From an uncultured Caryophanales bacterium (GTDB lineage Bacteria > Bacillota_I > Bacilli_A > RFN20 > CAG-449), in assembly GCA_945873815.1 (NCBI GenBank), contig CAMCEE010000020.1, positions 1 to 32,469 on the forward strand: a stretch of DNA of 32,469 bases, given 5' to 3'. A model generated the notes under the pieces. The model was given only the letters and a program-made list of their open reading frames with translations, was not told where the DNA came from and did not search any database. Made by a program: the position numbers and the translations under genes. How positions within the stretch are numbered: position 1 is the stretch's first letter; each line of letters starts with the position of its first letter. Positions 1-32,469 of this stretch are shown piece after piece.

Positions 1-235
1 CATTGATCATAAATGCGAATAACACAATTTTCAAAAGAACTTTAGGGTCATAACCGTCTCTTCCTCTTGTTTCATTAGAGGTAGAAACCAAATATTTATT
101 TAGATTAACTCCTTCCATGACTTCCTTAAAGGTAACTACTGGATCGGTTGGATCAATTTTTATGCCAACTTCTAGTGGTAATTTCATTTGAAATGTGTTA
201 ATCTCTAATTGCGGGTTAAAGGTTAACATATTCAT
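1..235 (-). CDS. IS1182-family transposase, N-terminal fragment (partial)
   Basis: About 78 codons of the N-terminal transposase domain (DUF772 type) are present, and the frame runs off the window's left edge still open. The translation starts MNMLTFNPQLEINTFQMKLP and contains GRDGYDPKVLLKIVLFAFM. The latter matches the 'YDPk.Llkill.a' signature that opens IS1182/IS5-type DDE transposases. The start is ATG at 233-235; an in-frame ATG two codons later (227-229) is possible. I see no strong Shine-Dalgarno site, but a TATAAT-like box lies a few bases upstream on this strand. Whether the gene is intact cannot be judged from here. Confidence 0.7.
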   Translation of the reverse strand, partial: MNMLTFNPQLEINTFQMKLPLEVGIKIDPTDPVVTFKEVMEGVNLNKYLVSTSNETRGRDGYDPKVLLKIVLFAFMIN

Positions 236-308
236 ATGTTAATTATAACAGAAATCGGGTCATTATTCTTTAGAATAATGGCTCTTTTTCTTTTTTGTTT
301 CGTATGTA

Positions 309-363
309 AAAAGGACTGAAAGAAATAATCAATGGCGATTTATTTCTTTACAGCCCCTTTTTT
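309..363. terminator. Bidirectional stem-loop at the IS1182-like end
   Basis: AAAGAAATAA at 319-328 pairs perfectly with TTATTTCTTT at 340-349. The stem extends through CTG/CAG and GG/CC past one bulged base. It is followed by T-runs on both strands, so it can stop transcription entering or leaving the IS. A second small hairpin, CATTATTC-TTTA-GAATAATG at 261-280, lies between it and the transposase. Confidence 0.55.
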
Positions 364-397
364 ATTGCTTAACATAAAAAAATCATTTTTTAATATT

Positions 398-421
398 TGA
401 TAGTGTGTCTATCATTATAAT
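398..421 (+). promoter_or_regulatory. Inverted repeat abutting a -10 box upstream of the acyltransferase gene
   Basis: TGATAG (398-403), a 5-nt spacer and CTATCA (409-414) form a perfect 6-bp inverted repeat. A TATAAT box follows at 416-421. The -35 region is weak. The arrangement suggests a promoter whose spacer carries an operator; the regulator is unknown. Confidence 0.4.
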
Positions 422-514
422 ATAAAATATTTAATAGTCTTTCAGTTCATTCTTTTCAACTATCATTAAAATACCATGAGTGCTATAATCAAAAATAATT
501 TGAGAGGCTCCATT

Positions 515-1777
515 ATGAAAACAAAAATCAAAGCAATATCATATAATGATTTAATAAAAAAGAAGAGATATAAACACTTTAAACCTAAAAATCCAAGCTT
601 CCTTTTATCAGGCTTAATTAAACTTCTTTCTAAAGAAGAATTAAAGAAAACAAATTTCTCTTACACAACAAAAAACATGGAATTAGTATCCAAAAAAGAG
701 CCTTGTTTATTTTTAATGAACCATTCCTGTTTCTTAGATTTAAAGATTGCGTTTAAAATAATTAAACGTCGCTTTAATATCATTTCAACCGATGATGGTT
801 TTGTTGGCAAAAAATGGCTTTTACGTAATATCGGATGCGTTCCAACAATGAAATTTTTAGTTGATCCTAGTTTAGTAAAAGATATGAAATATATCGTTTC
901 AAGACTTCATAATTCAATATTACTCTACCCAGAAGCAAGTTATTCTTTCGATGGATGTGCTACTCCCCTTCCACAAAGTATCGGTAAAATGATTAAAGTT
1001 TTAGGAATACCGGTAGTCATTATTAAAACAGAGGGAGCATATCTTCATGATCCATTATACAATGATTTAAAGCTTCGAAATGTCGATGTTAAAGCGCATA
1101 TGGAATGCATATTGACAAAAGAAGATATATTCACAATGTCCGCAAGTGAAATCAATAGTAAAATCAATTCATGGTTCACTTTTGATAATTTCAAATATCA
1201 ATATGAGAATAACGTATTGATTAAAGAAAATTTCAGAAGTGACAATCTTAATCGTGTTCTTTATCGTTGTCCATATTGCAATATGGAGCATATGATGGAA
1301 GGGAAAGGAATCACCTTGAAATGTAATAATTGTAATACTACGTTAGAACTATTAGAAAACGGACGTCTTAAGGCAATTAATAAAGATACTAAATTCTCCC
1401 ACATTCCAGATTGGTATAATTGGGAAAGGCAATGCGTAAAAGAAGAAATAATAAAAGGTATTTATCACGAAGAAATGGATGTTGATATATATTGTCTAAA
1501 TGATTTAAAGGCGATTTATAAAGTCGGTAAAGGTTATTTAACGCACGACATCAACGGTTTTAAGTTATTAGGAAAAGATAATCCGATTGAATTCTATCAA
1601 TCTTCAAATAATTCATATTCTTTATATTCAGATTTTTATTGGTATGAGATAGGTGATGTCGTTTGCATTGGAGATTATCGTATACGATATTATTGTGTTC
1701 CAACAAACAAAAAAGATATCGTTGCAAAACTTCGTTTAGCTGCAGAAGAAATCTATAAGTTAACAAATAAAAAATAG
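515..1777 (+). CDS. PlsC-type lysophospholipid/glycerolipid acyltransferase with C-terminal zinc ribbon
   Basis: A membrane-associated acyltransferase predicted to transfer an acyl chain to a lysophospholipid or related acceptor. The HX4D catalytic motif is NHSCFLD (His70, Asp75). A second acyltransferase block, YPEASYSFDG, lies near residues 138-147 (family form EGTRS). After the PlsC domain, a four-cysteine zinc ribbon (CPYC...CNNC, about residues 250-275) and a C-terminal extension make the protein 420 aa, much longer than a minimal PlsC of about 240 aa. I chose the ATG at 515 rather than the upstream in-frame ATG at 476 because AGAGG sits 7 nt before it. There is no signal peptide. The gene is monocistronic, with a bidirectional terminator separating it from the convergent kinase gene. 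The acyl acceptor is unknown. Confidence 0.8.
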   Translation: MKTKIKAISYNDLIKKKRYKHFKPKNPSFLLSGLIKLLSKEELKKTNFSYTTKNMELVSKKEPCLFLMNHSCFLDLKIAFKIIKRRFNIISTDDGFVGKKWLLRNIGCVPTMKFLVDPSLVKDMKYIVSRLHNSILLYPEASYSFDGCATPLPQSIGKMIKVLGIPVVIIKTEGAYLHDPLYNDLKLRNVDVKAHMECILTKEDIFTMSASEINSKINSWFTFDNFKYQYENNVLIKENFRSDNLNRVLYRCPYCNMEHMMEGKGITLKCNNCNTTLELLENGRLKAINKDTKFSHIPDWYNWERQCVKEEIIKGIYHEEMDVDIYCLNDLKAIYKVGKGYLTHDINGFKLLGKDNPIEFYQSSNNSYSLYSDFYWYEIGDVVCIGDYRIRYYCVPTNKKDIVAKLRLAAEEIYKLTNKK

Positions 1778-1808
1778 CTGTCGAATGACATAAAACAGCT
1801 ATTTTTTT
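1771..1808. terminator. Bidirectional rho-independent terminator
   Basis: AAAATAGCTGT (1771-1781) pairs perfectly with ACAGCTATTTT (1795-1805), followed by a T-run. The stem includes the acyltransferase stop codon. The A-rich left arm gives a T-run on the other strand, so it serves both convergent genes. Confidence 0.85.
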
Positions 1809-1818
1809 CAGTAAATAA

Positions 1819-2403
1819 TTAGATTGTAAATGTAATTGTAACTTTTGTTCCAATATCAATTTTTGAGTCAAATACAACTTTAGCGTTAGGATAATATTCT
1901 CTCATTCTTTCTTCAACTTCAAAAATATTTCCTGCTCTTGTTTTATCAACTTCATTAATATCGAATCCAACACCATCATCTTCGATAGTTACACATACTT
2001 CATCATTGGAAACGGATGTACTTACTGTAATTTTTCCTTCCGTTCTTTTAGCAAATAATCCATGTTTAATAGCATTTTCTACTAATGGTTGAATTACACC
2101 TACAGGCATTTCAAACTCAACAAAATCAAAATTTGTTTCTAAAATAATAGGATTAGACGCTCTTACTTGTTCCATTTCAATATAAGCTCTAGTGTGTCCA
2201 AATAATTCCGGAAATCTAATAAGGCCATCGTAGCACGAATCATTAATCTTTCCTCGTAAAAATGAAGAAAAATCCATAAGCATCTTTTCTCCTCTTTTTG
2301 GATCAACTCGATATAAATATTGAATGTTCCATAAAACATTAAATATATAATGAGGTCGTAATTTTTCAATTACTTTTCTATTTTGTTCTTTTTGTTCTTT
2401 CAT
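1819..2403 (-). CDS. Orphan LytS/YesM-type sensor histidine kinase core
   Basis: A 194-aa cytoplasmic protein consisting only of the kinase core. An N-terminal His_kinase-type block, LRPHYIFNVL (His18 at the usual phospho-acceptor position), is followed by a HATPase_c domain with N-box QPLVENAIKHG (Asn110) and G1 box EDDGVGFD (141-148). The usual GIGL-N-ER segment is replaced by GNIFEVEERM, so the second glycine box is weak. Family members normally carry an N-terminal membrane sensor and sit next to a LytTR or AraC-type response regulator; neither is present here. The start is ATG 2403 with AAGGA about 7-10 nt upstream. It may take input through a partner protein or be a degenerate kinase. 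Confidence 0.8.
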   Translation of the reverse strand: MKEQKEQNRKVIEKLRPHYIFNVLWNIQYLYRVDPKRGEKMLMDFSSFLRGKINDSCYDGLIRFPELFGHTRAYIEMEQVRASNPIILETNFDFVEFEMPVGVIQPLVENAIKHGLFAKRTEGKITVSTSVSNDEVCVTIEDDGVGFDINEVDKTRAGNIFEVEERMREYYPNAKVVFDSKIDIGTKVTITFTI

Positions 2404-2521
2404 ATGTCTTTTCCTTTACTAAACTAATCATACCACATTTATCAAGTTAGAAGAATATTTTTATTTTGCTGCATTTTTTATTCAAAATATGCATTAAATC
2501 TACAAAATTTTTGTTATTCCC

Positions 2522-2574
2522 TTTCATATTACTATTTTTATATATATAATGTTTACAAGATAAGAAAAAGGGAG
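2522..2574 (+). promoter_or_regulatory. Probable promoter and RBS of the pullulanase gene
   Basis: A TATAAT -10 box at 2545-2550 is preceded, 17 bp away, by TTTCAT (2522-2527), a weak -35. The Shine-Dalgarno site GGGAG at 2570-2574 lies 8 nt before the ATG. I see no cre-like sequence here, in contrast to the 9.9-kb promoter. Confidence 0.5.
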
Positions 2575-2582
2575 AAATAATT

Positions 2583-5501
2583 ATGAAAAAGAAAATTTTA
2601 TTTCTGTGTGTAAGCGCTCTCATGATTTCTTTGGTTAGTTGTAAGAAAACCGGAACAAGTTCGTCGGTTAGCTCGTTCACAGGTTCTTCATCACCAACTA
2701 CATCAATTAATTCAGGAGGAAATTCAAGTGAGAAGAACTCTTCAAATGATTCTACAATTCAAAACACCTTAATTCCTGACACTTTAAAACTTCATTTTAA
2801 AACAGAAACAAAAGACTTAAGCACATTAGCTTTTTGGTTTTGGTCAGATACATATAAACCTGAAGTAGAAACACTTCCAACAGGAACAGATGATTATGGT
2901 ATTTACGTTGATATTGATATAAAACCTTTTTTAGGAAAAAATTCAACATCGATGTCTTTTTTAGTTAAAGAGAAGGGCTCATGGTCTTATCAAACATCTG
3001 ATATTTTAATTAATTTCAAAAATTATGTTGCAGAAGAAAAAGATGGAAAAGTCATTCTAGAACTCTATGCAAATGCTTTAACAAAAAGCAATGTCGAATT
3101 ATCTGGAGGTTATGATCCAAATGCTGGTTCTATCATTCAATGCAATTTTAAAACTAAGAAATCAATCTATGTCAAAGCGAATAAAGCAATGAAATCATAC
3201 AAATTATACGCCTTTACAAAAGATTATTATGTAAATAATCCTATTGATGATTCCTCATATATAATTGCAACTGGATCATTGTCAAATGAAGAAGAGATTA
3301 TCACACTTGAAGATTCATTCTCCTTTATTTCAAATGTTACATATAAACTTAGAGTTTCATTTCAAGATGAAACAAGTAAAAAAGAATCACTAAAAATTAT
3401 TGATTCTTTGTATTTATACAAACACGGTGAGGAATATCCATATTATTCTAATAATGATTTAGGTCTTACTTTTGACGATAATAACAAACCGATTTTTAAA
3501 GTATTTGCACCTACATCCACTCTAGTACAATTAAATATTTATACAACTCCTTACTCGTCAAAATACGTAGTAGACAACGTTCCTCAATCTATTAAAGATT
3601 ATTACGATACTCCAAAGGTTACAATTCCTTTAGATTACGATAATAAAACTGGTGTTCATTCTTCAATTAATATTGACCAATCGATTTGGGATCGTGCTGA
3701 TATTAAAGGTCTAACTCTCTACTATACATATACAGTCTATAATCAATTAGGAAAACATGAAGTAATGGATCCATATGCATACGCTTCCGGATTGAATTCT
3801 GAAAGAGGAGCTATCATCGATTTATCCTCAGAATCCGTCACTCCAGAAGAATGGAAAAACTTACCTAAAGTATGGGATAAAGATCCAACTTATGATATAG
3901 CTTCTCCTTGTGATTTAGTTATTTCTGAACAACATATTCGCGATTTAACAGATAGTGACACTTGGTCTAATGATCCTTCTCATCAAGCAATAAGAGGAAC
4001 ATATAAGGCATTTTATCAAGAAGGAACAACATATACAAAAGGAAATGTTACAGTTAAAACTGGATTCGACCATCTAGTTGAATATGGAGTCAACGCTATT
4101 CAACTTCAACCAATATACGATCAAGATAATAACGAAATGAAAGATGATTATAACTGGGGTTACAATCCATTGAATTACAACATACCAGAAGGTCAATATG
4201 CATCCGATTCAAAACCAACGACTAGAATAAAAGAATTAAGAGAACTAGTCGCAAAATATGCAACAAGTAAGAATCATATGCGTATCATCATGGACGTTGT
4301 ATATAATCACGTTTCTCGCGCATCTAATTCAAATTTTGAATTGTTAGTTCCAGGATATTATTTTAGAACAAACGATGAGGGAGAATTCCTCGATAATTCA
4401 GGATGTGGAAACGAAGTTAAATCGGAAGCGCCAATGATGAGGAAATTCATCGTTGATTCTGTATGTCATTGGGCTAAGAATTACTTAATCAAAGGTTTCC
4501 GTTTCGATTTGATGGCAATCATTGATAAAGATACGATGAAGGCGGTAAAAGAAGCATTATATGAAATCGATCCTGATATTGTAGTTTATGGAGAAGGTTG
4601 GGATGCAACTGGAGCATATTATAACGATCCAAATCATGCAAATGCATCTGTAGCATATTCTTCTTTATATCACTCTTCTACTTCAAATGGAATGGTTGGA
4701 GCCTTTAACGATTCCGGTAGAAATGCATTAAAAGGCGGTAATAGCACAAGTGATTTCTATGGTTTCATTTCTCAAGGTGCAGGCGATTTATCAAGAGATA
4801 AAGTCAATGCTGTTTCCGATATGATTAAAGGTATTGCAACTGGAAAAGGAGCAAATCCTCATCAAACAATAAATTATGCTTCTTGTCATGATAATTACAC
4901 CTTATTTGATCAATTAAATTACACTCTATCGAAAGATGGTGGAAAAACAGAACCAGATATAAACGATGTTGCACGCGCTTCTGTTGCAGTAAATGGTGTT
5001 GTAATTTTAAGTAATGGTGTTTCATTTATTAATGGAGGAGAAGAAATCTTTAGAACTAAGATTGAAACAGATCCTTCATCTAAATACACAATTGACATGT
5101 ATGGAAAAAAGATTACTCATAACTCATATAAATCAAATGTAGAAGTTAATGCATATGATTACTCAAGAAAAGTTGACTTATTAGAATATTATGAGATGTA
5201 TGTAAAATTAATCAACATTAGAAAGAATTTAGCAATTATCTCTTTCCCTGACAATTGTGAAGACCCACAACAAATAAATACCTGGGATACTAGTGAAGGA
5301 ACTACAATATCTGCATATAGAAAAGGAAAAGATGGAAAGAAATACCATTTCTTCATCAATGGTAGAAGCTCAATATCTCAATTCGGATTTGATTCAAAAA
5401 ATGGAAATGAAATCTTCACAAATGGTGTTACCTTTAGTAAAAATAGTAACGGTTTAAGCGTCAGTTCAAAATACTCTCTTGGAGTATTCGTAATCGATTA
5501 A
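2583..5501 (+). CDS. pulA: Type I pullulanase, GH13, surface lipoprotein
   Basis: Debranching enzyme that hydrolyses alpha-1,6 bonds in pullulan and starch. It has a lipoprotein signal with lipobox LVSC (Cys20), a Ser/Thr-rich linker to about residue 60, a CBM41-like pullulan-binding domain (about 67-170, with FWFWSD), a second beta domain, a CBM48-like domain from about residue 290, then the GH13 barrel. All four GH13 regions are visible: DVVYNHV (Asp571), GFRFDLM (nucleophile Asp642), VYGEGWD (acid/base Glu671) and CHDN (Asp770). YNWGYNP, typical of type I pullulanases, precedes region I. At 972 aa it is within the normal range for multi-domain forms. It is the first gene of a run of four exported amylolytic proteins with 15-18 bp gaps, probably one transcript. 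Confidence 0.92.
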   Translation: MKKKILFLCVSALMISLVSCKKTGTSSSVSSFTGSSSPTTSINSGGNSSEKNSSNDSTIQNTLIPDTLKLHFKTETKDLSTLAFWFWSDTYKPEVETLPTGTDDYGIYVDIDIKPFLGKNSTSMSFLVKEKGSWSYQTSDILINFKNYVAEEKDGKVILELYANALTKSNVELSGGYDPNAGSIIQCNFKTKKSIYVKANKAMKSYKLYAFTKDYYVNNPIDDSSYIIATGSLSNEEEIITLEDSFSFISNVTYKLRVSFQDETSKKESLKIIDSLYLYKHGEEYPYYSNNDLGLTFDDNNKPIFKVFAPTSTLVQLNIYTTPYSSKYVVDNVPQSIKDYYDTPKVTIPLDYDNKTGVHSSINIDQSIWDRADIKGLTLYYTYTVYNQLGKHEVMDPYAYASGLNSERGAIIDLSSESVTPEEWKNLPKVWDKDPTYDIASPCDLVISEQHIRDLTDSDTWSNDPSHQAIRGTYKAFYQEGTTYTKGNVTVKTGFDHLVEYGVNAIQLQPIYDQDNNEMKDDYNWGYNPLNYNIPEGQYASDSKPTTRIKELRELVAKYATSKNHMRIIMDVVYNHVSRASNSNFELLVPGYYFRTNDEGEFLDNSGCGNEVKSEAPMMRKFIVDSVCHWAKNYLIKGFRFDLMAIIDKDTMKAVKEALYEIDPDIVVYGEGWDATGAYYNDPNHANASVAYSSLYHSSTSNGMVGAFNDSGRNALKGGNSTSDFYGFISQGAGDLSRDKVNAVSDMIKGIATGKGANPHQTINYASCHDNYTLFDQLNYTLSKDGGKTEPDINDVARASVAVNGVVILSNGVSFINGGEEIFRTKIETDPSSKYTIDMYGKKITHNSYKSNVEVNAYDYSRKVDLLEYYEMYVKLINIRKNLAIISFPDNCEDPQQINTWDTSEGTTISAYRKGKDGKKYHFFINGRSSISQFGFDSKNGNEIFTNGVTFSKNSNGLSVSSKYSLGVFVID

Positions 5502-5518
5502 AAAGGAGGATTTATAAC

Positions 5519-7987
5519 ATGAAAAAATACCAAAAGATATTAGTTTTATCCCTTATGACCCTTATGGTTGCAACTGGATGTAAAAAGAATAAAACTTCTA
5601 CCTCTAGTGATTCAAATACTAGTTTCATTACTACTTCAAATGGAGGGACTTCTGTAACATCTAATAATCCAGTAAGCAATTCATCCACTACTTCCGTCGA
5701 TGTAAATAATGATGCTTACGATGATTCGTATTCGCAAGCAGGCCATATGTACATCCACTATTTTAGAAAAGATGCAACAATGGATGATTATAATAAATAT
5801 GGTTTATGGATGTGGAATATTGGAGCTGAAGGTGCTTTATTTGCAAATCCAAATAACGCTCTTTCCGCTTATAAATCTAACGTCAATACTAATGGGTGGA
5901 TGACTACAATCGGAAATAAGGGTATTGATGAAGCCGGAGTTTGCATGGACATTGATTTAAATGCTACTCATAAGTCCGGTAAAACTGGTAACCCTGTATC
6001 CTTTAAAGATGCGGAAAGAATCGGATACTTATTAGTCAAACTCGAATCAATGGATGGAAGTGGACACTGGGTAAGTGATGGTGGTGGAGATGGATTTATC
6101 GATGATATCTCAATCAATACACGTGCAAATGGTTCAATACACGTATTCTTAAAATCAGGTTCAGTAAGAGAACCTCAATATGTCTATTCTGCAAAAGAAG
6201 AAGTAAATCCAATTATCGGAGATACAACTGGAATCTATCGTTCTAAAGTTGAGATAAATGCATCAAAAGTAATTAATAAAACAATTAATACATCAAATAA
6301 ATTCTCAAAAACCGGTGCAGTCGGATATCAAATATTTATTCCAACATTTGCCGATTCAAATGGAGATAATTTTGGTGACTTAAGAGGAGTTATCAATAAA
6401 CTAGATTATCTTAAGAGTTTAAACGTTGATACATTATGGCTCTCTCCATTCTTAAAATGTAATTCATATCATGGTTATGATACAGTCGATTATTATACAA
6501 TCGATTCCCGTTTTGGAACGATTGAAGATATGCGTGAATTAATTGCAAAAGCACATAGTAAAGGAATGAAGGTTATTATGGACTTAGTCATTAACCACGC
6601 TTCTGACTCTTCGTTATGGTTTAAAAAAGCTCAAAAAGGTGAAAAAGGATTAACTAAAGATGGGAAAGAATTCTCATATCGTGATTTATTCCATTTTAAA
6701 CTCAAAGGCGATACTACAGGATCTGGAAAGAAAGTTGAAAACGATCCAGATTATTATCCAGATGGAGAAACAAATTATTTCTATTATGCAAAATTTGCTT
6801 CCAACATGCCAGAATTCAACTTTGATGCGCAAATTACAAGAGATATGCTTCTTGATGTAGCATATTATTGGCTAGGATTTGGCTTTGATGGATATAGAGT
6901 CGATGCGATTAAACATATCTATATGCTTGACGAATCTACTAAAAATTCTAGCGATCAAATTATTGAAGATAAAACAACATTATCCTACTTTGATGAGCAA
7001 TTAAATAAAATGGTTTCTAAAGAAATGGATTATTCGGTCAATACAACAAAGAACCTCAATTTCTGGACCGAATTCTCATATCGTTTAAAAGCGATGTATC
7101 CTGATGCATATTTAGTTGGTGAAAATTTCGATGGATGGGATGAAAGAATATCTCCATATTATGGTTCATTTGATTCTCAATTTGATTTCAATGAATATTA
7201 TCATAATCTTGAATATCTATTCCTAAACAAAGGCTGTGCAAAGCAACTAGCAACAGATAATGAAATGAAGTTAAATACCTATTTTGCTAAATATAGGAAG
7301 GATGCAATTAATGCAACATTTACATCAAATCACGATGTCAATAGAGCAATCAACCACATCAATGAGATTGCAGATGGAAATAATGCTACGAAGAATATTA
7401 AGATTACAGGTACAGAAAAAGAAATAAATAGAGCTAAATTGCATGCAGCAATCACTATACTTCAACCTGGTATTTCTTATATTTATTATGGTGACGAATT
7501 AGGTATGTCATCTAATACTACTGAGAATGATAAATCGCATAATAATTCAATTGATAGATATTATAGACAAGGCTTCAAGTGGGCAAATGAAAGCGAAAGA
7601 TGTACATTCTCCTTCAATGAAGGTTACACTAACGCTTATGATTCATATACCCAAGCAATTAATGATAATGAAGCTCAAGCAAAAGATACGAATTCTATGT
7701 TATCATTCTATAAAGCAATGACTTCAATCAAAGCCGATTCTAAATTCCCTAATAATGGAACATATAAAGCAAATTATGATGGAATTTCAAATACTACATT
7801 ATATTCATATACGATCACTCCAAAACAATCCGGTCAATATAAATACACAATATTAATGAACGCAAGCGAACAATATGGACACAATAATTATCCTCGTCCA
7901 TCAGGAGCAGAAATAGTCTATAAATTCAACGCTACCGACAGCAACCTTTCTCCTTATGGAATCGTTGTTATGAGACAAGCAGTATAG
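5519..7987 (+). CDS. Alpha-amylase family GH13 lipoprotein with N-terminal CBM41-like domain
   Basis: Secreted, lipid-anchored glycosidase acting on alpha-1,4 glucans. It has a signal peptide with lipobox VATGC (Cys21), a Ser/Thr linker to about residue 62, then a CBM41-like domain (HYFRKDATMDDYNKYGLWMW). The catalytic barrel begins near residue 265 at GYQIFIPTFADSNGDNFGDL. The GH13 regions are DLVINHA (Asp355), YRVDAIKH (nucleophile Asp462), VGENFDG (Glu535) and TSNHD (Asp606). The GDLRGV and HGYD signatures resemble the alpha-amylase/oligo-1,6-glucosidase subfamilies, so exact specificity is open. The start follows AAAGGAGG, 18 bp after the pullulanase stop. Lipidation beside the pullulanase implies the two act together on bound starch at the cell surface. 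Confidence 0.9.
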   Translation: MKKYQKILVLSLMTLMVATGCKKNKTSTSSDSNTSFITTSNGGTSVTSNNPVSNSSTTSVDVNNDAYDDSYSQAGHMYIHYFRKDATMDDYNKYGLWMWNIGAEGALFANPNNALSAYKSNVNTNGWMTTIGNKGIDEAGVCMDIDLNATHKSGKTGNPVSFKDAERIGYLLVKLESMDGSGHWVSDGGGDGFIDDISINTRANGSIHVFLKSGSVREPQYVYSAKEEVNPIIGDTTGIYRSKVEINASKVINKTINTSNKFSKTGAVGYQIFIPTFADSNGDNFGDLRGVINKLDYLKSLNVDTLWLSPFLKCNSYHGYDTVDYYTIDSRFGTIEDMRELIAKAHSKGMKVIMDLVINHASDSSLWFKKAQKGEKGLTKDGKEFSYRDLFHFKLKGDTTGSGKKVENDPDYYPDGETNYFYYAKFASNMPEFNFDAQITRDMLLDVAYYWLGFGFDGYRVDAIKHIYMLDESTKNSSDQIIEDKTTLSYFDEQLNKMVSKEMDYSVNTTKNLNFWTEFSYRLKAMYPDAYLVGENFDGWDERISPYYGSFDSQFDFNEYYHNLEYLFLNKGCAKQLATDNEMKLNTYFAKYRKDAINATFTSNHDVNRAINHINEIADGNNATKNIKITGTEKEINRAKLHAAITILQPGISYIYYGDELGMSSNTTENDKSHNNSIDRYYRQGFKWANESERCTFSFNEGYTNAYDSYTQAINDNEAQAKDTNSMLSFYKAMTSIKADSKFPNNGTYKANYDGISNTTLYSYTITPKQSGQYKYTILMNASEQYGHNNYPRPSGAEIVYKFNATDSNLSPYGIVVMRQAV

Positions 7988-8004
7988 AAAAGGAGGAACA
8001 AGAT

Positions 8005-8823
8005 ATGAAAAAAATTAGATTATTATTATCATTATCATTTGTTCTAGGAATGATTAGTTCTCTTTCACTTAACACTGCAAGAGAAGAAGGAAAAAGAAAC
8101 AATGCTACATCAAATACTAATAATGTTGTTCTAAATCTTACAAGCGTCGGATTATATAATAATACCGCAGGAACAAAAGACGAAATGACGTATGTTGAAT
8201 ATGCTAAGGTATTGACATTAAACGTAGGAGATGTTCTTCCAAAAAATGAAATTACTTGTTCTTCACCTAATATGAAATTCGTCACATGGTGTTATACATT
8301 ACCTAACGTCGGACTTCCAACTTATACTGATAAAGTCGTTAAAGATGTAAACGTATATCAAGCAGTATTTGAACCAACTATCAATTTAATTGAAAATGAA
8401 ATAGTTGATCCAACACCAACTCCGACTCCAACTCCAACTCCTGATGATGATAATATCGTAAGATATTACTTTACCGATAAACCATGGTGGAACGCTGATG
8501 AGGCAGCTTCATATATATATGCCTTTAATTCAAGTGGTGAGAAAAACGCTTCCTGGCCAGGAGAAAAAATGACTAAGCTATCAGATTCAAAAGATGCAAA
8601 TGGATGTTACACTTGGTACTATGATGTTGATTTCTCTAAATATACTAAAGCAGTTATTGCTAGAGGAAATCCAGATTCAAGTGCTACAAATTTAGATTGG
8701 GGAGCAAAAACAAAAGACATAACACTAGATAGAGAAAAGAATACTATCACATTAGAATCTTCTACTGCAGTATGGGGAGACCCAGGATGTGATTTCTCTC
8801 TAAGTGTTGTAGAATATAATTAA
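8005..8823 (+). CDS. Secreted CBM26 starch-binding protein
   Basis: A 272-aa exported protein with no catalytic domain. It has a Sec signal peptide without a lipobox Cys (residues 1-24), an N-terminal domain of unknown type (about 40-130) and a Pro-Thr linker of PTP repeats (about 136-146). A C-terminal CBM26-like module starts near residue 153: YYFTDKPWWN, then YIYAFNS, WPGEKMT and DWGAKTKDI. The same signature recurs in the proteins at 8839 and 10896. Aromatic residues in WW, YIYAFN and DWGAKT are those expected to stack on glucose rings. AGGAGG lies upstream of the ATG, 17 bp after the amylase stop. With no lipobox or LPXTG it may be released, or retained by binding a partner. Confidence 0.8.
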   Translation: MKKIRLLLSLSFVLGMISSLSLNTAREEGKRNNATSNTNNVVLNLTSVGLYNNTAGTKDEMTYVEYAKVLTLNVGDVLPKNEITCSSPNMKFVTWCYTLPNVGLPTYTDKVVKDVNVYQAVFEPTINLIENEIVDPTPTPTPTPTPDDDNIVRYYFTDKPWWNADEAASYIYAFNSSGEKNASWPGEKMTKLSDSKDANGCYTWYYDVDFSKYTKAVIARGNPDSSATNLDWGAKTKDITLDREKNTITLESSTAVWGDPGCDFSLSVVEYN

Positions 8824-8838
8824 AAAAAAGGAGTATTT

Positions 8839-9756
8839 ATGAAAAAAATTATATCATTATCATTATTATCATTAGCATTATTAGTAGGATGTGGTGGAGG
8901 AAAAGTTTCATCTACTTCTACGACTTCAACAAGTGAAACAACATCTAAAGCAACAACTTCTGTAACTACTTCAAGTGCAAAACCTTCTTCATCTTCTTCA
9001 AGCACAAAGACAAGTTCTTCATCATCCTCAAGTGCTACGCCTAGTTCTTCACCAACATCATCAAATGAAGTATCATCAGTTACATCAAATGAATCTACTT
9101 CTAGTGAAGATAATTCTTCTATTGTTACTTCATCCAATGTAGATATTACTTCAAGTGTAGAAACTTCTAATGAAGTATCAAGTGTTGTCTCTTCAGATGA
9201 AGTTACTTCTAGTGAAGATAACTCTTCTATTGCTTCTTCATCAAATGTTGTAATTACTTCAAGCGAAGCAACTTCTAATGAAGTATCAAGTGTTGTCTCT
9301 TCAATTGAAGTTACTTCTAGTGAAATCAGTTCAAATGATACAGTTTCTTCTTCAAGTGAAGAAAACTCATGCTTTGATCAAATCGGTACAACAATTTATT
9401 TTATCGATAGTAGTTGGTGGAACACTGCAGCTGCATCAACGTATATCTACGTATGGAATTCAAGAGAAGGAATAGACAGTTATAAAGTTGCTTATCCAGG
9501 TGAAAAGATGACGCATTTAAAATGGGACGAAGAAACAAAAACCAACACCTGGTCATATGTCATTGATTTAGATACCTATGATTATTGCGTTCTTTCTAGA
9601 AGAAGTGGAGATGGAAAAAATGATTGGGGTGCAAAAACGATTGACATTCATCTAACAGATGAATTCAATAAAATCATATTATCAGATGAAGCAAAATGGT
9701 TCGGTGACGGAAATAAAGCAACTGTATCCTTTGATACATTAGTCGTCAACCTATAA
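8839..9756 (+). CDS. Serine-rich lipoprotein with C-terminal CBM26 module
   Basis: A surface starch-binding lipoprotein. Lipobox LLVGC (Cys18) is followed by about 155 residues of Ser/Thr-rich low complexity. The repeated phrases are TSSEDNSSI, TSNEVSSVVSS and EVTSSE, which look like a flexible or glycosylated stalk. The C-terminal CBM26-like module starts near residue 185: TIYFIDSSWWN, YIYVWNS, YPGEKMT, DWGAKTIDI. There is no catalytic domain. AGGAG lies 6 nt before the ATG and the gene follows the previous stop by 15 bp, so it is the last member of the first amylolytic run. A strong terminator follows. Holding starch near the two GH13 lipoproteins is the obvious role (inference). Confidence 0.8.
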   Translation: MKKIISLSLLSLALLVGCGGGKVSSTSTTSTSETTSKATTSVTTSSAKPSSSSSSTKTSSSSSSSATPSSSPTSSNEVSSVTSNESTSSEDNSSIVTSSNVDITSSVETSNEVSSVVSSDEVTSSEDNSSIASSSNVVITSSEATSNEVSSVVSSIEVTSSEISSNDTVSSSSEENSCFDQIGTTIYFIDSSWWNTAAASTYIYVWNSREGIDSYKVAYPGEKMTHLKWDEETKTNTWSYVIDLDTYDYCVLSRRSGDGKNDWGAKTIDIHLTDEFNKIILSDEAKWFGDGNKATVSFDTLVVNL

Positions 9757-9792
9757 AAATAATTTTCTTATTTATTTAAAATCAGAGATTAT

Positions 9793-9818
9793 AGCACCAG
9801 TATTCCTGGTGCTTTTTT
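9793..9818 (+). terminator. Rho-independent terminator of the first starch operon
   Basis: AGCACCAG (9793-9800), loop TATTC and CTGGTGCT (9806-9813), followed by a T-run. The 8-bp stem is perfect. Confidence 0.9.
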
Positions 9819-9910
9819 ATATTTCCTAATTATATTATTCAATAAATATACCATATATGTAAAAAACTTCGATTTTTCTATTTTTTTGTGTTTTTTTTCG
9901 TCTATCTTTA

Positions 9911-9940
9911 TTGTAATGAAAGCGCTTTTATGTAATAATA
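9911..9940 (+). promoter_or_regulatory. Promoter with embedded CcpA cre-like operator
   Basis: A -35-like TTGTAA (9911-9916) and a -10-like TAATAA (9933-9938) flank TGAAAGCGCTTTTA at 9917-9930. The latter matches the cre consensus TGWAARCGYTWNCW at 13 of 14 positions. A cre filling the spacer would block RNA polymerase, which points to glucose repression of the 9982-12218 unit by CcpA. CcpA itself is not in the window. Confidence 0.7.
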
Positions 9941-9981
9941 CATTAAAGGAAAAATAACATTTTCAGTGGAAGGAGAACACT

Positions 9982-10119
9982 ATGAAAAACAAAGAAAAAT
10001 ATGAAAAACCTACTATTTTAATTGTCCCCCTCGAAGAAGAAGATATCATTACTTGTTCTGGTGGAGACACAAACATCTTTAACGATAACGGAAGCATTAA
10101 AGATATTTGGCATTTCTAA
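9982..10119 (+). CDS. 45-aa peptide of unknown function, first gene of the cre-controlled unit
   Basis: The peptide starts MKNKEKYEKPTILIVPLEEE, continues through DIITCSGG, and ends in SIKDIWHF. It has no signal peptide or membrane segment. AAGGAG lies 6 nt before the ATG, so translation is well supported. The layout (basic start, Y-x-KP, beta-like ILIVPL, acidic EEEDIIT, then CSGG) resembles short proteins I recall from low-GC Firmicutes, often annotated only as hypothetical. Its stop overlaps the start of the next gene (TAATG), and that gene has no Shine-Dalgarno site of its own. Translation of this peptide may therefore drive translation of the serine-rich lipoprotein. A leader-peptide or small-effector role is possible; no function is assigned. 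Confidence 0.7.
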   Translation: MKNKEKYEKPTILIVPLEEEDIITCSGGDTNIFNDNGSIKDIWHF

Positions 10120-10877
10120 TGAAAAAGGCATTATTTGTTCTTTCCCTCCTTGCAATTGCATTAACTGTTGCAGGATGTGGTAAAAAGACTAGTTCAAGTG
10201 AAAACGTATCTAGTCCTTCCGTATCATCAGTAACTACATCAATGAAGCCTTCAACAAGTTCAAGTAGTTCGAATCAAACTTCAAAAAATGAAAATAGTAG
10301 TTCAAACTCATCGAATATTGATATAACCACTTTAAGTGAAGAGTCAATCTCTCCTAGTAGTGATTCAAGTTCAAGTGAAGTAAGTGTATCTAGTAATACA
10401 AGCTTAGAAAGCATATCAAGTAGCGAAAGTTCATCAAATGAACAATCAGTAAGTTCAATTACAAGCATAGAATCTAGTAGTTCATTGTCTATTCAATCTT
10501 CTATTAGTTCTGATTCAAGTAGCGTAACTTCAAGTGAAGATATTTCTTCTACTTCAAGTATCAACACTTCAAGTGAAATATCAAGTGAGGTATCTAGTAT
10601 TACTTCTAGTGAAGTTTCTAGTGTAGTATCTAGCGTTACATCTAGTGAAGTATCAACAAATACCTCTATCGAAGTTTCCAGTGAAGTTTCAAGTGAAATA
10701 TCTAGCGAATCCTCTAGTAGCGAAGTTATTTCAAGCGAATCATCTAGTTCATCCCTCTCTTCTAGTAGTGAGGTTTCTAGCGAAGCAACAAGTAGTGAAG
10801 AAGAATCAAGCGAAAATTCTTCATCGAGCGAGCCAGATATAAAAGAAGATTCTGAAGGTTATGGAGATTTTTATTAA
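10119..10877 (+). CDS. Serine-repeat lipoprotein without a folded domain
   Basis: A 252-aa lipoprotein: signal MKKALFVLSLLAIALTVAGC with lipobox Cys20, then some 210 residues made almost only of Ser, Thr, Glu, Val, Asn and Ile. Phrases such as SSEVSS, SSESSSSE and SVTSSEVS are repeated, and it ends in EPDIKEDSEGYGDFY. No catalytic or binding module is visible, although the stalk resembles that of the CBM26 lipoprotein at 8839. I place the start at 10119, overlapping the previous stop, because the signal peptide then starts normally and an upstream in-frame ATG at 10107 adds only MAFL. It may be a cell-surface spacer, a glycosylation target, or a stalk that has lost its CBM. Confidence 0.75.
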   Translation: MKKALFVLSLLAIALTVAGCGKKTSSSENVSSPSVSSVTTSMKPSTSSSSSNQTSKNENSSSNSSNIDITTLSEESISPSSDSSSSEVSVSSNTSLESISSSESSSNEQSVSSITSIESSSSLSIQSSISSDSSSVTSSEDISSTSSINTSSEISSEVSSITSSEVSSVVSSVTSSEVSTNTSIEVSSEVSSEISSESSSSEVISSESSSSSLSSSSEVSSEATSSEEESSENSSSSEPDIKEDSEGYGDFY

Positions 10878-10895
10878 TAAAGGAGAAAAATGAAT

Positions 10896-12218
10896 ATGAA
10901 AAAATTAGGAAAAATATTATTAGTCGCATCTTCTGTATTATCTGTAGGTGCACTAGCATTATCAATAGATGCAGTTAGCAAGAATAAAGAATTTGCATAT
11001 TCCGTCGGTGAAACAAATAACGATGGATTTGGAATTAAAAGAGTAGTTCAAGGAGAAACAGTAGAAACTCCAGAATTTACAACAGGTGGAGATTCAACTA
11101 TTATTAGCCCTGCAGTTGCACAAGCAAAAACTAATGAGAATAATACAAAATCTCTACGCTTTGTCGCAGCAGTTTCAATGGAAAATGATGCAGCACTAAA
11201 CGAATATCTTACTGGTTTAAATGGTAAAGAGATTGGTTTCCACGTCGCATATGATAAAGACGCTAGTAAAGTTGATTTACACTTAAGAATTGAATATGCA
11301 TACCGTAGCATCTCTGCTGGAGAAAATACATATAGAGCAAACGGCGAGCTTCAAGAAGGAGAAAAAGGAATTACAGATTGGATTAATGCATGTGGTTCCA
11401 CATACGCTTCTCCAGATGGAGTTACATATAATTACTTCTTAGTTTTAGAGATTGATGAAATTGCAGAAAAATATTTAGCAAATATCGTAACTGTACAACC
11501 ATATATCAAAAATGGAACAGAATATACATATGCATCACACTATAAGAAAGCAAATGCAAATGAAAGATCATTATTCTTCCTCGATGTAAATGGTACCCAA
11601 ACATTAATGAAAGATAATCCAGCAAATGGTACTGATTCTTCTTCTGGTGAAATAAAAGATGAATATATGTTGACAAACGTCGAATTGAATAAGGGTGATG
11701 CTGTAACTATCCGTGATTCGCTCGGAATAGCTCATAAAACATTTGATCATTGTCTATATGGTATAACAGAAGAAGGTTTTACTGCAGAAAAAACATGTAA
11801 GTATGATTTCTACTATAAATCCAAATTAAATACTAATGGAAATGACAACACATATGTATCTCAACATGTTATTACATATTATTTTGTTGATAGAAGTTGG
11901 TGGAATAAAGATGGTGCTATTTCAACAATATATTTGTGGAATTCGAATGATGAATCAAGCTATAATAAAGCTTTTCCAGGAGAGAAAATGACTTATGTTG
12001 GAACATATAAAAATGATGATACTAGAAAAGTTTGGTCATATGAGATTGATCTAGATGCTGGATATGACAGCGTTTTGTTTGCAAGAACAAGTCCAGATGG
12101 TGTTACTCATTGGAATGCACAATCTATAGACTTAACTTTAACGAATAAATTCAACCAATTTAGTCTATGTTCAGAAAATTGGATTAATGTCGCAGAGGTA
12201 GAACGTAATAAACAATAA
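10896..12218 (+). CDS. Exported multi-domain protein with C-terminal CBM26 starch-binding module
   Basis: A signal-peptide-like N-terminus (MKKLGKILLVASSVLSVGALALSI) lacks a lipobox Cys, so the protein is secreted or membrane-anchored. A domain of unknown family (about 60-240: KSLRFVAAVS, EIGFHVAYD, YNYFLVLEID, TVQPYIKNGTEYTYA) is followed by a small beta domain (MLTNVELNKGDAVTIRDS). A CBM26-like module starts near residue 326 (TYYFVDRSWWN, IYLWNS, FPGEKMT), with W-x-AQSIDLTL in the place of DWGAKT. AGGAG at 10881-10885 is 10 nt from this ATG and only 4 nt from an alternative ATG at 10890; both give the same protein apart from two residues. It is the last gene of the cre-controlled unit. I infer starch binding at the cell surface. 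Confidence 0.78.
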   Translation: MKKLGKILLVASSVLSVGALALSIDAVSKNKEFAYSVGETNNDGFGIKRVVQGETVETPEFTTGGDSTIISPAVAQAKTNENNTKSLRFVAAVSMENDAALNEYLTGLNGKEIGFHVAYDKDASKVDLHLRIEYAYRSISAGENTYRANGELQEGEKGITDWINACGSTYASPDGVTYNYFLVLEIDEIAEKYLANIVTVQPYIKNGTEYTYASHYKKANANERSLFFLDVNGTQTLMKDNPANGTDSSSGEIKDEYMLTNVELNKGDAVTIRDSLGIAHKTFDHCLYGITEEGFTAEKTCKYDFYYKSKLNTNGNDNTYVSQHVITYYFVDRSWWNKDGAISTIYLWNSNDESSYNKAFPGEKMTYVGTYKNDDTRKVWSYEIDLDAGYDSVLFARTSPDGVTHWNAQSIDLTLTNKFNQFSLCSENWINVAEVERNKQ

Positions 12219-12241
12219 AAAAAGGTTATGTAAAATCTAAT

Positions 12242-12279
12242 GGGGTGAATAGAGTCTAATCTAGTCGCCCTTTTCTATT
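12242..12279 (+). terminator. Rho-independent terminator after the third CBM26 gene
   Basis: GGGTGA and TAGA pair with TCTA and TCGCCC across a short internal mismatch, followed by TTTTCT. The stem includes one G-T wobble. Confidence 0.7.
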
Positions 12280-12513
12280 GAAAGACATATATAAAATACG
12301 CTTTCTAAGCCTATTAAAATTAGTATAAACATATACAATATTAATTAATTTTTGTATGTAGTTATTATTAATTTTTGCAATTGCATTTGTAAGAAAAACA
12401 CCAAAAGAATTATTGGAATATGCATTAATTATTTCGGTATACCAGTTAGTAAAAGTTTTGGCATTTTTTTATATCATTTTAATGATAACTTTTAATTTTG
12501 GGGGCATAATGCA
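12280..12513. other. AT-rich gap with a decayed, membrane-protein-like reading frame
   Basis: There is no intact gene. Frame 12361-12514 on the plus strand is open for about 50 codons between TAG and TGA and reads as hydrophobic protein-like sequence (FVRKTPKELLEYALIISVYQ, then VLAFFYIILMITFNFGG). It has no usable start codon. It may be the tail of a lost membrane protein, or chance. Confidence 0.25.
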
Positions 12514-12538
12514 TTGAGAAGATGACATTTTAATGATA
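12475..12538. repeat. Direct repeat of a palindrome at the toxin-antitoxin-like promoter
   Basis: CATTTTAATGATA occurs at 12475-12487 and again at 12526-12538, 51 bp apart. The first copy extends to a perfect palindrome, ATCATT-TT-AATGAT. The second overlaps the spacer and -10 of the promoter at 12514-12542. This is the expected layout for an autoregulatory operator bound by the XRE-domain protein encoded downstream. Confidence 0.55.
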
Positions 12539-12542
12539 CAAT
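12514..12542 (+). promoter_or_regulatory. Sigma-A-type promoter of the DUF3990/XRE pair
   Basis: TTGAGA (12514-12519), a 17-bp spacer and TACAAT (12537-12542) lie 23 bp before the ATG. It is close to consensus in both boxes. Confidence 0.7.
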
Positions 12543-12565
12543 ATTGGCAAGGATGGTGAATTATT

Positions 12566-13237
12566 ATGATTATTTATCATGGTTCAAAGGATATTATTGA
12601 AAAACCAGAATTCGGTAAAGGCAATAAGAAGAATGATTACGGATTAGGTTTTTACTGTACTGAAAATGTGGAACTTGCAAAAGAATGGGCTTGTTCTAAC
12701 AACGAAACAAACGGATATGCTAATCAATATGAAATTGATTTAAGTGATTACAAAATTTTAGATTTAAGAGATGAAAAATATTCTATTCTTAATTGGATGG
12801 CACTTTTATTGAAGTTTAGAACGTTTGACGTTAATACCCCTATTTCATCACAAGCAAAAGAATATATATTAGAAAATTTTTACGTTGACGCGGAAGAGTA
12901 TGACGTAATTATAGGCTATCGTGCAGATGATTCTTATTTTAGCTTTGCTAGGGATTTTATTAACAACACTATTTCCGTTGAACAACTTGCTGAAGCTATG
13001 CGTCTTGGTGAATTGGGTATTCAAATTGTATTAAAGTCTAAAAAAGCGTTTAATGCGGTGAAATATATAAGTTACGAATTAGCCGAATGTAAGGAATATT
13101 ACGTAAAACGAGTTAGCCGTGATAAGAAAGCAAGAGAAGCTTATTTAAGCGGTCATAGACAAAAATTGGTGTCGGACGGCTTATTTGTAATGGATATTAT
13201 TAGAAAGGGACTCAAAAATGGCGATAAAATCTTATGA
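12566..13237 (+). CDS. DUF3990 protein, ADP-ribosyltransferase-like (putative toxin)
   Basis: A 223-aa protein opening MIIYHGSKDII, with NDYGLGFYCTENVELAKEWA at about residues 23-42. This is the DUF3990 signature, which as I recall is placed in the ADP-ribosyltransferase superfamily. His5 and the tyrosines in YGLGFY are candidates for the NAD-binding H and Y positions of an H-Y-E-type site. The stop overlaps the next gene by 20 bp, typical of a co-translated pair. The preceding promoter is strong and carries a repeated palindrome. The pairing with a C-terminally XRE-bearing protein suggests a toxin with a DNA-binding antitoxin. The target is unknown and toxicity is not shown by sequence. It is the only gene here whose stop codon is TGA. 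Confidence 0.72.
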   Translation: MIIYHGSKDIIEKPEFGKGNKKNDYGLGFYCTENVELAKEWACSNNETNGYANQYEIDLSDYKILDLRDEKYSILNWMALLLKFRTFDVNTPISSQAKEYILENFYVDAEEYDVIIGYRADDSYFSFARDFINNTISVEQLAEAMRLGELGIQIVLKSKKAFNAVKYISYELAECKEYYVKRVSRDKKAREAYLSGHRQKLVSDGLFVMDIIRKGLKNGDKIL

Positions 13238-13856
13238 CGTTAGATATTTAGATAGCGTTGCTACGAATATCGGTACAATGTTTGAATACGCAGTTGCTTG
13301 TGGCTACGAACCAAAAGTATATTGGAATATGTTTGCCTCTTCCGAAGTGGCGAAACAAATAGAAAAAGGAAATCCAAGATTTTTAGTTGGATATTCTGCA
13401 ATAGATTTGTTAGATCATGTTGTAAATACTACTGCATCAAATGGTAGATTGCTTGCACCAAAACCATTTTTTAGCCGTTCTAGATTTTATTGGGCAGGTT
13501 GGGCGTTAGCACAATATCAAAACTATAAAGCAATATCTTTCTTTAATATAAGCAAAGCATTCCCTATTGAAAAGGTTTTAGCGTTATACGACACTCTTCA
13601 CGAAGCTGATATAACAAAGTTCTTTTCTGTTGCAGACGAATATATTGATGCTCACAAAAAAGAAACAAATCTTAAAAGAATCCGCACCGCGGCAGGATTA
13701 TCCCAAAAACAACTTGCTGAAAAGGCAGAAGTATCAATTCGTAATATACAAATGTACGAACAACGCCATAACGATATAAACAAAGCACAAGCAGATATAC
13801 TATTTAGATTGTCTAAAATACTCGGTTGTAAAATAGAAGATTTATTTGAAGAATAA
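13218..13856 (+). CDS. XRE-family protein with N-terminal partner domain (putative antitoxin)
   Basis: A 212-aa protein. Residues 1-145 form a domain I do not recognise firmly (FEYAVACGYEPKVYWNMF, FFSRSRFYWAGWALAQYQNY). Residues about 153-209 form a Cro/C1-type helix-turn-helix: RIRTAAGLSQKQLAEKAEVS with the recognition-helix region IRNIQMYEQ. An RBS-like AAAGGGA lies inside the end of the DUF3990 gene, and the start is 20 bp before that gene's stop. Antitoxins of this layout bind the toxin with one domain and their own promoter with the other. The palindromic repeat at 12475-12538 is the likely site. The roles are inferred from arrangement. Confidence 0.7.
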   Translation: MAIKSYDVRYLDSVATNIGTMFEYAVACGYEPKVYWNMFASSEVAKQIEKGNPRFLVGYSAIDLLDHVVNTTASNGRLLAPKPFFSRSRFYWAGWALAQYQNYKAISFFNISKAFPIEKVLALYDTLHEADITKFFSVADEYIDAHKKETNLKRIRTAAGLSQKQLAEKAEVSIRNIQMYEQRHNDINKAQADILFRLSKILGCKIEDLFEE

Positions 13857-14125
13857 AAGTTTTTAGCATATTTGATGTCAAAACACGCCTCCATCACCAA
13901 TATGATGCCGTTATTTTTATCACACTCAAGCTAAGAACAGTTAATCAAAATATGACGAGTTAACTAAACAGTTGGCGTCACTTGGAAAACTAAAAGCTTT
14001 TATGATTATGCGTATGAAAAAGAAAAGACGTGGTATTATGCTAGCCTGACTCTAAAAAAGGAAGCCTCTCCAAAAAAATACCTTATAGGTACTTGGTAAT
14101 CCATCTTTTTATTTTGTTCTAAAAC
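13857..14125. other. Gap with decayed coding-like sequence
   Basis: There is no intact gene. Plus-strand frame 13968-14099 reads as 43 open codons that look coding (FYDYAYEKEKTWYYASLTLK, then KKYLIGTW, then TAA). A stop directly precedes it, and an overlapping frame also reads plausibly (YDELTKQLASLGKLKAF). This fits a frameshifted remnant; the family is not recognised. Confidence 0.3.
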
Positions 14126-14155
14126 TTGCTAATAACATTATTCATAGATTATAAT
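14126..14155 (+). promoter_or_regulatory. Promoter of the thioesterase-like gene and tRNA-Arg
   Basis: TTGCTA (14126-14131), an 18-bp spacer and TATAAT (14150-14155). It lies 23 bp upstream of the ATG and may also serve the tRNA 10 bp after the gene. Confidence 0.6.
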
Positions 14156-14178
14156 TGTTTTGTTACTTAAGGAGAGTC

Positions 14179-15111
14179 ATGAAAAAGATTACTTTGAATT
14201 CACATAAAAATTCATTTAATGGAGAATACTATATCGCTAATAAGAATAGTAAGTATGCTTTTATTGTTATCTTAGGGCATCATAAAGAATTCATTAATTC
14301 TGCTGCAAAATTACTCCAAAAATACAATATCAATACTTTAGGAATATATCCTTATGATAAAGAGAAAAGTAACGTTAAGTTTTCATTATTCCCATTAGAA
14401 AGAATTGAAAATGCTATTTCATTTCTAAAAGAAAAAGGAATCAAAAAGATTGGAATAGTAGGTGGTTCTACTTGGAGTACCATTTCACTAGTCTCATCTT
14501 CTCTTTTTTCAGACATTTCATTAAGTATAAATATTTCTCCATGCGATTATGTTCTAGAAGGATTATATCAAGGAAAAAAGGAAAAAATGGAAGAATGGCC
14601 TAGCGGTGTTTCATCGTTAACTTATAAAAATGAAGAAATCCCATTTCATCCATTTCCAAATGAAAAAGAATACTGGAATTTAACAGATATTGAATATTCT
14701 GTAAATAAAGAGCCTCATTCAATTAATTTCTTTAATGAAAACGAAAAAAAGATTAATAAAGATGCATTTATAAAAATAGAAGATGGGAAATGCAAATATG
14801 TTTTTATCGCTTCTAAGGACGATACGATGTGGGATAGCGTTAATCATGTGGCAAGAATGGAAAAGCGTCTTAAAAAGGCTAAATATGCTTATTCCAGCGA
14901 GTTTATAGATTATGAATATGGTTCTCACTTTCTCTTTCCTCAATATATGTTAAATCACCTTAAATCATTAGGTGGAGAACTAATATTAAAATGTTTTAAA
15001 TCTTTTAAACAAAATAAACAAGAATGCAGAAATACATATCTTGACATCGATAAGAAAATTGATTTAATATTATCTTCATGGACTAGTGAAGAAGAAAAAG
15101 AAGAAGAATAA
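14179..15111 (+). CDS. Alpha/beta hydrolase, acyl-CoA thioesterase/BAAT C-terminal-like
   Basis: A 310-aa cytoplasmic protein with an alpha/beta-hydrolase pattern. A beta strand and elbow, KIGIVGGSTWS (Ser97 as candidate nucleophile), are followed by IASKDDTMWD (candidate acid) and YGSHFLFP (candidate His). The order and spacing resemble the BAAT C-terminal domain of acyl-CoA thioesterases. However, the elbow is G-G-S-T-W-S rather than the usual G-x-S-x-G, so activity is uncertain. AAGGAG precedes the ATG at 14179, which I prefer over an in-frame ATG at 14155. The C-terminus is acidic (EEEKEEE). The substrate is unknown. Confidence 0.6.
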   Translation: MKKITLNSHKNSFNGEYYIANKNSKYAFIVILGHHKEFINSAAKLLQKYNINTLGIYPYDKEKSNVKFSLFPLERIENAISFLKEKGIKKIGIVGGSTWSTISLVSSSLFSDISLSINISPCDYVLEGLYQGKKEKMEEWPSGVSSLTYKNEEIPFHPFPNEKEYWNLTDIEYSVNKEPHSINFFNENEKKINKDAFIKIEDGKCKYVFIASKDDTMWDSVNHVARMEKRLKKAKYAYSSEFIDYEYGSHFLFPQYMLNHLKSLGGELILKCFKSFKQNKQECRNTYLDIDKKIDLILSSWTSEEEKEEE

Positions 15112-15121
15112 CTTCTTTTAT

Positions 15122-15198
15122 GTTCCCATAGCTCAGCTGGATAGAGCGTGCGCCTCCTAAGCGTAAGGTCGGGTGTTCGAATCACCTTGGGAACGCCA
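15122..15198 (+). tRNA. tRNA-Arg (anticodon CCT), integration site of the downstream island
   Basis: GTTCCCA pairs with TGGGAAC, and CCA is encoded at 15196-15198. The D arm (TAGCTCAGCTGGATAGAGCG), an anticodon loop CTCCTAA with anticodon CCT, and the T-loop segment GTTCGAATC are all canonical. It starts 10 bp after the hydrolase stop. Its 3' 45 bp recur at 24847, so the gene was preserved when the island integrated. Confidence 0.95.
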
Positions 15199-15199
15199 T
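15154..15199 (+). repeat. attL-like direct repeat (3' part of tRNA-Arg)
   Basis: This 46-bp stretch, from the anticodon loop through CCA and one extra T, is repeated at 24847-24892. The only difference is T15169 against G24862. It marks the left boundary of the island. Confidence 0.85.
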
Positions 15200-15208
15200 A
15201 AAGATATT

Positions 15209-15248
15209 AAAACAGCTCCAGGATTAATAGTTATGAAGCTGTTTTTTT
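15209..15248 (+). terminator. Terminator after tRNA-Arg
   Basis: AACAGCT (15211-15217) pairs with AGCTGTT (15237-15243), followed by a T-run. It lies just inside the island, so it was brought in with it. The original tRNA terminator is probably the one at 24905. Confidence 0.8.
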
Positions 15249-15249
15249 G

Positions 15250-15590
15250 TTATTTCTTTATAAATAATTTTTCTCCATATTCATCTAATCCATTTTCAAC
15301 AAATCCTAATGATTTCCAAAAACGAATAGAATCTTCTTTTTTAGAATTAATTTCATAATATGTTAGACCATCTTGCTTTGTAACTTCTTCAAGTTTTTCA
15401 AAGCATAAATGTCATAGATTGTTATTCCTGATTTCTTCAAAAATCCAATAATCCGATATAAAACATTTACCAGCTTCTATTTTATATATTCAATATGATG
15501 CAGCACCTATTTTTTTTCATCTTTCGTAAAATAAATTAAATGATGTTTATCTTTATTCTCCAATAAATCGTTTTCCTTACCTTATACCAT
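15250..15590 (-). pseudogene. Decayed GNAT N-acetyltransferase
   Basis: The minus strand reads a complete small GNAT protein of about 113 codons with several lesions. The C-terminal third is clean (YYEINSKKEDSIRFWKSLGF, then DEYGEKLFIKK and TAA). Upstream, in the same frame, are GKCFISDYWIFEEIR and HLCFEKLEEV, interrupted by two TGA codons. Further upstream, a run of eight A residues shifts the frame to KENDLLENKDKHHLIYFTKD, and a TAA lies two codons after the ATG at 15588-15590. The substrate of the ancestral enzyme is unknown. It lies at the left edge of the island. Confidence 0.75.
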
Positions 15591-15593
15591 TTC

Positions 15594-15645
15594 TATTAAT
15601 TGCACGTTTTTGCAATATAAAATAGGTTATTAATTGCACGTTTTT
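15594..15645. repeat. Two 18-bp direct repeats near the left end of the island
   Basis: TATTAATTGCACGTTTTT occurs at 15594-15611 and again at 15628-15645, a 34-bp period. There are only two copies, so it is not a CRISPR. The distance from the att repeat (about 400 bp) would suit recombinase arm-type binding sites, or they may be remnants of an IS end. The rest of 15646-15893 has no gene. It contains AATGCAACAATTT near 15710, which matches the inner part of the IS30 inverted repeat and may be an older IS30 scar. Confidence 0.5.
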
Positions 15646-15974
15646 CAACTTTACAGATTAAGAAAAATTCCCAAATTACTTTTTTCAACAATAAAAATGC
15701 AACAATTTTAACTGCTTTTTGGACTATTCAACGAAAAGTAGACACAACATTTCAATTTGTCATCCCTTGTTTTTGATAATAAGCATCCTTATATTGTGTA
15801 CTGAACCAAATAAAAAAAACTATTGATTCCAATTCTGGCTATAATGCCACTCATCACATAGGTCTTATTTGATATATTTAATTTAAATGATTAATCGAAT
15901 GTAAATATCATAATGGAATTGTCGGAAATCATCGGTTGAAAATGTTGGTTTCTAACGATTCCTTTTCTTTTTGC

Positions 15975-15993
15975 TATAATCTCGTCATGGAGG
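15975..15993 (+). promoter_or_regulatory. istA -10 box and Shine-Dalgarno site
   Basis: TATAAT at 15975-15980 and GGAGG at 15989-15993 precede the ATG at 16003. They support 16003 rather than 16156 as the ancestral istA start. No convincing -35 is seen. Confidence 0.6.
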
Positions 15994-16002
15994 TAATAAC
16001 AA

Positions 16003-16155
16003 ATGAGAAAAGATATTTATGAAAGGATAAGAGTATTAAAGATGGATGAAATAAAACCAAACTTTGCTGAACTTGCTAAGGCGTGAGGATGTGATTATAG
16101 AACTGCTAAAAAGTATTTTTATCAAGATGAAAGTAAACCGCCAATAAGAAAACAA
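16003..16155 (+). pseudogene. istA: 5' part of istA, severed by an in-frame TGA
   Basis: From ATG 16003, behind GGAGG, the frame reads MRKDIYERIRVLKMDEIKPN FAELAKA, then TGA at 16084-16086 as codon 28. It continues in the same frame with GCDYRTAKKYFYQDESKPP directly into the open frame starting at 16156. This is the N-terminal helix-turn-helix of IstA. Either the stop inactivates the transposase, or a rare readthrough keeps it alive. Confidence 0.75.
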
Positions 16156-17211
16156 ATGCCTTCTAAATTGGATCCTTATAAAGAGATAATTAATGAAAAG
16201 CTTAAACTATGCTGTTCCTATAATTCAATCTATAAATTTATTTGTAAGAAAGGATATCAAGGGAAATATACAATTCTTAGAGATTATTGTTCACTATATA
16301 AATTAGACGAAACTAAAAAGGCTACCATTAGATTTGAAACAAATCCTGGTTTACAAGCTCAAGTCGATTGGAAAGAAACAATGACTTTACATTATAGAAA
16401 TGGTGATTCAATAACGTTCAATATATTTCTAATTGTACTTGGATATTCCAGATTAAAATATATCGAATTAACTTTAGACAGGTCACAAGATACAGTTTTT
16501 AAAAGTATGATTCATGCTTTCCAGTATTTCGATGGTATTCCAAAAGAAATAATATTTGATAATATGAAAACTGTTGTTGACCATTCTAAAAGTAATTATT
16601 CAGAAGCTGTAATTAATGAATCTTTCTATCAATTCTCTAAAGACTTTGGCTTTGAAGTTTGGACTTGTCGTCCATTTAGGCCTCAAACTAAAGGGAAGGT
16701 TGAAGCTCTTGCTAGAACTATGGAAAGGCTAAGGCCATATGATTATGAATTTGATTCTTTTGAAGAATTAGAACTAATTATTGCTGAATTGAATTCTGAT
16801 TTAAATAATGAAATATCTCAAGCAACTAAAATGGTTCCATTTAAGCTATTTGAAAAAGAAAAAGAATATCTTCGAAATCTTCCTAACGACGATATATTTC
16901 GCTCCTATATTGACGTTAAAGACATTACTAGAATTGTCTCTAAAGAGGCTCTTGTAACTTACGATAATCGAAAATATTCCGTAGATCCCCAGTATATTGG
17001 AAAAACAGTCTCTATCAGTGTTTCCAATGATACCTTGTGCATTTATTGTAACAAATCTTTGATTAAAACGCACAAGATTACTCAAAAACGTATTAATTAT
17101 TCAAAAGATGATTATATTAATATCCTAAAATCAGAAGCTATGAAATCCGCTTCTAGTGAGGATATTGAGAAAATCGCTAATATCAATCTTTCTATTTATG
17201 ACAATTTATAA
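16156..17211 (+). CDS. istA: IS21-family transposase IstA, remaining open frame (DDE catalytic domain)
   Basis: Open frame of 351 codons holding the IstA integrase core. DDE candidates are AQVDWKE (Asp), IIFDNMKTVV (Asp) and GKVEALARTM (Glu). PFRPQTKGKVEALA is the family's typical last block. A C-terminal beta domain follows. The family protein is usually about 400 aa or more. The missing N-terminal DNA-binding part is encoded just upstream, in the same frame, beyond a TGA at 16084-16086. The ATG at 16156 has no Shine-Dalgarno site and is only the first ATG after that stop. I regard the gene as disrupted. istB follows 11 bp later. Confidence 0.85.
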   Translation: MPSKLDPYKEIINEKLKLCCSYNSIYKFICKKGYQGKYTILRDYCSLYKLDETKKATIRFETNPGLQAQVDWKETMTLHYRNGDSITFNIFLIVLGYSRLKYIELTLDRSQDTVFKSMIHAFQYFDGIPKEIIFDNMKTVVDHSKSNYSEAVINESFYQFSKDFGFEVWTCRPFRPQTKGKVEALARTMERLRPYDYEFDSFEELELIIAELNSDLNNEISQATKMVPFKLFEKEKEYLRNLPNDDIFRSYIDVKDITRIVSKEALVTYDNRKYSVDPQYIGKTVSISVSNDTLCIYCNKSLIKTHKITQKRINYSKDDYINILKSEAMKSASSEDIEKIANINLSIYDNL

Positions 17212-17222
17212 AGGAGTTAATC

Positions 17223-18002
17223 ATGTCAAATTATATTCAACTATCTAATAATTTAGATCAATTAAAACTTACTAAAATTAAAGAATATTTACCTACTTAT
17301 CTAGATGATGCAATTTCTAAAAACTTATCATTTGTTGATATTCTTTTAGAACTTACTAATCAAGAAATTGATTTTAGAGAAAAACGAGCTGCTGAAATTA
17401 ATTTAGCTATTTCTAATTTTCCTTTTATTAGAAGAATATCTGATTTTGACTTTTCTTATCAGCCTTCTATTTCGAAAAATCAAATATTAGATTTAGCTTC
17501 TCTTAGATTCATTGAGTCTTTCGAAAATATTTTATTCATTGGCTCTTCTGGTGTTGGTAAAACTCATCTTGCTACCGCTATTGGTGTTGAAGCATCCGCT
17601 AATCACATATCAACTTATTTTATTCATTTTCAAATTCTAATTGCTAAAATTAAGAAAGCTGTCGCAGAAAATAAGGTTGAACATTTTGTTAAATCTTATG
17701 CTAAATATAAATTACTTATTATTGATGAACTTGGTTATCTTCCTGTAGATAAAATCTATGCTTCCGTTTTCTTTCAATTAGTCGCTGCTAGATATGAAAA
17801 GAAATCAACTATTATTACTACTAACCAACCATTATCTAAATGGGGTGAAGTCCTTGGTGATCCCGTTCTTGCTAATGCTATTATCGATAGATTAATTCAT
17901 CATTCGACAATAGTTAAAATTACAGGTAAGTCCTATCGTATCAAAGATAAGCTTATTGATATTGATCAACAAACAAAAAATTCCGAGCCGCTTAACCCTT
18001 AA
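17223..18002 (+). CDS. istB: IS21-family helper ATPase IstB
   Basis: A 259-aa AAA+ ATPase of the DnaC/IstB group that loads at the target and activates IstA. Walker A GSSGVGKTH (107-115) and Walker B LLIIDELGYLP are intact. STIITTNQPLSKW is the sensor-1 region and AIIDRLIHHSTIVKITGKSYR is the usual C-terminal block. AAGGAG lies before the ATG and the gene starts 11 bp after istA. The length is normal. It looks intact while its partner istA carries a stop codon. Confidence 0.93.
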   Translation: MSNYIQLSNNLDQLKLTKIKEYLPTYLDDAISKNLSFVDILLELTNQEIDFREKRAAEINLAISNFPFIRRISDFDFSYQPSISKNQILDLASLRFIESFENILFIGSSGVGKTHLATAIGVEASANHISTYFIHFQILIAKIKKAVAENKVEHFVKSYAKYKLLIIDELGYLPVDKIYASVFFQLVAARYEKKSTIITTNQPLSKWGEVLGDPVLANAIIDRLIHHSTIVKITGKSYRIKDKLIDIDQQTKNSEPLNP

Positions 18003-18180
18003 GGGTTATACCATTATTGTTTATTAAACGATAATTACCTACATTTTTAACCGATAAAAAACTACACAAAATTATTGACAATTACAATCGAATTCAATTT
18101 TAAACGTATCTATCAAAGGGATTAAATCAATTATCTAAACATGTTGTATCCTTAAGACGTTATTATTTCAGCGCGCATAT

Positions 18181-18242
18181 TTACAAAGAAATCAAGGGGA
18201 TTATATGATTATAAGTCCCCTATTTGAGTTATTTCTTTGTAA
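18181..18242. repeat. Long, nearly perfect inverted repeat (62 bp)
   Basis: The outer arms TTACAAAGAAAT (18181-18192) and ATTTCTTTGTAA (18231-18242) are perfect. The inner arms GGGGA-TTATA (18196-18205) and TATAA-g-TCCCC (18210-18220) pair around a TGAT loop. It lies just beyond the stop codon of the last R-M operon gene, so it may end that transcript, but no T-run follows outside the stem on either strand. It could also be a cruciform-type recognition structure of the island. Confidence 0.6.
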
Positions 18243-18249
18243 TAAAAAT

Positions 18250-18615
18250 TTATAATGCATTATAACCAGCAATAAAATCAGCGTGATATTGACTAGGAAC
18301 AGTACTGATAATAGTAGCATAATTATTTAAAGCACCATTTATAGCAAAATGATGTGTTCTAACCAATACTCCAACATAGTCATTGCAATTTATTCTAGCA
18401 TATACCGAACCTTTTCCAGCGGTAAAAGTGAAATTTTGTGGAAATCTTGCTGGTGGTACTAAGCAATGAATTCTTCCTTCACTTCCCCAGGCTCCTTGAT
18501 CTTCGTTATGTTCCCAATAAACTTCAGCGTGATTATTATTGGCTAGGTATCCTAAAGCATAAAAATATTCGTTGTCATTTGCAAAATAAACTTGATTGTT
18601 TTTTCCAAAATTCAT
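18250..18615 (-). CDS. 121-aa protein of unknown function, last gene of the R-M operon
   Basis: I do not recognise a function. The protein is soluble and rich in aromatics and Asn: FYALGYLANNNHAEVYWEHN, then QGAWGSEGRIHCLVPP, ARINCNDYVGVLVR and a C-terminal DFIAGYNAL. There is no signal peptide, membrane segment or known nuclease motif. AAGGAGAG lies about 9 nt before the ATG. It sits 110 bp downstream of the XRE gene on the same strand and ends next to a long hairpin. Its dense runs of His, Trp, Glu and Asp suggest a real folded domain. Being in the R-M operon, it may be an accessory or anti-restriction protein, or unrelated island cargo. Confidence 0.6.
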   Translation of the reverse strand: MNFGKNNQVYFANDNEYFYALGYLANNNHAEVYWEHNEDQGAWGSEGRIHCLVPPARFPQNFTFTAGKGSVYARINCNDYVGVLVRTHHFAINGALNNYATIISTVPSQYHADFIAGYNAL

Positions 18616-18725
18616 ATGTTAAATCTCTCCTTTCCCTTAAATATAACATTAAATATCCCAAAGACAGATATAATGTTTCTTTAGCAAAACAAATTAGTTC
18701 AATTTTTGTGTTTTTTCTTAATATA

Positions 18726-18935
18726 TTAATATTCAAAATCAAAGAAATCTTTTAATGATACTCCTATACCATCACATATTTGTTTTAAGGTGTTAATAGT
18801 TAAATTATACTTTCCAGATTCGATTTTTGATATTAATGTTCTATCAAAAGCTATTTTTCTAGCTAATTTCTCTTGGCTAAGCCCAGCCTGTTTTCTTAAA
18901 AATTTTATTCTTAATCCTATATCTATATTTTTCAT
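18726..18935 (-). CDS. XRE-family controller-like regulator of the R-M operon
   Basis: A 69-aa protein consisting only of a Cro/C1 helix-turn-helix: RIKFLRKQAGLSQEKLARKI followed by DRTLISKIESGKYN and a C-terminal LKDFFDFEY. The size and layout match controller (C) proteins of type II R-M systems. It starts 1 bp after the endonuclease stop codon, so it is translationally coupled to it, unlike classical C genes, which lie upstream of R. The inverted repeats at 22891-22908 (leader of the methyltransferase gene) and 20174-20196 (leader of the endonuclease gene) are candidate binding sites. Confidence 0.75.
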   Translation of the reverse strand: MKNIDIGLRIKFLRKQAGLSQEKLARKIAFDRTLISKIESGKYNLTINTLKQICDGIGVSLKDFFDFEY

Positions 18936-18936
18936 G

Positions 18937-20151
18937 TTAATTATTAAAATCGATATTTACATAGTTTACGACTTGATCAAAATCTAAATAAGGAACATCT
19001 AAATATTTATCATTTTCTAAGCCTGTTTTCAAAACAAAACACATCTTATGAAATTCGTATAATCCGTTATGCATCTCATATGATTTTTTGATTGTACCAA
19101 TTTTGGATAATATGCAAATATATTGAAAGTCTTTTGAAATAATCTGAGTATTACCATTAACATGTGCATAGTTATAATGTTGAGTTGGAGTCAATGCAAT
19201 TAAATTTTCAAAATAGTCTGAAATTTCAGGATATGATTCACGAGTAAAGATATGATGAATATGAGTGGCATTTTCATCGTGACTATATTGTTCAACCTCC
19301 GATTTACCAAAATTATAGTCATTATTATAAAATTTTACCATCTTAATAGCTTTAGCAACAGCATAAGCATTGTATGGATTTTGTGGACGATTAACCACAT
19401 GTTCACTTCTTGTTATTTCTTTTGGCTTAGAGCTATACATATCTCTAAAATTTTCTCTGTTATACATTAACATATCAAAACCTATTAAATTCTTTGATAA
19501 CAATCCTTTTTCTGTGCCTTTCTTATTCCTAGTAAAAGCCATAGGATTAATAACCTTAGTAAAAATTCTTCTTGGCTCAGTAGGTTTTGTAATAGGTGTA
19601 TTTTCAATAGTGAATTGGACAAAAGAATTCTTCATTTTGCTAAAAGTATCTTTGTTTGTATTTTCGAAAAAATCCTCAAACACTTTAAATAATCCCGAAT
19701 CTCTTAGAACTTTTTCACAATATATATTCAAAAATGTTAAACTATTAATTTCTCTAAGTGCTAAGAAAGTTAATATATCTTTATTAAATACTTTATAATA
19801 ATTATATCTTCCTCGTTTGTTCTTAGTTAGTATTCCTGAATAAGCAAACAATTCTAAAGGTTGTGAGAAAAACTTGTCATACTCATTACCAGCTTTGCCG
19901 TTCATAACGCTTGGTTTTTTAAACATTGATGAAATGTGCAAATCTGTATATGGATTATTCCATATATCACGTGATGTAAATTCAACGTCATTCTCTTTAT
20001 CATACACATATTCAAGAACACAGTCAGCTATAATTGTTAAAACATCCGGAGTACATTTTTGATCAATCCAACGAGCATTACCACTCAATCTTATATCATA
20101 GTTGTGACTCATAATAAAATTTTTAACTTCATTTTGATCTATAAAACGCAT
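18937..20151 (-). CDS. HNH-type type II restriction endonuclease
   Basis: A 404-aa protein lying between a DNA methyltransferase and a controller gene. It has an HNH-like site near residues 290-330: THIHHIFTRE, then ENLIALTPTQHYNYAH, giving the H-H...N...H pattern of HNH nucleases. The N-terminal half (ARWIDQKCTPDVLTIIADCV, FTSRDIWNNPYTDLHISSMF) is probably the DNA-recognition part. AGGAGAAG lies before the ATG. The fused m5C+m6A methyltransferase partner suggests an asymmetric site, as in the Eco31I/Alw26I/Esp3I type IIS group, where Eco31I is an HNH enzyme; direct homology to those is not established here. The recognition sequence is unknown. Confidence 0.75.
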   Translation of the reverse strand: MRFIDQNEVKNFIMSHNYDIRLSGNARWIDQKCTPDVLTIIADCVLEYVYDKENDVEFTSRDIWNNPYTDLHISSMFKKPSVMNGKAGNEYDKFFSQPLELFAYSGILTKNKRGRYNYYKVFNKDILTFLALREINSLTFLNIYCEKVLRDSGLFKVFEDFFENTNKDTFSKMKNSFVQFTIENTPITKPTEPRRIFTKVINPMAFTRNKKGTEKGLLSKNLIGFDMLMYNRENFRDMYSSKPKEITRSEHVVNRPQNPYNAYAVAKAIKMVKFYNNDYNFGKSEVEQYSHDENATHIHHIFTRESYPEISDYFENLIALTPTQHYNYAHVNGNTQIISKDFQYICILSKIGTIKKSYEMHNGLYEFHKMCFVLKTGLENDKYLDVPYLDFDQVVNYVNIDFNN

Positions 20152-20173
20152 AATAATTCTTCTCCTATTAATC

Positions 20174-20196
20174 TACATAATTGTATTAGTTATGTA
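20174..20196 (-). promoter_or_regulatory. Inverted repeat upstream of the endonuclease gene
   Basis: TACATAA (20174-20180), a 9-nt spacer and TTATGTA (20190-20196) form a perfect 7-bp inverted repeat, 23 bp before the endonuclease start codon. The spacer reads TACAAT-like on the minus strand. This is a candidate operator for delayed endonuclease expression. Confidence 0.5.
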
Positions 20197-20283
20197 ACGA
20201 AAAATTTCTTATTAATTTTAGCATATTTTTCTCAAAGTTAGTATAAAAATCCTATTTAATCGTACTTTTATCCGATTTTTTTT

Positions 20284-20321
20284 TAAAAAAGACCCAAAAT
20301 TATTTCAATTCGAGTCTTTAA
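20284..20321 (-). terminator. Terminator of the methyltransferase gene
   Basis: On the minus strand AAAGACTC pairs with GGGTCTTT (one G-T wobble), and a T-run follows. It lies between the methyltransferase and endonuclease genes, so the endonuclease probably has its own promoter. Confidence 0.65.
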
Positions 20322-20356
20322 ACAATATCTATCATTTATTAATAATTAAAATCTTC

Positions 20357-22867
20357 TTATTGTGATTGTCTTATTCCAAAAAAATAAACAGAATTAGAAT
20401 CTATGTTTAGTGATCTTGTTTGATAATTTCTGGCAATTTGCATAAAGTTTCTATATTCATCACTTGAAAAAAATAATAAATCATCTTTAGAAATTTTCAT
20501 ATCTTTACTTGGAATCAATATAGCAACAGAACCATTTACAATATATCCTTTTTCTTTCTTCATAACTCGAGTTTTATAGGTCATATTTGGTGTCAAGAAA
20601 ACATCATCTCTATCAATAAATTTTGACACTTCCAATCCAGCTAAATCATCTTTTTCTAGATATCCATCATATCCTGATATATCCAAAATTTTAGAACCAT
20701 CATCGCTTATATTTCTTGATTTTAATACTCTCACTTTTGTACATTTTTTTTCTTCATTAAGTAAAGAGCTTGTGATTTGTCTATCTCTAAAGACAGAGAA
20801 CACATTAAAAGTCATATTTGAAAAGAATTTATCAAAGGCTTCATTACGATAAATTATCCAATATGGTAATTTTGAGTCAAAAATATACTTTTGAGGTTGC
20901 TCAATCTTTAAATCTTTTGTTATTGAATAAACACAAGTTTTCGAAGGTTTGAAGCTTGTATTAACATTTAGACATATAGTTTCAACAAGTACTCCTTTAA
21001 ATCCATTTTCACCAAAATCAAGAATAGAAGACACATTATAATTGCCTAAAAAATCACGCGTATCTTTATATTCTGGAGTATTTAAAATATTCTTAGGCAT
21101 AATCATTGATACATTATTTGATATGTTACAAGATTTTTCCAAAAAATACGAAGCCAAATTTGTTGAATTATAATTGCAATAATATGTTCTATTACCTAAA
21201 GCAATATCTCGTTTCGAAATCTTAGTAAATGGAGGATTACCAACCACCAAATCATATATTTTATTTGGTACAAAAGTTAGAAAATCTGAAACAATATAAT
21301 TAATTTTTACCCTATCGCTTTCAAAATGCTTAAGCATTATTTTAACTGTTTCAATTGAAGTATAATCAATATCAACCAAATCCAAGTTTATTTTTTTATC
21401 ACAATACTTATTTATAATTGAGGGGATAAAATTACCAGCACCAACACTTGGCTCCAATATATTAATCTCTTCTTTGTCGAAATCAGGTAAGTAATCATAT
21501 ATTTTATCTATAAGCATTTTGTCTGTATAATATGCAGATTGTTCATTTCTTTGAGCGTTAGAGTACTCAACTATCTTACATAAAGATGAAAAATTAATAT
21601 TATCGATATTTTCATTAACAAAACCAACTATATTCCCATTCTCATCTAATTTGTTGTCAGAAATAATCTTTACAATTTCTTTTAAAGAAAGATTTTGCTT
21701 TTTCAAAAACAATTTAATTTTATGAGCTATTTGATTGAAAATATTAGTAGGAACGGCTTCGCCAATTGATTGTCTAATATTAATTTCTTCTTTCTTCATA
21801 AATTTAACTTTAGCATCGTGCGACATCTTATTTAATTCATTAAAGTCAATATCAGTCCATTTAAACTCACAAGGAATGGACATAAGTATCATTAATTCGC
21901 GTATACTAAAAACTCTATCATCATGTGGATGAATAGTGCTTTGGCTTGCAAGCTGATCGTTTCTTGTATGGATACATGGACCAACTTTGTCCCAATATTG
22001 TCTTGTATATTTGTCACCATTCTTCTTGACGTTTTCTACTATTTCGCCATTAATTATTTGGTGTGGACGATTCTCAATTTTTTCATTATCAAAAGCAGAT
22101 TGTCCCTCTTTTAAACAAGAAATCCAACTTCTCATTTTTTCATCATAGCCTCTAAAAAAATGATAAATGTCATTAGGATCAAACTCATAAGGTTCATTCA
22201 ACGGAAGCATACCACCTATGACTTGTCTAAGTGTTTTTTCTTCTACATAATCAGGAAAAAAGTCATATGGAGAGCAAAAAGCTGATATATCGTTTCTAAC
22301 ACCAATAACTAACGTTCTTGTTCTACTAGAATTTGAACCATAATTTTTAAAATTCAGTACTTTTGCAACATAACTATAATGATTTCCTAGATTAACTTTT
22401 ATAGCTTCACCAATAGTCTTATCAATCTTATCATTATCTGTACAAATAGTTTTTATGAATGCTGGCACATTTTCAAACACAAAAAACTTTGGAAGAATTC
22501 TTTTTATAATATTAATTGATTCTATAACAAGCGAATTTCTTATAATTTCATCCTCAGTTTTCTTATGATTGGCAACAGACATACCTTGACAAGGGGGAGT
22601 AGCTATAACTACATCTACATCATTCATTTTTTCTCTAAGTTTCCAGTAATTGATTTCATCATATAGTTTGGTCTTGATTTCGTTTTTTGTAATATCTCCA
22701 CAAATATAACCAGAATCATATTTACATTTATTATTAATTCTCTGTATATTTAATCTTCTTTCTATCAATTCTAATGTTGCAATGCAATCAAAATCATTCA
22801 TTTTAAAACCAAAACATCCAACACCAGCACTACTAAATAAAGATATATATGTATTTTTCAATGGCAT
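20357..22867 (-). CDS. Fused DNA methyltransferase: N-terminal C5-cytosine MTase plus C-terminal N6-adenine MTase
   Basis: One 836-aa protein with two complete SAM-dependent MTases. The N-terminal half is a Dcm-like m5C enzyme: motif I FSSAGVGCFGF (11-21), motif IV PPCQG (catalytic Cys93), motif VI FENV (131-134), motif VIII SRTRTLVIGVR (181-191) and motif X QSIGEAVP (366-373). The C-terminal half is a gamma-type m6A enzyme: QSAYYTD (443-449), motif I LEPSVGAGNF (471-480), motif IV NPPF (544-547), then some 280 residues that could hold its target-recognition region. Neither half lacks a catalytic motif. Two different base modifications in one chain fit protection of the two strands of an asymmetric site. 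A good promoter and an inverted repeat lie upstream. Confidence 0.9.
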   Translation of the reverse strand: MPLKNTYISLFSSAGVGCFGFKMNDFDCIATLELIERRLNIQRINNKCKYDSGYICGDITKNEIKTKLYDEINYWKLREKMNDVDVVIATPPCQGMSVANHKKTEDEIIRNSLVIESINIIKRILPKFFVFENVPAFIKTICTDNDKIDKTIGEAIKVNLGNHYSYVAKVLNFKNYGSNSSRTRTLVIGVRNDISAFCSPYDFFPDYVEEKTLRQVIGGMLPLNEPYEFDPNDIYHFFRGYDEKMRSWISCLKEGQSAFDNEKIENRPHQIINGEIVENVKKNGDKYTRQYWDKVGPCIHTRNDQLASQSTIHPHDDRVFSIRELMILMSIPCEFKWTDIDFNELNKMSHDAKVKFMKKEEINIRQSIGEAVPTNIFNQIAHKIKLFLKKQNLSLKEIVKIISDNKLDENGNIVGFVNENIDNINFSSLCKIVEYSNAQRNEQSAYYTDKMLIDKIYDYLPDFDKEEINILEPSVGAGNFIPSIINKYCDKKINLDLVDIDYTSIETVKIMLKHFESDRVKINYIVSDFLTFVPNKIYDLVVGNPPFTKISKRDIALGNRTYYCNYNSTNLASYFLEKSCNISNNVSMIMPKNILNTPEYKDTRDFLGNYNVSSILDFGENGFKGVLVETICLNVNTSFKPSKTCVYSITKDLKIEQPQKYIFDSKLPYWIIYRNEAFDKFFSNMTFNVFSVFRDRQITSSLLNEEKKCTKVRVLKSRNISDDGSKILDISGYDGYLEKDDLAGLEVSKFIDRDDVFLTPNMTYKTRVMKKEKGYIVNGSVAILIPSKDMKISKDDLLFFSSDEYRNFMQIARNYQTRSLNIDSNSVYFFGIRQSQ

Positions 22868-22890
22868 AAAAAATCACTCCTAAATAAAAA

Positions 22891-22908
22891 TGTGCACTAT
22901 ATTGCACA
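22891..22908 (-). promoter_or_regulatory. Putative operator in the methyltransferase leader
   Basis: TGTGCA (22891-22896), a 6-nt spacer and TGCACA (22903-22908) form a perfect inverted repeat between the -10 box and the start codon. This position would let a bound XRE regulator repress the methyltransferase once enough protein has accumulated. Confidence 0.6.
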
Positions 22909-22925
22909 CCTTCATATGCATTTTT

Positions 22926-22954
22926 ATTATACCCCTTTTTCCATGTTTAAACAA
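22926..22954 (-). promoter_or_regulatory. Sigma-A-type promoter of the methyltransferase gene
   Basis: On the minus strand, TTGTTT (22954-22949), a 17-bp spacer and TATAAT (22931-22926). It lies 20 bp inside the island from the IS30 flanking repeat. Confidence 0.75.
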
Positions 22955-23099
22955 CCAGTTAATTAAAAATTATTAAAGATTATTCTTATTGTTGAAAAAC
23001 TAAATGCAACAATTTAATCCGAACTTTAACTTTTACTTTTTCTAAAGCTGAATAGATAATTATATTGAGCTTAGTTTATCTATAATGGAGGTAAAATAT

Positions 23100-24365
23100 A
23101 TGAAGAACGGTCAACTAAGTTATCAAGATAGAGTGAAATTACAATCATATTTAGAAGATGAGATTCCTGTAAAAGTTATATGTAAAAAAATAGATGTTGC
23201 TAAACAATCTATTTATCGTGAAATTAAAATAAATGATATCTTAAAGGCAAGGAAAACTAATGTTTTAAGAATCAACTGCGTTAACCTAGGTAATTGTCCT
23301 TATCTACCAAAAGGCTGTAATAGATGCACTAAAAAATGTAATCACTTCATAGAAAGACAATGTAAAAAAGTTACTCGTTTCCCTTTTATTTGTAATAAAT
23401 GTGAAAATAAATCTAGTTGCATATTAACTCATCGTTATTATTACGCTGATGAAGCGCAGAAGAAAACTGAAAGTCTTCGTAGTACTTCTCGTTCTGGTAT
23501 ACGTATTAACAAAGAAGAATTCAAAGCTATTGATGAATTAATTTCACCTCTTCTTCAAGAAAAAGGACAATCATTAAATCACATCTTAACTAGTCATCCT
23601 GAGATTAAAGTAAATGAAAGAACAATTCGGAATTGGATTAATGATGGATATACCACAGCTGGAAATCTCGACTTACCAAGAAAAGTTACATTTAAACCTA
23701 AAAAGGAGTATATTCACCGCATTGTTAAACCATCAAACGTGTTTAATTGGCGAACTTTTCATGATTTTCGTATATTTTGCAAGGAGAATCCCGATAAACT
23801 AATATCTCAATATGATACTGTTATTGGAAAAATTGGTGATATGCAACGCTTATTAACGATTCATTTTCCTGCTTTACATTTCCAGTTTGGATTTCTCATT
23901 ACAAACGCTACTTCAGAAGAAGTAAATAAAGTTCTTTTAGATTTACGCAAAAAAATTGGAATAGAATTATGGAAAAAAATCTTTCCAATTATGCTTTGTG
24001 ATAATGGTATAGAATTTAATGAACTCTATCGTCTAGAATTTGATGAAAAAGAAAATAAACTATCGAATGTATTTTATTGTGATCCTTATTGTTCTTCTCA
24101 AAAAGGAGCTTGTGAACGAAATCACGAACTAATAAGATATATTGAACCAAAGCATCACTCATTGAATCACTTAACGCAAGAAAAAGTCAATTTAATGTTT
24201 TCACACATTAATTCATACTATCGACCAGGATTGAATGGTGTTACACCATATGATCTTGCAGAAATGGTTCTAGGAAAAGAATTCTTAGACATTATTGAAA
24301 TAAAAAAGATTGAGCCTCAGAATGTAAACCTGACTCAATCATTAACTAAAAAAATCAAAAAATAA
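23100..24365 (+). CDS. IS30-family transposase
   Basis: A 421-aa transposase. The N-terminal helix-turn-helix QLSYQDRVKLQSYLEDEIPV then SIYREIK binds the ends. A Cys-rich insertion follows (CPYLPKGCNRCTKKCNHF, CNKCENKSSC, about residues 58-105), a likely zinc site found in this branch of the family. The DDE catalytic core has QYDTVIGKIGD (first Asp), MLCDNGIEF (second Asp) and CSSQKGACERNHELIRYIEP (Glu), the IS30 hallmark block. I place the start at 23100, 8 nt after GGAGG. The upstream ATG at 23085 overlaps that Shine-Dalgarno site. The reading frame is intact and the inverted repeats are perfect, so it may be active. Confidence 0.92.
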   Translation: MKNGQLSYQDRVKLQSYLEDEIPVKVICKKIDVAKQSIYREIKINDILKARKTNVLRINCVNLGNCPYLPKGCNRCTKKCNHFIERQCKKVTRFPFICNKCENKSSCILTHRYYYADEAQKKTESLRSTSRSGIRINKEEFKAIDELISPLLQEKGQSLNHILTSHPEIKVNERTIRNWINDGYTTAGNLDLPRKVTFKPKKEYIHRIVKPSNVFNWRTFHDFRIFCKENPDKLISQYDTVIGKIGDMQRLLTIHFPALHFQFGFLITNATSEEVNKVLLDLRKKIGIELWKKIFPIMLCDNGIEFNELYRLEFDEKENKLSNVFYCDPYCSSQKGACERNHELIRYIEPKHHSLNHLTQEKVNLMFSHINSYYRPGLNGVTPYDLAEMVLGKEFLDIIEIKKIEPQNVNLTQSLTKKIKK

Positions 24366-24421
24366 CAGCCAATTATTTTTTGGTCAAACTAAGCTCAAAA
24401 AATATTGATAAATACCAACTG

Positions 24422-24440
24422 TTGTTGCATTTAGTTTTTC
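24422..24440. repeat. Internal third copy of the IS30 inverted repeat
   Basis: TTGTTGCATTTAGTTTTTC is identical to the core of the two outer ends and has the same orientation as the right end. It lies 174 bp inside that end. The segment between them holds a terminator but no gene. It may be an older right end, left by tandem or nested insertion. Confidence 0.75.
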
Positions 24441-24556
24441 CAAATACTAAATTCAACAAATTTTTGACGTGCTTAGTTTTATGAAGAATTCTCTCCTTCA
24501 CATGAAAATAATACCATAAATAAAATATTCAAGGAAGAGTTAAATCGTTGTTACAT

Positions 24557-24575
24557 GGGCTTTATGCCCTTTTTT
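24557..24575 (+). terminator. Short rho-independent terminator inside the IS30 right end
   Basis: GGGC (24557-24560), loop TTTAT and GCCC (24566-24569), then a run of six T. It stops transcription leaving the transposase gene. Confidence 0.7.
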
Positions 24576-24695
24576 ACTATCTCTATTTCTTATTATGACA
24601 CTCGAGCGTTAATATTGTTGCATTTAGTTTTTCAACTAACAAAGATTATTCTTATTAGTTTTGTTCTATTTTTTTACTTATAAAACATCCTTGGA

Positions 24696-24740
24696 CACCA
24701 TAGACACCATAAAAATGGGCACCATATAGGCACTCATAAC
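24696..24740. repeat. Tandem GACACCATA-type repeats near the right end of the island
   Basis: GACACCATA occurs at 24696-24704 and 24705-24713, with the variant GGCACCATA at 24720-24728 and GGCACTCATA at 24731-24740. These short repeats lie about 110 bp inside the right att copy, as recombinase arm-type sites do. The surrounding 24657-24834 has no gene. Confidence 0.5.
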
Positions 24741-24846
24741 TTGTTAGATATAAAAGTTATGTAAGATATACAAGCTATTTAAGCAAAATATACAAAATAT
24801 TAACGATTATATAAATAATACAAGATAATTAAGGGGAGTTTCATAA

Positions 24847-24892
24847 CTCCTAAGCGTAAGGGCGGGTGTTCGAATCACCTTGGGAACGCCAT
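24847..24892 (+). repeat. attR-like partial copy of tRNA-Arg 3' end
   Basis: A 46-bp copy of 15154-15199 with one change (T to G in the variable-loop region). The 5' half of the tRNA is absent, so this is not a functional tRNA. It is preceded by GGAGTT-tcat-AACTCC (24835-24850), an inverted repeat overlapping its left edge that may be a recombinase core site. Confidence 0.88.
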
Positions 24893-24904
24893 CTAATATA
24901 TATA

Positions 24905-24946
24905 AGAGGATGATTAGAAAACAAAAGATTTTTCATCCTCTTTTTT
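24905..24946 (+). terminator. Terminator, probably the original one of tRNA-Arg
   Basis: AGAGGATGA (24905-24913) pairs perfectly with TCATCCTCT (24933-24941), followed by a T-run. It lies just right of the att copy, where the tRNA gene would end if the island were excised. Confidence 0.85.
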
Positions 24947-25002
24947 ATTTTTTAACGATATTTATTTTTAAAAATTGTTAAAAAGATAGAATAAACTAAA
25001 AC

Positions 25003-25029
25003 ACTCCAATCAATTGACTGGAGTATTTT
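25003..25029. terminator. Bidirectional terminator after the flavodiiron gene
   Basis: ACTCCA (25003-25008) pairs with TGGAGT (25019-25024), with TCAA/TTGA inside. T-rich sequence flanks both sides. It ends the leftward operon. Confidence 0.75.
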
Positions 25030-25042
25030 TATATTGTTTCGC

Positions 25043-26191
25043 TTATATTAATTCTTCTGCAAGATTTTCTAATTCTAAGACATTTTTTTCATTCATACTT
25101 GAAAGAATTGTCACTGAATTCTCTAAATACTTAATATTCTTTGCACCTTCAAACATCTTCATCATAACTTTTTTTGCTTGAGGAGCCCAAGAACCATTTT
25201 CGATAAATCCAACTACTCTATTTTGATAATTCCTTTCCAATAGATGGTTAATGAATTCTTTCATAAATGGGAAAACATCACCATTATACGTAGAAGAAGC
25301 AAGAACTAATCTATCATATCTAAATGCATCTTCAACCGCTTCTGCCATATCTTCTCTAGCTAAATCACATAAGACAACTTTTTCAACTTTTCCTTCAAGT
25401 TTTTCTTTTAGTAGTTCACATGCTTTCTTCGTATTTCCATAGATTGAAGAATAAGCAATCATTACTCCCTTTGATTCTGGTTGATAACTAGACCAAGTAT
25501 TATATAAATTCAAATAGTAACTAAGGTTATCATTCAATATTGGTCCATGTAAAGGACAGATCGTATTAATTTCAAATTGAGATAGTTTTTTTAATACGTT
25601 TTGTACTTGCATTCCATATTTTCCTACAATACCAAAATAGTATCTTCTTGCTTCACAAGCCCATTCTTCCTCTACATCCAATGCACCGAATTTTCCAAAT
25701 GCATCTGCGCTAAAGAGGACCTTATCGCTTTCATCATAACTCATAACAACTTCTGGCCAGTGAACCATTGGAGCAGGAACAAATCTTAAAGTATGTTTAC
25801 CTAGACTTAATGTATCACCCTCTTTAACCACAATTCTTTGATTTTCAAATCCTGTTTTAAAGAATTGTTTCATTATATTAAATGCTTGAATAGTTGACAC
25901 AATTGTAATATTAGGATATCTTTTAACAAATTCTAAAATGTTTGAAGAATGATCCGGTTCCATATGAGATACTATCAAATACTTTATCTCATTATCTCCA
26001 ACGATTTCTTCAATATTTCTTAACCACTCATCTTTAAAATGAGCATCAACAGTATCAAGTACTGCAATATTATCATCTAAAATAAGGTATGAATTGTAAC
26101 ACATACCATTTGGAACATCATATTGCCCCTCAAACAAGTCAACTTGATGGTCGTTAACACCTACATACTTTATATCTTTTGTGATTGTCAT
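25043..26191 (-). CDS. fprA: FprA-family A-type flavodiiron protein
   Basis: A cytoplasmic flavodiiron protein that reduces O2 to water and/or NO to N2O in anaerobes. The N-terminal metallo-beta-lactamase-like domain carries the diiron ligands HMEPDH (His76, Glu78, Asp80, His81), VHWP (His144), SADAFG (Asp163) and LHGP (His215). The C-terminal flavodoxin domain has the FMN loop AYSSIYGNTKKA and STYNGDVFPF. The start at 26191 follows AAAAGGGG; an in-frame ATG at 26218 would add nine residues without a Shine-Dalgarno site. At 382 aa it is near normal length. It is the last gene of a four-gene leftward run. No fused rubredoxin is present, so the electron donor is encoded elsewhere. Confidence 0.93.
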   Translation of the reverse strand: MTITKDIKYVGVNDHQVDLFEGQYDVPNGMCYNSYLILDDNIAVLDTVDAHFKDEWLRNIEEIVGDNEIKYLIVSHMEPDHSSNILEFVKRYPNITIVSTIQAFNIMKQFFKTGFENQRIVVKEGDTLSLGKHTLRFVPAPMVHWPEVVMSYDESDKVLFSADAFGKFGALDVEEEWACEARRYYFGIVGKYGMQVQNVLKKLSQFEINTICPLHGPILNDNLSYYLNLYNTWSSYQPESKGVMIAYSSIYGNTKKACELLKEKLEGKVEKVVLCDLAREDMAEAVEDAFRYDRLVLASSTYNGDVFPFMKEFINHLLERNYQNRVVGFIENGSWAPQAKKVMMKMFEGAKNIKYLENSVTILSSMNEKNVLELENLAEELI

Positions 26192-26227
26192 AGTTATTTT
26201 CCCCTTTTTTAAATACACTAATGAAAT

Positions 26228-27019
26228 TTATTTTCTTAAGACAACAATATATTTATGATTTAAGTTTGCATAAAAGATTTTTGGATATCCTTGAAGTAAT
26301 AATCCCCTTTGATCATTGTGATCATAGATAATTACATCTTGATATAAATATCCTGCTTTAATTCCCTTTTTTGCAATGTCTGCATGAAATTCTACATATG
26401 GTTTATTATTCTTTATATCACGATAATCTTCAACAATAAATACTGCATATCCACCTTTTTTAGTTATTCGATATAATCTTCTCATCAAATCTTCAATATT
26501 CTTAAGATATTCTTCATATTTATCATCGCCAAAGTCTAATGAATTCTCATCTTTCTTTTTTCTTTTGGAAATCGATGGTTTACTTGGAGAAGTAATGATT
26601 AATTGAATCGTTTCATCCTCAATTCTTTCGGTTGCAAGAAAAGCATCCATATTCATCAATTCATAATCTCCATTTACTAAAAGATTGATTGAATTCTCTA
26701 CATTAAATTTTGCAATATCAAATACTTTCTTATGAATTTCAGATCCATAACAAAATCGATTATTCCTTATTGCTGAGATGATAGTAGTTCCTGCGCCCAT
26801 AAAAGGATCAAAAACAACATCACCTTCTTTAGAGTACATACTTATTAATCTATCTAATAATTCTAATGGTAATACATCCATATTAGGAATCTTGCTGTAT
26901 TCTTTTGGAGAAGGCAAATCTTTCCAAACACTACGAGAATGGTGAGCCCATTCAGTTGCAGTCATTCCATTAAATGTCAAATCTCTTTGTTCTTTATTCT
27001 TTTCTTCTTTTTTTGTCAT
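26228..27019 (-). CDS. DNA-methylase-fold methyltransferase with atypical motif IV
   Basis: A 263-aa SAM-dependent methyltransferase of the N4/N6 DNA-methylase type. Motif I is VVFDPFMGAGTT (68-79), preceded by PLELLDRLISMYS as in DNA methylases. The expected catalytic TSPPY/DPPY is TSPSKP (143-148), followed by a basic stretch KRKKKDE. The proline pair and aromatic residue are lost. Motif order is I then IV. The start is 2 bp after the stop of the GTPase gene upstream, so it is co-translated with metal-type GTPases, an odd place for a restriction-linked enzyme. It may act on RNA or a small target, or be an orphan DNA MTase. No restriction gene is adjacent. Confidence 0.7.
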   Translation of the reverse strand: MTKKEEKNKEQRDLTFNGMTATEWAHHSRSVWKDLPSPKEYSKIPNMDVLPLELLDRLISMYSKEGDVVFDPFMGAGTTIISAIRNNRFCYGSEIHKKVFDIAKFNVENSINLLVNGDYELMNMDAFLATERIEDETIQLIITSPSKPSISKRKKKDENSLDFGDDKYEEYLKNIEDLMRRLYRITKKGGYAVFIVEDYRDIKNNKPYVEFHADIAKKGIKAGYLYQDVIIYDHNDQRGLLLQGYPKIFYANLNHKYIVVLRK

Positions 27020-27021
27020 AA

Positions 27022-27963
27022 TTAATTACCTGTAAGATTGAGTATATCATCTTTTGGCCCTTGAATCGTTTCAATTGATATTGGATATAACATCAATTCT
27101 TCTTCATTATATTCATCAGACCATTCATATGCTACTTTAGCTTTTAAATGAATCCATTGTCTATCGACTAAATCTTTTCCCAAATTATCCTTAACTAAGA
27201 ATCCATATAATTGCATATCATTTGCGCAGCAATTCATAATAAATCTTCCTGCAATAAAAGTATTAGGTGGAAGCTTATCACTTAATATTACTTGAATATC
27301 ATATTCAACTGTCTTGCCATCGTATCTATTCTTATTATCAAATGTATCGATGTAAAATGTTCCAAAATCATCGCGTTCAATCTTAATAACCGGTGCTTCA
27401 ATATCATAAGGAAGCGGTTCTTCAAATGCATCAGAAGCAGTCATATTCTTATCCATGCATAAATATTGACATCTATTATTAATAAGTTTTAAAGCAGCAC
27501 GATATGGTTCAATTTGATCTTGACTAGATAATTTTGTAAAGCAAACTAAATGTGCTCTTTTAATGATATCGACAAATTTTTGTCTCATATTATTAAAATA
27601 TACACCAAATGTTTGAGCATCGATAAATTCAACTACTTGAACTATTTCAATTGAACGAGGAAATTGTAATTCTTCTAAATTCCACATTCCATTCATTTCC
27701 ATAACAATGCGATCAGGCTTTTCTTCTTTAACTAATTTATCAATTAATTTATAATCAAATTCTTCGATAGAATTAAAATACTTAATTGTCGTGTTTGCTT
27801 CTTCTAAAAACTTAGGATCGTATTCAACCTCCCCTTCTTCACAAACTAGAAGGAGAGTTTTTTGCATATTATCACCTAAATCAGATTTTAATGTATCGAT
27901 AATAAAACTTGTTTTACCTGAATCTAGAAATCCACTAATAAAAAATACTGGTACTTTTTTCAT
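27022..27963 (-). CDS. CobW/COG0523-type GTPase fused to a YcgQ (DUF1980)-like C-terminal domain
   Basis: A 313-aa protein. The N-terminal P-loop is GFLDSGKTSF (11-20). The position where CobW proteins have NEFGE reads CEEGEVE (41-47), and the CxCC metal motif is missing. FTKLSSQDQ stands near the usual NK(x)D-type base-recognition site. The C-terminal third contains FIAGRFIMNCCANDMQLYGF (Cys245-Cys246) and WIHLKAKVAYE, resembling the C-terminal metal-site region of YcgQ/DUF1980 proteins. In other bacteria YcgQ partners a YcgR permease and is often near COG0523 GTPases; here the two parts appear to be one chain. AGAGG precedes the ATG, 11 bp after the upstream GTPase stop. A role in metal delivery is inferred. 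Confidence 0.75.
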   Translation of the reverse strand: MKKVPVFFISGFLDSGKTSFIIDTLKSDLGDNMQKTLLLVCEEGEVEYDPKFLEEANTTIKYFNSIEEFDYKLIDKLVKEEKPDRIVMEMNGMWNLEELQFPRSIEIVQVVEFIDAQTFGVYFNNMRQKFVDIIKRAHLVCFTKLSSQDQIEPYRAALKLINNRCQYLCMDKNMTASDAFEEPLPYDIEAPVIKIERDDFGTFYIDTFDNKNRYDGKTVEYDIQVILSDKLPPNTFIAGRFIMNCCANDMQLYGFLVKDNLGKDLVDRQWIHLKAKVAYEWSDEYNEEELMLYPISIETIQGPKDDILNLTGN

Positions 27964-27974
27964 CTTATTTACCT

Positions 27975-29249
27975 CTATTTATCAAATAGTCTTTTGATCT
28001 TTTCTATATCTAATTTAGAGCCAATAACAACGAATCTTCCAATGTAATCAGGATTACCTTCTCTTATCTCATAATCCCCTGCGACATAGTCGAAATAATA
28101 CCAAGAATCATTATCACTTGCTTTCAAAATTCCTTTACTACGAAGAATCATACCTAAAGAATCATCATTTGCCATTGCATTTAATAGACCATTAAGTTCA
28201 TCTCTTGAAAATGCTTTTACTGTTTCTAATCCCCAAGAAGTAAATACTTCATCCGCATCATGTCCATGATGGTGATGATGGTGGCATTTACATTCTTCAT
28301 CATGATCATGTTCGTGACAGCATTCATCTTCTTCATGGTGGTGACAACAACATTCGCCTTCTTCATGATGGTGATGATGGTGACATTCACATTCTTCATC
28401 ATGATCATGTTCGTGGCAACATTCATCTTCTTCATGGTGGTGACAACAACATTCACCTTCATCATGATGGTGATGATGGCATTCACATTCTTCATCATGA
28501 TCATGTTCGTGGCAGCATTCACCTTCTTCATGGTGGTGATGACAACATTCTCCTTCATCATGATGGTGATGATGGTGGCATTCGCATTCTTCATCTTCAC
28601 ATTCATCTTCTTCGTGTTCTTCCATCATTTTATGAAGTAATTCATCCTTAAACGAATCTTTCTTTTCTAAGAATTCAACTAATTCATCTCCGTTAAATGC
28701 ATTGATATTTGTAGTAACAATATTTGCATTAGGATTAACTTGTCTTATTAATTCAACAGATTCTTGCAATTTCTCTTCACTTATCTTATCTACCTTACCA
28801 ACGACAATTGTGTTTGCATTTTCAACTTGATTAACAAAGAATTCGCCAAAATTCTTTATGTACATTTTGACTTTTCCTCCATCTACAACAGTAGTAAGAA
28901 TATTCACTTTTAAATCTGCATCAACATTTCCAATAGCATTTACAATATCGGATAATTTACCTACACCCGATGGCTCAATAATAATTCTTGTAGGATCAAA
29001 TTTTGCGATTACTTCTTTCATTGATGAAGCAAAATCTCCAACTAACGAACAACAGATACAACCAGAATTTATCTCCTTAATCTCAATACCTGAATCCTTT
29101 AAAAAAGACCCATCTATACCAATTTCTCCAAACTCATTTTCAATAAGTACAACCTTTTCATTCTTAATCTTTGCAGATTCAAACATCTTTCTAATTAAAG
29201 TAGTTTTTCCTGCGCCTAAGAAACCTGAAATTACATCTATTTTAACCAT
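27975..29249 (-). CDS. CobW/COG0523 metallochaperone GTPase with repeated His/Cys-rich metal-binding insert
   Basis: A G3E-family GTPase predicted to bind and deliver a transition metal. It has Walker A GFLGAGKTT (9-17), the CxCC metal site GCICC (63-67), EPSGVG, and GKVDKI as base-recognition motif. Residues 225-331 are an insert of three near-identical units of 32-33 aa, rich in His, Cys, Asp and Glu, plus HHHHHHGHD. The CobW C-terminal domain (FTSWGLETVKAFSRDELNGL, then IGRFVVIGSKLD) follows. AGGAGG lies 9 nt before the ATG. It is the first gene of the four-gene leftward operon and has a promoter at 29311-29338. His-rich inserts usually store or sense Zn, Ni or Co; which metal is not shown. 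Confidence 0.9.
   Translation of the reverse strand: MVKIDVISGFLGAGKTTLIRKMFESAKIKNEKVVLIENEFGEIGIDGSFLKDSGIEIKEINSGCICCSLVGDFASSMKEVIAKFDPTRIIIEPSGVGKLSDIVNAIGNVDADLKVNILTTVVDGGKVKMYIKNFGEFFVNQVENANTIVVGKVDKISEEKLQESVELIRQVNPNANIVTTNINAFNGDELVEFLEKKDSFKDELLHKMMEEHEEDECEDEECECHHHHHHDEGECCHHHHEEGECCHEHDHDEECECHHHHHDEGECCCHHHEEDECCHEHDHDEECECHHHHHHEEGECCCHHHEEDECCHEHDHDEECKCHHHHHHGHDADEVFTSWGLETVKAFSRDELNGLLNAMANDDSLGMILRSKGILKASDNDSWYYFDYVAGDYEIREGNPDYIGRFVVIGSKLDIEKIKRLFDK
28284..28577 (-). repeat. Coding minisatellite, three units of 96-99 bp
   Basis: The units at 28479-28577 (33 codons), 28383-28478 (32 codons, one His codon fewer) and 28284-28382 (33 codons) encode the His/Cys-rich insert. 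Each unit is built as a His run, DEGECC-type, HHHH/CHHH, EEDECC-type, HEHDHD, EECEC. The high DNA identity suggests recent expansion. The long open frames on the other strand and in other frames here are shadows of the repeat. Confidence 0.85.
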
Positions 29250-29262
29250 AGTAAAAAACCTC

Positions 29263-29278
29263 CTAAAATCACTTTTAG
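29263..29278 (-). promoter_or_regulatory. Hairpin overlapping the Shine-Dalgarno site of the His-rich GTPase gene
   Basis: CTAAAA (29263-29268), loop TCAC and TTTTAG (29273-29278) form a perfect 6-bp inverted repeat. In the mRNA its 3' arm runs into the AGGAGG. It could be a protein operator or a weak translational control element; it is AT-rich and may be chance. Confidence 0.35.
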
Positions 29279-29310
29279 TTTACCACTTCTATGCTTAAAA
29301 TGTCTTGTTT

Positions 29311-29338
29311 TTTATATATTTTCCAAATTTTATTACAA
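29311..29338 (-). promoter_or_regulatory. Promoter of the leftward metal/flavodiiron operon
   Basis: On the minus strand, TTGTAA (29338-29333), a 16-bp spacer and TATAAA (29316-29311). It is divergent from the tldD promoter. Confidence 0.55.
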
Positions 29339-29350
29339 AAACTATATATA

Positions 29351-29379
29351 TTGTTATTTAAAATATGGTAAAGTATGAG
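29351..29379 (+). promoter_or_regulatory. Promoter of tldD-pmbA
   Basis: TTGTTA (29351-29356), a 17-bp spacer and TATGAG (29374-29379). It lies 28 bp before the tldD ATG and is moderate in quality. Confidence 0.5.
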
Positions 29380-29407
29380 TACAATTTTTTTAAAAAGGAG
29401 AAAATAT

Positions 29408-30802
29408 ATGATATCTAAAAAAGTAGCTTTAGAAGTGCTAAATCTTGCTACCGCTACTGGTGCAGATTTTGCAGAAATTTATTTAGAAGAAACAAAATCA
29501 ACAAATCTTTCTTTAGATAATGGAAAAGTTGAAGCATGTCAAGATAGCATTACATATGGTGCTGGGATAAGATTATTAAAAGATTTACAAAGTGTTTATG
29601 GATACACAAATGATTTATCTTTAAAAGGATTATCTAAACTCGCTTCAGATTTAGCTTGTTCATTTCATAGTGAAAGATGCGTAAGCGTAAATTCTATCAA
29701 AAAAATCAAACAAGGTAAATTGAATCAAATCAAGATTCCAGTTTCCACATATCCTAAAAAGGATTTAGTTAAAATGCTAACAGATGCAAACGATGCATGT
29801 AAAAATATTGATCCAAGAATCGTTCGTTGCATGATAAATTTTATGTCATCAGAGAAAGAAATCACAATCTTCAATAGCACTGGAAAACAATTCACAGATT
29901 CACATTCAAGAGCAAGAGCTTATATTCTTGCAGTTGCAGCTTCAGAAAAAGGAATGGAAACATTCGGTACTGGACCAGGTGCTCAAAAAGGAATGGAGTA
30001 TTTCTTAGAGGAAGTTTCATTAGTAGACGAAGCTAAGGAAGCAGCAAAAGTCGCATTAACAATGTTAGATGCAGTTGAATGTCCATCCGGAAAGATGCCT
30101 GTCATTATTGGTAATGCATTTGGTGGAGTTATCTTCCATGAGGCATGTGGACACTCACTTGAAGCAACATCAGTTGCAAAAGGTTTATCAGTGTTCTCTG
30201 GTAAAAAAGGAACAAAGATTGCTTCAGACATCGTTTCTGCAGTTGATGATGGTACAATCGATGGTGGTTGGGGCTCAGGAAATATTGATGATGAAGGAAA
30301 TAAAACACAACGCAACGTCTTAATAAAAAACGGTGTATTAACATCATATTTAGTTGATGATTTCAATGGACGTAGAATGGGTGAAAAAGGTAATGGTGCA
30401 ACAAGAAGAGAATCATACAAATTTGAACCTACTTCAAGAATGTCAAATACATTCATTCTTCCAGGAAAATCAACAAAAGAAGAGATTATTGCTGCAACTA
30501 AATTCGGTTTATACGCAAAATCAATGGGCGGTGGTTCCGTTAACCCAGCAACTGGCGAATTCAATTTTGCAGTAAATGAAGGATATATCATTAAAGATGG
30601 TAAAATAGCATATCCAGTTAAAGGTGCTACATTAATCGGTTCTGGAAAAGATACATTATTGAAAATTGATATGGTTGGAAATGACTTATTAAGAGCTCAA
30701 GGAATGTGTGGATCATCTTCAGGAAGCATTCCTGCAGATGTTGGTGAACCTACAATTAGAGTAAGTGAAATGACAGTAGGCGGAAGAGGAGGCGCTATTT
30801 AA
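29408..30802 (+). CDS. tldD: TldD family metalloprotease
   Basis: The catalytic subunit of the TldD/TldE (PmbA) heterodimeric zinc protease, which degrades unfolded peptides and trims some ribosomally made peptide precursors. The metal motif HEACGH (His244, Glu245, His249) is intact, in the expected context GGVIFHEACGHSLEAT. A glycine-rich C-terminal block (KSMGGGSVNPATGEFNFAVNE) and MCGSSSGSIPADVGEP are typical of the family. The start is ATG 29408, 7 nt after GGAG. An upstream in-frame ATG at 29375 has no such site. At 464 aa it is of normal length. The partner gene starts 1 bp after its stop. Confidence 0.93.
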   Translation: MISKKVALEVLNLATATGADFAEIYLEETKSTNLSLDNGKVEACQDSITYGAGIRLLKDLQSVYGYTNDLSLKGLSKLASDLACSFHSERCVSVNSIKKIKQGKLNQIKIPVSTYPKKDLVKMLTDANDACKNIDPRIVRCMINFMSSEKEITIFNSTGKQFTDSHSRARAYILAVAASEKGMETFGTGPGAQKGMEYFLEEVSLVDEAKEAAKVALTMLDAVECPSGKMPVIIGNAFGGVIFHEACGHSLEATSVAKGLSVFSGKKGTKIASDIVSAVDDGTIDGGWGSGNIDDEGNKTQRNVLIKNGVLTSYLVDDFNGRRMGEKGNGATRRESYKFEPTSRMSNTFILPGKSTKEEIIAATKFGLYAKSMGGGSVNPATGEFNFAVNEGYIIKDGKIAYPVKGATLIGSGKDTLLKIDMVGNDLLRAQGMCGSSSGSIPADVGEPTIRVSEMTVGGRGGAI

Positions 30803-30803
30803 T

Positions 30804-32111
30804 ATGAACTATAAGAAATTTTTTGATAAAGCAAAAGATTATGACTTGGATTCATTAGAATTACACATTCATAAAACAACAAAACTTTCATTCTCTCTTT
30901 TTAAGAATGAAATAGACTCATATTCAATCGCAGATTCCTATCAAATAGCAGCAAAAGGTATTTATAAAGGAACAATGGGTTACGCTAATTCAGAAAAATT
31001 AGATAAAACTACACCAGATTTTATTTGTTCTAAAATCCGTGAAAATGCAATGGTTATCACTTCTGATGATAAGAGATTTATTTATGAAGGAAGTCCAAAA
31101 TACAAAAAAGGAAACGTTTACTCTAAAAAACTTGCAGAAGCAGAAACAAATAGTAAGATTGCTCTTGCAAAAGAATTAGATAGAAAAGTAAAAGAATTAG
31201 ATCCAAGAATCACAGAAGTAGAAACTCAATATGAAGAAGTTGTTGAAGAATTAACTCTTCTTAATTCATACGGATTAAAATTGAGTCAAAAATCAAATTA
31301 TGCATACATTTTCAGTAGTGCAGTTGCAAACGATGAAGCAGGTAATACCAAAAATGGCTATGCAATTAAATTATTTAACGATCTAGACGAAGTCAATGTC
31401 GACGAATTAGCAAAAGAAGTAGTCAGAAAAACAATTTCTCAATTTGGTTCTGCTCCATGTAAGAGTGGTAAATACAAATGTATTTTTGATTCAAAGACAT
31501 TTTCATCTTTCTTAAGTTTCTTCCTTGATAATCTATCAAGTGAAGAAGTTCAAAAAGGAACATCATTACTAAAAGATAAGTTAAATCAACAAGTAACTTC
31601 AACTAAATTAACAATTACGGAAGAACCTCTAAAAAAGAATGTTTTCTTTAGATATTTCGATGATGAGGGAGTTGCAACATACAATAAAACACTCATCAAA
31701 AAAGGTATACTCCAAACATACACATACAACTTAAAAACTGCTGCAAAAGATAATGTTGCTTCAACCGGTAATGGTTATCGCGGTATTTCATTAAATAATG
31801 TTTGTGTAAAAGGTGGAAAGATTACTGAAGCACAACTAATTGAAAAAGTTGGAAATGGTGTCTATATCAATAACGTCCAAGGTTTACATTCTGGAATGAA
31901 TCCACAATCTGGAAACTTCTCTCTTCAAGCTCAAGGATTTATGATTAGAGATGGAAAGCTTGCAGAACCATTATCATTAATCACAGTAGCTGGTAATCTA
32001 TTCGATATCTTTATGAATATTAAAGAATTAGCATCAAATAATGAATTACAAACAAATTCATATGATGTTCCTTCTGTATTTATCAAAGCAATTCAAGTTT
32101 CAGGTAAATAA
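30804..32111 (+). CDS. pmbA: TldE/PmbA family protein
   Basis: A 435-aa partner of TldD in the same fold. It lacks an HExxxH motif, as TldE/PmbA subunits do. Typical features are the N-terminal block SLELHIHKTTKLSFSLFKNE, LLNSYGLKLSQKSNYAYIF and the C-terminal VYINNVQGLHSGMNPQSGNF SLQAQGFMIRDGK. It starts 1 bp after the tldD stop, with GAGGAGG inside the end of tldD, so the two subunits are co-translated. A terminator follows. No peptide precursor gene lies next to the pair. The nearest small peptide (9982) is 20 kb away and no link is claimed. Confidence 0.92.
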   Translation: MNYKKFFDKAKDYDLDSLELHIHKTTKLSFSLFKNEIDSYSIADSYQIAAKGIYKGTMGYANSEKLDKTTPDFICSKIRENAMVITSDDKRFIYEGSPKYKKGNVYSKKLAEAETNSKIALAKELDRKVKELDPRITEVETQYEEVVEELTLLNSYGLKLSQKSNYAYIFSSAVANDEAGNTKNGYAIKLFNDLDEVNVDELAKEVVRKTISQFGSAPCKSGKYKCIFDSKTFSSFLSFFLDNLSSEEVQKGTSLLKDKLNQQVTSTKLTITEEPLKKNVFFRYFDDEGVATYNKTLIKKGILQTYTYNLKTAAKDNVASTGNGYRGISLNNVCVKGGKITEAQLIEKVGNGVYINNVQGLHSGMNPQSGNFSLQAQGFMIRDGKLAEPLSLITVAGNLFDIFMNIKELASNNELQTNSYDVPSVFIKAIQVSGK

Positions 32112-32196
32112 TAATTATCCTATATCAAGGGCAATTAAGAAAATTTTATTATTAGATTTATATTCCTTGGGATATCAAAAAATCTAAAAATTTAAT

Positions 32197-32226
32197 AGGA
32201 TCTATGTCATAATAGGTCCTTTTCCT
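32197..32226 (+). terminator. Probable terminator of tldD-pmbA
   Basis: AGGA-t-CTAT pairs with ATAG-g-TCCT around a short loop (32197-32220), with T-rich sequence following. Each arm carries one mismatched base. Confidence 0.6.
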
Positions 32227-32469
32227 TTATAAAGGATTAGTTCCGTTCCTGATTGCTTAATTAAATATTCACGATATTGAATTTGTGATTACCATTTTTT
32301 TAGATTAACTACTAAATCTTATTCTCCCTAACATTGAAATTGATAATCCTGTATTTTCATAAATTTTTTTATGATTCTTTAATCCATATCCTTTGATAAA
32401 CATCTCTTTAAATTAACTAACCATTAAAGCAAATCGTGGGTGAATAATCCATTATTTGCTTTTAATATT
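32227..32469. other. Non-coding end of window with possible decayed gene on the minus strand
   Basis: There is no intact gene. One minus-strand frame reads protein-like fragments between stop codons (FKEMFIKGYGLKNHKKIYEN, then TGLSISMLGRI) but has several stops and no start. It could be a remnant of a gene lying to the right. I see nothing else. Confidence 0.25.

Follow-up and report, generated by a model that had tools for sequence, protein, structure and literature searches.

The R-M operon of the window, by which we mean the whole 32,469-nucleotide stretch analysed, lies between two copies of the 3' half of tRNA-Arg(CCT), no tyrosine integrase accompanies it, and its ends recur elsewhere with other cargo, one such unit lying in a reconstructable terminator target. 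Because of the tRNA halves without a recombinase, the right end in other genomes and the unit at a terminator in genome G001, the island is most plausibly a non-autonomous, CIME-like integrative element inserted at tRNA-Arg(CCT) and either moved by an integrase acting in trans or deprived of one that it once had. We give an even chance to the first form, in which the recombinase came from another element, and call it the CIME-like reading. The ends of the island, rather than its genes, would then be common to a small group of integrase-less units in these gut Bacilli. The island and its borders comprise the following features:

15122-15198, forward strand: intact tRNA-Arg(CCT) (ARAGORN), the target gene, whose 3' half is the left att copy
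15154-15199, forward strand: left 46-bp copy (attL-like), from the anticodon loop CTCCTAA to CCAT
15200-15247, forward strand: left island end, an intrinsic terminator
15258-15560, reverse strand: decayed reading frame, translation with stops, which we take to be acetyltransferase-like
15900-18086, forward strand: IS21-family element, with duplication ATCGAA at 15894-15899 and 18087-18092
18250-18615, reverse strand: 121-aa ORF
18726-18935, reverse strand: 69-aa HTH protein (Xre-type)
18937-20151, reverse strand: HNH restriction endonuclease, 404 aa, HpyAV type (HH-15-N-8-H)
20357-22867, reverse strand: methyltransferase, 836 aa, fusion of C5-cytosine and N6-adenine domains
about 22991-24640, forward strand: IS30-family element inside the island, with a 16-bp duplication at 22975-22990 and 24641-24656
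24694-24846, forward strand: right arm, three GRCACCATA repeats followed by an AT-rich stretch common to other genomes
24847-24892, forward strand: right 46-bp copy (attR-like), 3' half of tRNA-Arg(CCT) with one mismatch
24893-24960, forward strand: terminator 3' of the right copy, presumably the original tRNA terminator

The two 46-bp direct repeats are identical at 45 of 46 positions and lie 9,693 bp apart from start to start, surrounding the R-M system as the first-pass annotation had described. The right copy consists of the 3' half of the tRNA only, from the anticodon loop onward, and the old tandem tRNA duplication which that annotation had named as fatal to an island is therefore not seen; there is no second gene. 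The left copy ends at 15199 with ...GGGAACGCCAT, and the sequence beyond the right copy begins at 24893 with CTAATATATA. Positions 15199-15247 at the left end share 92% identity with the end of a G001 unit. The IS21-family element has an in-frame TGA in istA and an intact istB, and the duplication around the IS30-type element reads AAAGATTATTCTTATT. Removal of both insertions leaves 5,834 bp, matching the earlier estimate of about 5.8 kb that amounts essentially to one R-M operon. GRCACCATA occurs three times in the 32-kb window, all at 24694-24726, which bears out, for the right end, the short repeats previously reported at the island ends.

A PF00589 search of the window's whole assembly, reading through stops, covered recombinases of the tyrosine type and returned two matches, neither in the window. 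These are XerC and XerD, as judged from the model and from neighbouring genes (whose names we presume from their sequences), and they are the only tyrosine recombinases found in the genome. No recombinase other than the IS transposases was found among the scanned island ORFs; together with the search through stops, which also revealed no hidden integrase homologue, this upholds the earlier view that the island has no recombinase gene. All island ORFs of at least 80 aa belong to the R-M system, to an IS or to the 121-aa ORF, save two overlapping opposite-strand frames (18438-18755 and 19370-19798). At the ORF level no conjugation or mobilisation gene is present, no vestige of an integrase, relaxase or phage gene could be recognised inside the island, and neither island end was found at 30 recombinase loci fetched from 11 relatives.

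Judged by domains, gene order and motif spacing, the cargo is an R-M system of the known HpyAV/Hin4II type, CCTTC being the specificity of HpyAV and Hin4II. Both PF00145 and PF07669 match the single 836-aa methyltransferase, which carries the motifs PPCQ, ENV and NPPF. This C5/N6A fusion lies upstream of the HNH nuclease gene and runs in the same direction, an arrangement shared with the HpyAV and Hin4II Type IIS systems. Residues 299-325 of the window endonuclease, HHIFTRESYPEISDYFENLIALTPTQH, likewise display the spacing HH-15-N-8-H of the HpyAV catalytic residues H294, H295, N311 and H320 (PMC2816704), a pattern present in all six R proteins compared. Unlike HpyAV and Hin4II, the window operon has an extra HTH gene and the 121-aa ORF downstream. 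The 69-aa HTH protein is a possible controller of the operon, and the 121-aa ORF was assigned to it because homologues directly follow the endonuclease gene in two other HpyAV-type systems. MnlI, the first candidate for the nearest R-M system, was set aside, as the HpyAV paper offered a better fit.

Related ends were sought in 279 genomes of the order, one genome per species, all of them drafts in which (small) mis-binned contigs are possible. The arm plus 46-bp half is present in 4/279 (G000, G005, G007 and G045) and in three records of genome_contigs; in G005, G007 and G045 this right end, AT-rich arm and tRNA half, recurs in register with the half. Outside the half, similarity to the window arm is 74-81%, just above 500 shuffles each, and this modest arm similarity counts against the CIME-like reading. 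The halves in these three genomes agree with the window tRNA at 43-45 of 46 positions, compared with 30-35 of 46 for the tRNA-Arg(CCT) of the respective host, a difference that we count in favour of the CIME-like reading. Crossover in the anticodon loop would, however, be expected to derive right halves from the host tRNA; the mismatch with it also counts against the CIME-like reading, which leaves these three sites unexplained. No integrase was judged to belong to any unit with such ends in other genomes; the C-terminal 40 residues of a tyrosine recombinase stand at the far edge of the G005 contig, a further point against the same reading. G001 retains a CACCAT-arm relic at its tRNA-Arg(CCT), with 67/91 positions identical. 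A decayed left half in contig C29 of G005, likely by eye, was dropped because its score of 28 is no better than shuffles (mean 24, maximum 37).

In G013 the methyltransferase gene lies about 7.3 kb downstream of the genome's own tRNA-Arg(CCT), and no right-hand tRNA half was found near them. The 23-base right-end pattern matched no stretch in viral_contigs, and seven viral stretches matching a pattern for relatives of the methyltransferase yielded no confirmed one. Two "phage" records, MT839041.1 and MT835591.1, encode 56% methyltransferase homologues; they were rejected as phages or circles, as they carry no terminal repeats and look like pieces of bacterial chromosome. One of their two loci (L166) has no tRNA and the other (L167) only a tRNA-Arg(CCG).

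A 1,554-bp unit in G001 (C63/C76) lies outside any tRNA gene and combines a left-end terminator of the window type, an arm of the G005 type and one DUF4143 gene. Joined, its flanks read GGAGAGAGCAATCTCTCC-TTTTTTT, a perfect intrinsic terminator; as background, among 3,728 CTCC sites a run of seven T follows 17, and 2 can close a hairpin of this kind. No ABC-gpx pair without the unit was found in the stretches fetched from G003 and G005. The arm of the unit scores 25 against the window arm, with a shuffle maximum of 33, and its position within the shuffles counts against the CIME-like reading, as does a 12-bp inverted repeat across the inferred crossover at its right junction, a poor fit.

The first-pass annotation had offered either a hitch-hiker moved in trans or a decayed element. 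The hitch-hiker gains, though not decisively, from the right end in three genomes, the G001 relic, the 1.55-kb one-gene unit with the left end and the lack of any unit seen with its own integrase. The textbook origin of a CIME is decay of an integrative element, and an ordinary integrase-encoding element (ICE, IME or prophage) at tRNA-Arg(CCT), reduced by deletions and IS insertions to the R-M operon and two ends, is a serious possibility, if short of probable. Decay is visible in the acetyltransferase-like remnant, the IS21 and IS30 insertions and the istA stop; the arm relic at the G001 tRNA fits as well, and PMC7563491 describes cargo-bearing CIMEs of 1.2-13 kb as common. Such decay has nevertheless left no recognised integrase, relaxase or phage gene, and other units with such ends, one of only 1,554 bp, are also without an evident integrase of their own.

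The R-M operon might hold the island in place through post-segregational killing, loss of the operon being lethal, which would be compatible with either the CIME-like reading or decay in place. The two R-M genes are intact and contain every motif sought, in contrast to a broken neighbouring frame and a broken IS gene; intact genes are also expected under selection for defence alone or after a young insertion, and we regard such retention as improbable. A MTase-CobW block lies 5' of tRNA-Arg(CCT) in G001, G002, G003 and G005, whereas the window has it 3' of the tRNA, past the island and inverted; the locus has therefore been rearranged, and the 46-bp copy could stem from rearrangement at the tRNA, with the operon acquired by homologous recombination and no integrative element involved. 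This explanation is very improbable, as three other genomes carry the right end aligned with its tRNA half and a fourth carries the left end.

Under the CIME-like reading, a tyrosine recombinase would recognise the anticodon-loop core (CTCCT) and insert a circular form into the tRNA gene, so that each end carries a 3' tRNA half. This recombinase would be supplied by another element, in trans or as a composite, and is not encoded in the present genome; candidate integrase arm sites are the GRCACCATA or TTACAT repeats beside the CTCCTAAGCG core. The cargo, an HpyAV-type Type IIS R-M operon, would cut unmethylated incoming DNA. More speculatively, and with considerable doubt, we propose a living family of "tRNA-half cassettes", each enclosing a single defence gene or operon, with a tRNA 3' half plus terminator on one side and an arm plus second half on the other. 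Without an enzyme of their own, they would be moved by a tyrosine integrase in trans, with crossover in the anticodon loop, and enter secondary sites such as transcription terminators. If so, tRNA-half cassettes would stand to integrases as MITEs stand to transposases.

Defence genes tend to cluster at tRNA genes, and how islands devoid of mobility genes come to be there has, to our knowledge, seldom been explained. Units whose ends are shared but whose cargo differs make this question testable: a helper integrase can be sought by its arm sites, and one can ask if the ends alone suffice for a single defence operon to travel. Like CIMEs, for example those of Streptococcus at tRNA-Lys and rpsI, the island has attL/attR flanks, a size within 1.2-13 kb, cargo, and no recombination, mobilisation or transfer genes. 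It differs from them in that ICE/IME descent is only a candidate here, in that no functional element is seen next to it in tandem, and in that a unit whose ends are related is also found outside tRNA genes; among the 30 recombinase loci no integrase-bearing relative with these ends appears. The tmRNA-site islands with intY and defence genes (I23, I44 and I55; PMC12595487) are similarly borne by an RNA gene, flanked by direct repeats and free of transfer genes, with R-M among their cargo, but possess a tyrosine integrase of their own, which has proved necessary for excision. With MITEs and CALINs, hitchers lacking a transposase or integrase (PMC11389934), the island would share end sequences read by an enzyme in trans, as proposed here; unlike theirs, its ends are tRNA halves, a tyrosine-integrase type of site.

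The first-pass annotation was correct in describing a restriction-modification (R-M) operon bracketed by repeats of a tRNA end, and the island is real. tRNA-Arg(CCT), at 15122-15198, is the only tRNA that ARAGORN finds across the window, and the 46-bp repeats, noted earlier as carrying one mismatch and lying 9,693 bp apart, are indeed identical at 45 of 46 positions with that spacing (15154-15199, the tRNA 3' end, and 24847-24892). The right copy begins at the anticodon loop and does not include the 5' tRNA half. Subtraction of two insertion sequences leaves 5,834 bp, in line with the estimate of about 5.8 kb. The island carries the following features:

15900-18086, IS21 element flanked by ATCGAA duplicates
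18250-18615, minus strand, 121-aa ORF
minus strand, HTH protein of 69 aa
minus strand, HNH endonuclease R of 404 aa (PADLOC: Type II restriction enzyme, E 1.2e-126)
minus strand, methyltransferase M of 836 aa with C5 and N6-adenine domains (PF00145, PF07669)
about 22991-24640, IS30-type element flanked by two AAAGATTATTCTTATT copies

Duplications of 16-26 bp are on record for IS1630, an IS30-type element (PMC3317919). The IS21 copy contains an in-frame TGA within istA (16084-16086) and may be inactive, or the TGA may be given another reading. Additional copies of the IS30-type terminal repeat are located in the island at 15681-15712 and 24422-24440, and solo ends are also present elsewhere in the genome.

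The R-M system belongs to a known type. HpyAV, which reads CCTTC, has an HH-15-N-8-H nuclease spacing and a C5/N6A fusion methyltransferase (PMC2816704); the spacing in endonuclease R, which has no match in Pfam, is identical, all six endonucleases compared have it, and M is likewise a C5/N6A fusion. Searches of Pfam, NCBIfam, PHROGs and PADLOC gave no match for the 121-aa ORF. Its homologues nevertheless follow directly on the endonuclease gene, both in a gut record (39% identical) and on a Psychrobacter plasmid (45%), two unrelated records with HpyAV-type endonucleases, and share with it the motif QGAWGSE/GAWGNE, making it a possible third component of HpyAV-type systems. A further HpyAV-type system (L167, 14771-18124) adjoins an ATPase that we take to resemble the Wadjet protein JetC; its record was submitted as a phage, although the sequence looks bacterial. 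Among 58 genomes of relatives, 14 contain any match to M; the system is patchy, as full-length M occurs in only three, namely the window's own genome, G013 (56% identical) and G020 (44%). The HNH pattern is absent from three neighboring proteins in G020.

The tRNA-Arg(CCT) locus is a hot spot, as the genes 3' of the tRNA differ among the relatives examined and an R-M operon of the same type lies about 7.3 kb 3' of tRNA-Arg(CCT) in G013, a member of another genus, with M 56% identical and accompanied by two DUF4143-type ATPase genes and a GmrSD gene. A methyltransferase-CobW gene block lies on the 5' side of this tRNA in four relatives (G001, G002, G003 and G005) and shares a single contig with it in G007. 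In the window, the island comes between the tRNA and the block, and the tRNA-island segment is inverted relative to the block (region 15122-29249); this difference in position and orientation suggests that tRNA and island were inverted as one piece at some time. The CobW-like protein of the window (28226-28606) contains a long tandem His/Cys/Glu-rich repeat that varies among relatives. A DUF3990 gene and an HTH gene (12566-13856), some 1.3 kb 5' of the tRNA, match the candidate defense pair PDC-M42A/B in PADLOC; in G002, the gene immediately 3' of tRNA-Arg(CCT) encodes a DUF3990 protein whose N-terminal part is HTH-like.

Search of 279 genomes of the order with the 184-bp right end of G045 returned six matches. 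The arm and the adjoining 3' tRNA half are both found in the window's genome, G005, G007 and G045, the tRNA only in G003 and a piece of the arm in G001. The exact 23-mer across the arm/half junction is present in three contigs of genome_contigs, all from MAGs of a single SUG series (Erysipelotrichaceae SUG531, Bacilli SUG353, Bacillales SUG1176), and in no contig of viral_contigs. Outside the half, the window arm is identical at 48/64 (G045), 44/54 (G005) and 58/78 (G007) positions, each score exceeding the best of 500 shuffles by a margin of just 1 to 5 points. G045 belongs to another family but shares 98% over 183 bp with G007, so a small contig may have been mis-binned; the element end bordering the G045 arm is presumably IS200-like.

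If an integrase used the anticodon loop as its core, both ends would carry a tRNA half, the left one being the element's and completing the tRNA, the right one the host's. The window fits this model; the fit is imperfect for G005, G007 and G045 because their right-hand halves are not from their hosts. Each has an intact tRNA-Arg(CCT) elsewhere, but its 3' 46 nt agree with the att copy at only 35, 30 and 32 positions, respectively, showing that the copy is not a displaced piece of the own tRNA, and the copies match the window tRNA at 43, 44 and 45 of 46. These units may be located 3' of other tRNA genes, or a neighbor may have moved along with them, since the flank 3' of the half in G005 resembles (84% over 57 bp) the sequence that follows tRNA-Glu(CTC) of that genome, and a terminator-like stretch was seen by eye at this position in G007, whose contig holds just 298 bp of the unit.

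G001 contributes two loci. About 270 bp downstream of its tRNA-Arg(CCT), a remnant of the CACCAT arm seen in the window (67/91 identical) adjoins an IS21 end. Elsewhere in this genome, a 25-bp overlap links contigs C63 and C76, with a single DUF4143 alignment crossing the join; together they contain, in order, the end of a presumed ABC permease gene, a tRNA-Arg-like 3' half starting at CTCC, a terminator, a frameshifted DUF4143 gene, a G005-type arm, CTCC, seven T and what we take to be a glutathione-peroxidase-like gene (gpx). The terminator of this 1,554-bp unit is that of window 15199-15247 (92% over 49 bp); its arm is 86% identical to that of G005/G007/G045 over 44 bp and does not score above shuffles against the window arm (25 versus a null maximum of 33). 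When joined, the flanks form a perfect intrinsic terminator, GGAGAGAGCAATCTCTCCTTTTTTT; among 3,728 CTCC sites in the examined G001 and G005 sequence, 17 precede seven T and two close such a hairpin. The strongest evidence for insertion of such units via a crossover at the anticodon-loop sequence is this joined-flank terminator. Against such a crossover, the right junction falls within a 12-bp inverted repeat (TTGTGTGAAGTC / GACTTTCACACAA), and the 17 bases 5' of CTCC are unlike those of other units, yet equal in number.

The proposal that the island holds no recombinase gene holds for the tyrosine type (PF00589), to which the genome-wide search was confined: the window's genome (96.5% complete) has two matches, both outside the window, one scoring over the XerC cut-off and the other, best as XerD, slightly under its own (323.8 versus 329.6). 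The integrase itself did not turn up: neither island end was found at 30 recombinase loci from 11 relatives. In G005, the arm adjoins a DUF4143/AAA ATPase gene; next come a fragment of a Type I specificity subunit and the final 40 residues of a tyrosine recombinase, which lie at the edge of the contig. This counts against a flat statement that no integrase is nearby. As it adjoins the fragment, and a recombinase gene also lies beside a putative specificity-subunit gene (by eye) on contig C1 of G005, the enzyme is probably the inversion enzyme of a Type I specificity locus. Of the two origins first put forward, mobilization in trans is a slightly better reading than decay of an integrative element, because the ends are common to other units.

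The literature searches brought up no title on integrase-less R-M islands from this lineage. R-M systems have been reported on islands at tmRNA, which differ in having their own integrase (PMC12595487), and MITEs and CALINs have been reviewed as hitchers without an enzyme (PMC11389934). Overall, the island is most like a CIME, an element described as having att sites and cargo, a size of 1.2-13 kb and no recombination or transfer genes (PMC5704250, PMC7563491); the likeness is one of structure, not of established origin from an ICE or IME.

Follow-up and report, generated by a model that had tools for sequence, protein, structure and literature searches.

The DNA analyzed here (the window) is a stretch of 32,469 nucleotides from an uncultured Caryophanales bacterium, and it carries a gene for a methyltransferase combining m5C and m6A domains next to a gene for an HNH endonuclease. 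The locus raises the question of which family of restriction-modification (R-M) systems this pair belongs to and which DNA site it would recognize. The first-pass annotation likened the pair to the Type IIS systems of the Eco31I/Alw26I/Esp3I group and suggested that it might have a new specificity, as neither protein had a specific close relative. Our analysis identifies the pair instead as a Type IIS R-M system of the HpyAV/Hin4II family, horizontally acquired on a tRNA-Arg island, whose fused methyltransferase most likely marks Cm5CTTC/GAm6AGG (probability approximately 0.93). The main finding is that a logic already well understood is confirmed in a further lineage of bacteria, which provides a candidate HpyAV/Hin4II isoschizomer. 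The pair is a further bacterial copy of a known kind of system and is ordinary in itself, and the unexpected part is an accessory gene.

The methyltransferase gene (20357-22867, reverse strand) is intact and encodes 836 amino acids from an ATG within the open reading frame 22867-20357. The protein is an M.HpyAV-like fusion of an m5C domain (residues ~6-390) at the N-terminus and a gamma-type m6A domain (residues ~395-836) at the C-terminus. Pfam detected a DNA_methylase domain (PF00145) at residues 7-385 (E 5e-34) and an Eco57I-type N6 methylase domain (PF07669) at residues 526-621 (E 3e-13) of this chain. The motifs of the m5C half are I (LFSSAGVGCFGF, residue 10), IV (PPCQG, 91), VI (ENV, 132), VIII (SRTR, 181), IX (316-324) and X (GEAVPT, 369), which follow the canonical order I-IV-VI-VIII-IX-X with no circular permutation. 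The m6A half contains motif I (LEPSVGAGNF, 471) and motif IV (NPPF, 544). The first-pass annotation had described the catalytic motifs of both halves as intact, and PPCQG, ENV, SRTR, LEPSVGAGNF and NPPF were all located. The PADLOC model PDLC03277 (823 positions) matched the chain end to end (935 bits, residues 6-835), and the two halves were matched by PDLC03370 (387 positions, 537 bits) and PDLC03382 (445 positions, 401 bits). In addition, a weak terminator-like hairpin and T run are found just 3' of the gene (20270-20330, reverse strand; fold -10.6 kcal/mol, z -1.8), a position absent from the list of the terminator consensus scan.

The endonuclease gene (18937-20151, reverse strand; open reading frame 20151-18937) begins 205 bp downstream of the methyltransferase gene on the same strand, which places the M gene upstream of the R gene in a shared orientation. 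It encodes an HNH Type IIS restriction endonuclease of 404 amino acids that resembles those of HpyAV and Hin4II. Neither Pfam nor NCBIfam contained a match for this protein, and the PADLOC REase_II model PDLC03488 matched it with 421 bits (E 1e-126). The pattern H-H-x15-N-x8-H is present at H299, H300, N316 and H325, and its spacing is that of H294, H295, N311 and H320 in HpyAV, an HNH site backed by mutagenesis (PMC2816704). The same spacing is kept in every primary homologue fetched; only the second endonuclease copy of one viral contig (L023) deviates, by one residue. The relatives tested are 38-52% identical to the 404-aa protein, and searches of the sequences of solved structures, with the endonuclease and with its profile, found no relative. 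Pfam, PADLOC and the motif positions bear out the description of the locus as a single-chain m5C and m6A methyltransferase beside a 404-aa HNH endonuclease. That description overlooked two small open reading frames on the same strand, at 18726-18935 and 18250-18615.

The connection to HpyAV and Hin4II rests on the PADLOC profiles, the lengths of the models and the catalytic geometry, and not on direct sequence identity. The model lengths of 823, 387 and 445 positions equal the published lengths of M.HpyAV, M1.Hin4II and M2.Hin4II in amino acids (PMC2816704), and because of this agreement in length the models almost certainly stand for the HpyAV/Hin4II family. The HpyAV methyltransferase is a C5 and N6A fusion, confirmed by resequencing, whose gene is upstream of the R gene in the same direction, and the system recognizes CCTTC and cleaves 6/5 (PMC2816704). 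The window system shares with HpyAV, the member first described, from Helicobacter pylori (26695 HP0053/HP0054), a C5-then-N6A fusion of similar length, M before R, the HNH spacing and the profile match. However, its endonuclease gene is followed by two additional genes, for a helix-turn-helix (HTH) protein and a 121-aa protein, and the system is located on a tRNA-Arg island. Hin4II (Haemophilus influenzae RFL4) belongs to the HpyAV isoschizomer family, and the two halves of the window methyltransferase match models of the lengths of M1.Hin4II and M2.Hin4II, but Hin4II has two separate methyltransferase genes whereas the window has one fused gene. HpyAII (GAAGA 8/7) also has an HNH Type IIS nuclease with an H-H-N-H pattern, but differs in having two separate exocyclic methyltransferases (m6A and m4C). 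The absence of a specific close relative therefore does not hold, since HpyAV and Hin4II are known and ten homologues are listed in the HpyAV paper (PMC2816704). A relationship to MboII was also considered and was dropped once the HpyAV paper fitted.

Full M and R homologues were found on Acinetobacter plasmids, on a Psychrobacter plasmid, in genomes of the same phylum and in viral contigs. On plasmids, in genomes and in viral contigs alike, M and R occur together as full-length homologues, which indicates that their pairing is no chance effect. On the Acinetobacter plasmids, m5C and m6A are separate overlapping genes, as in Hin4II. The endonuclease was found in none of seven congeners examined. 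Several other arrangements were observed. Three viral contigs of 39-110 kb carry a lone m5C methyltransferase that is 62% identical to the window m5C half (about 6000-7150 in L045 and L047; 5270-6420 in L046), and the flanks examined contain no match to the m6A half, the endonuclease or the 121-aa protein; these lone enzymes possibly serve anti-restriction. In Prevotella amnii (L007, 4947-10438), an HpyAV-like m5C gene is followed by a 1312-aa open reading frame that replaces the usual m6A half and in which helicase-like and methylase-like motifs were read by eye.

The four R-M-associated genes of the window are part of a segment of ~9.7 kb bounded by direct repeats. The 46 nt that end the tRNA-Arg region (15154-15199) recur at 24847-24892 (forward strand) with one mismatch (98%). 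The 3' end of tRNA-Arg(CCT), identified by ARAGORN at 15122-15198 (forward strand), forms the left boundary of the island and the 46-nt copy forms the right one. Between the repeats are also an IS21 pair and an IS30 transposase, and no integrase gene was recognized among the open reading frames of the island. Similar detached copies of the tRNA-Arg end are present in congeners, and for this reason the site resembles a hotspot of repeated integration. Elsewhere in the window (26228-29249, reverse strand), an N6_N4 DNA methylase-like open reading frame (PF01555) adjoins two open reading frames that read as CobW-type GTPases, one of which bears a long His/Cys-rich repeat.

The target, the cut positions, the metal preference and the defence role of the window system would be expected to follow those of its relatives. 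In H. pylori 26695, M.HpyAV methylates the C of CCTTC at 91.9% of sites and the A of the complementary strand at 96.0% (PMC3936762), marks which were later written Cm5CTTC/GAm6AGG (PMC10423294). The N-terminal half of the fused chain would likewise methylate cytosine on one strand of a short asymmetric site, and the C-terminal half would methylate adenine on the opposite strand of the same site, which would protect the host. The methylated site is predicted to be, most likely, Cm5CTTC/GAm6AGG. The HNH endonuclease would recognize the unmethylated site and cleave both strands at a distance of a few bases downstream of it (6/5 for HpyAV), and this cleavage would destroy entering phage or plasmid DNA.

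The window methyltransferase was compared with seven relatives over regions delimited by eye. Identity is 51-65% in the putative m5C recognition region and 53-72% in the flanking motifs, and it is 40-58% in the m6A C-terminal region and 36-52% in the m6A catalytic part. Differences in specificity between R-M enzymes usually go along with divergence of the recognition regions. Because the putative recognition regions are here conserved like the catalytic ones across the family, a shared target is suggested and CCTTC is predicted. The window system is a candidate isoschizomer of HpyAV/Hin4II, and a new specificity is unlikely. A match to a well-described symmetric specificity, named by the first-pass annotation as counter-evidence, was not found, as the site of the known relative is asymmetric.

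The alternative that survives best is a drift of HpyAV-like enzymes to another, related asymmetric site, such as one that differs from CCTTC by a single base. Few changes can shift specificity among related R-M enzymes, and the endonuclease is only 38-52% identical to the relatives tested. Also, targets differing by 1 bp were allowed for the most distant HpyAV relatives (PMC2816704). However, the conservation of the putative recognition regions is not what enzymes of differing specificity usually display, and we regard such a drift as unlikely while granting it an appreciable chance. A second alternative is that the system has degenerated and is retained solely for its methyltransferase, with an inactive endonuclease. 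The island is rich in insertion sequences, as would suit decay, but the M and R reading frames are both intact and every HNH residue is present, and this explanation appears quite improbable.

Membership in the Eco31I/Alw26I/Esp3I group (GGTCTC/GTCTC/CGTCTC) is barely credible, because the m5C half in the window is unpermuted and its domain order is opposite to that of Esp3I. The logic is alike in that m6A and m5C are placed on opposite strands of an asymmetric site, the nuclease of Eco31I is also an HNH enzyme, and Esp3I (BsmBI) likewise has a fused gamma and m5C methyltransferase. However, the m5C enzymes of Alw26I, Eco31I and Esp3I are circularly permuted (PMC5944983), whereas motifs I to X in the window are canonical, and the Esp3I fusion has the gamma-methyltransferase first and the m5C enzyme second (PMC3874165). 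In addition, the PADLOC profiles place both window proteins with HpyAV/Hin4II, in profile families different from those of Esp3I/BsmBI and Eco31I/BsaI. The compact Type IIS-like logic proposed for the locus agrees with what is published for HpyAV, in which one fused enzyme makes both m5C and m6A, but the proposed affiliation has to be given up.

The assignment to the HpyAV/Hin4II family leaves two small genes to be accounted for. The first (18726-18935, reverse strand) begins one base past the endonuclease stop, after the R gene, and encodes a 69-aa helix-turn-helix protein that resembles controller proteins (Pfam HTH_19, 6e-15; PADLOC Control_protein, 58 bits). It is probably a transcriptional controller. 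The second (18250-18615, reverse strand) encodes a 121-aa accessory protein, here called S121, for which no match was found in Pfam, NCBIfam or PADLOC, and which is a recurrent neighbour of HpyAV-type endonucleases.

Among the 15 other loci found through the endonuclease search, eight contain an S121 homologue. By source, these are two of three plasmids, three of eight genomes and three of four viral contigs; three of the five genomes that have no S121 come from one genus. Homologues adjoin the endonuclease in several viral contigs and in Psychrobacter, Acinetobacter sp. Z1, G204, G421 and G099, and in the last of these the gene separates M from R. Of the 392 genomes sampled from the phylum, only 7 had an S121 match, and in four of these seven, including that of the window, the match adjoins the endonuclease.

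The S121 domain also occurs in fusions. For example, a 331-aa protein in Apibacter (L006, 2878-3873, reverse strand) joins it to a probable PD-(D/E)XK nuclease, a label given to the partner from a motif reading alone (GFxGEF, YD, (D/E)VKTET; model pLDDT 37, two sequences). This fusion adjoins both HpyAV-type methyltransferase genes on a short contig with no HNH gene, and it may be a replacement endonuclease. The same putative PD-(D/E)XK family is encoded by separate genes in Psychrobacter, A. towneri and one viral locus. In G281 (L033, 1881-6531), the S121 domain is fused to NOV_C and clusters with an AlwI-type endonuclease and a double D12 methyltransferase.

The AlphaFold model of S121 (pLDDT 94.4, pTM 0.87) has a LAGLIDADG-like predicted fold. 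The best PDB match found by Foldseek was an intein homing endonuclease (2cw7, E 0.034, below the trust threshold of the tool), and nearly all of the top rows were LAGLIDADG proteins. All 50 of the 50 entries listed by VIA-align belong to the LAGLIDADG superfamily, with a best Z of 7.8 (rmsd 3.1 over 100 residues), a value in the range that the tool calls common. A profile-profile comparison between the S121 family and WhiA, which is a degenerate LAGLIDADG protein, gave no match, and the LAGLIDADG reading is for this reason a structural one only. PF00961 likewise yielded no relatives for a comparison. S121 resembles LAGLIDADG homing endonucleases in its predicted fold, but differs from them in having no significant sequence match and no conserved catalytic aspartate, and in being one short chain encoded next to an R-M system. 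The acidic residue that ends the LAGLIDADG helix and is needed for catalysis is replaced by N, S, H, G or R in family alignments read by eye. We describe S121 as LAGLIDADG-like and probably non-catalytic, and with low confidence we consider it probably a DNA-binding accessory of the restriction side.

A broader proposal, which we put forward tentatively and which may well fail, is that S121 has been overlooked as a third component, present in many HpyAV-type systems and in some other Type IIS ones. It would be a catalytically dead LAGLIDADG DNA-binding module that directs or aids a nuclease at the recognition site. It would do so as a free subunit next to the HNH enzyme or as part of a fusion with a different nuclease, such as the probable PD-(D/E)XK partner in Apibacter or NOV_C near the AlwI-type enzyme. 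If true, two classes of selfish nucleases would be linked through the use of homing-endonuclease-like DNA-binding folds as accessory subunits by Type IIS systems, and a family with no Pfam, NCBIfam or PADLOC match would gain a testable role. No description of LAGLIDADG accessories of Type IIS systems was found among the titles and abstracts read, and the S121 family is apparently undescribed. As a separate observation, the viral contig L023 (3151-6260) contains two HpyAV-type endonuclease genes in tandem, with a gene for the 121-aa domain between them.
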